44,430 bases of DNA from Peptococcaceae bacterium CEB3 (GTDB taxonomy: Bacteria > Bacillota > Desulfitobacteriia > Desulfitobacteriales > Desulfitobacteriaceae), in NCBI GenBank assembly GCA_001029295.1, contig LDXJ01000035.1, positions 1 through 44,430 on the forward strand, given 5' to 3'. Every line of letters starts with the position of its first letter. Positions within the stretch are counted from its first letter, which is position 1. Of this stretch, positions 1 to 44,430 are shown piece after piece. The notes below the pieces were generated by a model that saw nothing but the letters and a program-made list of their open reading frames with translations, ran no database searches and was not told the origin of the DNA. Both the position numbers and the translations under genes were made by a program.

Positions 1-494
1 ATCGAGTCTTCTGCTAAATTCACATCTCGATAAGGTTTGCCACAGAATGGACAAACCTTCTGCTCGGGCGGAATCTCGTGGGTCACTTCAACCATGGGGA
101 GGTCCCGTGGAATATGGCGACCATGTCCTGGATGGCCAACCTGGGCACCTCGCTTCTTCTTTCCTTTCTTGGGTGAAGCCAAGTGAGGATCAGCGGCGTC
201 ATCCGAGGCACCCTCGTCCTTTTCGACCAAGTGAAGGTCGTCCGGTCGGGATTTTTCTGAGGAAGTCCCAAATAAGTCTGCCCGTAGGTTGCGCAGTTGT
301 GCTTCCACCTCTTCAATGTGGGCATCCCGGTTGGCAAGCTCCTGCTTGAGCAAGGCATTCTCTTCTGCAAGCCCTTTCACATGTTCTTTTAGTACTTTGA
401 CCGGGCCACAGTCGGGAAATGTGCAGGCTGGCTTCTCGGACTTCCGTCTCTTCGTCGATTGAGTTTTGGGCTGTTTCTGCTGATCTGTCTTCAT
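1..494 (-). CDS. IS66-family transposase (TnpC), N-terminal part, cut by window edge
   Basis: An open frame runs on the minus strand from an ATG at 494 through the left edge without a stop. The start of the protein is basic (QKQPKTQSTKRRK). It is followed by a leucine-zipper-like coiled coil (about residues 35-75, with ENALLKQELANRD and IEEVEAQL), a basic GKKKRGAQVGHPGHGR segment and a zinc-finger-like CPFCGKPY motif. This is the normal N-terminal order of IS66 TnpC. The catalytic DDE part lies outside the window. No TnpA or TnpB gene precedes it, so it may belong to the subgroup that carries only tnpC, or be a fragment. An AGGGG lies just before the ATG. Confidence 0.85.
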   Translation of the reverse strand, partial: MKTDQQKQPKTQSTKRRKSEKPACTFPDCGPVKVLKEHVKGLAEENALLKQELANRDAHIEEVEAQLRNLRADLFGTSSEKSRPDDLHLVEKDEGASDDAADPHLASPKKGKKKRGAQVGHPGHGRHIPRDLPMVEVTHEIPPEQKVCPFCGKPYRDVNLAEDS

Positions 495-582
495 GCCCCT
501 ATTCTAACAGAGAGCGGGACACGTTGCCAGTCAAAAAATAACAATTGGCCTAACTAACGAAATTTAATGAACGGTTCAGTGA

Positions 583-861
583 ACATTTACCAAAGTATCA
601 TTTGGGTCAAAAAATTCCGCTTTAGTTGAGTTTAAGTTAGCGTCGAACTCCAAATTAAAGCAAAATCTTGCTAAGCAAGTTGAAATATATAAACAGGCAA
701 ATAACACGAACAAAGCAGTGAAAGTTATCATGTATTTTAGGGAAGAAGAATTGACCAGAGTAAATGGGATACTTAAGGATTTGGAATTGCAAAATTGCAA
801 GGAAATTGTTTTGATCGACGCACGCAATGACAATAAGCCGTCTGCATCAAACGCTAAATAG
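583..861 (+). pseudogene. C-terminal remnant of an uncharacterised protein, no start codon
   Basis: A frame opens after a TGA at 580-582 and ends at the TAG at 859-861. It reads FGSKNSALVEFKLASNSK, then VEIYKQANNTNKAVKVIMYF, and ends LIDARNDNKPSASNAK. Composition and codon use look coding, and the text resembles the C-terminal end of predicted nuclease-like proteins whose VEFK-type motif sits in a PD-(D/E)XK-like core. That assignment is from memory and weak. There is no usable start: the only Met is in the middle. I read it as the tail of a gene truncated near 580, possibly by rearrangement next to the IS66 element. Confidence 0.5.
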
Positions 862-872
862 TTGGAGGATAA

Positions 873-1541
873 GTGAAAGCATTTGATTTTAAGAAAGAGT
901 ACAAAGAATTTTATCTGCCAAAAAATCAGCCGAAAATTATATTAGTGCCGCCGATGAATTATATCGCTGTCCGGGGGCAGGGAAATCCGAACAACGAAGG
1001 CGGTGCCTACAAGCGGGCAATCGGCGTTCTATATGCAATAGCCTATACAATTAAAATGAGCTATAAAGGCCCGCACAAAATAGACGGCTATTTTGAATAT
1101 GTCGTACCGCCGTCGGAGGGCTTCTGGTGGCAGGATAATGTTGTTGGCGTTGATTACGGCAACAAGGACTCATTTAACTGGATTTCAGTTATCCGCCTGC
1201 CGGATTTTGTTACGAAAGATGATTTTGATTGGGCAGTAGAAGAAGCGACAAAAAAGAAAAAGCTGAATTGTTATTCAGCAGAACTTTTTGACAATAGATG
1301 AAGGTTTATGCGTTCAAATTATGCACTAGGTTCATACGATGACGAACCTGCTACGGTTTCCATTATGGATAAGTACCTATCGGAAAATGGATATATGAAT
1401 GATTTTACTGCCGAGCGTCTACACCATGAAATCTATCTGTCGGATGTTAGAAAGGTTGAACCGTCAAAATGGAAGACCGTCATACGTCATCCGATTAAAA
1501 AATCTGATATTGTGGCAGCAGCAAGCTCAAGCAGCGAATGA
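873..1541 (+). pseudogene. GyrI-like small-molecule-binding protein, broken by two compensating frameshifts
   Basis: A GTG at 873 after a GGAGG-type site opens a frame coding for a GyrI-like (SOUL/GyrI-like, COG4832) protein: MKAFDFKKEYKEFYLP, then PPMNYIAVRGQGNPN and VVPPSEGFWW. It stops at 1301. The missing middle is found in the next frame (TIDEGLCVQIMH, about 1279-1320). The first frame then resumes with GSYDDEPATV and RLHHEIYLSDVRKV and ends at 1541. The pattern fits one extra T in the T run near 1282 and one lost base near 1321. The repaired length, about 220 residues, matches the family. Real decay and sequencing error cannot be told apart from this sequence. The gene follows a truncated gene remnant and stands alone. 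Confidence 0.75.
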
Positions 1542-1669
1542 CGCGTTTAATGACAGTACTGGGCTTACGTTCCGCAAACAAATGAAAAAGCTCAGATCTG
1601 GTAGTACGCAGGAACAACGACTTATGACTATAACGTAGCAAGGGTTCTTCCGGGTTGAAGAACTATCGA

Positions 1670-1709
1670 CTTATCGAAGCGGCGGCCAAAATGTCGCCGC
1701 TTCAATAAG
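1670..1709. terminator. Long inverted repeat between the GyrI-like and yjgB-like genes
   Basis: GAAGCGGCG at 1676-1684 pairs perfectly with CGCCGCTTC at 1695-1703. CTTAT/ATAAG (1670-1674 and 1705-1709) extends the stem. No T tract follows on either strand. It sits between convergent genes (the GyrI-like gene on plus, the lipoprotein on minus), where a bidirectional terminator is expected. Confidence 0.5.
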
Positions 1710-1769
1710 TTACAAGTGTCTTCCGGGGCAAATCCAGCTAATCCACGGTCTCAAGTATGTCTCACGAAT

Positions 1770-2552
1770 TCACCACTGTCTGCCTGGATCGCCACCCATC
1801 TGGTCCCCAGTACTTTGGGGATTAAGAACGTTATAATGATCCATTAACGGGTTTGGGTTACTGGCAGTGGGTTGAGGAAATACCATTTCGATTTTATACT
1901 GAGGAGGTCTGGGTATTATCTCTGACCCGGATCGTTGTGGAAACACTGTCCCGGCTTTATAATTTTGTTGTACCGGATAGCCGATAATCTCTTGGCCATC
2001 GAATGTCGTGTCGTAGGCTGGGGTTCCCAAAACCGCTTTAACTGTATTTAGAGATATGCTTTTCAGTCTACTGCCATAAGATCGGATCTCAAATATTGCA
2101 TTCCCCTTGTTGAATCCGAATACGACGTGATGATTCAAATAGGTAGCGTAGACGCCTTTGGCAGCAGGTACAATAGTTTCCTGATCGGGTTTTCCCCACA
2201 GTTTGACAATTTCCTCAATATTGTACGCTTTGGCCGGAAAGTCGGAATTAATGAGTCTGAACTGTTTAGCTAGCTGTACCATGTTTAAGAGAAGCGCTTT
2301 GGGGTCAGTACTTTGGGATGCGGAAGCGTCCGAAATGGGGGTAGCGGAATTGCTGCCCGAACCCGAACTTACAGCAGCAGGGGTTGTGGATGTGCTGCTC
2401 TTTTGTCGGCTGAGATTATTGGCGTTTTGGTTCTGATGGGTCGTGGTATTAGCGGTTTGGCCTGGAGTACTGACCGTGGAGGCAACAGGATTGCTCAGGC
2501 TTGAACACCCCACGACCAGGGTCAAGGCTAGGGCCGCGACCGTCCACTTCAC
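1770..2552 (-). CDS. YjgB/DUF4309-family lipoprotein
   Basis: A 260-residue protein with a lipoprotein signal: a hydrophobic segment (WTVAALALTLVVG) and lipobox Cys16. A Ser/Thr/Asn-rich linker (about residues 20-85) follows, and then a YjgB-like domain (about 95-250) with NIEEIVKLWGKPDQE, HHVVFGFNKGNAIFEIRSY and VLGTPAYDTTFDGQEIIGY. It should be anchored outside the membrane; the family has no established activity. The GTG start lies 2 bases after the stop of the M56 peptidase gene, so the two are probably co-translated. The signal segment stands where M56 sensor proteins usually have their next membrane helix, so this may be the sensor half of a split M56-YjgB protein. A second, truncated copy of its C-terminus lies at 9064-9306. 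Confidence 0.8.
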   Translation of the reverse strand: MKWTVAALALTLVVGCSSLSNPVASTVSTPGQTANTTTHQNQNANNLSRQKSSTSTTPAAVSSGSGSNSATPISDASASQSTDPKALLLNMVQLAKQFRLINSDFPAKAYNIEEIVKLWGKPDQETIVPAAKGVYATYLNHHVVFGFNKGNAIFEIRSYGSRLKSISLNTVKAVLGTPAYDTTFDGQEIIGYPVQQNYKAGTVFPQRSGSEIIPRPPQYKIEMVFPQPTASNPNPLMDHYNVLNPQSTGDQMGGDPGRQW

Positions 2553-2554
2553 GG

Positions 2555-3232
2555 TTACTTTTTGAAAGAAGCGATCATAATAATTCTCCTCTTGTTAAAT
2601 TTGTTGGCAAAACCAATGGTTCCCGGAGCCCAATGAGGTTCAGAGAGGAGTTGCAAAAGGCGGATGATCGTCTGCCCGTACTGCCTATGCTCTTCCGGTC
2701 TGACAACAGCCAGAGCCGTGGCGTCACAGGCCATTTCACAATCCTGCTTCATGTGCCGGAGCGCGTACCCGATGAGCGGATTAAACCAATAGACGACTTG
2801 CACCAACGTGACCCACGCGTTCACCCAGTGGTCCCGTCTTTTTAAATGGCCCAGCTCGTGTAAGAAAATGTACCGCAGTTCCTCCGGTGCCAACTCAGCA
2901 AGGAGTTTGGGCGAGATGACGATTTTGGGCCGGATTAAACCGAAGAGAGCCGGGGACTTCAGGGAGTCATCATAGATGACAGAAACCTTAGAACGGACTT
3001 GGAGGGTTAATTGACATTCCCGCAGGATTTCGCGGACCTGCGGAGCTTCGCAGAGGCTTTGTTTCTTGGACTTTAGGAGCAGCCAGCCGTTCACGACCAA
3101 AATATAAGCGAAAAAGAGGAAAACTCCGCCCAGCCAGACGAAGGCGGCCGTGAGCCAATTAAGTCCCAATGTGGCACGGGTGGGGGAAGGAAGCGAAGTG
3201 TTCCCGGCCGAGCTAAACTCATTTCCCGCCAT
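2555..3232 (-). CDS. M56 (BlaR1/MecR1-type) membrane metallopeptidase, short form
   Basis: A 225-residue protein with one clear membrane segment (about 25-50), then the M56 protease domain: SPALFGLIRPKIVISP, the zinc motif HELGH (H125, E126, H129) and the downstream DCEMACDATA. In BlaR1/MecR1-type systems this protease passes a cell-wall signal on by inactivating the BlaI repressor. The start is 8 bases after the blaI stop. The usual first two membrane helices are missing, and the protein ends with RRIIMIASFKK, just where another membrane helix normally begins. It is therefore short at both ends. It may be natural, decayed, or split from the adjoining lipoprotein gene. Confidence 0.8.
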   Translation of the reverse strand: MAGNEFSSAGNTSLPSPTRATLGLNWLTAAFVWLGGVFLFFAYILVVNGWLLLKSKKQSLCEAPQVREILRECQLTLQVRSKVSVIYDDSLKSPALFGLIRPKIVISPKLLAELAPEELRYIFLHELGHLKRRDHWVNAWVTLVQVVYWFNPLIGYALRHMKQDCEMACDATALAVVRPEEHRQYGQTIIRLLQLLSEPHWAPGTIGFANKFNKRRIIMIASFKK

Positions 3233-3240
3233 CCCTTTTC

Positions 3241-3606
3241 CTACGTCTGCCGCGCATCCAGCAGGTTTCTTAGATCCTCGATTTCTTGGAGAGACAAGTA
3301 TTCACTCTTGACAAAGCTTGTCAGCATAAGGTGAAGCGAGTCTCCATAAACCTTGTGCAGAAAAATGCAGTCTTCCTGCGACACTAAAGGATAAAACTGG
3401 CGCAAAGTCGCGGAATCCTTGTCAACCCCAAGAGCCCCTTTTTTCACCAACCGCCCCATCAAGGTCTGAACGGTCTTAGGGCTCCAGGAACTGTCCGCTC
3501 TCAGACGCGCGACCACGTTGGAAGCCGTCAGCGGGGATTCCTGCCAAAGGACTTTCATGACCAGCCACTTTGCAGTGGAAATTTTACATGCAACATCGCT
3601 CGTCAG
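3241..3606 (-). CDS. blaI: BlaI/MecI-family transcriptional repressor, probable CTG start
   Basis: Winged-helix repressor with VLWQESPLTASNVVARL and SWSPKTVQTLMGRLVKKG, typical of BlaI DNA-binding helices, and a C-terminal dimerisation region. An ATG at 3558 would drop the first helix. The frame extends upstream through KISTAKWLVMKVLW, the expected family N-terminus, with no stop. The only start positioned for the strong GGAAGGAGG site (complement of about 3613-3621) is a CTG at 3606. That gives 121 residues, the usual family size. The gene leads a minus-strand set with the M56 peptidase and the YjgB lipoprotein, a standard repressor/sensor arrangement. Confidence 0.8.
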   Translation of the reverse strand: MTSDVACKISTAKWLVMKVLWQESPLTASNVVARLRADSSWSPKTVQTLMGRLVKKGALGVDKDSATLRQFYPLVSQEDCIFLHKVYGDSLHLMLTSFVKSEYLSLQEIEDLRNLLDARQT

Positions 3607-3626
3607 AAAACGCCTCCTTCCTACAA

Positions 3627-3650
3627 GTGTTGTCTGAGTTGAGACTACAC
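3627..3650. promoter_or_regulatory. Candidate BlaI operator upstream of blaI
   Basis: An imperfect palindrome, GTGTTGTCT - 6 bases - AGACTACAC, with one mismatch in nine. It lies directly upstream of the blaI ribosome binding site. BlaI/MecI operators are palindromes flanked by TACA/TGTA-type ends, and BlaI usually represses its own operon, so autoregulation is likely. Assignment is by position and symmetry only. Confidence 0.5.
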
Positions 3651-3874
3651 CCGTGAAGTAGCGCTGTCAAGTGGTATAATTTATCTTTTTCTGCTTCAAC
3701 CTTTTCGAGAGAACCAGCTACCTATCTGGCATAAAGGCTGAGTGTTCAAGGCGGTTTTCTGCCACTCAGCCAATATCACGACGTCGTCCGCATATACTCA
3801 GAGGTTTGCGGATACCTCGCTGTTTCAACATGTTCAAGTGACGACTGCGAGATGTGGTTTTAAGGAAAGATATG

Positions 3875-3909
3875 GGACGAGGTTATGCTTTTATCGCATA
3901 ACCTCGTCC
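3875..3909. repeat. Perfect 14-bp hairpin in an 830-bp gene-free stretch
   Basis: GGACGAGGTTATGC (3875-3888), a 7-base loop, then its exact complement (3896-3909). Two related short palindromic boxes follow: GGAACATGTTCC at 3913-3924 and GGGAACATGTTT at 3933-3944. The stretch from about 3607 to 4436 has no convincing gene. It holds the blaI promoter region, this hairpin and the first part of the large direct repeat. The hairpin could be a terminator or an old element end; no T tract follows. Confidence 0.55.
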
Positions 3910-4270
3910 GCCGGAACATGTTCCTCGCACCTGGGAACATGTTTATGGGTAAAATTAGGGGATATTCGCGGAAAAATATGTTCCGGTTAGTGACCCTCCG
4001 TGTGGATGGGAAACGTCGGGTGAGGTAAGTGGTGGGAAGTTTAGCGGTAATTTGTGGTATCTGGTGGGTGAGAGGGGCCTCCGTATTCTTTTCGGGGTCA
4101 ATAATCTTTCAAAGCAGGAAATAGAGGAGGCATGGCGAATGAATGATTGAGGGGAGTCACTTGTGTGCAATAGATTGTCCGGTGGGCATGATATACTGTG
4201 TTCGGGAAGAGAAAGATTCCGGCATGATGTCATATCTAGGGGCACCGGGAGGGTAATCACTCGCCAGTTG

Positions 4271-4400
4271 AGCCTTGCTAGTTCAAGAAGCCGCCCTGAT
4301 GAAACCTAGCCAGCAGTCGAGTACCGAGTGTTGCGTGTTGGGGTGGGGTCACCGGAGGTGACCCTTCTGCACGGAGAGCGGTGGAGTGGTGGGTTAAAGG
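4271..4400 (+). repeat. Structured intergenic repeat (leader of PfpI gene A)
   Basis: It starts with the recurring text GCCTTGCTAGTTCAAGAAGC, then ACCTAGCCAGCAGTC. It contains a perfect hairpin GGGTCACC-GGA-GGTGACCC at 4346-4364. In copy B (9479-9610) both arms have base changes (AACGGAGGCG), so the hairpin there is weaker. Relatives lie at 5596, 10272, 10899, 14592 and 23335. Confidence 0.7.
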
Positions 4401-4436
4401 AACTGCTCTTTGATGTATTGAGAGAGGAGGATAAGT

Positions 4437-5030
4437 ATGCAACAGAGGAAAGTCGGGATATTACTTTTCAATGAGGTTGAGGTGTTGGATTTCGCTGGGC
4501 CTTTTGAAGTATTTTCTTTAACGACTTACCCTGGGACTGATATGAAACCTTTTGAAGTGAGAACAATTGCCCAAACAAAGGAAATTATTAATACAAGGAA
4601 CGGACTTCAGGTTATGCCTTATTTTAGTTTTGCAGATAATCCCAGCTTCGATATAGTAGTTATTCCCGGCGGGTATGGAGCTGAGGAAATTGAAATTCAT
4701 AATGATACTGTGCTTAGTTGGATCAAGGAGCAAATGAGTAAGGTAGGTTTAATGACGTCTGTTTGCACAGGAGCGTTTTTACTTGCAAAAGCAGGATTGT
4801 TAGAAGGTAAGAAGGCTACAACACATTGGATGGATATTGACAGGCTAGCCAATGAGTTTGATGTTACCGTGCAACGGGGTGCTAAATATGTTGATGAAGG
4901 TTCAATAATGACTTCCGGCGGAATATCCGCCGGGATTGACCTGTCCCTTTATATCGTTAAAAAGCTATTGGGAGAAGAGGTCGCACGAACCACAGCAAAG
5001 AGAATGGAATATAATATAGATTTTCAATGA
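4437..5030 (+). CDS. DJ-1/PfpI-family protein (isonitrile-hydratase-like), copy A
   Basis: A 197-residue class I glutamine-amidotransferase-like protein. It begins KVGILLFNEVEVLDFAGPFE, has the VVIPGGYGAEE strand-turn, and a nucleophile elbow SVCTGAFLLAKAG with Cys110, followed by ATTHW with His130. This Cys/His arrangement and the family length fit DJ-1/PfpI proteins of the isonitrile hydratase/ThiJ group. The real substrate cannot be read from sequence. The start follows AGAGAGGAGG at a good distance. It is a single-gene unit between two structured repeats and has a near-identical copy at 9645 (two amino-acid differences). Confidence 0.85.
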   Translation: MQQRKVGILLFNEVEVLDFAGPFEVFSLTTYPGTDMKPFEVRTIAQTKEIINTRNGLQVMPYFSFADNPSFDIVVIPGGYGAEEIEIHNDTVLSWIKEQMSKVGLMTSVCTGAFLLAKAGLLEGKKATTHWMDIDRLANEFDVTVQRGAKYVDEGSIMTSGGISAGIDLSLYIVKKLLGEEVARTTAKRMEYNIDFQ

Positions 5031-5220
5031 CGCCAATGCCGAAGCGCCCGGTACGGGAAATTAGCACTCGGGGTGGGGTCACCGAATGGTGGCCCCTCTA
5101 GCCAGAGAGCGTTGGGGATGCCGGGAAGGAAACCAATCCGTCAGTGTGTGAACATTATAACGGGCAACATCTGCACACTTCATAAATAGAATATCACCAA
5201 GCCGGAAGCATTGGGGGAGT
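5031..5220 (+). repeat. Structured intergenic repeat between PfpI and membrane gene, copy A
   Basis: It starts right after the PfpI stop with GAAGCGCCCGGTACGGGAAA and TTAGCACTCGGGG. A strong hairpin follows, GGGGTCACC-GAAT-GGTGGCCCC (about 5081-5096), and it ends with GCCGGAAGCATTGGGGG before the next ribosome binding site. The 5' half (GCCTTGCTAA to AGTCAA) seen in copy B is missing here. Confidence 0.7.
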
Positions 5221-5227
5221 TGATAGT

Positions 5228-5575
5228 ATGCCAACCTTTATTGCCTTTGGGTCACTTGGTGTAGCGTTACTTACATTTCTCTTGGGAATATTGCATAATC
5301 CAAAGTGGTACTATATTTCCGCATTAATGATGTATATTTTCAGCTTCATGACCGGATTTTCAATTGGCTATTATGTGCTCAGCGTAACTTTCGCCCTGCT
5401 TGCACTTGCTTTGGCCCATTCAATAGTCAAGGTTAACCGGAACTTGTGGAATGTTCTGCTGTCCGTCGTTGCTCTTATAGTTGGATATGTTTTTTGGCTA
5501 ATGATAATTCCATATGTACCATATTCACAGTTCTATTGGCCGATTGCCATTATTCTTCGTCTGTTTGGATTGTAA
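5228..5575 (+). CDS. Small four-helix membrane protein, copy A
   Basis: 115 residues, almost entirely hydrophobic. There are about four membrane segments (roughly 5-22, 28-50, 53-70 and 78-112) joined by short loops such as HNPKWYY and VKVNRNLWN. I do not recognise the family. The ATG follows GGGGGAG at a suitable distance. It is preceded and followed by the structured repeats, and a duplicate lies at 10530 with one amino-acid change (Pro to Ser). A third, 51-bp piece of the gene lies at 14135-14185. Confidence 0.6.
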   Translation: MPTFIAFGSLGVALLTFLLGILHNPKWYYISALMMYIFSFMTGFSIGYYVLSVTFALLALALAHSIVKVNRNLWNVLLSVVALIVGYVFWLMIIPYVPYSQFYWPIAIILRLFGL

Positions 5576-5595
5576 ATTTTGGTCACCCCACTACT

Positions 5596-5735
5596 TGCGC
5601 CTTGCTAAGCTCAAGAAGCCGTCCTGATAAAGCCTAGCCAGAAGTCAAGGCCGAAGAGCCCGGCGCGGGGAATTTGCACGGGCCGCCGAATGGTGGGACT
5701 TCTACCGTGGGGAGCGTTGTGTGACCCGGCTGGGG
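5596..5735 (+). repeat. Structured intergenic repeat after membrane gene A
   Basis: It contains GCGCCTTGCTAAGCTCAAGA, AAAGCCTAGCCAGAAGTCAA and GAGCCCGGCGCGGGGAATTT. The best-matching relatives are at 10899-11037 and 23335-23430. The order of sub-blocks is the same in each. Confidence 0.7.
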
Positions 5736-5778
5736 GAAGGGCGGCTTAGTGAAAGAAAAATACCAGAATGATAATAAT

Positions 5779-5819
5779 TGCCGGCAAGGGGCTGTCAGCT
5801 TCAGTCGGCATCTTTTTTT
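5779..5819 (+). terminator. Intrinsic terminator before the TetR unit
   Basis: TGCCG (5779-5783) pairs with CGGCA (5806-5810), and a second short stem forms inside. TTTTTTT follows at about 5812-5818, with another T7 at 5824-5830. It would end transcripts coming from the PfpI/membrane genes before the TetR promoter. Confidence 0.65.
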
Positions 5820-5851
5820 AATCTTTTTTTACCGGTTTCTATAAAAAGTCA

Positions 5852-5880
5852 TTGACTAATCGAGTCAATGGTGCTACTCT
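5852..5880 (+). promoter_or_regulatory. Probable promoter with TetR operator 1
   Basis: TTGACT (5852-5857) and TACTCT (5875-5880) are 17 bases apart, a good -35/-10 pair. The -35 lies inside a palindrome, TTGAC-N7-GTCAA (5852-5868), which is extended by CATTGACT/AGTCAATG. A bound TetR dimer would block the promoter. Confidence 0.65.
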
Positions 5881-5887
5881 GACTTTG

Positions 5888-5904
5888 TTGACCGGTTGAG
5901 TCAA
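5888..5904 (+). promoter_or_regulatory. TetR operator 2
   Basis: A second TTGAC-N7-GTCAA palindrome, starting 36 bases after the first and just upstream of the tetR-type ribosome binding site. Two identical half-site patterns with identical spacing next to a TetR gene point to autoregulation. Confidence 0.6.
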
Positions 5905-5920
5905 TGAAGGGAGGCTGCTG

Positions 5921-6559
5921 ATGGATAAGCACAAAATATCCGCAATGAGCGAAGAAAAGAGAACGGCATTAATAAATGCCGCCATGGTTGAATTTGCTCA
6001 GAACGGATATAAGAAAACTTCAACAGATACGATTATTAGTCGGGCGGGAATATCCAAAGGGCTATTGTTTCACTATTTTGGCACAAAAAAAGATTTGTAT
6101 ATCTACCTGTACGAATATGCGAACCGAATTGTCATGAAGGAGTACAATGACAAAATAGACTATGAGTCAAAAGATATTTTCGCGCGCCTGCGCTGCATGA
6201 TCCTGCTCAAGTTCAAGCTCATCGAAGCATTTCCGGCGGTTTTAGATTTTATCAGTTCCGCTTATTTTGAAAAGGACAGCGCGGTTATCGGAGTGATTGG
6301 TCAGGACAGCAAGAAGCTCTATCAGGAGGCAAGCGGCAAGCTGCTGGAGAGTATCGATTTGACGCTGTTCAAGCCGGGCATTGACCATAAAATTGCTATT
6401 CAAATTATCCTGTTTACCATCAAGGGCTACAGTGAGGCGCAAGCCTCTTCCGATAAGAAGACCAAAGATTATAGCAGCCAAATAAACCATTATATCCAAG
6501 AGATTGACGAGTATATAACGGCACTCAAGGCGGCGTTTTATAGGGAGGATAGAGTATGA
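5921..6559 (+). CDS. TetR/AcrR-family transcriptional regulator
   Basis: 212 residues. The N-terminal helix-turn-helix is typical (RTALINAAMVEFAQNGYKKT, then ISRAGISKGLLFHYFGTKKDL). The C-terminal helical ligand domain is not diagnostic. The stop overlaps the ATG of the following PEP-dependent enzyme (ATGA), so the two are translationally coupled and the regulator probably controls that enzyme. Two TTGAC-N7-GTCAA palindromes lie immediately upstream. A small-molecule inducer is likely; its identity is unknown. Confidence 0.88.
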   Translation: MDKHKISAMSEEKRTALINAAMVEFAQNGYKKTSTDTIISRAGISKGLLFHYFGTKKDLYIYLYEYANRIVMKEYNDKIDYESKDIFARLRCMILLKFKLIEAFPAVLDFISSAYFEKDSAVIGVIGQDSKKLYQEASGKLLESIDLTLFKPGIDHKIAIQIILFTIKGYSEAQASSDKKTKDYSSQINHYIQEIDEYITALKAAFYREDRV

Positions 6560-8883
6560 ATCATGCCTACAGTTTTAAAGAAATCAGCGGAGAAGCGCTG
6601 GCTTTGACAGGGGGCAAGGGAGCATCTCTTTGTAAAATGTTTGGTTCAGGGTTGAATGTCCCGGACGGATTTGTAATTTTAGCCAGTGCCTTTAAAGATT
6701 ATCAACTAAAGCCGGAAGCTAAAGCCGACATCGAAAAATGCCTGGCCGCTCTGCCGGACGTTCCGCTGGCCGTGCGTTCCTCGGCGCTTGCTGAGGATAG
6801 CGCGAAAACCTCCTTCGCCGGTGAGTTCGAATCGGTCTTAGATGTCCGCAAGGATTCAGTCTTTGCCGCGATCAACAGGGTTGCGGCGTCCGCCTCATCA
6901 GAGCGCGTGAGCAGGTACAGCGCTTTTCACAACATTGACGCCGCCCATGACATGGCGGTCGTAGTTCAGATCATGATCAAGGCCCAGATTTCAGGAGTTA
7001 TCTTTTCAGCCGATCCTATTACCGGCAGTCATGTTAACATGGTCGGAAATTATGTTTTCGGTGCGGGGGAATCCCTCGTATCCGGCGAGGCCAATGCCTA
7101 TTCGTTTACCATAGCCAAGCTTAAAGCTCAGTATAGCGGGGACAAGGTCTTGACCGCTTACGCCAAAGAAATGCACAAGGCAGTGGAAAAGATCGAAGGA
7201 ATTTTCGGCCGGGAGATGGATATTGAGTGGGTTATTGCCGACAAAAGGCTTTACATTGTGCAGGCGCGCCCGATTACTACCCTGGAAACGATTAATTACG
7301 ATACCTATGAGATCAATCAGAGTCTTGATGGGGACGCGCTTTGGACCAGCAATAATGTGGGCGAGGCCATCCCCGGCGTGATGAGTCCCTTTGCCTGGAG
7401 TCTGCTGCGCGAGATGGACCTGGAATGTCAGAAGGTCCCGGATTATTATATGTTTGGCAATATCTGCGGCAGGACTTATTCCAACATCAGCGTAACCATC
7501 AGCGCAATGAGGGTGCTGGGGTTTAACGTCCCCCGCGCCAAGGCCCTGATCAGCGACGCCTTCGGCCACGTCCCCGATAATCTGGAGATCCCCATCTATC
7601 CCTTCAAAACCGGGTATTTGATCAAGGAGATGTTTGTTCGCGCCCAAAAAAGCCTAAAACGCATGAGCGATTCCAAAAAACAGAAAGCCTATTACCTTGA
7701 GCATACGCCTGTTTGGTACGTGCAAACCCTTAAAGACATCGAAAAGGCCAATAGCAAAGAAGAGCTCCAGGTTCTCTGGACCGGCAACGTGCGCCCGTTT
7801 CTGTCTGCGCTCTGGTATATCTGGTTTGGCGGCGCAGGGAGTGTGACCCTGATTTCTCTCCGCAAGAAACTTGCCAAAATGGTGGGCGAGGGTGAAGCCA
7901 ATCTTCTTTGCTCGAACTTCAGCGGCCAAGGCGTGCTGGTAAGTATGCAGCCTATGCTGGGTATCGAACAAGTGATTAAAGGGAAGCTCAGCCGCGCAAA
8001 GTATCTGGAGTTCTATGGTCACCGAAGCCCGAACGAATTTGACCCGTATTATCCCTATCCGGCTGATGACCCGGATTATGTGGACAATCAGATCAAAGAG
8101 TATGCAAGCCTTGACCTGAAGCCGGAAGAGCTCCTGAAAAGGCAGAGGCAAGAATTCCAAAAAGCTAAAGATCGCTTTGCCCAGAAATACCCGAGCAAAG
8201 TAAAATGGCTGGAAAAAAGGCTGCTAAAAGTGTCCGAGGATGCCAATGCACGAGAATCCTTGCGGAACGAATTTAATAAGGTCTTCCGGGTTATGCGCCA
8301 TTTGCTCCTGAAAACAGGAGAAATCACTGCCCTTGGCGACGATGTGTTTATGATGTATTGCTTTGAAATTCCGCACTTCTTGCAGGGGGACACCTCGATG
8401 CTCAAGCATCTGCCGGATAGGCGCAATAGCTTTGAAAAATATCAGAACCTGCCCGCGTTTCCGCAATTTATCAGGGGGAGATTCAATCCCCAGGAGTGGC
8501 TTAATTCCGCAAACCGCCGTCAGGACTATTACGATCCTAACGCTGGTACGTCAAGCCCAAGCAGCGAAGGAATTAAAGGCTTTGCGGGTGCTCCGGGGAT
8601 AGTCGAGGGCAGGGTGCGTGTGCTGCACAATTTTGAGGAGGGTAAGCTTTTTCAGAAGGGCGAAATATTAGTGACCACCATGACCAATATCGGGTGGACG
8701 CCGCTTTTCCCCAAAGCCGCGGCAATCGTTACCGATTTGGGCGCACCACTGTCCCATGCGGCAATTGTGGCCCGGGAAATTGGCATCCCGGCCGTTGTCG
8801 GCACTGGCAATGCTACGGCTCTGCTGCAAACAGGGGACACTGTCATAGTCAACGGAAACACCGGGATGGTGACTAAGTCCTGA
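6556..8883 (+). CDS. PEP-synthase-like phosphotransferase, rifampin-phosphotransferase-like
   Basis: 775 residues in three parts. An ATP-grasp PPDK/PEP-synthase N-terminal domain (about 1-250) has GGKGASLCKMF, AVRSSALAEDSAKTSFAGE and GREMDIEWV..LYIVQARP. A long middle region (about 260-650) follows. The C-terminal phosphohistidine swivelling domain has DLGAPLSHAAIVAREIGIPA, with the carrier His734. Rifampin phosphotransferase has this domain order and is similar in size (somewhat longer); it moves the beta-phosphate of ATP to the drug through the His. The substrate here is unknown. It overlaps the TetR gene by four bases, and a strong terminator follows. The two split genes at 36621 and 38346 use the same chemistry. 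Confidence 0.8.
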   Translation: MNHAYSFKEISGEALALTGGKGASLCKMFGSGLNVPDGFVILASAFKDYQLKPEAKADIEKCLAALPDVPLAVRSSALAEDSAKTSFAGEFESVLDVRKDSVFAAINRVAASASSERVSRYSAFHNIDAAHDMAVVVQIMIKAQISGVIFSADPITGSHVNMVGNYVFGAGESLVSGEANAYSFTIAKLKAQYSGDKVLTAYAKEMHKAVEKIEGIFGREMDIEWVIADKRLYIVQARPITTLETINYDTYEINQSLDGDALWTSNNVGEAIPGVMSPFAWSLLREMDLECQKVPDYYMFGNICGRTYSNISVTISAMRVLGFNVPRAKALISDAFGHVPDNLEIPIYPFKTGYLIKEMFVRAQKSLKRMSDSKKQKAYYLEHTPVWYVQTLKDIEKANSKEELQVLWTGNVRPFLSALWYIWFGGAGSVTLISLRKKLAKMVGEGEANLLCSNFSGQGVLVSMQPMLGIEQVIKGKLSRAKYLEFYGHRSPNEFDPYYPYPADDPDYVDNQIKEYASLDLKPEELLKRQRQEFQKAKDRFAQKYPSKVKWLEKRLLKVSEDANARESLRNEFNKVFRVMRHLLLKTGEITALGDDVFMMYCFEIPHFLQGDTSMLKHLPDRRNSFEKYQNLPAFPQFIRGRFNPQEWLNSANRRQDYYDPNAGTSSPSSEGIKGFAGAPGIVEGRVRVLHNFEEGKLFQKGEILVTTMTNIGWTPLFPKAAAIVTDLGAPLSHAAIVAREIGIPAVVGTGNATALLQTGDTVIVNGNTGMVTKS

Positions 8884-8900
8884 ATTTTATAGTTTAGCGC

Positions 8901-8934
8901 ACCAAAGAGATGCCGGCGATGGCATCTCTTTGGT
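8901..8934 (+). terminator. Perfect 14-bp terminator hairpin after the TetR/PEP-enzyme pair
   Basis: ACCAAAGAGATGCC and its exact complement with a 6-base loop, starting 18 bases after the stop codon. The tail is CTCCTC, not a T run, but position and strength support termination. Confidence 0.65.
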
Positions 8935-9063
8935 CTCCTCAAGGCACGTTGAAATGGTAACATGTCTCGTAAATAAGAACAGCTGAGACCCGCTCCCAAC
9001 CTCTCACGTGGTCGGGGATTTGGGTACGGCATGGGATTATATCAGGAATGGGAACTTTCTAAC

Positions 9064-9306
9064 TCACCATTGTCTTTCCTTTCCCATCATGTCAGTTGTA
9101 CCTTGGGGGTAAAGAACATTATAGTGATCCATCGCAGGGTTGGGATTATTGTTAGTGGGCTTCGAGAAGACCATTTCAACTTTAAACTCCGATCCTGCCG
9201 TATAGCCGATAATTTCTTGGTCGTTAAATGTCGTGTCATACGCTGGGGTCCCTAAGACCTCTTTAACTTTATTTAGAGTTATGCTTTTTAGTCGGCTGTC
9301 ATAATT
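9064..9306 (-). pseudogene. C-terminal remnant of a second YjgB-family gene
   Basis: The minus strand reads without a stop from 9306 to a TGA at 9064: DSRLKSITLNKVKEVLGTPA, then DTTFNDQEIIGYTAGSEFKV and NPNPAMDHYNVLYPQG. It aligns with the last 80 residues of the lipoprotein at 1770-2552 but is clearly diverged, so it is a paralogue and not a recent copy. The N-terminal part is gone: the remnant ends exactly where direct-repeat copy B begins (9307). This marks the breakpoint of the duplication. Confidence 0.85.
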
Positions 9307-9644
9307 AATCTTTCAAAGCAGGAAATAGAGGAGGCATGGCGAATGAATGAATGATTGAGGGGAGTCACTTGTGTGCAATAGATTGTCCGGTGGGCATGAT
9401 ATACTGTGTTCGGGAAGAGAAAGATTCCGGCATGATGTCATATCTAGGGGCACCGGGAGGGTAATCACTCGCCAGTTGAGCCTTGCTAGTTCAAGAAGCC
9501 GCCCTGATGAAACCTAGCCAGCAGTCGAGTACCGAGTGTTGCGTGTTGGGGTGGGGTCAACGGAGGCGACCCTGCTGCACGGAGAGCGGTGGAGTGGTGG
9601 GTTAAAGGAACTGCTCTTTGATGTATTGAGAGAGGAGGATAAGT

Positions 9645-10238
9645 ATGCAACAGAGGAAAGTCGGGATATTACTTTTCAATGAGGTTGAGGTGTTGGATTT
9701 CGCTGGGCCTTTTGAAGTATTTTCTTTAACAACTTACCCTGGGACTGATATGAAACCTTTTGAAGTGAGAACAATTGCCCAAACAAAGGAAATTATTAAT
9801 ACAAGGAACGGACTTCAGGTTATGCCTTATTTTAGTTTTGCAGATAATCCCAGCTTCGATATAGTAGTTATTCCCGGCGGGTATGGAGCCGAGGAAATTG
9901 AAATTCATAATGATACTGTGCTTAGTTGGATCAAGGAGCAAATGAGTAAGGTGGGTTTAATGACGTCTGTTTGCACAGGAGCGTTTTTACTTGCAAAAGC
10001 AGGATTGTTAGAAGGTAAGAAGGCTACAACACATTGGATGGATATTGACAGGCTAGCCAATGAGTTTGATGTTACCGTGCAACGGGGTGCTAAATATGTT
10101 GATGAAGGTTCAATAATGACTTCCGGCGGAATATCCGCCGGGATTGACCTGTCCTTTTATATCGTTAAAAAGTTATTGGGAGAAGAGGTCGCACGAACCA
10201 CAGCAAAGAGAATGGAATATGATATAGATTTTCAATGA
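9645..10238 (+). CDS. DJ-1/PfpI-family protein, copy B
   Basis: 197 residues, differing from the copy at 4437 only at two positions near the C-terminus (Leu to Phe in DLSxYIV, Asn to Asp in YxIDFQ). Cys110 in SVCTGAFLL and His130 in ATTHW are kept, as are the ribosome binding site and leader. Most of the six base differences are silent, so both copies appear to be under selection or very young. Confidence 0.85.
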   Translation: MQQRKVGILLFNEVEVLDFAGPFEVFSLTTYPGTDMKPFEVRTIAQTKEIINTRNGLQVMPYFSFADNPSFDIVVIPGGYGAEEIEIHNDTVLSWIKEQMSKVGLMTSVCTGAFLLAKAGLLEGKKATTHWMDIDRLANEFDVTVQRGAKYVDEGSIMTSGGISAGIDLSFYIVKKLLGEEVARTTAKRMEYDIDFQ

Positions 10239-10271
10239 AATGGTGGTTTGTACAGATGGTCATAAATAATC

Positions 10272-10437
10272 ACCCCGCCGGTTGTGCCTTGCTAATTTTA
10301 AGATTTCGCCCTGATACCTAGCCAGAAGTCAATACCGAAGCGCCCGGTACGGGAAATTAGCACTCGGGGTGGGGTCACCGAACGGTGGCCCCTCTAGCTC
10401 TAGCCAGAGAGCGTTGGGGATGCCGGGAAGGAAATCA
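10272..10437 (+). repeat. Structured intergenic repeat, fullest form
   Basis: All blocks are present: TGTGCCTTGCTAATTTTAAG, TACCTAGCCAGAAGTCAATA, GCGCCCGGTACGGGAAATTA, the GGGGTCACC/GGTGGCCCC hairpin and GCGTTGGGGATGCCGGG. It lies between PfpI copy B and the membrane gene. Confidence 0.7.
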
Positions 10438-10529
10438 ATCCGTCAGTGTGTGAACATTATAACGGGCAACATCTGGACACTTCATAAATAGAATATCACC
10501 AAGCCGGAAGCATTGGGGGAGTTGATAGT

Positions 10530-10877
10530 ATGCCAACCTTTATTGCCTTTGGGTCACTTGGTGTAGCGTTACTTACATTTCTCTTGGGAATATTGCATAA
10601 TCCAAAGTGGTACTATATTTCCGCATTAATGATGTATATTTTCAGCTTCATGACCGGATTTTCAATTGGCTATTATGTGCTCAGCGTAACTTTCGCCCTG
10701 CTTGCACTTGCTCTGGCCCATTCAATAGTCAAGGTTAACCGGAACTTGTGGAATGTTCTGCTGTCCGTCGTTGCTCTTATAGTTGGATATGTCTTTTGGC
10801 TAATGATAATTTCATATGTACCATATTCACAGTTCTATTGGCCGATTGCCATTATTCTTCGTCTGTTTGGATTGTAA
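10530..10877 (+). CDS. Small four-helix membrane protein, copy B
   Basis: 115 residues, identical to the protein at 5228 except for Ser in place of Pro in MIIxYVPY. It has the same upstream GGGGGAG site and flanking repeats. Function unknown. Its presence beside the PfpI gene in both copies reflects the block duplication and does not prove that the two act together. Confidence 0.6.
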   Translation: MPTFIAFGSLGVALLTFLLGILHNPKWYYISALMMYIFSFMTGFSIGYYVLSVTFALLALALAHSIVKVNRNLWNVLLSVVALIVGYVFWLMIISYVPYSQFYWPIAIILRLFGL

Positions 10878-10898
10878 ATTTTGGTCACCCCACTACTT

Positions 10899-11037
10899 GC
10901 GCCTTGCTAAGCTCAAGAAGCCGTCCCGATAAAGCCTAGCCAGAAGTCAAGGCCGAAGAGCCCGGTGCGGGGAATTTGCAGTGGGGGTGGGGTCGGCGGA
11001 TGGTGGTTCTTCTAGCCGAAGAGAGTTGGGGTGGCGT
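10899..11037 (+). repeat. Structured intergenic repeat after membrane gene B
   Basis: Matches 5596-5678 almost base for base up to GGAATTTGCA, then differs (GTGGGGGTGGGGTCGGCGG), ending CCGAAGAGAGTTGGGG. The whole gap from 10878 to 11434 contains no gene that I can support. Confidence 0.65.
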
Positions 11038-11310
11038 GGGTGCATGTTTCGGCCTCATCCGGACACTGCCGGGCGCCAATTCCGTCAGGTTTAACGAGCG
11101 CCAGGGAATTGTCTGTCGCACAGCAAAATAGGTACTAAAAGTTGCGAGAGGTAAAGGTAGGGAAGGCCCCTTGAACATGGTAGAAATGAAACTTACCTGG
11201 TGGAATATGAGCTGTGGGTGAAGGGGACGCTGCTTCGTTGGGTATCATGGGCGAAGAGTTAGTGTGTGGGCGGCGAACACCGCTGAGGTAAAATCTACCT
11301 ACACTCGAAT

Positions 11311-11345
11311 TCCGTGAGCTGGTAGGGGTGAAACTTCCCTGCTAG
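11311..11345 (+). ncRNA. Group II intron domain-I-like fragment
   Basis: TCCGTGAGCTG followed by GTAGGGGTGAAACTTCCCTG. The second part can form the short GGGG/TCCC hairpin found near the 5' end of group IIC introns (compare AGGGUGAGAGUCCC in the Oceanobacillus intron, from memory). The same text recurs at 24451-24507. No reverse-transcriptase gene is near. Confidence 0.35.
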
Positions 11346-11434
11346 GCTCGCCCTGTGGTTGATGGGGGCGGGGGTTTGGTGAGGTTTGTAGAAAGCTAGA
11401 CCGCGACTTTAGTATTGGTTTGGGGAGTGTGTTT

Positions 11435-12034
11435 ATGGAAATTGAGAAAGAAGAATTAGAGGGTTTGATATTCAGTCCAGTAACTCCTGGACATTGGCAC
11501 CATTTTCAAACACTGTTCGGTCAAAATGGCGCTGATGGCGGCTGCTGGTGTATGTGGTGGAGACTACCAGAAAAGCAGTTTGAAGAGCAAGCGGGTGAAG
11601 TAAATAAGGCTGCAATGAAGGGACTTATCGAATCCGGTGAAGTGCCGGGGATTCTAGCGTTCAGTAGTAGGGAACCTATTGCTTGGTGTTCGGTTGGTCC
11701 GAGGGAAGTATTCCCGGCACTTCATAGATATTGGGAACTCGATAAAGCCTTGGACAAAAAGACCTGGTCAATTGTTTGTTTCTTTGTGGAGGAGAAATTC
11801 AGGCATAGAGGGTTAATGAAAGCATTAATGCAAAAGGCAATAGAGTATGCTTTATCGCAGGGGGCGGAGATCATCGAAGGCTATCCAATCGAACCACAAA
11901 ATGAAATGACAGGATTCGGAGGTTTTACCGGGATTGCGTCGGTTTACAAATCATTTGGGTTTACTGAGAATGGAAGAAATGCCCGGAACGAGATCCTCAT
12001 GAGATATTCACGCGAGAAGACCAATTTTGTATAG
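11435..12034 (+). CDS. GNAT-family acetyltransferase with GGCWCM motif
   Basis: 199 residues from the ATG at 11435, chosen over a TTG at 11420 because GGGGAG at about 11422 is then well spaced. The N-terminal third has DGGCWCMWWRLPEKQFE, a cysteine motif typical of one GNAT subgroup. The GNAT core follows with WSIVCFFVEEKFRHRGLMKA (acetyl-CoA pyrophosphate loop) and an EGYP motif. A related but clearly different gene with the same motif lies at 18970. The acceptor substrate is unknown. It is a single-gene unit in the plus-strand array. Confidence 0.8.
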   Translation: MEIEKEELEGLIFSPVTPGHWHHFQTLFGQNGADGGCWCMWWRLPEKQFEEQAGEVNKAAMKGLIESGEVPGILAFSSREPIAWCSVGPREVFPALHRYWELDKALDKKTWSIVCFFVEEKFRHRGLMKALMQKAIEYALSQGAEIIEGYPIEPQNEMTGFGGFTGIASVYKSFGFTENGRNARNEILMRYSREKTNFV

Positions 12035-12169
12035 CCAGCATATTCCCAGTCCATACTTGCACGTCGCCACATTGTTAACCCGTGCCTGGGTGAAGTCCAG
12101 GTGAACTAACTGAAGTATTAAGATGGGTTTACAGTACCCTGGCAAAACGTGTAATATTAGGAGGATGTC

Positions 12170-12612
12170 GTGTATTTGGTTAGCGCTTGCCTTGCAGGAA
12201 TCAATTGTAGATATGATGGCAAAAGTACAATAGATTTGAAGTTAGAAGAGCTGGTTAGAAACGGAAAGGCTATTGCAATATGCCCTGAAGTGATCGCTGG
12301 TCTAAAAATTCCGAGAGATAGTTGAAAATCATAGCGACTAATGATGGCGAGAAAAAGGTTATCAGCAAAGCGAAGAAAGATCTCACGGAAGCTTTTACGG
12401 ATGGAGCACAGAAAACATTGGACATCGCTAAAACCATTGGTATAAAAACTGCCATATTAAAATCGAGGAGTCCTTCTTGCGGATGTGGTCAGGTGTACGA
12501 TGGGAAGTTTAACGGAACCTTGATAAAGGGTAATGGCATTACTGCTGGCTTGCTCTTGGACAACGGTATTAAGGTTTATACCGAAGAAAACTCTAAAGAG
12601 GTATTTTTTTGA
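12170..12612 (+). pseudogene. DUF523 family protein, broken by one frameshift
   Basis: A GTG at 12170 after AGGAGG opens the family N-terminus (YLVSACLAGINCRYDGK, ICPEVIAGLKIPRDS) and meets a TGA at about 12322. The rest continues in another frame: IIATNDGEKKV, ILKSRSPSCGCGQVYDGKF and GITAGLLLDNGIKVYTEE, ending at 12612. The frame offset fits one lost base in what should read RDSCEI. Cys residues of the SCGCG motif are intact. DUF523 proteins are small cysteine-containing proteins of unknown role. The break may be genuine or a sequence error; the CGGC-domain gene starts 50 bases later. Confidence 0.8.
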
Positions 12613-12662
12613 AAATTCGGGTGCCCAAATATAGGAATAGAAAAAAGGAGGGGAAGAGCAAA

Positions 12663-13094
12663 ATGGCAAGAATAGGAATTTTAACATGTTCCAATGCGAC
12701 CCAGGATCTGGGGTGCTCATCGGTTAGTTGCCTTCACGATCTAAGAAAAAGAAAAGGGGCTTTTGAACGATATTCCGATGACGAAAAGCTGGACTTGATC
12801 GGAATTATTAACTGCGCAGGATGTCCTACCTTAGCGGGGCCGGATAAATTACTGGGGAGGATTCGAGCTTTAACGGAGTTTCGTCTAGATACTATCCACT
12901 TTACATACTGTATGGATGTCTTATGTCCTTTTAAAGCTAAATACAAAGCATTGCTAGAAGAACATTTTCCAAATATCGAGATTATTGTCGGAACTCATGA
13001 GTCTCATGTGACTAACGAGCAATTTAGAGAAGATGTGAAGGGATTATTTTGTCAGTCCAAGCGAAGTATGGTTGATGTCATAAAAGGCAGATGA
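12663..13094 (+). CDS. CGGC-domain (metal-binding) protein
   Basis: 143 residues from the ATG at 12663, which follows AAAAGGAGGGG; the longer in-frame start at 12609 would put the ribosome binding site inside the gene. It reads ARIGILTCSNATQDLGCSSV, then IGIINCAGCPTLAGPDKLL and YCMDVLCPFKAKY. This is the CGGC domain family, here with CAGC at the signature position. Conserved Cys pairs suggest a metal or iron-sulfur site. The family has no assigned activity. It directly follows the DUF523 gene, another Cys-rich small protein, and may form an operon with it. Confidence 0.8.
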   Translation: MARIGILTCSNATQDLGCSSVSCLHDLRKRKGAFERYSDDEKLDLIGIINCAGCPTLAGPDKLLGRIRALTEFRLDTIHFTYCMDVLCPFKAKYKALLEEHFPNIEIIVGTHESHVTNEQFREDVKGLFCQSKRSMVDVIKGR

Positions 13095-13179
13095 GCCTAT
13101 AGCCCTCGTCAGGTTCCTCCCCAAAAGGCACTCGAATTTAAGCCATCTTGTGCCGGCCTATTTCAGACACACCCCCGAG

Positions 13180-13210
13180 GGTAAATTAGCCGCCGGGAGC
13201 ATTGGAGCAA
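13180..13210 (+). repeat. Short structured-repeat fragment
   Basis: GGTAAATTAGCCGCCGGGAG followed by CATTGGAG. The same end block occurs at 19651-19680 and 23400-23426. It lies upstream of the membrane gene at 13344; the rest of the gap (13095-13343) shows no gene. Confidence 0.55.
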
Positions 13211-13343
13211 GTAAGCGGAAGGGTGCAATGGTGACTGGGGAAGAGCGAATTTCGCGTGCTGGGTCTATGCGAGGGTTGTTGGGTTAGGGGTGGGATATAC
13301 GAGTCGCGCTTTAAATGCTCGGCGAGTAGCTGGTTAACAAAGG

Positions 13344-13712
13344 TTGGTGTTTGTGTTGAGAAATAAAATTTTATTAAAAGAAGGATTATTACTACTGATT
13401 GAGATGCTGGTCATTGCCTTTTTCAGTTATTATGCAACTCGACCTGAAAATAATGATATCCATGAAAAGGGCTTAGGAGTTACATTATTGCTACTCTTTG
13501 TAATTTGTCCACTACTGTCATTTTTATTGGGGATGTTGACAGAGAAATCGAGAATTTTAGCATGGATTAACGCGATATTGTTAACGATATTGTACTTGGG
13601 ACTATTTACGTATTTCTATAATTATACGACGTATTTCTATATTCCCTTCTATTTGATGTTTTATGTCATTGGGTTAATCTTAAGAAGAATTTCACTCAGA
13701 AGGATATCATAA
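13344..13712 (+). CDS. Small four-helix membrane protein
   Basis: About 120 residues with four hydrophobic segments: LLLIEMLVIAFFSYYA, VTLLLLFVICPLLSFLLG, ILAWINAILLTILYLGLF and a Tyr/Phe-rich last helix. The C-terminus is basic (RRISLRRIS). Start is uncertain among TTG 13344, GTG 13347 and GTG 13353; AAAGG lies just before. No family recognised. It resembles the proteins at 5228/10530 in size and helix number but not in sequence. Confidence 0.55.
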   Translation: MVFVLRNKILLKEGLLLLIEMLVIAFFSYYATRPENNDIHEKGLGVTLLLLFVICPLLSFLLGMLTEKSRILAWINAILLTILYLGLFTYFYNYTTYFYIPFYLMFYVIGLILRRISLRRIS

Positions 13713-13736
13713 ATGCATAAAGAGGATAGTATCCGG

Positions 13737-14060
13737 TCGGGGGTAAGTTATAGACATCATCGTAACTTAATGCTCCGAAAGAACCGTTCTGCCCTTACAT
13801 TGTCTAAAGCCTGGCCTTTGCCATCCATTGAAATCCGGATACCCTTCTCTTCGAGTAACTTGATATAGTCAGGATTCGTGAAATGGCTGCCTTGATCGCT
13901 GTTCATGGTGTCCGGCTTGCAGCGGCTAAAGGCTCGCTTCAGACATGTCATGACAAAGCCCTTTTCCAGTGTGCTCGACAGTTCATAATCCACAATGCAC
14001 CTGCTATACCAATCTATAATAATGAAGAGAAACATGAATCCTTTGGGCATGATATACTGT
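13737..14060 (-). pseudogene. IS3-family transposase (orfB) remnant
   Basis: Minus-strand text MPKGFMFLFIIIDWYSRC, TLEKGFVMTCLKRAFSRC, NSDQGSHFTNPDYIKLLEEK and VRAERFFRSIK is the middle and end of an IS3/IS150-type integrase core. The second catalytic Asp (SDQG) and the Glu (AERFF) are present; the first Asp and everything before MPKG are lost. One extra T near 13767 shifts the frame, after which KYDDVY can be read. No inverted repeats or orfA are present, so it cannot move by itself. Confidence 0.85.
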
Positions 14061-14185
14061 GTTCGGGAAGAGAAAGATTCCGGCATGATGTCATATCTGG
14101 GGGCGCCGGGAGGGTAATCACCCGCCAGTTGCGCCTTTCGCCCTGCTTGCACTTGCTCTGGCCCGTTCAATAGTCAAGGTTAACC
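14045..14185 (+). repeat. Chimeric repeat: IS3-side fragment fused to a piece of the 115-residue gene
   Basis: Positions 14045-14137 match the block inside both large repeats (4184-4277 and 9390-9485; GGGCATGATATACTGTGTTC and following). At 14135 the match switches to codons of the 115-residue membrane gene (CTTTCGCCCTGCTTGCACTT, up to GTTAACC at 14185). The junction shares only CCTT/CTTT, as in a micro-homology join. Confidence 0.85.
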
Positions 14186-14237
14186 ATAACTTTGCTATTA
14201 CTACAAAACTTGAAATTTAGAAGGGGGTTAAACATAG

Positions 14238-14363
14238 ATGTCCGTTTTTGGATATATAGGCCCGCTCACTGCAATTGGAATGCTTTTAATTTCTGGTGTA
14301 ATTAAAATTTTAATTCCAGTTATTTTGGTTATTTACATTCTGAGGAAATTTATAAAAAGATAA
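14238..14363 (+). CDS. 41-residue membrane peptide
   Basis: ATG at 14238 after AAGGGGG. The product starts MSVFGYIGPLTAIGMLLIS, has one or two hydrophobic stretches (about 6-33) and ends RKFIKR. The composition is that of a small membrane protein and the ribosome binding site is strong. No family recognised. It follows immediately the chimeric repeat. Confidence 0.45.
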   Translation: MSVFGYIGPLTAIGMLLISGVIKILIPVILVIYILRKFIKR

Positions 14364-14591
14364 GGTTTGCTCTCGGAGTCTGAAAAACCTTAGCCTTGAA
14401 ACCTTATACTGCTAATTATTCTTAGCATGTACCATTATCTTACTCCCAATTGAACTTCTACAAATTTTATTAACGACTAATCGAATTGAGCCTCCGTTTC
14501 TGTTATCATTGAGATGGTATATGTTAATTAGCTTCGTGTTGTTCTCTCTCGGTACAAACTTTCCCTTATTTCAGTCGCGCTCCCGATAGGA

Positions 14592-14650
14592 AATAACCCC
14601 GCCGCTTGCGCCTTGCTGAGTTTAAGAATTTGTCTTGATAAAACATTTAA
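14592..14650 (+). repeat. Partial structured repeat in a gene-free stretch
   Basis: CCCCGCCGCTTGCGCCTTGC, then TGAGTTTAAGAATTTGTCTT, matches the 5' half of the structured repeat (compare 10272 and 5596) without the CCCGG hairpin. The stretch 14364-14843 has no convincing gene. Confidence 0.5.
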
Positions 14651-14843
14651 GTACCATGGCTTGCGTGCCCTTGCTTTTGGGACCTTGATGCGTCCGAGAT
14701 GTATACCCCTTTGTCGCACTCGGCAGCTTTCCTGAATTGGGATCTTGGCGGATGGGGTAAGGCAGGGAATTCAAAAAACTCTTCTGCTGGTGAACGACAA
14801 CTGAAGTTTAGCGTAACGGGCATAATAATGTCCAACGGTCGAT

Positions 14844-15371
14844 TTATTTAGATGCTAACTTGATTTGCTCGGTCGTAGGTGTTGTGGGCGCTAAGTAGTC
14901 GTTTTCAGGCTGGGTATCAAAGAGAGATGGATCACCAAGCTTCGCTATAGCAACACCGGTAGTGAGGCCATAAGCCGCATGGCTGAGCACATACGACAAA
15001 TTGCTTGCGGCATCTTTTGGTCTAACCTTATTCGAAGAAAAACCACTCAGCAGGGCTGTTATTATTGACCCGTATGTTGCACCAAAAAAGACGCCTTTGG
15101 TGATTACATGGTCTCTGCCTGTTTTTGATAATATTCGCACCAATATGTTTCCGCCTAACATACTCAAGCCGGCATCAAATATTCCACCCAGTAGCTGTCC
15201 CTTGACAGTTTTTGCTTCTTTGCGCTTGTTAACCCATACGCCAGCCGCTGTCTCTCGGAAGGATCTTTGTGATATTTTCTGCCGAAGCGAGATTTCATCG
15301 ATAAGTGTTTTTGGCGCACTTCCAATGAAACCCGCAATAAGTCCCAAGACGAGACGATCTTTAATTTTCAT
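14844..15371 (-). CDS. Conserved hypothetical protein with membrane segments
   Basis: 175 residues, ATG preceded by AAAGGGGGTG. There is a hydrophobic N-terminal helix after a basic start (MKIKDRLVLGLIAGFIGS), then an amphipathic region (EISLRQKISQRSFRE). Two more Gly/Ala-rich hydrophobic segments follow, around residues 60-80 and 92-110 (GVFFGATYGSIITALLSG). I do not know a function; similar small glycine-rich membrane proteins occur in Clostridia. It runs opposite to the array genes around it. Confidence 0.6.
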   Translation of the reverse strand: MKIKDRLVLGLIAGFIGSAPKTLIDEISLRQKISQRSFRETAAGVWVNKRKEAKTVKGQLLGGIFDAGLSMLGGNILVRILSKTGRDHVITKGVFFGATYGSIITALLSGFSSNKVRPKDAASNLSYVLSHAAYGLTTGVAIAKLGDPSLFDTQPENDYLAPTTPTTEQIKLASK

Positions 15372-15740
15372 CGTCCTTCACCCCCTTTTGAATTTGAAGA
15401 AAAGTCAATGTTCGGTTACGGACATGAGCATTTTGATTGAATGATCAGCGTTAATAGAATTACCCAATGATGTCGAAAAAACACAGGATCTTCTTGGTTA
15501 GTATTGAAATATTAGGTTAACTTTTTGACGGAGCAGAGCTAATACTCTGTCACAGGTTTTAACTTGATCCGTAGGTATTCCTGGCCCGCGAAGGCGCGAC
15601 AAAATCTACAGCGGGAAAGCCCTGGGGATAATGTGGATAGTGTGAATAAGCTGTGGATAACGTTGGCTGATGCCAACGGAAGCGAACAGAGGAAGATACA
15701 TTAACGACTTGGAGCACGGGACAGCGGGTGGAATCGCAGT

Positions 15741-15860
15741 TCGAGCCGCATTCATATCCCCGTGATGCTGGAGATAGATATGGCAAACGGCCGCATCCAG
15801 GACGCATTCCTTTCCGGCACACTCTACCGCGGCTTTGAGCAAATCCTGGGGGGCCGTCCT
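15741..15860 (+). pseudogene. Remnant of a [NiFe]-hydrogenase large-subunit N-terminus
   Basis: The plus strand reads SRIHIPVMLEIDMANGRIQD, then AFLSGTLYRGFEQILGGRP. This closely follows the start of hydrogenase large subunits (TRIxGxxxIEVEVxxGxxxDA, then SGTxFRGFExILxGRDP). The frame loses similarity after GGRP, just before the expected ICGVC, and the rest of the gene is absent. About 40 codons remain. The rest of 15372-15910 contains no gene I can support. Confidence 0.6.
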
Positions 15861-15910
15861 ATGCATAAGGTGTATTTAGGGTCTACTGTACGCTCAAGTT
15901 CTACAGTAGA

Positions 15911-16906
15911 CTATGGAAGCTTGTCGCTGGGTGTTCCAAACACCGGGCTGGCAACTGAGGTGCGTGTTTTTGTCCGGTGTGAGACGAGGCTATGCCCAAT
16001 CATGCCCAAGACGATAAGGGCGATGCCGGCAAATGACAGTGCCGAAGGATAATTTCCGTGCAGGAGAACAACTTCTCCCAATAATGAGAAAATGAGTTCT
16101 CCGGATTGCGTCGCTTCCACGGCCGCGAGTTTGTGCATATTGCCCCGGGTCGCATTTGTAGCTGTAAAGAAAAGGATAGTGGCCACGACTCCGGAGGAGA
16201 GAGCGACGACGAAGGATTGGGCGACCTGTAGGGGGGCGGGTGCACCTACCCTCAAAAGGCCGTAGAGCGAGAGCAGAAGCCAAAAGGGCATACTGGCCAG
16301 AGTCATGCCCAACACCCGTTGATACGTATTAAGGGTACTTCCGCATAGTGCCATCATCTTGCGATTTCCCAAAGGGTAGGCAAAAGCTGCCAGGGCAACC
16401 GGCAGAACTCCCAGCAAGATTTCTTTCAGAGTGAGCGCGTACGCATTTTGAACCTGGATGATAGCTACACCGGCGAGAATGACAAGGGACATCCCCAACC
16501 CTTTGAGAGGAATTCTTGCTCGCATTTTTACATAACCATGATTGGTTTGAACAATTTCCTGAAAAAAAGGTGCAAGAAGCGAACCAGCCACAATGGTCAT
16601 CTGCCACATGCCGGCCACCAGCCAAGCGGGGCCATAAGAAGCCGCAAAACAGAGGGGGGTGTAAAACAGGCCGAAACCCACGGTGCTCCAGCCCAACCAC
16701 GATAGGGGCCTGGCTCGCATGGCGGAGAAAAGGTCTTTGAGATTCCTCCGTGCGGCTACGATGGCCAAGAGGGGCGGTACCATAAACAGGTATCGCAAGG
16801 CAGCACTCCAGATCCAACTGCCCCCGGCAAGATTCATGGCTCGATTGAGCACAAAGGTAAAGGCAAAAAAGAATGAGGCTAAGATTCCCAGTGCGATGGC
16901 TTTCAA
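15911..16906 (-). CDS. Drug/metabolite transporter (multidrug resistance efflux type, EamA-like)
   Basis: About ten membrane helices in two repeats: AIALGILASFFFAFTFVLNR at the start, GSWIWSAALRYLFMVPPLL, AWLVAGMWQMTIVAGSLLAP, GLGMSLVILAGVAIIQVQ and a last helix pair ending ALIVLGMIGHSLVSH. This is the layout of the multidrug-resistance-efflux subgroup of the DMT superfamily. A longer frame begins at 16975, but a TTG at 16906 has AGAGG nine bases upstream and gives the usual family N-terminus (MKAIALG), so I prefer it: 331 residues. The substrate is unknown; it stands alone. Confidence 0.8.
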   Translation of the reverse strand: MKAIALGILASFFFAFTFVLNRAMNLAGGSWIWSAALRYLFMVPPLLAIVAARRNLKDLFSAMRARPLSWLGWSTVGFGLFYTPLCFAASYGPAWLVAGMWQMTIVAGSLLAPFFQEIVQTNHGYVKMRARIPLKGLGMSLVILAGVAIIQVQNAYALTLKEILLGVLPVALAAFAYPLGNRKMMALCGSTLNTYQRVLGMTLASMPFWLLLSLYGLLRVGAPAPLQVAQSFVVALSSGVVATILFFTATNATRGNMHKLAAVEATQSGELIFSLLGEVVLLHGNYPSALSFAGIALIVLGMIGHSLVSHRTKTRTSVASPVFGTPSDKLP

Positions 16907-17073
16907 AGGCAAGCACCTCTTTCTGACCAAAAGGCTTAGCCGAATGCCCCTGGATTTATCCACGGGATAAGGCATCGAAAATACATGAATCCTAAGAAAG
17001 TGTCTTTCACAAAAAGTAATTCGGTATTATAATCTAGGTAGAACTTATATTCGATGAGGGAGGTGAAATAGAA

Positions 17074-18597
17074 ATGAAGTCAATTAATAAAAAGTCTGAA
17101 TCATTCGTCTGCGAAGTTCCCTTACGGGTTTCTGAGACCCATGCAAAAATTCTTAATGCCCGCTTTGAAGCGGCCCGGCAGATGTATAATGCCCTTTTAG
17201 GCGAAGGCCTGCGCCGGTTAAATCTCATGCGTCAATCCATAGCTTATAATCGAGCCAGGGCCATCCCTCCAGCCGATTCCTTACGGCAAAATGAGCGTTC
17301 CAATCTGTTTAAGCAAGCCAGGGATACCTATGGGTTCTCGGAATACGCGCTTTCACGCTACGCAACCCAAGTACGGGACTCCTGGTTGGGTGAGCACCTA
17401 GATGCCCATACCGTTCGGAAGTTAACCAAGCGGGCTTTCAGCGCTGTATCACGGGTAGCCTATGGCAAGGCCAAGAAAGTTCGGTTCAAAGGGAAACGCG
17501 GGCTGCACTCGGTCGAAGGGAAAAGCCAGGGTTCGGCGATTAAGTGGAAAGAGGATCAGGTTGCATGGTCTGGAATCAGTCTTCTCCTAGTAAAAGATGC
17601 TCTTAAAGATCCTGTCATCGCCTACGGGTTGTCCCACCGTGTCAAATATGTCCGGCTCGTTCGACGGCTTATCAATGGTAAAGACCGGTTTTACGCTCAA
17701 CTAGTTTTAGAGGGCAAACCGTATCAAAAGCCGGAACACATACTCGGAACAGAGATTGTGGGCCTAGACATCGGGACTTCGACCATTGCCCATGTGGGCG
17801 AGACACAAGCAGCACTCACAATGTTTTGCGAACCGATTGTACGTAATCACCGGGAAATCCGGCGGCAGCAGCGGCATATCGATCGGCAGCGGCGGGCTAA
17901 TAATCCGGAGTGCTACGATGAGAAAGGCCGGGCCATCAAGGGAAAACACCCAACTAAGAAGAGTCGCCATATGAAAGTCTCCCTGGGGAAACTATCAGAA
18001 ATGTTTCGCAAAGAAGCAGCCTACCGTAAATCATTGCACGGACAGTTAGCGAATCAGATACTGTCCGTGGGGATTAACATCAATACCGAAAAGCTCTCGT
18101 ACAGAGCTTTCCAAAAAACCTTTGGCAAATCAGTGGGAGTGCGTGCTCCGGGTATGTTTGTCGATATACTTCAACGCAAGGCTGAAAGTGCTGGCGGCGG
18201 AGTTTATACATTCAACACCCGGACAACCGCATTATCTCAAATGTGCCACTGTGGAGAGAAACACAAGAAACCGCTGAAGCAGAGAGTCCACGAATGTTCG
18301 TGCGGAGTCGTAATGCAACGCGATCTCTACAGTGCATATTTGGCCCGGTTTGTCAAAGACGATATTCTCTGCGCAACCGAGGCAGGTTTGTCTTGGTCAG
18401 GTGCGGAATCGCTCCTGCGGGCGGCGTGGGGAGATTCACAACAACTTGCGAGTGGCAGGGCCGTCCCTGCCTCCTTCGGAGTCTTTCGGAGTCAGAGCGA
18501 GTCGTCCGAGAAAGAGGACTTGGTTGAGCGTAAGAGTTTGGATGTTGTAGCCTTCGAGCGAGAGCCAATCAGAGCGCAGTCAATTGTAGGTTCTTAG
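17074..18597 (+). CDS. tnpB: TnpB-family RNA-guided nuclease of an IS605/IS1341-type element
   Basis: 507 residues. The RuvC core is complete: VGLDIGTSTIAHV with Asp232, INTEKLSYRAF with Glu339 and MQRDLYSAYLA with Asp417. A zinc ribbon uses Cys391, Cys393, Cys408 and Cys410. The ATG follows GAGGGAGGTG. No TnpA tyrosine transposase is next to it, so movement would need TnpA in trans. It is longer than most TnpB proteins (about 400), with a Ser/Glu-rich C-terminal tail after the last Asp. TnpB enzymes cut DNA with an RNA made from the element's right end; that end follows directly. All catalytic residues are present, so it may be active. Confidence 0.88.
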   Translation: MKSINKKSESFVCEVPLRVSETHAKILNARFEAARQMYNALLGEGLRRLNLMRQSIAYNRARAIPPADSLRQNERSNLFKQARDTYGFSEYALSRYATQVRDSWLGEHLDAHTVRKLTKRAFSAVSRVAYGKAKKVRFKGKRGLHSVEGKSQGSAIKWKEDQVAWSGISLLLVKDALKDPVIAYGLSHRVKYVRLVRRLINGKDRFYAQLVLEGKPYQKPEHILGTEIVGLDIGTSTIAHVGETQAALTMFCEPIVRNHREIRRQQRHIDRQRRANNPECYDEKGRAIKGKHPTKKSRHMKVSLGKLSEMFRKEAAYRKSLHGQLANQILSVGININTEKLSYRAFQKTFGKSVGVRAPGMFVDILQRKAESAGGGVYTFNTRTTALSQMCHCGEKHKKPLKQRVHECSCGVVMQRDLYSAYLARFVKDDILCATEAGLSWSGAESLLRAAWGDSQQLASGRAVPASFGVFRSQSESSEKEDLVERKSLDVVAFEREPIRAQSIVGS

Positions 18598-18600
18598 AAC

Positions 18601-18630
18601 CCCCTGGCTTTAGCCATGGGGAGATTCAGG
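18601..18630 (+). ncRNA. Right end of the TnpB element / predicted end of its omega RNA scaffold
   Basis: Four bases after the tnpB stop lies the hairpin CCCC-T-GGCT-TT-AGCC-AT-GGGG, followed by AGATTCAGG. IS605-family right ends carry such a hairpin, and the omega RNA covers the last part of tnpB plus this end, with the guide read from the flanking DNA (here beginning near 18625-18630). The exact boundary and the extent of the RNA are inferred. Confidence 0.55.
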
Positions 18631-18840
18631 AAGCATCCTCAGTCGATTTTACCATTTACCGTGAAGCATGTAAAACCCCCACAGCCACGATGCCGACGCC
18701 GATCATATTGCAGCTATCGATAATACAACGCGAAAATTGATGAACGAACGTAAGAACAGTTGGAACCCGCTCATAGCGGGATGCGCATATTCCGTTCATA
18801 GCCGGAGACAACATGTTCCGGCAACATCCAGTTACTTCAT

Positions 18841-18890
18841 AGAAGGTTAATTGGTGCCGGAAGCGTTGGGGACGTGGGGGACGGAAGACG
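18841..18890 (+). repeat. Structured-repeat fragment before a GNAT gene
   Basis: GGTGCCGGAAGCGTTGGGGA matches the end block at 5200-5217 (GCCGGAAGCATTGGGGG). Upstream are two stems, CCCGCT-CATA-AGCGGG-like at about 18757-18771 and GCCGGA/TCCGGC at 18801-18823. The rest of 18631-18954 has no gene I can support. Confidence 0.45.
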
Positions 18891-18969
18891 GGGGTCTGTT
18901 GGCGTGAGCGTTGATAAATTAGGAGAACCCTGGTAATATCAAGGTAACCATCTGGTGAGGGGGCTTATT

Positions 18970-19584
18970 ATGCTTATTTATACTAATGAAGAGTTGAACT
19001 TAAAGATTTACGAGTTGGATCCTACAAGGTGGTATGATTTTGAGAATCTGTTTGGTGAAAAAGGAGCGTGTGGCGGCTGTTGGTGCATGTCTTGGCGTTT
19101 AAAGAGGTCCGACTTTGAGCGCCAAAAGGGGAGTAAAAACAGAAGTGCGATGAAAGCACTGATTGAACAGAATAGGAAAATAGGCGTTTTGGCGTATATA
19201 AATCATGAGCCCATTGGTTGGTGTGCAGTTGCTCCGAGGGAAGAATATTTAAGATTAGAAAACTCACGGGTCTTAAAAAGAATTGACAATGAACAGGTTT
19301 GGTCTGTGACATGCTTTTTTATTTCTAAATCCTATAGAAGAAAAGGCATTTCTATTGAATTACTGAACGGGGTAATTAAATATTGCGAAATTAACAATGT
19401 TAAGATAATCGAGGGATATCCGGTTGTCCCATATAGTGAACGAATTCCGGATGCCTTTGCATGGACTGGTATTCCTTCTGCTTTTCAAAAGACTGGTTTT
19501 GTTGAGGTGGAAAGAAGATCCAAAGCAAAACCTATAATGAGATATTACACGGTACATGCTGACATGGAACACCGTGATCAATAA
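18970..19584 (+). CDS. GNAT-family acetyltransferase with GGCWCM motif
   Basis: 204 residues from the ATG at 18970, which has GAGGGGG six bases upstream; a GTG at 18955 would add five residues and overlap that site. It shares the signature of the protein at 11435: ACGGCWCMSWRLKRSDFE near the N-terminus, VTCFFISKSYRRKGISIELL as acetyl-CoA loop, and IIEGYPVVP. Overall the two differ widely, so they are old paralogues or independent arrivals. Single-gene unit; substrate unknown. Confidence 0.8.
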   Translation: MLIYTNEELNLKIYELDPTRWYDFENLFGEKGACGGCWCMSWRLKRSDFERQKGSKNRSAMKALIEQNRKIGVLAYINHEPIGWCAVAPREEYLRLENSRVLKRIDNEQVWSVTCFFISKSYRRKGISIELLNGVIKYCEINNVKIIEGYPVVPYSERIPDAFAWTGIPSAFQKTGFVEVERRSKAKPIMRYYTVHADMEHRDQ

Positions 19585-19650
19585 AGCTGTGAAACGGCTA
19601 GAAACCAACCTTAAGCTGCTTTGTTGGCTCATTCCGAACATACCAGTGAT

Positions 19651-19705
19651 GGCAAATTACCCGCCGGGAGCGTTGGAGGGTGGGGGAAGCAACGGAGGGG
19701 GAAAA
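19651..19705 (+). repeat. Structured-repeat fragment with strong Shine-Dalgarno
   Basis: GGCAAATTACCCGCCGGGAG then CGTTGGAGGG, the same end block as 13190-13208. It leads into AACGGAGGGGGAAAAAAG before a short frame. Confidence 0.5.
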
Positions 19706-19708
19706 AAG

Positions 19709-19801
19709 ATGTACTTTTCATCCCTCAGTATTGATCAATCCCAATGGGATAATAACGGATATCCATGTGGGCACAATGCGGGACCACGCCAGGAGCTATA
19801 A
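19709..19801 (+). CDS. Possible 30-residue peptide
   Basis: ATG at 19709 behind GGAGGGGG, with the frame MYFSSLSIDQSQWDNN then GYPCGHNAGPRQEL ending at 19801. The ribosome binding site is excellent but the peptide is too short to judge. It could be a real small protein or the stump of a lost gene: the CGHNAGPRQEL end reads like the interior of a larger protein. Confidence 0.3.
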   Translation: MYFSSLSIDQSQWDNNGYPCGHNAGPRQEL

Positions 19802-19826
19802 GAGATAAGCACAGGGGGTAGTACAA

Positions 19827-20036
19827 ATGTCAGCGTTCGTTATCGAAAAGTTATGCCGTGGTTGTCAGCGTTGTGTGCGAACCTGTCCCAACGGAGCTAT
19901 TTCGATGGAGTTGAGCCTTGCCGTGGTTGATTCTAGTAAATGTCTGGACTGTGAAGAATGCATGGAAGCATGTACGCATAGGGCCATTCACTTTAAAAGA
20001 AAAAAATCCAAAAAAAAGTCCCCAAGAATATTGTAA
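19827..20036 (+). CDS. Two-cluster [4Fe-4S] ferredoxin-like protein
   Basis: 69 residues with two cysteine motifs, CRGCQRCVRTCP and CLDCEECMEACTH, each with the CxxCxxCxxxC spacing of a bacterial [4Fe-4S] cluster, and a lysine-rich tail (KRKKSKKKS). The second motif ends in CTH instead of CP. It would be a small cytosolic electron carrier. The ATG follows AGGGGG. It is not next to an obvious redox partner, so its role here is open. Confidence 0.85.
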   Translation: MSAFVIEKLCRGCQRCVRTCPNGAISMELSLAVVDSSKCLDCEECMEACTHRAIHFKRKKSKKKSPRIL

Positions 20037-20087
20037 TTAATGACCACATGAAAGGGATTTGATTGACGAAACGGGTGCCTAATAGGA

Positions 20088-20306
20088 ATGAGCTTTCGTA
20101 TCTTTACATTATTAATGCAGACGATTAAATTTAACAGCGAAAGTAATAGTGTTGTAGTTTTGCTATGGTTAATCGTAATTTTTGATACAGGTACTTTTGC
20201 TATATTTATCTTTCAGCTGAGAAAAAAATGCAAATTGAAGGTAGAGATCGAATCTTGGGCCAGCATCCTACGGGGAGACAGCATGAAGATCTCAATTCAG
20301 ATCTAA
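20088..20306 (+). CDS. Possible small single-span membrane protein
   Basis: 72 residues with one clear hydrophobic helix (VVVLLWLIVIFDTGTFAIFIF, about 22-42) followed by a basic segment (QLRKKCKLK). The upstream ribosome binding site (TAGG) is weak. No family recognised; it may be the end of a larger lost gene. Confidence 0.35.
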   Translation: MSFRIFTLLMQTIKFNSESNSVVVLLWLIVIFDTGTFAIFIFQLRKKCKLKVEIESWASILRGDSMKISIQI

Positions 20307-20454
20307 AAACGCTATCTGCCTAGCCATCAAATTAACTTCCACTAATCCAGGCGGGTCTCCTGGCTCTGGGACGATGGCGGCATAGGGAGGGGTGTGAAAG
20401 AATGGTGCGAAAAGAGAACCGAAGTAAAGCTTCAACATAAGGGAGGGGTCTTGA

Positions 20455-21042
20455 ATGTGGCAAGACTATGTTCTGGATTTTACCAGTCAGTTTCAACATC
20501 CGGCATGGGGGGTCTCTCATTACAAACGTGTTTATGAGTTATCCTATAGGTTGGCCAATGGTTACGAGAACGTGGACATGGAATCTCTCTTCGCAGCTGC
20601 TTACCTCCATGATATGGGAGCTTTCCCTCCGTATAAACAAGAGGGCATTGATCACGCCGAGAGATCGGTTCAAGCAGTTGGGGAGATATTGAGAGTAGCC
20701 AGTTTTCCAGAGGATAAGGTCCCTATGGTGAAAGATATGATTAGAGGCCATATGTTTTACGAGAGGCCATCAAAACAATTAGAATCGATTATTTTTCACG
20801 ATGCAGACACATTAGAATTTATGGGGGCCATTGGAATAGTAAGGCTATTATCTATAGTAGGGCGCGATGACTGGACGCCGGATACGGAGAGTGCCATAGG
20901 ATTGATTAAGCAGTTTTCCATTGAGCTTATGAGTAAGTTGAATACTCCTACGGCAAAGAATATTGGGCTAAGGAGACAGGAGGAAATGAAAGTATTTCTT
21001 GAGGCACTGTCTGAGGAAACGTTAGATTTTGTAAACATGTGA
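20455..21042 (+). CDS. HD-domain phosphohydrolase
   Basis: 195 residues with the full HD metal set: His22 in GVSHYKRVYEL, His52-Asp53 in AYLHDMGAFPP, His67 in GIDHAERSV and Asp116 in IFHDADTLEFMG. Members hydrolyse phosphate bonds in nucleotides or second messengers; the substrate is unknown. Of the two in-frame candidates I keep ATG 20455, which follows AGGGAGGGG. Single-gene unit in the array. Confidence 0.85.
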   Translation: MWQDYVLDFTSQFQHPAWGVSHYKRVYELSYRLANGYENVDMESLFAAAYLHDMGAFPPYKQEGIDHAERSVQAVGEILRVASFPEDKVPMVKDMIRGHMFYERPSKQLESIIFHDADTLEFMGAIGIVRLLSIVGRDDWTPDTESAIGLIKQFSIELMSKLNTPTAKNIGLRRQEEMKVFLEALSEETLDFVNM

Positions 21043-21190
21043 ATAGTGTGGAAGGGAGTTGAGCGAGGCTAGAAAGGTAGAAGTTTGTCAACTCCTAAAG
21101 CAGGGTGTTGTAAGTCTGTTACTCGCGCATCTATCTAGTTTTGGTGGTTGAGTGCTATTGGTGTAAAATAGGGCGAAAGGAAGGGAACAC

Positions 21191-21706
21191 GTGGATACGT
21201 TTTCATTGATTAAGCCCGATCCTAGGTTTGAAGAGCAGTTTGTTAAAAATGTTAAAGACTTTGAAAGACAGGGTGAATTGACGTATTTTGATATGTACAA
21301 AAATGCTTTATTAGATTTTGACGAGTTTGTCAATGAACTATTAGACCATTCCAGGGGATCCAACCTCCCCGCCGGATGGACAATCCCATATTCTACGTAT
21401 TGGCTAATAAACGAAAAGAAAGAAGATATTCTCGGATGTATTAGAATTAGACACAGAGAATTAGCAATTCATGGTCACATAGGTTATGATGTACCGCCAA
21501 GGTTTAGGAATAGAGGGTATGGTACAAAATTATTAAGACTAGCTATTGAAAGGATTCCGGAACTCAAGTTAAAAAAAGTGATAATCGCATGTGAGGAGAA
21601 CAATATCAGTTCTTTACGAGTGATTGAAAACAGCAATGGTATATTTATGCAAAAAATCTGTGATGATAATGGATTAACCTATCATCAATACGAAATTGAA
21701 CTTTAA
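21191..21706 (+). CDS. GNAT-family acetyltransferase
   Basis: 171 residues, GTG start after GAAAGGAAGGGA. An N-terminal helical part (EEQFVKNVKDFERQGEL) precedes the GNAT core with DILGCIRIRHREL, the acetyl-CoA loop RFRNRGYGTKLLRLAIE and the C-terminal VIIACEENNISSLRVIENSN. This resembles predicted acetyltransferases of the YkwB/COG3981 type. The acceptor is unknown. It stands alone between the HD and PHP genes, all on the same strand. Confidence 0.85.
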   Translation: MDTFSLIKPDPRFEEQFVKNVKDFERQGELTYFDMYKNALLDFDEFVNELLDHSRGSNLPAGWTIPYSTYWLINEKKEDILGCIRIRHRELAIHGHIGYDVPPRFRNRGYGTKLLRLAIERIPELKLKKVIIACEENNISSLRVIENSNGIFMQKICDDNGLTYHQYEIEL

Positions 21707-21794
21707 TCCTCCGCCGCCCTTTGAATCAGAGAAACAGCGCCGTCTCTGGGAGGCGAGAATGATTAAATGAGGGTGAAAAGGGGAGATAACTTTA

Positions 21795-22679
21795 ATGAGC
21801 TACTCGAATTTCCATACACACTGTTCGTATTGCGATGGACTGGGGCAGCCTGAAGAATACGTCAGACAAGCCATTCAATATGGCTTCGCAGCCATTGGTT
21901 TTTCGAGTCATGCCCCTTTGCCGGATAGCTATTGTTGGACGTTAAAAGATGCTGAACTCAAGGAATACTGTCATACAGTACGAAGTTTGGGTGTGAAATA
22001 TTCGAAGGCTATCCAAGTATATCTTGGTTTAGAAATAGACTATATCCCCGGAACCGTAGGGAAAAACTCAGACGAATTTAGGGCATGTAATTTGGATTAC
22101 ACTATAGGGTCCGTTCATTTCGCTGTAGATGACCAAACGGGGCGATATTTTAATTGGGTTGAGAGTGAAGACAGTTATATATGGATTCTCAAGCATGTTT
22201 TTCGTGGTGATATCAGGGCTTTCGTCGGAGGTTACTATAAATCGATGCCAAACATGGTCAGAGAAAAGAAACCAGATATTATCGGCCATTTTGACATAAT
22301 TAAGAAAAACAATTTAAGCGGCAACTATTTTTGTGAAGGCGACGATTGGTATAAGCAGGAAGTACGTGATACGTTAAAGGAGATTGCCCTGTCTGGGTGT
22401 ATCGTGGAAGCTAGTACAGCCGGAATGGCCAGGGGATGCATGAATGATCTATACCCCAGTATGTGGATATTGAGAGAATGCCGAGAGCGGAATATCCCCA
22501 TAATATTGAATTCAGACGCACATACTCCAAAGGAATTGAATGCCAATTTTGAGCTGGCGGTTAAGAGATTAAATGCGGTAGGCTATTTTGAGCAATCCGT
22601 ATTATCAGATGGGACATGGAAGCAAGTGGAACTAACTGCAGCAGGGGCAAAGTCTGGCCAAACCGGGCAGAACCATTAA
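21795..22679 (+). CDS. PHP-family histidinol-phosphatase-like phosphoesterase
   Basis: 294 residues of the HisJ/HisK-like PHP family: metal ligands in NFHTHCSYCDG at the N-terminus, FSSHAP, GLEIDYIPG, GSVHF, then GHFDIIKK and the C-terminal LNSDAHTPKEL. These cover the trinuclear metal site of PHP phosphatases. Histidinol phosphate is the usual substrate, but no other his gene is in the window, so another phosphate ester is possible. ATG preceded by AAAAGGGGAG. Gap to the following GNAT is 18 bases, so these two may share a transcript. Confidence 0.85.
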   Translation: MSYSNFHTHCSYCDGLGQPEEYVRQAIQYGFAAIGFSSHAPLPDSYCWTLKDAELKEYCHTVRSLGVKYSKAIQVYLGLEIDYIPGTVGKNSDEFRACNLDYTIGSVHFAVDDQTGRYFNWVESEDSYIWILKHVFRGDIRAFVGGYYKSMPNMVREKKPDIIGHFDIIKKNNLSGNYFCEGDDWYKQEVRDTLKEIALSGCIVEASTAGMARGCMNDLYPSMWILRECRERNIPIILNSDAHTPKELNANFELAVKRLNAVGYFEQSVLSDGTWKQVELTAAGAKSGQTGQNH

Positions 22680-22697
22680 AGATAGGAGGGAAACGCA

Positions 22698-23117
22698 ATG
22701 TTTGCCTATAAAGTGGGTTTGGAGTGCATACATTGGGAGCAACTTTTCGGCCTTTACGAGGATATTGGGCTGGTTGCGGGTTATGGAAAGAAAAAGGATC
22801 ACGACAAGATTCGAAGGGCATTTGAACAAACCTATAAGGTAGTAACAGCTTGGAAGAATGACAGTTTAATTGGAGCGGCCAGAATGCTATCAGATGGAGT
22901 ATGTTATGGTATGATCTTTGATGCTGCGGTTTTGCCAGAATATCAGAAATTGGGGGTAGGCAAGGGCTTGGTTGCAGAATTGCTAAAGGGTAACGAGCAC
23001 CTATGCATTCATTTGACTGCGACCTATGGAAATGAGGAGTTCTATATTAAGTTGGGATTTAAGCGTCATAGAACTGCATTTGCCAAGTATCCCTTTGAAT
23101 CTGATTATTTAATCTAA
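22698..23117 (+). CDS. GNAT-family acetyltransferase
   Basis: 139 residues with AWKNDSLIGAARMLSDGVCY, the loop LPEYQKLGVGKGLVAELLKG and YIKLGFKRHRTAFAKYP at the end, the pattern of compact GNAT proteins. ATG behind TAGGAGGG. It follows the PHP gene closely. Substrate unknown. Confidence 0.85.
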   Translation: MFAYKVGLECIHWEQLFGLYEDIGLVAGYGKKKDHDKIRRAFEQTYKVVTAWKNDSLIGAARMLSDGVCYGMIFDAAVLPEYQKLGVGKGLVAELLKGNEHLCIHLTATYGNEEFYIKLGFKRHRTAFAKYPFESDYLI

Positions 23118-23334
23118 TTCTTTGAAGACATATTTCGTGGGATTAATTTGCTAAGGAAGGCGGTAGGATTCATTGATAACTGTACGGACGGCAACCGGTC
23201 ATGATAGACGTCTTAATGAACGCAACATTTTAAGAAATTGATTCAAGTAATTTAGTAGTGTTGAGGTACGTCGCAGTTTTCGCGGGGCTGAAGAGGGAAT
23301 TTGGCTACCGGTTATATGGCAGGGTTGGTGGGTT

Positions 23335-23430
23335 GCACAGTTCAAGAATTCGCCTTGATGAAGTCTAGCCAGAAGTCAAGGCCGAAGAGCCAGGTGCGGG
23401 AAATTAGCACGCCGGGGGCTTTGGAGGGAC
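23335..23430 (+). repeat. Structured intergenic repeat with domain-V-like hairpin
   Basis: GCACAGTTCAAGAATTCGCC, AAGTCTAGCCAGAAGTCAAG and then GAGCCAGGTGCGGGAAATTA with GCACGCCGGGGGC (23387-23419). The hairpin has a lower stem, a two-base CG bulge on the 3' side and a GAAA-containing loop, as in group II domain V. The gap 23118-23504 contains no supported gene. Confidence 0.6.
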
Positions 23431-23504
23431 GAGGTGCCTGTCTTAGGGGTGTAGGGATGGTAGTAATAGCGGTAAATGATTCGTTTGTAGAAAGGATCAA
23501 ATGA

Positions 23505-24383
23505 ATGAGTGAGTTTATCTGTCTGAAACAATTAATTGACGAAGAAGATTTTGAAAAGATTAACGAACTTAAAACTATATGTATCAATCAAGAGAACATG
23601 TTTTTGAAATTGGAACTTGAATTTAAGCTTAATATAAGTCTGATGCAGAAACAAGAATCCTTTGATTATGTAAATGAATTCTTTTATTATTCAGGAGAAA
23701 CACTAGTTGGATATTTAGGGATATTTAGCTTAGGAGGGGAAACGGGAGAGTTAACCGGAATGGTTCATCCCCTGTATAGAAGAAAGGGAACGTTTTTAAG
23801 ACTTTATAACTTGGCGAGAGAAGAATGCAAAAGGAGAAATATGAGGAAAGTTTTACTTGTATGTGATAAGGGTTCTTCCTCAGGTTTAGCATTTATTGAA
23901 GCTACAGGTGCGGCTTATTCTTTTTCAGAATACGAAATGAAAGTGAAATTGGATAAGAAGTATATATCTCAAAAGGAAAAGAGCGTAGTTTTAAGGAAAG
24001 CCGTAAATTCAGATGCTGACGAGATAGCAAAACAAGATTATATCTGTTTTGGTAATAGAAGTGGAACGGAAATGATGCCGGAGGATGACGAAAAAAGAAA
24101 TAGAATCACATATATGATTGAGACTGACTCCAGAGTAATAGGTAAGATTAGAGTCGAACTAAATGCTGATGATGGATTTATAAGCGGTTTTGGAATATTA
24201 CCCGAATATAGAAATAGGGGTTATGGAAGACAAGCACTAAAAGCGGCCTTAGACCTTCTTAATGAAAATAATGCTCGTAATGTTGCTTTAGAGGTTGCTG
24301 CCCATAATAAAAATGCTCTCAATTTATACAGGTCATGTGGTTTTGTAGAAGAGTCTGTGACGGATTATTATGAGGTACAGTAA
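23505..24383 (+). CDS. Tandem GNAT acetyltransferase (two domains)
   Basis: 292 residues with two GNAT units. The first (about 1-150) has GETLVGYLGIFSLGGE and HPLYRRKGTFLRLYNLA. The second (about 160-292) has SRVIGKIRVELNAD, the canonical loop LPEYRNRGYGRQALKAALDL and NKNALNLYRSCGFVEE. In such fusions usually only one half keeps full acetyl-CoA binding; here the second has the better loop. Start ATG at 23505; an overlapping ATG at 23501 is out of frame. It is the last gene of the plus-strand array. Confidence 0.85.
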   Translation: MSEFICLKQLIDEEDFEKINELKTICINQENMFLKLELEFKLNISLMQKQESFDYVNEFFYYSGETLVGYLGIFSLGGETGELTGMVHPLYRRKGTFLRLYNLAREECKRRNMRKVLLVCDKGSSSGLAFIEATGAAYSFSEYEMKVKLDKKYISQKEKSVVLRKAVNSDADEIAKQDYICFGNRSGTEMMPEDDEKRNRITYMIETDSRVIGKIRVELNADDGFISGFGILPEYRNRGYGRQALKAALDLLNENNARNVALEVAAHNKNALNLYRSCGFVEESVTDYYEVQ

Positions 24384-24450
24384 GTATATGGAAGGGATTA
24401 TCAATCTCAAGCCAGCATATTCTGGAACACATCACCCGATAATAAATCAG

Positions 24451-24560
24451 TCCGTGGGAGGGGAGGCCCCTCGAACCTCGTCGGCAGGTAGGGGTGAAAC
24501 GTCCCTGATTGGGTTGACGGGTGCGCTGGGGGTGTCACACGGGATATGCCGGGTGCGGAC
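24451..24560 (+). ncRNA. Group II intron domain-I-like fragment
   Basis: TCCGTGGGAGGGGAGGCCCC, then GTAGGGGTGAAACGTCCCTG, GGGTTGACGGGTGCGC and GGGGGTGTCACACGGG. The first two parts match 11311-11340. Order and hairpins recall the 5' part of group IIC introns (GTGTG start, AGGGTGAGAGTCCC hairpin, then a GTGTCC-type loop). No reverse transcriptase follows. The stretch 24384-24690 has no protein gene I can support. Confidence 0.4.
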
Positions 24561-24691
24561 GATGGGGCATCCGGACCAAGGTGGGTATTAGGTCTACGGT
24601 ATAATGAACAAGAGCCGGATAAGGGGAGACTCCCACGCAAGTAGGTAAAGTCAGTGGGCAGAATATGAGACAGGAGATGCCAACAAAGAGA

Positions 24692-24713
24692 AAGGAGCCC
24701 TTATGGGCTCCTT
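24692..24713 (-). terminator. Terminator overlapping the IclR stop codon
   Basis: AAGGAGCCC/GGGCTCCTT with a TTAT loop. On the minus strand the loop holds the stop codon of the IclR gene and the stem is followed by TTCTCTTTGTT. It ends the whole minus-strand molybdenum-enzyme set. Confidence 0.75.
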
Positions 24714-25576
24714 AGCAGGAAGCTTATTTCTTGGGCGCAGGCCGTGGCTTCCTTGGCTGCCCGCTTCATCTTTTCCGAGCCAAAGGAAGTGCCGAAGCCC
24801 ACAATCCAAAGAGCGGCCTGTATTCTTTCTCCGGTACCTGGTAAAGGAACGCAGATGGCGTTAACACCTTCCAGGTATTCTCCGTAATCCGTGGCATACC
24901 CGTACTTGCGCACGCGCTTTAACTCACTGAGGTAGTCCTCTTTGCGGGTGATGCTTTTTGGGGTAAATTGCGGGAGGTCCCTACTGATTAGCTCAGTGAG
25001 TTTGGCTTGGCTCAAATAGGCTAAAAAAACTTTGCCTGCTGCTCCCGCAAAGATGGGAATTCGAGTTCCGATAGGGGCAGATATTTTAATCTCCGACTGG
25101 CTATCTGCTGTTTCGGTAATCGTGATACCTTGATCGTCAAAAATGCCCAGAAAGACGGTTTCGGCAAAGGTAAGACTGAGTTTTTTCATAAAAGGGCGGG
25201 CCGTCTCAGTGAGGCTCACGTTGGCCAGCGAATGTTTTCCGAGCGACAGGCACAAAGGCCCCAGGCTCAGTTTGCGGGTGGAAGGGTCTTGCTGCAGGGC
25301 CTCCAGTTCCAGCAGAGCCTGGGTAATCCCGTACACCGTACTTTTGTTGTAGCCGAGCCGACGGATGAGATCCATCAGGCCCAGAGCGTCGGGAGACCGG
25401 GCCACCTCTTGCAAGATGGCAAAGGTCTTGTAAATAACCGGAGCTTTGTAGCCCTTGCTTTTTTCGGGTTCCGGTTTACTGCCGGCTCTTTCATTTTCTT
25501 TTTTCTTTGCCAAAACCAGTTCACCATTTTCCACTTTCTCATCGTACCGGGAGTTTGTACTCATGTCAAAATCCAT
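24701..25576 (-). CDS. IclR-family transcriptional regulator
   Basis: 291 residues. A charged N-terminal extension (about 1-42) precedes the winged helix (YKTFAILQEVARSP, MDLIRRLGYNKSTVYGITQA) and the IclR effector domain (IKISAPIGTRIPIFAGAAGK, YGYATDYGEYLEGVNAICVP, IVGFGTSFGSEKM). IclR regulators of aromatic catabolism sense pathway acids or thioesters. It follows the molybdenum subunit gene on the same strand after 133 bases, so it probably regulates that operon. The unusual part is the basic, disordered-looking extension with ENERAGSKPEPEKSKG. Confidence 0.88.
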   Translation of the reverse strand: MDFDMSTNSRYDEKVENGELVLAKKKENERAGSKPEPEKSKGYKAPVIYKTFAILQEVARSPDALGLMDLIRRLGYNKSTVYGITQALLELEALQQDPSTRKLSLGPLCLSLGKHSLANVSLTETARPFMKKLSLTFAETVFLGIFDDQGITITETADSQSEIKISAPIGTRIPIFAGAAGKVFLAYLSQAKLTELISRDLPQFTPKSITRKEDYLSELKRVRKYGYATDYGEYLEGVNAICVPLPGTGERIQAALWIVGFGTSFGSEKMKRAAKEATACAQEISFLLRSP

Positions 25577-25709
25577 TTCCTCACCTACTATCCGGCGCCA
25601 AGGCGGTCCCCTTCGATCGTAAGCTGTCGTGACAAAGAGCTTTGTAGCTGTCCCATCACTTGGTAATCGGATATCTCAAAATGCTTGATATTTGAGTAAG
25701 AGCCGGTTT

Positions 25710-28034
25710 TCACACATTCGCGCGGCTATCTCTTTCACGTTTTTCTTTCAGGGCGCGCCAAACTTTCTCATAAGACATGGGCAGGCTATTGATCCGCACG
25801 CCGGTCGCATGGTAGATGGCATTCGCAATGGAACCCATCGTGGGAGTGGTGGCGCCTTCTCCCACTTCTTTGACGCCCCAGGGGGCATTCGGTTCATAGC
25901 TGTCTACGAGCTCAGAATGAAATTGCGGCATATCCAAGGCGGTAGGGATACGGTAATCAGCCAGGTTGGCATTTAAGATCTTGCCCTTTTTATCAAAAAG
26001 CACTTCTTCCCAGACGGATTCGCCCATACCCATGAAGAAAGCGCCGTGCACTTGGGCATGGAGGAGGGCCGGATTAATCACTTGGCCGCAGTCATGGACA
26101 TCCCAGGCTTCGACGAGGTTCACCTCGCCCGTTTCCTCATCGACTTCAACTTCTGTTACCTGGGCGGCAAAACTGTAAGCCGGTGAGGTGCCAACCGCGG
26201 CTCCCTTGAACTTGCCGCCCAGTTTGGGTGGAATATAGGAGCCTTTACCGACCAGAGGGCCCTTTTTGACGAAGAACTCGCGCGCGACATCGGCGAAGGT
26301 GCGCCGCCTTTCGGGTTTCTCTTTAACATAAATTATTTCAGCCTGAGCGTCAAGTTCTGCCGCCGGAACTCCGAAGGAAGAGGCAGCCAGTTCCAGCAGT
26401 TGATTTTTTACTTCTTCGCCGGCCTGTTTGACCGCGGCGCCGGACATCAAGGTCTGGCGACTGGCATAGGCGCCAAAATCATGGGGCGCCGCCTCCGTAT
26501 CGGCCGAGATGATATTCATTTTCTCGAAAGAGTAACCCATGGCCTCGGCTGCCATCTGGCAGAGGATGGTATCGCTGCCCTGCCCGATGTCAACAGCGCC
26601 TGTATAAAGGGTGGCGGAACTGCCATCTTCGTTGACTTTAATCACTGCCGCGGCGTGGGGGAGGTCAGTGCGGTAAATCGGGTAACCGGCGCCGGAGACA
26701 AAGGCCCCCAGGCCAATGCCAATCCCTCGGCCTTGGGACAGGGTCTTTCTTTTCTCGTCCCAATGAGAAATGTCCCGGGCCTTCTCGATCGCCGCCTGGA
26801 GAGCACAGGATCCCACTTTAAATTCGTTGGGGGTTATGGTGCCGGGCTTACGGGCATTGCGTAGGCGGAGGTCAATCGGATCCAGTCCTAAATGATGGGC
26901 GATATTGTCCAAGTGGCTTTCAAAAGCAAATCGGGGTTGGGGATGACCGTGCCCGCGTTGGGCGCCGCAAGCCGGCAAATTAGTGTAAACCCGGTACATG
27001 TCAAAGCGGTAATTAGGAAAGTCATAGAGAATGGTCAAAAGAGCGCCGGCATAATAGGCGCTTGCTACGCCCAGACTGGTATAGGCGCCGCCATCCATGA
27101 GGAAATCAGCGTGAACCCCGAGGATCTTGCCCTCCTTATCTACCCCGGTGGTGAGGTTCATATATTGGCGGTGCCGTCCCCGGTTATGGGCAAACATTTC
27201 GTGCCGGTCGTAAAACATTTTAACGGGCTTTCCAGTGATTTTGGCTAAGGCGGCTCCGGCAAATTCCAAACCGGTCGGCTCGAGTTTACCCCCAAAGCCG
27301 CCGCCGATGTAAGTTTTCAGCACCCGGACATTTCCCAGCGGGAGCCCGAACTGGCGAGCGATGTAGTACTGGAAGTAGTGCGGAGATTGGGTGCTAGAAT
27401 AGACGGTTAGCTTATCCCCGTCCCACAGGGATATGGCGGAATGCGGTTCGATGGGCGTTTGATAGGCTCTTTGCCCCACGAAGCGGTCAGTACGAACGTA
27501 GAAGCTTTCGGCAAAGGCCTTTTCAACGTCCCCGAAGTTCTGATGAATTTCGGTATTGATGTTGTGCGGGTAATCGGCCTGAATTAAGGGAGCATCTTCG
27601 TCCATAGCTTTTAAAGGATCGAGGATAGCCGGCAAAACTTCATATTCTACCCGGATCATTTTCAGGGCTTTATAGACAGTTTCTTCATCCACGGCGGCTA
27701 CGGCAGCGATTTTATCCCCAACGAACAGGGCCTTGTCAATGCAAAAAATATTTTCATCCCAGCGGGCCGGACTGATTCCGTACTTTTGGGAAGGGACGTC
27801 CTTGTGTGTGATCACGGCTTTGACACCGGGAAGTTTCTCGGCTGCGGATGTATCGATATGCACGATTCTGGCATGCGCGTAGGGACTGGTAAGAATTTTG
27901 CCTACCAGCATCCCCGGAAATTTCAGATCCCCGGTATATTTGGCCTGACCGGTCACTTTGGCCTTGCCGTCTATCCGCTTTACGCTTTTGCCAATGACAC
28001 TGTACGTGTCGCCCGGGCTTTGGATCTCAGTCAT
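25710..28034 (-). CDS. Molybdenum-cofactor subunit of a xanthine-oxidase-family hydroxylase
   Basis: 774 residues of the large molybdopterin subunit. The N-terminal domain has SVKRIDGKAKVTGQAKYTGD; cofactor-binding motifs include GGGFGGK (about 244-250), QRGHGHPQ and DIGQGSDT. The C-terminal GVKEVGEGATTPTMGSIANA carries the general-base Glu726 of the family. Members hydroxylate N-heterocycles or aldehydes, or run in reverse as 4-hydroxybenzoyl-CoA reductase, which removes a phenolic OH. The DIGQGSDT and KEVGEG segments recall the latter, and the aromatic cluster 2.5 kb away fits, but the substrate is not proven. It overlaps the 2Fe-2S gene by four bases. Confidence 0.85.
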   Translation of the reverse strand: MTEIQSPGDTYSVIGKSVKRIDGKAKVTGQAKYTGDLKFPGMLVGKILTSPYAHARIVHIDTSAAEKLPGVKAVITHKDVPSQKYGISPARWDENIFCIDKALFVGDKIAAVAAVDEETVYKALKMIRVEYEVLPAILDPLKAMDEDAPLIQADYPHNINTEIHQNFGDVEKAFAESFYVRTDRFVGQRAYQTPIEPHSAISLWDGDKLTVYSSTQSPHYFQYYIARQFGLPLGNVRVLKTYIGGGFGGKLEPTGLEFAGAALAKITGKPVKMFYDRHEMFAHNRGRHRQYMNLTTGVDKEGKILGVHADFLMDGGAYTSLGVASAYYAGALLTILYDFPNYRFDMYRVYTNLPACGAQRGHGHPQPRFAFESHLDNIAHHLGLDPIDLRLRNARKPGTITPNEFKVGSCALQAAIEKARDISHWDEKRKTLSQGRGIGIGLGAFVSGAGYPIYRTDLPHAAAVIKVNEDGSSATLYTGAVDIGQGSDTILCQMAAEAMGYSFEKMNIISADTEAAPHDFGAYASRQTLMSGAAVKQAGEEVKNQLLELAASSFGVPAAELDAQAEIIYVKEKPERRRTFADVAREFFVKKGPLVGKGSYIPPKLGGKFKGAAVGTSPAYSFAAQVTEVEVDEETGEVNLVEAWDVHDCGQVINPALLHAQVHGAFFMGMGESVWEEVLFDKKGKILNANLADYRIPTALDMPQFHSELVDSYEPNAPWGVKEVGEGATTPTMGSIANAIYHATGVRINSLPMSYEKVWRALKEKRERDSRANV

Positions 28035-28555
28035 GCTTGTTCCCCCTCCTCCGGAGCGGTTTTCTCGGCTACAGCGAGAATGGCTTTAACAATGTTTACA
28101 TACCCGGTGCAGCGGCACAGATTGCCGGAGATGGCTTCCCGCACTTCCTTCTCGCTGGGATGCGGGTTGTGGGTCAGCAGGGCTTTACCGGCCAGGATCA
28201 TCCCCGGAGTGCAGTAGCCACATTGGACGGCGGCATTTTCAAGAAAAGATTCCTGTAGTCCGTCTAATTTGTCGTTGTGACTGACGCCTTCGATCGTGGT
28301 TATCTCATGTCCCTCTGCTTCGACGGCCAGCACCAGGCAGGAATTGACGGGTTTTCCATCGATCAGGACTGTACAGGAGCCGCAATCTCCCAGTTCACAC
28401 CCTTTCTTGGTTCCGGTCAAGTCCAGTTGGTCCCTGAGTACGTTTACGAGCAGAGCATTTGCTTTTACGGCTAAGGTACGCGTGTCGCCGTTGACATTTA
28501 GGTTGATTAGATGATATTTCCTCTGCCCGGAATCCGTTAGAACTTCAGCCACCAC
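28031..28555 (-). CDS. [2Fe-2S] subunit of the molybdenum hydroxylase
   Basis: 174 residues. The plant-type cluster ligands are Cys53, Cys58, Cys61 and Cys73 (CELGDCGSC, NSC). The second cluster uses CGYC (112, 115) and CRC (147, 149). Both clusters of the xanthine-oxidase family are complete. An N-terminal extension of about 15 residues precedes the usual start. The stop overlaps the start of the Mo subunit and the gene follows the FAD subunit by nine bases, so all three are one operon. It passes electrons between the molybdenum and FAD subunits. Confidence 0.92.
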   Translation of the reverse strand: MVAEVLTDSGQRKYHLINLNVNGDTRTLAVKANALLVNVLRDQLDLTGTKKGCELGDCGSCTVLIDGKPVNSCLVLAVEAEGHEITTIEGVSHNDKLDGLQESFLENAAVQCGYCTPGMILAGKALLTHNPHPSEKEVREAISGNLCRCTGYVNIVKAILAVAEKTAPEEGEQA

Positions 28556-28563
28556 GGCACCTC

Positions 28564-29433
28564 CTAAATATGTTCTTTTTGGATTGCTTTGTGCAGAGCC
28601 CGGCGGGTTAGAACCCGGATCAGATCGCGCCGATATTCCGTTGATCCGCGGATGCTGCTGCGCGGTCTGCTTTCTTGGGCGGCCGCCAGGCCTGCCTGTT
28701 CCAGTAACCCCGGTGTCACGCGCTGCCCTACGATGACTTGTTCCGCCTGGCGAGCGCGCAGGGGCAGCGGAGCCGCTGCCGCCAAGACGATGCGGGCACT
28801 GCGGCAGATTTCGCCTTCCATGGTGACCGCAACGGCGACGCCGGCAATGGCCAAGGCGCCGGATTTACGCAGGCCAAACCGGATATAGGTGCTACCAGTC
28901 GTTGTTTGAGCGGGAACAATTACTTGGGTCAGAATTTCATCATCCCGAATTACAGTTTTGTGTACGCCCAGAAAGAATTCCTCCAGTGGAACCGTCCGTT
29001 CTCCTTCTGTACTCACCAAAGTGATTCTAGCACCGAGGACTATCAGGATCGGGGGCAGGTCCGCGGATGGCACGGCATTGACGATATTCCCACCGATTGT
29101 GCCCATGTGCCGGATTTGATTATTGGCCATATTCCAGGCAGCTTCGCTAATGGATCGGTATTTTTCCTGTAAAAGAGAGGAGTTGGCAATTTCATTTTGA
29201 GTGGCCAAGGCGCCGATCAACAAATCCTGCCCTGGTTCGGAGCGGATTTCTCTCAACGCTGACAGGTTTTTCAGGGAAATGATCACTTCCGGGGTGAACT
29301 CTTCGTGCTTCATTTTGTGCAACAGGTCCGTACCACCGGCCAGGATTTTGGCTCGGGAACCAAATTCCCGCAAAAGGCGGCAAGCCTCACTCAGATCCGG
29401 TGGCGCATAATAATCGAAATCCGGTAGATACAC
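28564..29433 (-). CDS. FAD subunit of the molybdenum hydroxylase
   Basis: 289 residues of the CoxM/XDH-medium type. It starts LPDFDYYAPPDLSEACRLL, and FAD-binding motifs are AKILAGGTDLL and NQIRHMGTIGGNIVNAVP, followed by SADLPPILIVLGA. The C-terminal domain ends RGSTEYRRDLIRVLTRRAL. It is about the standard length. 4-Hydroxybenzoyl-CoA reductases have an extra [4Fe-4S]-binding loop of about 40 residues in this subunit; no such loop and no Cys cluster are visible here, so if it is such an enzyme it lacks the extra cluster. First gene of the operon. Confidence 0.9.
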   Translation of the reverse strand: MYLPDFDYYAPPDLSEACRLLREFGSRAKILAGGTDLLHKMKHEEFTPEVIISLKNLSALREIRSEPGQDLLIGALATQNEIANSSLLQEKYRSISEAAWNMANNQIRHMGTIGGNIVNAVPSADLPPILIVLGARITLVSTEGERTVPLEEFFLGVHKTVIRDDEILTQVIVPAQTTTGSTYIRFGLRKSGALAIAGVAVAVTMEGEICRSARIVLAAAAPLPLRARQAEQVIVGQRVTPGLLEQAGLAAAQESRPRSSIRGSTEYRRDLIRVLTRRALHKAIQKEHI

Positions 29434-29591
29434 GTTGTTTCACTCCTCTAAGGTTTACTATGGAGAACAAAATGTTTCCTACAGAGGAATTATAACAGTA
29501 GAATTTTGAATAATCAATGTTCCGGGCTGAAAGGATGCCTATTGGGAACCAACTGTCTATCTTAAGGGTTAAACGGTTACCGGATTACGGG

Positions 29592-29668
29592 CGACCGGGT
29601 GGAGGAACAGGCCTGTTTGATTTATAAGACAATTCAGGCCTTCCTGGTATCCGTTGGTCGTTTTTTTT
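29592..29668 (+). terminator. Two-tier hairpin with T9 tract, plus strand
   Basis: CGACC (29592-29596) pairs with GGTCG (29656-29660), and an inner AGGCCTG/CAGGCCT stem is extended by AGGA/TCCT. A run of nine T follows at once. It looks like a plus-strand terminator, but no plus-strand gene precedes it: it lies between two minus-strand genes (FAD subunit and Nudix). It could end an antisense or small RNA. The rest of 29434-29749 shows nothing else. Confidence 0.5.
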
Positions 29669-29749
29669 TGTTGGGTCAGCTTCAAAAGATACCAATTTTC
29701 TGCTTGGGGTGGTATTCTGTTTTTTAAAATAACTTTCACTCCAGCAACA

Positions 29750-30292
29750 TCAATCGAAAACCCTATGAGCCAAGAGAATGCCCAAAGCTGTTTTCCCGTC
29801 TGGGAACTTCCCTTGTTGGGCCATCAGGATAGCTTTAGACCATGGAATTCTCTCTATCTCCAGGAATTCTCCTGCATCAAGGGGGAGAGGATCCCACACT
29901 AAATTTTTGCCCAAAAAGAAGTGAATCATTTCGTCAGAATACCCTACAGACATCAGAAAACTCCCGAGGGGTTCGAGGTTGGCCCGGAATCCGGTTTCTT
30001 CCCGCAGTTCCCGTTCAGCACCGGTACGTGGGGCTTCCTGCGGATCCAAGCGTCCGGCCGGGATTTCTAAAACAGTTTGTCCAAGGGCATAACGGTATTG
30101 ACGTACTAACAACAAGTCTCGGGCTTGAATAGCTATCACGGCTACAGCGGGAGGAACCTTGACGATTTCCCGTACGGACTCTTGTCCGTTCGGCAGTAGA
30201 ACAGAGTCACGATGCAGGTGGATGATGCGTCCTGCAAACAGGATTTCGCCCTTGAGCTTGGTTTCAGTCAGGCTTTTCATAGACTTAAGCAC
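29750..30292 (-). CDS. Nudix hydrolase, ADP-ribose pyrophosphatase-like
   Basis: 180 residues with a perfect Nudix box: Gly80, Glu86, then R94-E-L-R-E-E-T-G-F102 (GX5EX7REUXEEXGU). Upstream IIHLHRDSVLLPNG and VAVIAIQARDLLLVRQYRY, and downstream SVGYSDEMIHFFLGKNL, are typical of ADP-sugar hydrolases (NudF type). It is probably a housekeeping enzyme; its position between the molybdenum operon and the divergent aromatic cluster does not by itself imply a link. Confidence 0.88.
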   Translation of the reverse strand: MLKSMKSLTETKLKGEILFAGRIIHLHRDSVLLPNGQESVREIVKVPPAVAVIAIQARDLLLVRQYRYALGQTVLEIPAGRLDPQEAPRTGAERELREETGFRANLEPLGSFLMSVGYSDEMIHFFLGKNLVWDPLPLDAGEFLEIERIPWSKAILMAQQGKFPDGKTALGILLAHRVFD

Positions 30293-30355
30293 ACTCCTCG
30301 CAGGGAATCTTATTTTATTTTAACATACTTACAAGGAGGATGGTTTTTCTTTTCT

Positions 30356-30368
30356 TTATCCACTTTGG
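30356..30368 (+). promoter_or_regulatory. Candidate regulator site 1 (TTATCCACTTTGG)
   Basis: The 13-mer TTATCCACTTTGG occurs here, about 130 bases upstream of the V4R/PucR regulator gene, and again at 33531 between ubiX and the UPF0261 gene. Both are in intergenic DNA on the same strand and followed by C(N)AA. It is a candidate operator for the cluster's regulator. Confidence 0.4.
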
Positions 30369-30499
30369 GCAATTAAGCCGGAGTTACTTTAACCAAAATA
30401 GAGGTAGACGGAGACATAAGACTATGCTAAATTGAGTTACTATTCTGGATATTTCCGATGGGAGTTTTGCCTCATAAGTTCGAGAGGAGAAAAAAATCA

Positions 30500-32875
30500 A
30501 TGAAACCAGAATGGTTAAGGTTGCAGGATATTGTTGGAATGGATACGGAAGAAGGGTTTATCTCTTTCCGGGGGAACAGACTTCTTCTTTTCCATGCGGA
30601 TTCGCTTCGTCAACTCAAGGATGAGCTCATCAGGACCCTGGGGTTTGACTTGGCACGGGGAGTGTTTTCCCGATTTGGTTACAGATGTGGACAGAACGAC
30701 AGCCAAAGTATAAAAACAATTTTCGAGCCGAAAGCCGAAAATGAATGGATGTTAGCTGGCCCCAAATTACATACTCTGGAGGGTATGGTGCACGTCACAA
30801 ATGAGGTGCTCGATTATGACCGCCAGTCCAACCATTTTTACATGAGAGGAATTTGGCGCAATTCCTATGAGGCGGAAGAGTACCTGAAGATTTATGGCCG
30901 TTCCGAGCAATCTGTGTGCTGGACATTGGTGGGTTACACCAGCGGATATTGCAGTGAATTTTTCGGCCGTGAAACGATATGTGTGGAGACGAAATGCGTG
31001 GCCCATGGGGATCCCTATTGTCAATACGAAGTGAGGACCAAGGAGGAATGGGATGGAAGGGCGGACAAATACCGGTATGATTTACAACCGAATGCAGTGG
31101 TCAAAAGCTTGCAGCACATGTTGCGGGAAGAAAGGGAAAGGGTTGGCCAATGGCGGGTTTTGAATGATACTGCCTTGCTTCTCTCCCAGGGTCTCAACTT
31201 TGATCCTGTCGATAAAGCGGTTTACCATAAGATATGCCAGTTACTATTTGCAGAGAAGGCTTACTTAGCTGTGTGCGAGGATCATGGTCCGGACTGCCGA
31301 ATTTTTGCCTATGAATTGGCTGCAGACTCGGTGCGGCAAAAGATGGTTAAAGACAAACTGGGAGTTCTTCTCAACCTGATGGTCAACGGTTCATCAATTC
31401 ATCTGGGGGGAGAAAACCTTCCGCTGGGGATGAGTTTTCTTGGCAACTTCAGGGATTTGCTGGGGGTACCTTTGGTTGTCAACGGTCGTGAGACGGGACT
31501 CGTGTTTGTGGTCAACAAAATGACGGCAGAAGGTTTCACCTACTATGACGAAAACCTTCTCACCGTGCTCGGCTCACAAATGGCAATGGCCATGGAAAAC
31601 ACGAGATTGTACCAGTTGACGGATAGGAAATTGAAGGATAAAAACCAGGAGTTAATAAGAATCAATGAATATTTGACAGAACAGCAGAAATTCATGCAGG
31701 AGTCAATGAGTCTCCATGATCGGCTAACCAGTCTGGTGCTGGAAAACGCCGGTATCCACAAAATAGTTAATACTATGAGTCAGGCTATAGGACTGCCTGT
31801 CTGGATTGAGGACAAGGATCTTCGAGTTATGGCAAGAAACAAAAACGGAGCTACGGGGGATTCAGCAGTAGGTGGCCTTCTAACCGTTAGCTCTGAGTCA
31901 GAGCTGCGCGAGGTTCTTGCCAGAAAACAGACCGAGGTTTTGGCAAGAGTTGATTGCTACGGCAAGAAAGTACGCCTCTGTTTCACTCCCATTATTGCGG
32001 GCAAGGAGATCCTGGGCGTCCTCGTGGTGGATCTCCTGAATAAGAGTCTGGCGGAGGATGTGAAACTCATTCTGAGGGACGCCAGTGTGATCATTGCCCT
32101 GGAAATTCTCAAGCGGAAAGTGCTTGTTCAGGACAAAAGACGCTTGGTAAAGAACCTACTTGACGACTGGCTTTTTGGCGAAAGTTGCAACGAAGAGCAG
32201 GTTCTGGACCGGATTTTTAAGCTGGGCCTGGCATTGGATTATCCCATAAACCAATTTGTTTTGGAAGTTTCCGGGGAAGAATTCGGACAGCTCAAGCGAC
32301 TTGTAAATAACTTGGAGGAAAGGCTTCCAGCGCAGGGAATCGTGGGATTTCAGGACCATCAGGTTGTGGTGCTTTTTTGCCAGGATCAAGACGGCCTGGT
32401 GGTGGAACAGATGGCGGGAGATTTAGAAAAAGAGCTGTCGGAAATTCCACATCTCCAGTATTGGCTCACCATCGCCGCCAAAAGTGACAGCATTGAAGAT
32501 ACGAGGCAGAATTTTATCAATGCGTGCGCAGTCAACAAAATCCTCAAACTCCTTCAGAAGAACAACACCAGTTTCCGCTACGAACAGCTTGGGGTTTACG
32601 GAATGTTGGGGATTCATCCGGAAAGGTTTGTTTGGTTTACAAACAAGCTTTTGGGGGAGGTGATTGAATATGATCGCAAACATAACACCGAACTCATCGT
32701 TACCCTTAAGTTGTTCTTTCAAAACAATCAAAATATACAGGCTACAGCCAGGCGCGGATTTATTAATAACGGAACCCTTAAATACCGTCTCAAGCGGATT
32801 CAGGAAATTGCTAAATTGAATCTCTCGGATTCTGATGTGAGCCTGCAGGTGCAATTAGCGTTAAAGTTTCTTTAA
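30500..32875 (+). CDS. Aromatic-sensing regulator: XylR_N + V4R + GAF + PucR-type HTH
   Basis: 791 residues from ATG 30500 (AGAGGAGA upstream; ATG 30458 lacks one). Residues 1-110 match the XylR/DmpR sensor (ISFRGNRLLLFHADSLRQLK, RGVFSRFGYRCG). Residues 120-185 are a V4R domain (GYTSGYCSEFFGRE, with Glu163, Cys166 and Cys174 as likely zinc ligands). A GAF-like domain (about 210-380), a short coiled coil (about 380-405) and a PucR/CdaR-like region follow, ending in the HTH ATARRGFINNGTLKYRLKRI. DmpR/XylR use this sensor with a sigma-54 AAA+ domain; here that is replaced by a PucR-type HTH. It probably senses a phenolic and activates the downstream genes. Confidence 0.88.
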   Translation: MKPEWLRLQDIVGMDTEEGFISFRGNRLLLFHADSLRQLKDELIRTLGFDLARGVFSRFGYRCGQNDSQSIKTIFEPKAENEWMLAGPKLHTLEGMVHVTNEVLDYDRQSNHFYMRGIWRNSYEAEEYLKIYGRSEQSVCWTLVGYTSGYCSEFFGRETICVETKCVAHGDPYCQYEVRTKEEWDGRADKYRYDLQPNAVVKSLQHMLREERERVGQWRVLNDTALLLSQGLNFDPVDKAVYHKICQLLFAEKAYLAVCEDHGPDCRIFAYELAADSVRQKMVKDKLGVLLNLMVNGSSIHLGGENLPLGMSFLGNFRDLLGVPLVVNGRETGLVFVVNKMTAEGFTYYDENLLTVLGSQMAMAMENTRLYQLTDRKLKDKNQELIRINEYLTEQQKFMQESMSLHDRLTSLVLENAGIHKIVNTMSQAIGLPVWIEDKDLRVMARNKNGATGDSAVGGLLTVSSESELREVLARKQTEVLARVDCYGKKVRLCFTPIIAGKEILGVLVVDLLNKSLAEDVKLILRDASVIIALEILKRKVLVQDKRRLVKNLLDDWLFGESCNEEQVLDRIFKLGLALDYPINQFVLEVSGEEFGQLKRLVNNLEERLPAQGIVGFQDHQVVVLFCQDQDGLVVEQMAGDLEKELSEIPHLQYWLTIAAKSDSIEDTRQNFINACAVNKILKLLQKNNTSFRYEQLGVYGMLGIHPERFVWFTNKLLGEVIEYDRKHNTELIVTLKLFFQNNQNIQATARRGFINNGTLKYRLKRIQEIAKLNLSDSDVSLQVQLALKFL

Positions 32876-32889
32876 ACGGAGGGAGAATA

Positions 32890-33516
32890 ATGCCGAGAAG
32901 ACGCAGAATTATTGTTGGAATTTCCGGTGCTTCAGGAGCAATTTATGGCATTCGCTTGCTGGAAAGTTTGGAAGTCGCGGGAGTGGAAACTCATCTGATT
33001 GTTTCTCCCGATGCGGAACGGACTATTCTGACAGAAACCAGGTACAACATGGAACAAGTGTGCGGATTAGCATCCGTGAACTATGAACATAGCAACGTGG
33101 GTGGCGCGGTGGCCAGTGGTTCGTTTCTTAGCGATGGAATGGTCATTGCTCCTTGTTCCATCAAAACTATGTCCGCGGTAGCCCATTCATATAACGATAA
33201 TTTGTTGGTTCGGGCAGCGGATGTCTGCCTGAAAGAAAACCGGAAACTTGTTTTAATGGTCAGAGAGACACCTTTGCATCTTGGTCATCTGCGTTTACTG
33301 ACGGAGCTGGCAGAAACGGGGGCCGTAATCTTGCCGCCGATGCCGGCGTTTTACCATCTTCCCCAGTCCATTGAAGATATTGTGAATCAAACGGTGGGCA
33401 AAGTTTTGGATCAATTTGGGGTTAGGCATGACCTGTTCCGCAGGTGGAATGGAGAGGTGGCAGAGGAACAAAGGACGGTCAAACCCCAATTGATTAAGGG
33501 GTGGAAAGTCAAATGA
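32890..33516 (+). CDS. ubiX: UbiX-type flavin prenyltransferase
   Basis: 208 residues, 14 bases after the regulator stop, with CGGAGGGAG before the ATG. The flavoprotein fold starts RRIIVGISGASGAIYGIRLL, continues with VIAPCSIKTMSAVAHSYNDN and KLVLMVRETPLHLGHLRLL, and ends in LPPMPAFYHLPQSIEDIVN. These are the FMN- and dimethylallyl-phosphate-binding motifs of UbiX. UbiX makes prenylated FMN, the cofactor that UbiD enzymes need; a UbiD gene is the last of this cluster. A ubiX gene inside an aromatic (de)carboxylase operon is common. Confidence 0.93.
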   Translation: MPRRRRIIVGISGASGAIYGIRLLESLEVAGVETHLIVSPDAERTILTETRYNMEQVCGLASVNYEHSNVGGAVASGSFLSDGMVIAPCSIKTMSAVAHSYNDNLLVRAADVCLKENRKLVLMVRETPLHLGHLRLLTELAETGAVILPPMPAFYHLPQSIEDIVNQTVGKVLDQFGVRHDLFRRWNGEVAEEQRTVKPQLIKGWKVK

Positions 33517-33530
33517 GCTTCAAAATATGA

Positions 33531-33543
33531 TTATCCACTTTGG
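33531..33543 (+). promoter_or_regulatory. Candidate regulator site 2 (TTATCCACTTTGG)
   Basis: Second exact copy of the 13-mer at 30356, in the 147-base gap between ubiX and the UPF0261 gene. A gap this size inside an otherwise tight cluster, with a repeated motif, suggests a second promoter here. Confidence 0.4.
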
Positions 33544-33663
33544 CTAAGAAACCGATTTGATTTTTGCCCATTACAGGAATATTCAGGGATCAAACCTTAT
33601 GGTAAGATTTAAATTATTGATAGTAAGAAGATTGCGAAAGTTCACGTAAAGGAGGTGAGAAAA

Positions 33664-34887
33664 CTGAAGAAGACGGTCGCTGTTGTAAGTACTTTGGATA
33701 CCAAGGCGGCAGAGACTTATTACCTGAGGGAACAAATTGAAAGAAGAGGATGCAGGACTCTTGTTATTGATTTGGGAACCAGGGGTGAAGCCCGTTTTCC
33801 GGCCGACGTGACCAGAGAGGAGATTTTTGCTCTGGGCAATCGCGGGGTGGCCGTGTCCGTGGTGGAGGACAGAGTAAGACTGGGAGAAATCATGACGGAT
33901 GGGGCTGCCACCAAGATTAAGGAATTGTATGCTTGTGGTCAGATTCATGCGGCCATTGGTTTGGGAGGAGCCACAAACAGCCTCATGGAAACAAACATTA
34001 TGCGGGTTCTCCCTTTTGGAGTTCCCAAACTGATGGTGAGCAGTGTTGCAGCATCCCGTGGCCTAGCCAGCCGTTACTTCGGAACCGCAGACATTTCCAT
34101 TATGCATTCTGTGGTCGATTTCACCGGTCTCAACGTGTTGACTAAGGATGTTCTGGAACGTGCCGCCGGATCCATAACGGGTATGATAAACGTACCGGAG
34201 CGGGAAGCAGGACTCATTGCGGATAAAAACCTCATAGCGATCACTCAGCTGAGTTTGTGCGAAAGAACCGCTGCGTTCGTGCGGGAACGTTTACAAGAAG
34301 AAGGGTTTCAGGTGATTGGATTCTCGGCAACCGGGGTAGCAGACAAGGCCATGGAGGAGCTCATTGAACGGGAAAGTCTGTTCAGAGCGGTAATTGACCT
34401 TGCTCCCGGGGGGGTCGGAGAAAATATATTGGGTGGTACAAGGTCTGCGGGTCCCAACCGTCTGGAGGTTGCCGGCAAAAATGGGGTGCCCCAGATTATC
34501 GCTCCCTGTGGGGTAAATCTGATGACACCGCCGCGGAGCAAATACAAACCCGAATACTATCGGCGACCAAAATATGATCTTGACCCGTTACGCACATTTC
34601 TGAGGCTAAGTTCGAACGAACTTATAACAGTCGCACAGGCGATGGCCCAAAAACTTAACATGGCGATAGGTCCGGTGAAGGTTTTGATTCCCTTGCGAGG
34701 ATGGGCTTCATTTGATATGGAGGGGTGCGCAATTTATGATCCGGAAAGCGATCGCATTTTCACCAAAGAATTCAGGCACAGGGTAAACAGGAACATCGAG
34801 ATCGTTGAAGTGGATGCCAACATTGATGAACCTGAATTTGGCGCGGCAGTGGTTCAGGCTTTTCATGACGTAATGGAGTATACCTGA
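33664..34887 (+). CDS. UPF0261/Tm-1-like ATP-binding family protein, probable CTG start
   Basis: 407 residues. The family N-terminus KKTVAVVSTLDTKAAE is directly preceded by CTG at 33664, five bases after AAAGGAGGTGA. The GTG at 33655 lies inside that Shine-Dalgarno sequence, so CTG is the better start. Motifs: IGLGGATNSLMETNIMRVLP, TADISIMHSVVDFTGLN, GFSATGVADKAMEELIE, APGGVGENILGG, and a conserved C-terminal PLRGWASFDMEG. The family (plant Tm-1 N-terminal half) binds ATP; its chemistry is unknown. Elsewhere it is often paired with a TIM-barrel phosphonopyruvate-hydrolase-like protein, absent here. The tight operon position suggests a role in substrate activation. Confidence 0.85.
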   Translation: MKKTVAVVSTLDTKAAETYYLREQIERRGCRTLVIDLGTRGEARFPADVTREEIFALGNRGVAVSVVEDRVRLGEIMTDGAATKIKELYACGQIHAAIGLGGATNSLMETNIMRVLPFGVPKLMVSSVAASRGLASRYFGTADISIMHSVVDFTGLNVLTKDVLERAAGSITGMINVPEREAGLIADKNLIAITQLSLCERTAAFVRERLQEEGFQVIGFSATGVADKAMEELIERESLFRAVIDLAPGGVGENILGGTRSAGPNRLEVAGKNGVPQIIAPCGVNLMTPPRSKYKPEYYRRPKYDLDPLRTFLRLSSNELITVAQAMAQKLNMAIGPVKVLIPLRGWASFDMEGCAIYDPESDRIFTKEFRHRVNRNIEIVEVDANIDEPEFGAAVVQAFHDVMEYT

Positions 34888-34906
34888 GGGGAAGGGAGAT
34901 GAAAGA

Positions 34907-36586
34907 ATGATACCAGTACGCTATGATGAACAGACAGCAGCCGAATATAAGGCAAAGGGTTATTGGTCAGACGAAATTTATTCTGATTTTTGGGAAGAAA
35001 ATGCTCGCAAGTACCCGGATAGGGAAGCTTTGGTGGATTCCAAGGGAAAGCGTCTGACTTGGGCTGAAGCAAGCAAGCAGATCCAGCAGGTAGCTCTCAA
35101 GTTGGTAGAACTGGGCATTTCTAAGGATGCCAGAGTGGTTATCCAGCTTCCGAACTGTGTCGAGGGATTTGTGGCGAGGTTAGCCTGCGAAAAGGCGGGA
35201 GCCATATCGATGACGCTGATGCACACTCTCAGACACAAAGAATTAGAAGAAATAATTGGATTGTTAGAGGCCTCCACGGTTATTATCCCTTACATGTACC
35301 GCAATTTTGATTATTATGCGATGCACAGGGAGATCCAAGAGTCGCTACCACTTCTGAAAAATGTGATCGTTATCGGTCCGGAAATTCCGGAGGGAGCCAT
35401 TTCGTTTGATGAAATAATCAACACGCCTACGGAGAAAAACTATCCGAGCGACTATCTCAAGGACCGTCGGCTTGATCCCACACATGTGGGGTTTCTTACG
35501 ACCACCACCGGAACAACCGGGGTGCCCAAAGTCGTTGAGCAAACCTTGGCAGCCCGACTCTGGAGCACCAAAACCCATATAAAAAACTGGAAACTGGGTC
35601 CAGATGATGTGGTATGTGCCGTTGCACCTTGGGCTGGATCGCCGGGTGGAACGCCTACTTATTTCTGTGCTCCTCAAGTGGCAGCCAAAATAGCCTTACT
35701 GTATGAATACACGGCCCCCAATGCCCTCGAATTCTTTCAGACAGAACGCGTTACCATTCCTGCTGTGGTGCCCGCCCAATTGGCTATGATTATTCAGGAA
35801 CCTTTGGAGAACTATGATTTAAGCTCAATAAGGGCAATTCGCTGCTCCGGCGGGTATCTTTCTCCCACTCTGGCAGAGGAAGTAGAACGTAAATTTGGGA
35901 TTCCGATTCTCAGTACCTATGGTTCACAGGACACCGGCTCAGTTTCGGGTGTTGCTCTCACGGACTCAGCAGAAAAGAGGCGTTCTACTGTGGGTCGCCC
36001 TTTACAGGGCAATCAGATTAAGATAGTGGACGATGCGGGGATTATTTTGCCACAGGGGGAGGTCGGACAACTTTATTTCCGAGGGCCGCAAAGTTCCAGT
36101 GGCTATTACAGGGATCCGGAGAAAACCTTTTCTGAGGCCTACGATGCGGAAGGTTGGGCTTCACCCGGTGATCTGGCAAAACTGGACGATGACGGCTACA
36201 TCGTGATTGCCGGCCGAAAAAAAGACATCATCATCCGGGGCGGGCAAAACATTTATCCGGGTGAGATTGAGAATGCCTTAATGGCGCACCCAAAGGTTTC
36301 CAATATCGCCGTGGTAGCCATGCCGGACAAGATTATGGGGGAAAAAGCCTGCGCTTTTGTGATTCCTGCTAATCCGCAGGATCCCCTTACATTTAATGAG
36401 ATGCTTGTCTATCTGCGGACAAAGAAGATAGCCAATTACAAATTACCGGAGCGGCTGGAAATTGTGAACACATTTCCGCTTGCTTCTGAATCCAAGATCA
36501 ATAAGAAACGACTGCGGGAGATTGTTGCTGCCATGCTGAAAGAAGAAGGCTTGTTTGAGGAACGGGCATCGGGAGTTTTCGAGTAA
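34907..36586 (+). CDS. AMP-binding acyl-CoA ligase / aryl-AMP ligase
   Basis: 559 residues of the ANL superfamily. TTTTGTTGVPKV (about 198-209) is the ATP-binding loop; then STYGSQDTGS and GDLAKLDDDGYIVIAGRKKD with IIRGGQNIYPGEIE mark the adenylate and hinge motifs, and SKINKKRLREI carries the catalytic C-terminal Lys. The N-terminus resembles 2,3-dihydroxybenzoate-AMP and aryl-CoA ligases. In this cluster it would activate the aromatic acid made by the UbiD enzyme (4-hydroxybenzoate-like) to its CoA thioester. No carrier-protein gene is near, which favours a CoA ligase over an aryl-carrier ligase. The gap to the UPF0261 gene is 19 bases. Confidence 0.85.
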   Translation: MIPVRYDEQTAAEYKAKGYWSDEIYSDFWEENARKYPDREALVDSKGKRLTWAEASKQIQQVALKLVELGISKDARVVIQLPNCVEGFVARLACEKAGAISMTLMHTLRHKELEEIIGLLEASTVIIPYMYRNFDYYAMHREIQESLPLLKNVIVIGPEIPEGAISFDEIINTPTEKNYPSDYLKDRRLDPTHVGFLTTTTGTTGVPKVVEQTLAARLWSTKTHIKNWKLGPDDVVCAVAPWAGSPGGTPTYFCAPQVAAKIALLYEYTAPNALEFFQTERVTIPAVVPAQLAMIIQEPLENYDLSSIRAIRCSGGYLSPTLAEEVERKFGIPILSTYGSQDTGSVSGVALTDSAEKRRSTVGRPLQGNQIKIVDDAGIILPQGEVGQLYFRGPQSSSGYYRDPEKTFSEAYDAEGWASPGDLAKLDDDGYIVIAGRKKDIIIRGGQNIYPGEIENALMAHPKVSNIAVVAMPDKIMGEKACAFVIPANPQDPLTFNEMLVYLRTKKIANYKLPERLEIVNTFPLASESKINKKRLREIVAAMLKEEGLFEERASGVFE

Positions 36587-36620
36587 ATAAAAAACACGAT
36601 AAGGCAAAGGAGGATCTGCT

Positions 36621-38336
36621 ATGGAAAATTTAGAATTTGCCGATCACCAGGTGGAATGGTTGCCGACTAAGGCCTACCGTCCTGAGGATGAAAAAAGATT
36701 ATGGTTTCATGACAACCTGCATAATAATCCACCGATCAGCCCGATGGGGGCCTCTGTCTACCATTGGCCGCGGGGAACTAAGTATGCAGCCGAGTGGTTT
36801 ACATTTCCCTATTCGCGTGGATTTGATTATGTGCTCTACTACGGTCGGATCTATCCGAGTCCCATACCCATCACGGATCCAGAAGAGATTAAGAGTAAAG
36901 AGCCTATTTTCGGGCAGAAACTGTTTGAAATGGTCAATAATTGGCCGCAGCGTTACGCTGAAGTTGTGGAGGAATGGACTGGATCGCTCAATTATTTGAA
37001 GGGAATTGACAAGAAAGCACTACCTCTGGAGCGGCTGCTTAATCTACTGCGCGATGCGGTCAGTATTTCCAAACGCAGTTGGGAGCTCCATTTTGTGTGT
37101 ATGTATCCGGCTCACTTTGCCTATATGACTTTTGAGGCCCTCTGTCAAAAGTATGGCATTGAAGAAAGACAGATGCGCGTTTTTCTGCAGGGATTTGAAA
37201 CCAAAATGTATGAAATTGACAGGGGCCTCTGGGCGCTGGCCAAAGTGGCCGACGAATTGGAACTGGTGGAAGAGTTCAACGAAATTGCCAGCCAGAGCGA
37301 GCTATTTGAGAAGTTGTCCCAAAGCACTAAAGGCAAGCTCTGGTTGGGGAAGTTTAACGAGTTTTTGGCGGAATATGGTCGGCGTACCACGGCAGCCTTG
37401 TTTGATCCCTACTACAAAACCTGGATCGAGAATCCTATGCCGGCCTTTACCACAATCCAGACCTATATCCTGAAAGGGAGCTTCAATTTTGAAGCACATA
37501 CCAAAAAAATTATTGAAGAACGGGATCAAATGATTGCCAAAACGATCGACGGGATTCCGGAAGCTGAACGGCCAGAGTTCCTTCAGGCTTTGAAACATGC
37601 GCAATATACGTATCCTTTTAACGAAGACCACAATTTTTATGTGGAGCAGTGGACCTATTCGGAACTGCGCTATGTGATTCAGGAATGCGGAAGACGCCTC
37701 GTGCACTGGGGTTTCATGGCTGAAACTGACGATGTGTTTTTTATGACCATTGATGAGTTGGATGAGGTGTTGTCTGACATCAAGGTCGACAAGAAAATTG
37801 GCATTATGGATCACTGCGACCGGGTGCGGAATATGGTGACAAGGCGGAAGTCCGTCTGGCAGGAACTGCATGAGATCAAAGTACCTGCCATCATTGGGAC
37901 GGTACCTGAAGGCAGAATCGACGACCCGGTATTCATCAAGATCTGGGGGATGACGGATGACGTTATCCGCGGTCAGGCTAAACCGGAAATCGATATCGCC
38001 AACCGGTGGGAGGGATTCCCCGGGGCGCCCGGGATTGTAGAAGGAGTTGCCCGAGTCATTTTAGGCTATGAAGGTTTCTCTGAGGTGCAGCCTGATGAAA
38101 TTCTGATCGCTCCCTTTTCCACACCGGCCTGGACGCCTCTCTTTTCCAAAATTAAGGGAGTGGCCACAGATAGCGGCGGGATGCTGGCTCATGCAGCGAT
38201 CTGTGCCAGGGAATATGATATTCCGGCTGTGGTGGGTACGATTACCCGGGGTAAAAAGGTAACTGAAGGAATTAAGACCGGACAGCGGGTGCGGATAGAC
38301 GGCACCAAAGGAGTGGTTGAACTCCTTTCCGATTAG
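36621..38336 (+). CDS. PEP-utilising phosphohistidine subunit, phenylphosphate synthase alpha (PpsA)-like
   Basis: 571 residues that hold only the later part of a PEP-synthase-like enzyme: a long helical substrate region (about 90-440, e.g. VSISKRSWELHFVCMYPAHF) and a C-terminal swivelling domain, GFPGAPGIVEGVARV, then TDSGGMLAHAAICAREYDIP with carrier His524. The ATP-grasp domain is absent and is encoded by the next gene. The His-domain gene before the ATP-grasp gene is the PpsA-PpsB split of Thauera phenylphosphate synthase, which phosphorylates phenol with ATP through a phosphohistidine. Start ATG after AAAGGAGGA. The arene substrate is not shown by sequence. Confidence 0.82.
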   Translation: MENLEFADHQVEWLPTKAYRPEDEKRLWFHDNLHNNPPISPMGASVYHWPRGTKYAAEWFTFPYSRGFDYVLYYGRIYPSPIPITDPEEIKSKEPIFGQKLFEMVNNWPQRYAEVVEEWTGSLNYLKGIDKKALPLERLLNLLRDAVSISKRSWELHFVCMYPAHFAYMTFEALCQKYGIEERQMRVFLQGFETKMYEIDRGLWALAKVADELELVEEFNEIASQSELFEKLSQSTKGKLWLGKFNEFLAEYGRRTTAALFDPYYKTWIENPMPAFTTIQTYILKGSFNFEAHTKKIIEERDQMIAKTIDGIPEAERPEFLQALKHAQYTYPFNEDHNFYVEQWTYSELRYVIQECGRRLVHWGFMAETDDVFFMTIDELDEVLSDIKVDKKIGIMDHCDRVRNMVTRRKSVWQELHEIKVPAIIGTVPEGRIDDPVFIKIWGMTDDVIRGQAKPEIDIANRWEGFPGAPGIVEGVARVILGYEGFSEVQPDEILIAPFSTPAWTPLFSKIKGVATDSGGMLAHAAICAREYDIPAVVGTITRGKKVTEGIKTGQRVRIDGTKGVVELLSD

Positions 38337-38345
38337 GAGGACGCT

Positions 38346-39332
38346 ATGATTAAATTCTTGGAAGATTGCTCAAGAAATGATGTGGCGCTTGTAGGTGGCA
38401 AAGGGGCAAGTCTGGGAGAGTTGAGTAAGGCGGGAAAACAAGTGCCACCGGGTTTTACCATTACTGTAAATGCCTATCGTAAGTTCGCCACGACAACCGG
38501 GGTAAGCCAGATTATTAACAGCTTGTCGGTTGAAGGGAAGGTATCACATATTCGGATCAGGGAGGAACTGGAGCCACACTTGCTAAGTGCCGGCATTCCG
38601 GAAGATGTGGAGGATGCCATCCGGAAGGCGTATTTGCATTTATCCCAGAAAGTGGGCGGGAATCCCCTTGTGGCAGTCCGATCCAGCGCTACCATGGAGG
38701 ACGGTACAAGTACCAGTTTTGCCGGTCAGCATGAAACATTTCTCAATGTCTTGGGAATTGAAGATGTGCTGGACAAAACGCTCAAATGTTGGGCCAGTAT
38801 GTTCTCAACCCATGCCTTGCATTACCGGTCCGCTAATGACATCCCTATTGAGGAGGAGGCTATGGCCGTAGTCGTCCAGAAAATGGTTAATGCGAAAGCT
38901 TCTGGAGTGGCTTTCACGGTGGATCCTGTAAGCGGGGATCAGAGTAAAGTGGTGATTGATGCTTCCTGGGGTTTGGGAGAGGGAATTGTCGGCGGTCTTG
39001 TGACACCGGATCACTTCGTAGTGGATAAAGAGAGTCTGGAAATTACGGAACGATGGATATCTCCAAAGAGCATGGAGGTTGTACGGGATGCTCAAAGCGG
39101 AGAGACCATTCATAGAGAGGTGGCTAAGGAAAGACAAAATACATCTTGTCTCACGGCTATGGAAATAAAGTCGATTGCTCAGATTGCAGTGTCCATTGAA
39201 GAGCACTACGGACAACCTCAGGACATAGAGTGGGCATTGGAGCGAAGTATTCCTTTTCCCAAAAGCCTCCTTGTCCTGCAAAGCCGTCCTGTTACAGTGT
39301 GGGGTAGGGCTAAGATGGGATTACAACATTGA
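38346..39332 (+). CDS. ATP-grasp (PPDK N-terminal) subunit, phenylphosphate synthase beta (PpsB)-like
   Basis: 328 residues covering just the nucleotide-binding domain of PEP synthase: LVGGKGASLGELSKAG, VAVRSSATMEDGTSTSFAGQ, VVVQKMVNAKASGVAFTVDP, ASWGLGEGIVGGLVTPD and QDIEWALE..LLVLQSRPV. It starts ten bases after the PpsA-like stop behind GGAGG. It should bind ATP and phosphorylate the His of the partner protein. A PpsC-like third subunit with CBS domains, present in Thauera and stimulatory there, is not found in the window. Confidence 0.85.
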   Translation: MIKFLEDCSRNDVALVGGKGASLGELSKAGKQVPPGFTITVNAYRKFATTTGVSQIINSLSVEGKVSHIRIREELEPHLLSAGIPEDVEDAIRKAYLHLSQKVGGNPLVAVRSSATMEDGTSTSFAGQHETFLNVLGIEDVLDKTLKCWASMFSTHALHYRSANDIPIEEEAMAVVVQKMVNAKASGVAFTVDPVSGDQSKVVIDASWGLGEGIVGGLVTPDHFVVDKESLEITERWISPKSMEVVRDAQSGETIHREVAKERQNTSCLTAMEIKSIAQIAVSIEEHYGQPQDIEWALERSIPFPKSLLVLQSRPVTVWGRAKMGLQH

Positions 39333-39362
39333 AACAAAAATCAAAAAGGGGGATCTACAGGT

Positions 39363-40778
39363 ATGGCAACTAACGACTTGCGTAATTTTATCGCGCAGTT
39401 GGAGAATAACGGTGACTTGATGCGGATCAAAACCGAAGTGGATTGGAATCTGGAACTGTCCCATGTGGCCAAGGTCAACGAGGAAAAAAACGGGCCGGCG
39501 CTATTGTTCGAAAATGTCAAGGACTATCAAACCCCGGTTTTCGTGAGTGCTCTTTCAACCACTCAACGCTTGGCCGTGGCCATGAATATGCCCATCAACA
39601 CCACGCTGAGCCAGATGGCTAAGGAATGGGTTGTCCGTACCAAGAAGCTTATTCCCCCGGTCTGGGTGGAGAGCGGACCGATCAAGGAGAATATCGATGT
39701 AGGGGAACAGATCGATCTTTTCAAATTCCCTGTACCGAAGTTTTATGAGAAGGACGGCGGTCGCTACATCGGAACCTTTGTCAGTGTGGTAACAAAAGAT
39801 CCCGAGACGGGCTGGGTGAATCTGGGTACCTACAGAATGCAGATCCTTGATGAGAAAACGTGCGGTATTATGTTTATCAAAGGAAAGCACGGGGATTTGC
39901 ATCGCATGAAATATGCTAAACTGAACAAGCCGATGCAGGTGGCGGCTATCATAGGTTACGACCCGCTTATGTTTCTCGTTTCCAGCACCCTGATCGGGGC
40001 GGGAGAGGACGAGTATAATTATGTTGGCGCTTTGCGCGGTTCACCGGTGGAGGTGGTGAAAGGAGAATATGTGGACTTGCCCATTCCGGCTGCCGCAGAG
40101 ATGGTGATCGAGGGAGAACTATGGCCGGAAAAACTACGGGATGAAGGACCCTTCGGTGAATATACGGGTTATTATTCCGGTAAAGGGACGGTTCCCCGCC
40201 ACTATATTGATGTAAAAGCTGTTACCTACCGTAAGGACTTGATTTTTCATGCCACAACGGTGGGACGACCAGTTACGGATACCCACATGATTCAGGCCAT
40301 GAACAGGACTTCAACCCTGTGGTCTGACCTGGAGGCCATGAAAATTCCCGGTATTCAGTCTGTCTACATCCCTCCTGAGTCGTGTGGCCGGTTTATGGCG
40401 GTTGTATCGGTGAAACAGATGTATCCGGGACACTCCAATCACGTTGGGAACGCTGTGATTGCCACAAGCACAGGTTCCTATGGAGTGAAAGTGGTGGTTG
40501 TTGTGGATGAGGACATTCCGGCGGACGACATGGGACGGGTGTTGTGGGCTATGAGCACCAGGATGGCGCCGGAACGGGGCGTGCAGATAATTTCCCGGGG
40601 TCGCTCCACTCCGCTGGACCCATCCTTGCCCATTCAGGGGAGGGATATTACTTCCCGCATCATCATGGACTGTTGTATACCTTATGAATGGGAGGAAAAA
40701 CCTACGAATATCCAGCTGACGGATTCCGTTCTGGCCCATGTCTTGGAGAAATGGAAAGATTATGGGTTTAATGAATAG
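39363..40778 (+). CDS. UbiD-family prenyl-FMN-dependent (de)carboxylase
   Basis: 471 residues. The UbiD catalytic triad is visible: Arg158 (LGTYRMQ) with Glu261 and Glu266 (DEGPFGEYTGYYS). Prenyl-FMN/metal ligands fit Asn153, His176 and Glu230 (GSPVEVVKGE). The C-terminal part has MDCCIPYEWEEKP. Family enzymes (de)carboxylate aromatic or unsaturated acids reversibly. In this cluster it is the likely carboxylase of the phosphorylated arene, or a simple hydroxyarene carboxylase. Thauera phenylphosphate carboxylase needs two UbiD-like subunits plus gamma and delta; only one is here. The start lies 30 bases after the PpsB-like stop, behind AAAGGGGG. Confidence 0.9.
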   Translation: MATNDLRNFIAQLENNGDLMRIKTEVDWNLELSHVAKVNEEKNGPALLFENVKDYQTPVFVSALSTTQRLAVAMNMPINTTLSQMAKEWVVRTKKLIPPVWVESGPIKENIDVGEQIDLFKFPVPKFYEKDGGRYIGTFVSVVTKDPETGWVNLGTYRMQILDEKTCGIMFIKGKHGDLHRMKYAKLNKPMQVAAIIGYDPLMFLVSSTLIGAGEDEYNYVGALRGSPVEVVKGEYVDLPIPAAAEMVIEGELWPEKLRDEGPFGEYTGYYSGKGTVPRHYIDVKAVTYRKDLIFHATTVGRPVTDTHMIQAMNRTSTLWSDLEAMKIPGIQSVYIPPESCGRFMAVVSVKQMYPGHSNHVGNAVIATSTGSYGVKVVVVVDEDIPADDMGRVLWAMSTRMAPERGVQIISRGRSTPLDPSLPIQGRDITSRIIMDCCIPYEWEEKPTNIQLTDSVLAHVLEKWKDYGFNE

Positions 40779-40862
40779 GCTGTGGAATTTGGTGAGCCGA
40801 GCAAAAGATTTCGAGCTTTAGTTTTCGGAATGATCAGGATTGAATCATGCTCTTTCCTGAGT

Positions 40863-40911
40863 ATACCCCCTTGGTCTCGGACTTAAATGTCTACGGGAAC
40901 CCTGGGGGTAT
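40863..40911. terminator. Inverted repeat after the UbiD gene
   Basis: ATACCCCC (40863-40870) pairs with GGGGGTAT (40904-40911), extended by TTGG/CC; the loop is 33 bases, with no long T tract. It may end the aromatic operon or form part of a leader for the MtrA-like gene. The gap 40779-41125 holds no gene. I looked for a cobalamin riboswitch box there and did not see a convincing one. Confidence 0.4.
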
Positions 40912-41125
40912 TTCGTTTACCCTGAAAGCTATTAGTTGCCACCCTAAGATTTTTAGGCATGTTAACTAAGCGAAAGTAACCACTCGAGGGGTTGGGAATA
41001 TAGACGGATATTGATATAAAGAAGAATTTATGTCAATATGGTCATACGAGGAAAGCGCGAAACAGGAGGTGAGCAAATGGAATAAACTTAGTTCATGGAT
41101 ATGGGGATAAGAGGGAGTGGTCTGT

Positions 41126-42349
41126 ATGTTTGAAGACGCAATCACTAAAGCTTGGGATCAGCTTAACGAAATTCGGCAAATTAAGAAATGCAGGTCATGT
41201 GAGTGTCTGCTGGACACTCTTGAGGCGATAAGGGGTGACCTTCAAGATATTGATGCTTCAAATGCTAAGGACATTCGTGTTGAGATGTCAGAGTGGTTTG
41301 AAGATGGAAATATTAATCGACACCCCTGTCTTGGATGCGAGGACTGCCTCCCTATCGAACCCTATAATCAATTTAGCAAATCGATACGTGGTATTAGCAC
41401 CCATGTTCAAGAACAAGGATTATTTACCATGCTGGGTTCTTCTTGTGGCTGTGGGCATTCAAATGCACCGGAGCCAATACAGCAAAACATTGATAAATGG
41501 CCGGTTGTTGAGGGCAATTATCAGGTGGGAAGACAGAATTCCAAGGTGGCAGTTTGTACCTTAGCTGATTCTGATTTATTGGAGGAAATTGAACATGCGG
41601 GGCTTCTGGAACAAGTTGCTATTGTTGGCACCCTGGCAACAGAAAATCTAGGCATCGAACGTTTAATTAGGAATATTGTAACGAATCCAAGTATCCGGTT
41701 TTTGATTCTTTGTGGGAAGGATTCTCGTGGTCACAAAGCGGGTCAAGCCGTTCTAAGCCTTAAATCCAGTGGCATTAACGAACAACGGCAGATTCTGGGG
41801 GCCGTTGGCCCTCGTCCAATTCTAAAGAACTTATCACAAGTGGAGCTGAAAGCCTTCGCAAATTATGTTACGGTGATAGATGAGATTGGGACTCATGATA
41901 TAGACCGGTTGAGGAATGTCATCAATACCTGCAATGCCCAACCGGAAGGTTCGGAATTAATACTTGCCCCGAAAGTGCACTTACCGAAAACTGTTGAAGT
42001 CGAAAAATCGTCGAAATGGGAACCTGACCCCGAAGGTTATTTTTTGGTTTTAATTGACTGGGATGCCCGAAAGATTATCTGTGAGCATTACACGAATGAC
42101 CATCTTCTCAATGAAGTTATTCGGGGAGACAGAGCATCTGACATTGTCAATACCGTTATCAAACGGGGTTTGCTCTCTAGACTCGACCATGCGGGATACT
42201 TAGGCGGGGAATTGGCCAAGGCTGAAGCTGCTTTAGTGCTTAAAACAAAATACGTTCAGGATGAAGCGGCTAAACCGGCCCTGCCGCCGAGAGCAAAGAC
42301 TTACCTGAAAAAAGCTCGCTGGGCTCACTCTCGTGAAGGTAGTATTTGA
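41126..42349 (+). CDS. Cytosolic MtrA-like corrinoid protein with Cys-rich N-terminus and C-terminal DUF4346
   Basis: 407 residues from ATG 41126 (GAGGGAG nine bases upstream; the GTG at 41117 overlaps that site). Residues 1-115 hold three Cys motifs (Cys22-25-27, Cys68-71-74, Cys107-109). Residues about 125-270 match tetrahydromethanopterin S-methyltransferase subunit A: KWPVVEGNYQVG, ATENLGIERLIRNIVTNPSI, RFLILCGKDSRGHKAGQ with His203 at the corrinoid-ligand position, and ILGAVGPRPILKNL. The MtrA membrane anchor is absent; a DUF4346-like domain (about 300-365, EGYFLVLIDWDARKIICEHY) replaces it. It should be a soluble methyl-carrying corrinoid protein. No MtrH-like methyltransferase gene is in the window. 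Confidence 0.82.
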   Translation: MFEDAITKAWDQLNEIRQIKKCRSCECLLDTLEAIRGDLQDIDASNAKDIRVEMSEWFEDGNINRHPCLGCEDCLPIEPYNQFSKSIRGISTHVQEQGLFTMLGSSCGCGHSNAPEPIQQNIDKWPVVEGNYQVGRQNSKVAVCTLADSDLLEEIEHAGLLEQVAIVGTLATENLGIERLIRNIVTNPSIRFLILCGKDSRGHKAGQAVLSLKSSGINEQRQILGAVGPRPILKNLSQVELKAFANYVTVIDEIGTHDIDRLRNVINTCNAQPEGSELILAPKVHLPKTVEVEKSSKWEPDPEGYFLVLIDWDARKIICEHYTNDHLLNEVIRGDRASDIVNTVIKRGLLSRLDHAGYLGGELAKAEAALVLKTKYVQDEAAKPALPPRAKTYLKKARWAHSREGSI

Positions 42350-42451
42350 ACGATATTTCCTATACAAGCTGAAGAGAGGAGCCATGAATCTTCCTTAGAC
42401 TCGCTACTCTCTATACGAACTTTTGAGTAATCAATATTTTGAGATCAATTG

Positions 42452-42601
42452 TTAATTAAAAGCCACTCGTTCCAGCGTGCTTTTGCGCGATTCCATTCGT
42501 AATACAGTCATATTCATCTTGGTTTTTAAACAAACCCGATCACACATAGCCGTACCGATGGTGGAGTCAATCAAGCAGTTCCCGGTCGGAGGGATTTTCA
42601 C
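42452..42601 (-). CDS. Possible 49-residue protein coupled to the chemoreceptor-like gene
   Basis: A GTG at 42601 overlaps the stop of the preceding gene (ATGTGA), and the frame runs to a TAA at 42452: VKIPPTGNCLIDSTIGTAMC, then a basic stretch with MTVLRMESRKSTLERVAFN. Translational coupling and a reasonable composition support it. I do not recognise a family. It could also be the start of a decayed gene. Confidence 0.4.
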   Translation of the reverse strand: MKIPPTGNCLIDSTIGTAMCDRVCLKTKMNMTVLRMESRKSTLERVAFN

Positions 42602-43410
42602 ATCTTCTTTCCCATAAGAACCAATCCTTGGGCCATTTCCGAAATGTAGGTTATGGCCCTGGTCAATTCGACGATGCCGATCGCCTGGGCTTCGCTTATG
42701 CTTGCCAACTCACTCACCGAATCAGCGAGCCGCCGCACCGATTCTTGGACCTGGCGGACATCAGCTTTGATACTTCCCGCAGATATGTTGGTACTGTCGG
42801 CCAGTTTCCTCACCTCGTCCGCTACTACGGCAAAACCTCGCCCATGCTCACCGGCGCGTGCAGATTCAATGGAGGCATTGATGCCCAAGATATTGCTTTG
42901 GGTAGACAGTTTCTTGATTTCATCGGTAATATGGGTTACATGGAGAATATCCTTTTTGACAGTTTGTGTTTCTCCATCCATGGTTTTAGCCGCAGCTGAA
43001 AGTTCCTCACTCTGTGCTGAAAGGTTCTCGGCCGAAGCCGCGAATTGTTCCACAGCTGCAAGCAATGTCTCCCCCATATTGACCAGTTCGTCATATTTCT
43101 CAATAGATATGACCAACGAAATGGCTCCCACTACTGCTCCCCCGTCTATGATGGGATTGGATATAGCGACATAAGGAATCTTAAATTTTGTTTTATCATT
43201 AACCCTTGCCATGATCCGCTGCTTGGTTCGAAGGGCTTTGTATGCTGCGGACTGTTCGGGAACGATATCACCTTCCCGGAAGCCTATATCCAATTTAGGA
43301 TTAATGCAGGTTTTGATCACCCTTTCAAGATCGGTAACAAGAACGGAAATATCTTGTTCATACCAATTCTGTATGTCCGGAGTCACATCAAGCACGCTTT
43401 CAAGTTTCAT
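42598..43410 (-). CDS. Soluble methyl-accepting chemotaxis-like signalling protein
   Basis: 270 residues with no membrane helix. The N-terminal sensor part (about 1-115; AYKALRTKQRIMARVNDKTK, VAISNPIIDGGAVVGAISLV) looks PAS/Cache-like. The C-terminal MCP part has the conserved hairpin tip ILGINASIESARAGEHGRGF with VVADEVRKLAD. It is short: only one helix pair around the tip is present. ATG behind GGAGGGGTGG. It could report a cytosolic signal, perhaps an aromatic, to the chemotaxis machinery; the ligand is unknown. Confidence 0.85.
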   Translation of the reverse strand: MKLESVLDVTPDIQNWYEQDISVLVTDLERVIKTCINPKLDIGFREGDIVPEQSAAYKALRTKQRIMARVNDKTKFKIPYVAISNPIIDGGAVVGAISLVISIEKYDELVNMGETLLAAVEQFAASAENLSAQSEELSAAAKTMDGETQTVKKDILHVTHITDEIKKLSTQSNILGINASIESARAGEHGRGFAVVADEVRKLADSTNISAGSIKADVRQVQESVRRLADSVSELASISEAQAIGIVELTRAITYISEMAQGLVLMGKKM

Positions 43411-43717
43411 GAAACGCCACCCCTCCTGTATTTGGCAATGTTTAGAATACTTGGCTTCGCGACTTAGGCGCTATCGCTATTTCTATTGAAAGATATCTCT
43501 CGCTCCCGGCCCCCATTTTCGTGACATTCATCCTCCTAGTGCCGGAAGTTGCAAGGGGCGGTTGTTAAAAACTATTATAGCACAGGGGTTTGACGTAATC
43601 TATTTGAATACCATTGTCCTCCCTTTGCGGCAAAATATGGCCATGAACAGTCGCAACCTGACTTTTACAGTTGGCATAGCAAATTAGCCCGGAACAGCTA
43701 AACAAATCCTTTTGTAA

Positions 43718-43738
43718 CGCGGAGGTCCGCGTTTTTTT
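43718..43738 (+). terminator. Intrinsic terminator in front of the IS1634-type transposase
   Basis: CGCGG-AGGT-CCGCG followed immediately by TTTTTTT. A strong rho-independent terminator on the plus strand. No plus-strand gene lies between it and 42349, so it may shield the transposase gene from outside transcription. The stretch 43411-43795 otherwise holds only the chemoreceptor promoter region and the element's left end. Confidence 0.75.
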
Positions 43739-43795
43739 GTGATTATACTTGATGTTATGCTAATGATGTGCTAACATGGGTGTAGGTGATGTGAC

Positions 43796-44430
43796 ATGGT
43801 CAAAATAGACAAAAGAACGAATGCGAATGGAACACCCAGGACGCAGGTGCGCGTGGTCGAGGGCTATCGCCCCGGCCCGGGAATGGCCACCAAACAACGA
43901 ACGATTCGAGACTTCGGGTATCTCGAAGATCAAGGAGACCCCGATGCTTTCATGGCGAAGGTCAAAGAATTTAACGCCAATTACAGAGCAGAAAACGTTC
44001 CGCTCCGAATAGAGGCTCCCGGAACCGCAAGGATGTACTGCGAGGAAAACCGGCGATTGAACTACGGATACAAATTCCTGGAGGCCGTCTATGACCTGCT
44101 CGAAATCGATTCATTCATCAAGAGCTATGAGAAATCGCACAGATTCCGGGGGGAGTATTCGCCCAGTGACATTTTCAAATTCCTGGTGCTGTTAAGAATC
44201 CTCAGCCCGGATTCGAAGCGTGCCTCGTGCCAGATGAAAGACGGCTTCTATGGGATGAGCACGGACTTCACACTGCCGGATGTCTACAGGTCACTTGACC
44301 ACTTCGAGGATTTCGAGGTGGAGTTACAGTGGCATTTGAATAAGTGTGTCAAGGAGACGATCGGTCGCGACCTTTCCTACGCGTTCTATGACGTGACCAA
44401 CTATTTCTTCGAGATAGACTTCCCTGATGG
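43796..44430 (+). CDS. IS1634/IS4-type transposase, N-terminal part, cut by window edge
   Basis: ATG at 43796, open to the right edge (211 codons). It starts VKIDKRTNANGTPRTQVRVV and continues with ATKQRTIRDFGYLEDQGDPD, FKFLVLLRILSPDSKRASCQ and LSYAFYDVTNYFFEIDFPDG. The YDVTNYFFE stretch holds the first catalytic Asp of the DDE core in this family. The remaining catalytic residues and the right inverted repeat lie outside. A terminator 58 bases upstream is the only visible left-end feature. Confidence 0.85.
   Translation, partial: MVKIDKRTNANGTPRTQVRVVEGYRPGPGMATKQRTIRDFGYLEDQGDPDAFMAKVKEFNANYRAENVPLRIEAPGTARMYCEENRRLNYGYKFLEAVYDLLEIDSFIKSYEKSHRFRGEYSPSDIFKFLVLLRILSPDSKRASCQMKDGFYGMSTDFTLPDVYRSLDHFEDFEVELQWHLNKCVKETIGRDLSYAFYDVTNYFFEIDFPD

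Follow-up and report, generated by a model that had tools for sequence, protein, structure and literature searches.

The window, a stretch of 44,430 nucleotides from Peptococcaceae bacterium CEB3, carries seven plus strand genes at 30500-40778 in the order sensor, UbiX, UPF0261, aryl-acid AMP ligase, swivel (His) subunit, ATP-grasp partner and UbiD, with gaps of 14, 138, 19, 34, 9 and 30 bases between them. A 4-hydroxybenzoyl-CoA reductase (HCR) operon at 25710-29433, unmentioned in an earlier sequence-only reading of this DNA, lies divergently on the opposite strand, 1.1 kb upstream of the sensor. The features are as follows.

25710-28034, minus strand: 4-hydroxybenzoyl-CoA reductase alpha subunit (TIGR03194)
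28031-28555, minus strand: HCR gamma-like 2Fe-2S subunit, assigned from its sequence with 8 Cys
28564-29433, minus strand: HCR beta-like (FAD) subunit that lacks the Cys-rich loop seen in HcrB of Thauera, best match CO-dehydrogenase medium-chain-like
29750-30292: NUDIX gene between the HCR operon and the sensor
30500-32875, plus strand: aromatic-sensing regulator with XylR_N, V4R, GAF and PucR-type HTH domains (Pfam)
32890-33516, plus strand: ubiX, flavin prenyltransferase, which makes the prFMN cofactor of UbiD (TIGR00421)
33655-34887, plus strand: UPF0261 protein with a Tm-1-like fold and a putative accessory role in phenol handling (both Pfam UPF0261 domains)
34907-36586, plus strand: aryl-acid AMP ligase / CoA ligase, candidate 4-hydroxybenzoate-CoA ligase (Pfam AMP-binding)
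36621-38336, plus strand: PpsA-like subunit with substrate-binding and swivel domains, His524 (PF00391)
38346-39332, plus strand: PpsB-like ATP-grasp subunit (PPDK_N)
39363-40778, plus strand: UbiD from the sister clade of PpcB and the sole carboxylase subunit found (TIGR02724)

Sequence directly shows which parts are present, which families they belong to, that their linkage is conserved and which subunits were not found. Pfam and NCBIfam profile matches back the labels of all seven proteins, which agrees with the seven genes on one strand and mostly short gaps of the sequence-only reading. Its assignment to a Firmicute also holds, the nearest named relatives being Bacillota MAGs and Desulfosporosinus (Desulfitobacteriaceae). 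A scan of genome contigs yielded 12 loci, none of them from Thauera or Desulfatiglans anilini, and the canonical pps-ppc reference used here is the plasmid of Azoarcus sp. KH32C. Six compact-type genomes, three of which are incomplete or contaminated, were compared with five full-type genomes. The order of the operon is more than chance, because a genome of another family in the same order (G279) keeps the identical seven genes in identical order at 59-85% identity. The MtrA-like gene at 41117-42349 was rejected as an operon member since it did not appear in the other clusters. A promoter and terminator scan was uninformative, with 11 and 10 sites where shuffled sequence gave means of 14.2 and 12.7, and no inverted repeats of at least 20 bases were found at the duplicated segment.

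The sensor matches XylR_N (3e-27), V4R (9.1e-11) and HTH_30 (5.8e-15), and it scores 135.9 bits against the MobR model, far under the cut-off of 999. Its open reading frame opens at 30458, but the start at 30500 proposed earlier is preferred because a relative starts at the residue of this ATG, which is preceded by a ribosome-binding site. UbiX reaches 244.9 bits with TIGR00421 (cut-off 108.9) and is 62% identical to Azoarcus UbiX. For the AMP ligase no NCBIfam cut-off was reached among the matches listed, and among solved structures it comes closest to 2,3-dihydroxybenzoate- and salicylate-AMP ligases.

The kinase pair has the architecture of a two-component dikinase, with a swivel and substrate-binding subunit carrying T/SxxGGxxxH and a separate ATP-grasp subunit. 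The motif in the swivel domain (PEP-utilisers mobile) is TDSGGMLAH, whose His is His524. The ATP-grasp subunit matches PPDK_N at 3.9e-101 and is 42% identical to Azoarcus PpsB, and the swivel subunit is 29% identical to Azoarcus PpsA. In the tree, the swivel subunit belongs to a clade of 10 rows (support 100/99) apart from the 10-row Azoarcus PpsA clade (100/100), a separation that is relative to the selected rows, three of which, RPH-like, were entered with their last 560 residues only. The locus L029 was left out of every tree, and the PpsB tree has 19 rows, without L028, L029 and L030. An identity as antibiotic (rifampin) phosphotransferase was rejected, as the window clade does not include any of the three RPH-like rows and the domains are split over two genes. 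The PpsA-like model (pLDDT 75.9) does align with residues 319-867 of rifampin phosphotransferase (Z 22.2, rmsd 9.8, 462 aligned), and the architecture behind this fold match is the one reported for HpeH in the excerpted text of PMC12167813. The earlier label "phenylphosphate-synthase type" is mostly right: the two-component dikinase alongside a PpcB-type UbiD and UbiX stands, but the swivel subunit is no canonical PpsA, given 29% identity and a separate, deep clade. The operon indeed has no PpsC, as no CBS domain was found by Pfam among its seven proteins. In one genome (G125), a complete PpcB-D-A-G-UbiD-UbiX cluster includes close relatives of both kinase subunits, at 67% for the swivel subunit and 57% for the ATP-grasp partner. 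The kinase pair is not co-located in every compact genome, since no PpsB turned up in the 29 kb surrounding the cluster of G404.

UbiD scores 558.9 bits with TIGR02724, the phenylphosphate carboxylase beta model (cut-off 468.95). Its clade of 6 rows (100/99) joins the canonical PpcB clade of 7 rows (100/100) at 94/97, slightly below the star of the tool, in a tree built without the 241-aa UbiD fragment of L022. The window UbiD is thus outside the canonical clade and sister to PpcB, and does not group with a clade of unrelated substrate. R158, E261 and E266, the Arg and two Glu of the active-site motif of prFMN-dependent UbiD enzymes, are conserved, and the UbiX gene is in the same operon. A pair of histidines, H176 and H180, is present in the window UbiD and absent from the PpcB rows. 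We do not claim this pair as the UbiD metal site, as HMMER alignments misplace that site by one residue in E. coli UbiD.

A search of the window genome bears out the earlier remark that gamma and delta subunits are missing and that there is one UbiD. PpcG was not found, PpcD gave one partial match at the background level of 27.8 bits, and the PpcA model matched only UbiD P0007 (234 bits against a cut-off of 564.6) and, at 69 bits, a distant UbiD, leaving a single UbiD of the PpcB/PpcA type. No second Pps-Ppc set was found elsewhere in the genome. The pattern is the same in all six compact genomes, with PpcD partial matches of 28-32 bits only, PpcG not found and PpcA under the cut-off; PpcA, PpcD and PpcG are all present in each of the five full-type genomes.

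Both UPF0261 domains (N and C) were found by Pfam in the product of 33655-34887, whose start codon is uncertain because the GTG at 33655 overlaps the ribosome-binding site. The predicted model (pLDDT 71.7, pTM 0.57) matches Tm-1 (Z 29.4-30.2, rmsd 8.6-9.5) and the acetovanillone-bound UPF0261 protein 9mpy (Z 28.4, rmsd 7.1, 379 aligned). This nearest solved bacterial UPF0261 structure carries a phenol. UPF0261 occurs in all five assessable compact clusters. A second UPF0261 clade is found directly before PpcB in two genomes (G057 and G259), in clusters that also have PpcD, PpcA and PpcG; their Pps genes are outside view because both contigs start at or just before UPF0261. The suggestion that UPF0261 replaces a missing part was not borne out, given this other clade in full clusters, and we likewise rejected the ideas that UPF0261 simply takes the place of PpcD and that the two exclude each other. 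In the open-licence literature, no paper found to mention UPF0261 has phenol degradation in its title, and no mention of "Tm-1-like ATP-binding" or "Saro_1862" was found.

The HCR alpha subunit scores 1091.7 bits with TIGR03194 (cut-off 994.55), and its best solved match is 1rm6_A. The beta subunit HcrB of Thauera carries a 4Fe-4S loop. This loop is absent from the beta-like subunit of the window, which has 289 aa and 2 Cys and reaches 119.5 bits with TIGR03195 (cut-off 404.55). HCR alpha is over the cut-off in five of the six compact and two of the five full-type genomes, and not in G398 of the same genus. A search of the window genome for benzoyl-CoA ring-cleavage markers found none (OAH at most 154 bits, cut-off 464; Had 268 bits, cut-off 339), and so benzoate is the likely end product, with dehydroxylation as an electron sink. 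The OAH marker does not simply track the carboxylase type, because the full-type G125 and G285 also score low (153 and 75 bits); OAH fragments are present in the compact G414.

From these parts we infer a route from phenol, the likeliest substrate, in which the ATP-grasp subunit would phosphorylate His524 of the swivel subunit and the latter would hand the phosphate from His524 to phenol. The prFMN-dependent UbiD, with its cofactor from UbiX, would then swap the phosphate for CO2 para to the hydroxyl, without PpcA, PpcD and PpcG. The AMP ligase would form the aroyl-CoA and the divergent HCR would strip the para-hydroxyl to give benzoyl-CoA, and benzoate may be the end product. UPF0261 probably binds phenol or an aryl phosphate and assists the carboxylase. 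We consider this route as a whole, with its lone UbiD and UPF0261 helper, moderately probable. A further-reaching proposal, in which the operon belongs to a distinct lineage with a self-sufficient UbiD (His pair) and a dedicated UPF0261 partner, converting phenol to benzoate as an electron sink and leaving the ring uncleaved, is tentative and we hold it to be rather doubtful.

Because the identity of the swivel subunit to Azoarcus PpsA is just 29% and its place in the tree is outside that clade, the substrate may differ. Catechol or another substituted phenol (cresol or lignin-derived) could be converted to protocatechuate or the matching hydroxybenzoate, then to the CoA ester, and dehydroxylated. 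The distinct swivel clade would fit such a substrate, as would the 2,3-dihydroxybenzoate- and salicylate-AMP ligases nearest to the AMP ligase, and in the accessible portions of two sources related kinases act on 4-cresol and hydroxyphenylethanones (PMC12167813) and catechol degradation in the Firmicute D. gibsoniae proceeds through protocatechuate (PMC4148979). However, HCR alpha is over the 4-hydroxybenzoyl-CoA cut-off and the swivel-clade protein of G125 is encoded next to a full set of phenylphosphate carboxylase genes, so that we regard a substrate of this kind as unlikely.

UbiD enzymes with UbiX are frequently decarboxylases, and the solved relatives of UbiD P0007 are named decarboxylases. 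UbiD might thus release phenol from a hydroxybenzoate, with the kinase detoxifying or storing phenol as its phosphate, but its place beside PpcB, the kinase-carboxylase linkage that recurs across clusters and the nearby HCR make this extremely improbable. For aniline, the pair would be a phenylphosphoamidate synthase, UbiD would form 4-aminobenzoate and an HCR-like enzyme would remove the amino group. According to the excerpts of PMC7500099, the aniline clusters of D. anilini contain HCR-like enzymes too, so the presence of HCR is not specific to phenol, and a putative 4-aminobenzoyl-CoA ligase (03870) is numbered beside Pas-alpha (03871). Pas-alpha and Pas-beta are there 28% and 41% identical to Thauera PpsA and PpsB, close to the 29% and 42% to Azoarcus found here, but like identity to a third party is not kinship. 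The D. anilini system needed two UbiD subunits for phenylphosphoamidate in vitro (PMC7500099), and the window genome has one of that type, which leaves aniline a very unlikely substrate. Phenol phosphorylation followed by para-carboxylation remains the preferred reading.

Which parts of phenylphosphate carboxylase are essential has been raised as a question for Geobacter and Desulfatiglans in the excerpted text of PMC6114531. Genomes without detected PpcA, PpcD and PpcG open this question to a direct test that needs just two or three purified proteins. UPF0261 as a recurrent partner, together with the acetovanillone-bound 9mpy, gives a concrete lead on a family of unknown function, and a self-sufficient UbiD with a UPF0261 partner would, if true, provide a biochemical role for bacterial UPF0261 proteins. 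Phenol carboxylation without ring cleavage, if true, would be relevant to anaerobic phenol turnover at contaminated sites.

Compared with known systems, the operon shares the two-component dikinase, PpcB-type UbiD and UbiX with canonical pps-ppc clusters (Thauera and the Azoarcus sp. KH32C plasmid). The Azoarcus plasmid differs by a CBS-domain protein in the place of PpsC, by PpcD, PpcA, PpcG and a third UbiD, by a PpsA of another clade and by a PpcB without the H176/H180 pair. HpeHI and CreHI share the swivel and substrate-binding subunit, the separate ATP-grasp subunit and T/SxxGGxxxH; HpeHI feeds the biotin-dependent carboxylase HpeCBA and CreHI initiates 4-cresol catabolism, and no UbiD pairing is described for either in the available parts of PMC12167813 and PMC9618137. 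For Cryptanaerobacter, the predicted end product is likewise benzoate via 4-hydroxybenzoate, but in the excerpts of PMC5946492 a related genome has 4-hydroxybenzoate decarboxylase subunits BCD and no phosphorylation.

The closest parallel is the phenol-induced phe cluster of D. anilini, which, in the sections of PMC6114531 available, has PpsA, PpsB, one PpcB, a ubiX-like gene, HCR genes and an aryl-AMP ligase annotated as "2,3-dihydroxybenzoate-AMP ligase". As in the window genome, PpcG was not found in D. anilini, and it is also absent from G. metallireducens. The D. anilini PpsA differs in being a 70 kDa protein with 42% identity to that of Thauera, PpcA and PpcD homologues lie elsewhere in that genome, benzoyl-CoA pathway genes are present, and UPF0261 is not mentioned for the phe cluster in those sections (PMC6114531). 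The shared Pps-Ppc core is given as PpsAB, PpcB and the UbiX-like PpcY in the excerpted text of PMC5946492. Because a reduced core is published for Desulfatiglans, Geobacter and Syntrophorhabdus, the window operon is a variant and not a new kind, and its short parts list is itself not new, being preceded by what these parts of PMC6114531 and PMC5946492 describe. The UPF0261 protein Saro_1862 (PDB 9mpy) has the same fold as the window protein and a phenol as ligand, at an identity of just 25%. What is new here is the recurrent UPF0261 in compact clusters, the second UPF0261 clade before PpcB and the acetovanillone-bound nearest structure.

The seven genes at 30500-40778 form a real, conserved and compact variant of the phenylphosphate synthase-carboxylase (Pps-Ppc) system with a recurrent, unexplained UPF0261 partner. 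They are present on the plus strand as the sequence-only reading described them, with intergenic gaps of 9 to 138 bases, and its labels match the domain assignments of all seven proteins. Against the curated model of PpcB, the beta subunit of phenylphosphate carboxylase, the UbiD scores 558.9 bits (cut-off 468.95). The operon and the genes before it are:

25710-29433, minus strand, three-subunit molybdenum hydroxylase of the 4-hydroxybenzoyl-CoA reductase (HCR) type, separated from the start of the sensor by 1.1 kb
29750-30292, NUDIX gene between the hydroxylase operon and the sensor
30500-40778, plus strand, sensor, ubiX, UPF0261, AMP ligase, swivel subunit (PpsA-like), ATP-grasp subunit (PpsB-like) and UbiD

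The hydroxylase alpha subunit exceeds the HCR cut-off (1091.7 vs 994.55). Unlike the Thauera beta subunit HcrB, which carries a Cys-rich loop, the beta subunit in the window has no such loop, since it is 289 aa long with two cysteines. The beta subunits of six other HCR-type operons are all 288-306 aa long, five of them with 2 to 5 scattered cysteines; that of G259 (locus L153) has three at 157-161. An MtrA-like protein with a PterinBD-DUF4346 domain lies immediately 3' of the operon (41117-42349), and none was seen in the other clusters read. Elsewhere in the window a segment is directly duplicated (4102-5678 and 9306-10980), with 98.6% over 933 bases and 97.7% over 651; it encodes a DJ-1/PfpI-like protein and a 115-aa protein assigned to no family, and short copies also occur at 14044-14192. 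The two copies enclose the gene of a TetR-like regulator (5921-6559) and, at 6556-8883, that of a single-chain protein of 775 aa resembling PEP synthase and rifampin phosphotransferase, for which no model exceeds its cut-off.

All seven genes are found in identical order in genome G279, with identities of 59, 74, 69, 79, 79, 69 and 85%. Partial or rearranged versions occur in the MAG DBS2-4.bin25 (probably G437), whose cluster is cut by the contig end upstream of the ligase, in Desulfosporosinus sp. BRH_c37 with two loci (L022 and L024, the latter adjoining an HCR-alpha-like fragment, 67%), in G404, and in G431, where a 3.8 kb contig carries the swivel subunit and UbiD alone. In G404 the sensor, UPF0261, ligase and UbiD form a group, the swivel subunit and UbiX lie near it, and no PpsB was seen in the 29 kb read (121000-150000). 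PpcB matches (E up to 1e-110) were found in six of the 73 genomes of the order, five over the cut-off and the sixth cut by a contig end. A sample of 398 genomes of the phylum yielded 7 with PpcB over the cut-off and 61 with a UPF0261 match (E up to 1e-30). Uncut UbiDs of the compact type, without PpcA, PpcD and PpcG, score 510-559 bits on the PpcB model and those of full clusters 717-781, except G285 with 563.

The missing carboxylase subunits were searched for in five full-type genomes (G125, G329, G057, G259, G285) and six compact ones (the window genome G000, G279, G437, G431, G404, G414). Alpha (TIGR02723, 12 genomes) is over the cut-off in all five full-type genomes, and in none of the compact ones nor in G398 of the same genus. 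Gamma (TIGR02725, 12 genomes) matches all five full-type genomes, none over the cut-off, and was found neither in the six compact genomes nor in G398. Delta (TIGR02726, 11 genomes) gives 134 to 171 bits in the full-type genomes and only partial matches of 28-32 bits in the compact ones, the level of unrelated control-set genomes; as no match passes the cut-off of 282, full clusters included, the delta argument rests on this contrast and on gene position. The gamma and delta search proposed by the sequence-only reading thus left the window genome with no gamma and only a background-level partial delta match. Completeness is 98-100% for G000, G279 and G404, 83% for G437 and G431, and 94% with 7% contamination for G414, so absence in the last three is weaker. 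Contig C64 of the window genome carries another UbiD (29% identical), and G437 and G414 hold 8 and 7 alpha-model matches in total, so the claim of a single UbiD applies to the window genome and to the PpcA and PpcB types.

In the swivel-subunit tree (29 rows), the window row shares a 10-row clade (100/99) with rows from the compact clusters, from G125 and G329a and from a Moorellales MAG, adjoining one Archaeoglobaceae row. A second 10-row clade (100/100) holds Azoarcus PpsA, G329b, G465 and Rhodococcus, Rhizobium, Thermomicrobium and Acidimicrobiia-like rows. The window-type swivel subunit does occur with a full carboxylase, since the G125 cluster that encodes one is complete (PpcB-D-A-G-UbiD-UbiX-ligase-PpsB) and both kinds lie close to a single Ppc set in G329. 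The window clade of the ATP-grasp tree (19 rows; six in the clade, 100/99) also includes G125. In the UbiD tree (28 rows), the six-row window clade (100/99) is sister to canonical PpcB (7 rows, 100/100; junction 94/97). H176 and H180 occur jointly in all six window-clade rows; two distant UbiDs share the pair, which none of the seven PpcB or five PpcA rows has. Long-branch flags fall on several rows of the swivel, UbiD and UPF0261 trees, never on the window row. Four loci from Acidimicrobiia and relatives (L027, L028, L030, L031) combine PpsA/B-like genes, a PpcB-like UbiD (50-53% to the window protein) with Asp at the H176/H180 positions and a HAD-like hydrolase (labelled by sequence reading), joined in some by UbiX and an IclR-type regulator. 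PpsA/PpsB-like pairs also stand beside putative aldehyde:ferredoxin oxidoreductases, likewise labelled by reading, at L047 (G121) and L048 (G186).

All five compact clusters with their surroundings in view (window, G279, BRH_c37 twice, G404) carry UPF0261; G437 and G431 are not counted, as contig ends cut their clusters. UPF0261 of another type directly precedes PpcB in two of seven full clusters read (G057, G259); the stretches read at G125, G329, G285 and Azoarcus show none, and the G465 cluster is truncated at both ends. For background, 65 matches gave 30 with loci, 26 after removing the window, G279, G329 and G259. Within 1.5 kb to either side (shorter at five contig ends), none of the 26 has Pps or UbiD homologues. 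In 18 of them (among L072-L098) an ORF contains GAGAGTG; this is mostly a neighbouring TIM-barrel-like protein, which we take to resemble the barrel that is part of the Tm-1 fusion in plants. Another operon, L099 (G329, contig C31, 5880-12792), holds a two-component dikinase, UPF0261 (38%) and two genes read as HMG-CoA-lyase-like. Three types separate in the UPF0261 tree (35 rows): that of the window, another Ppc-linked one (G057, G259 and a divergent extra G404 copy) and the GAGAGTG-linked one; the very long row G329c, from a dikinase operon, groups with the window type. The structure model (pLDDT 71.7, pTM 0.57) matches Tm-1 (Z 29-30) and PDB 9mpy (Z 28.4, rmsd 7.1, 379 aligned), the UPF0261 domain protein 'Saro_1862' of Novosphingobium aromaticivorans, solved with acetovanillone bound. 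The HpeHI dikinase also accepts acetovanillone as a substrate (PMC12167813, PMC9618137). The UPF0261 of the operon is a putative handler of a phenolic ligand.

Of the lower pathway, the ring-cleaving hydrolase OAH/BamA (TIGR03200, 12 genomes) is over the cut-off in G329 alone, with near full-length matches in G057 (366) and G259 (365) and two fragments at contig ends in G414 (333 and 132 bits). The best match in the window genome lies below the cut-off (154 bits over 173 positions), with similar ones in G398, G279, G431 and G125. The dehydrogenase (TIGR03201) is over the cut-off only in G329, G057 and G259, and reaches 268 bits in the window genome (cut-off 339). As both enzymes fall below cut-off in a 98.5% complete genome, this bacterium probably lacks the standard route of benzoyl-CoA ring cleavage, and the pathway is predicted to end at benzoate or to put benzoyl-CoA to some other use. 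Conversion of phenol to benzoate has been reported for Cryptanaerobacter, also a Firmicute (PMC5946492).

No description of the UPF0261 partner or of the separate kinase clade was found in the open-licence literature searched. The reduced Pps-Ppc core itself is already known. PMC5946492 names PpsAB, PpcB and the UbiX-like PpcY as the core common to operons, and the Firmicute D. gibsoniae reportedly has the phenylphosphate carboxylase type typical of strict anaerobes (PMC4148979). For D. anilini, PMC6114531 reports one PpcB in the phenol cluster, an absence of PpcG, and induction of an aryl-AMP ligase whose function is unknown.
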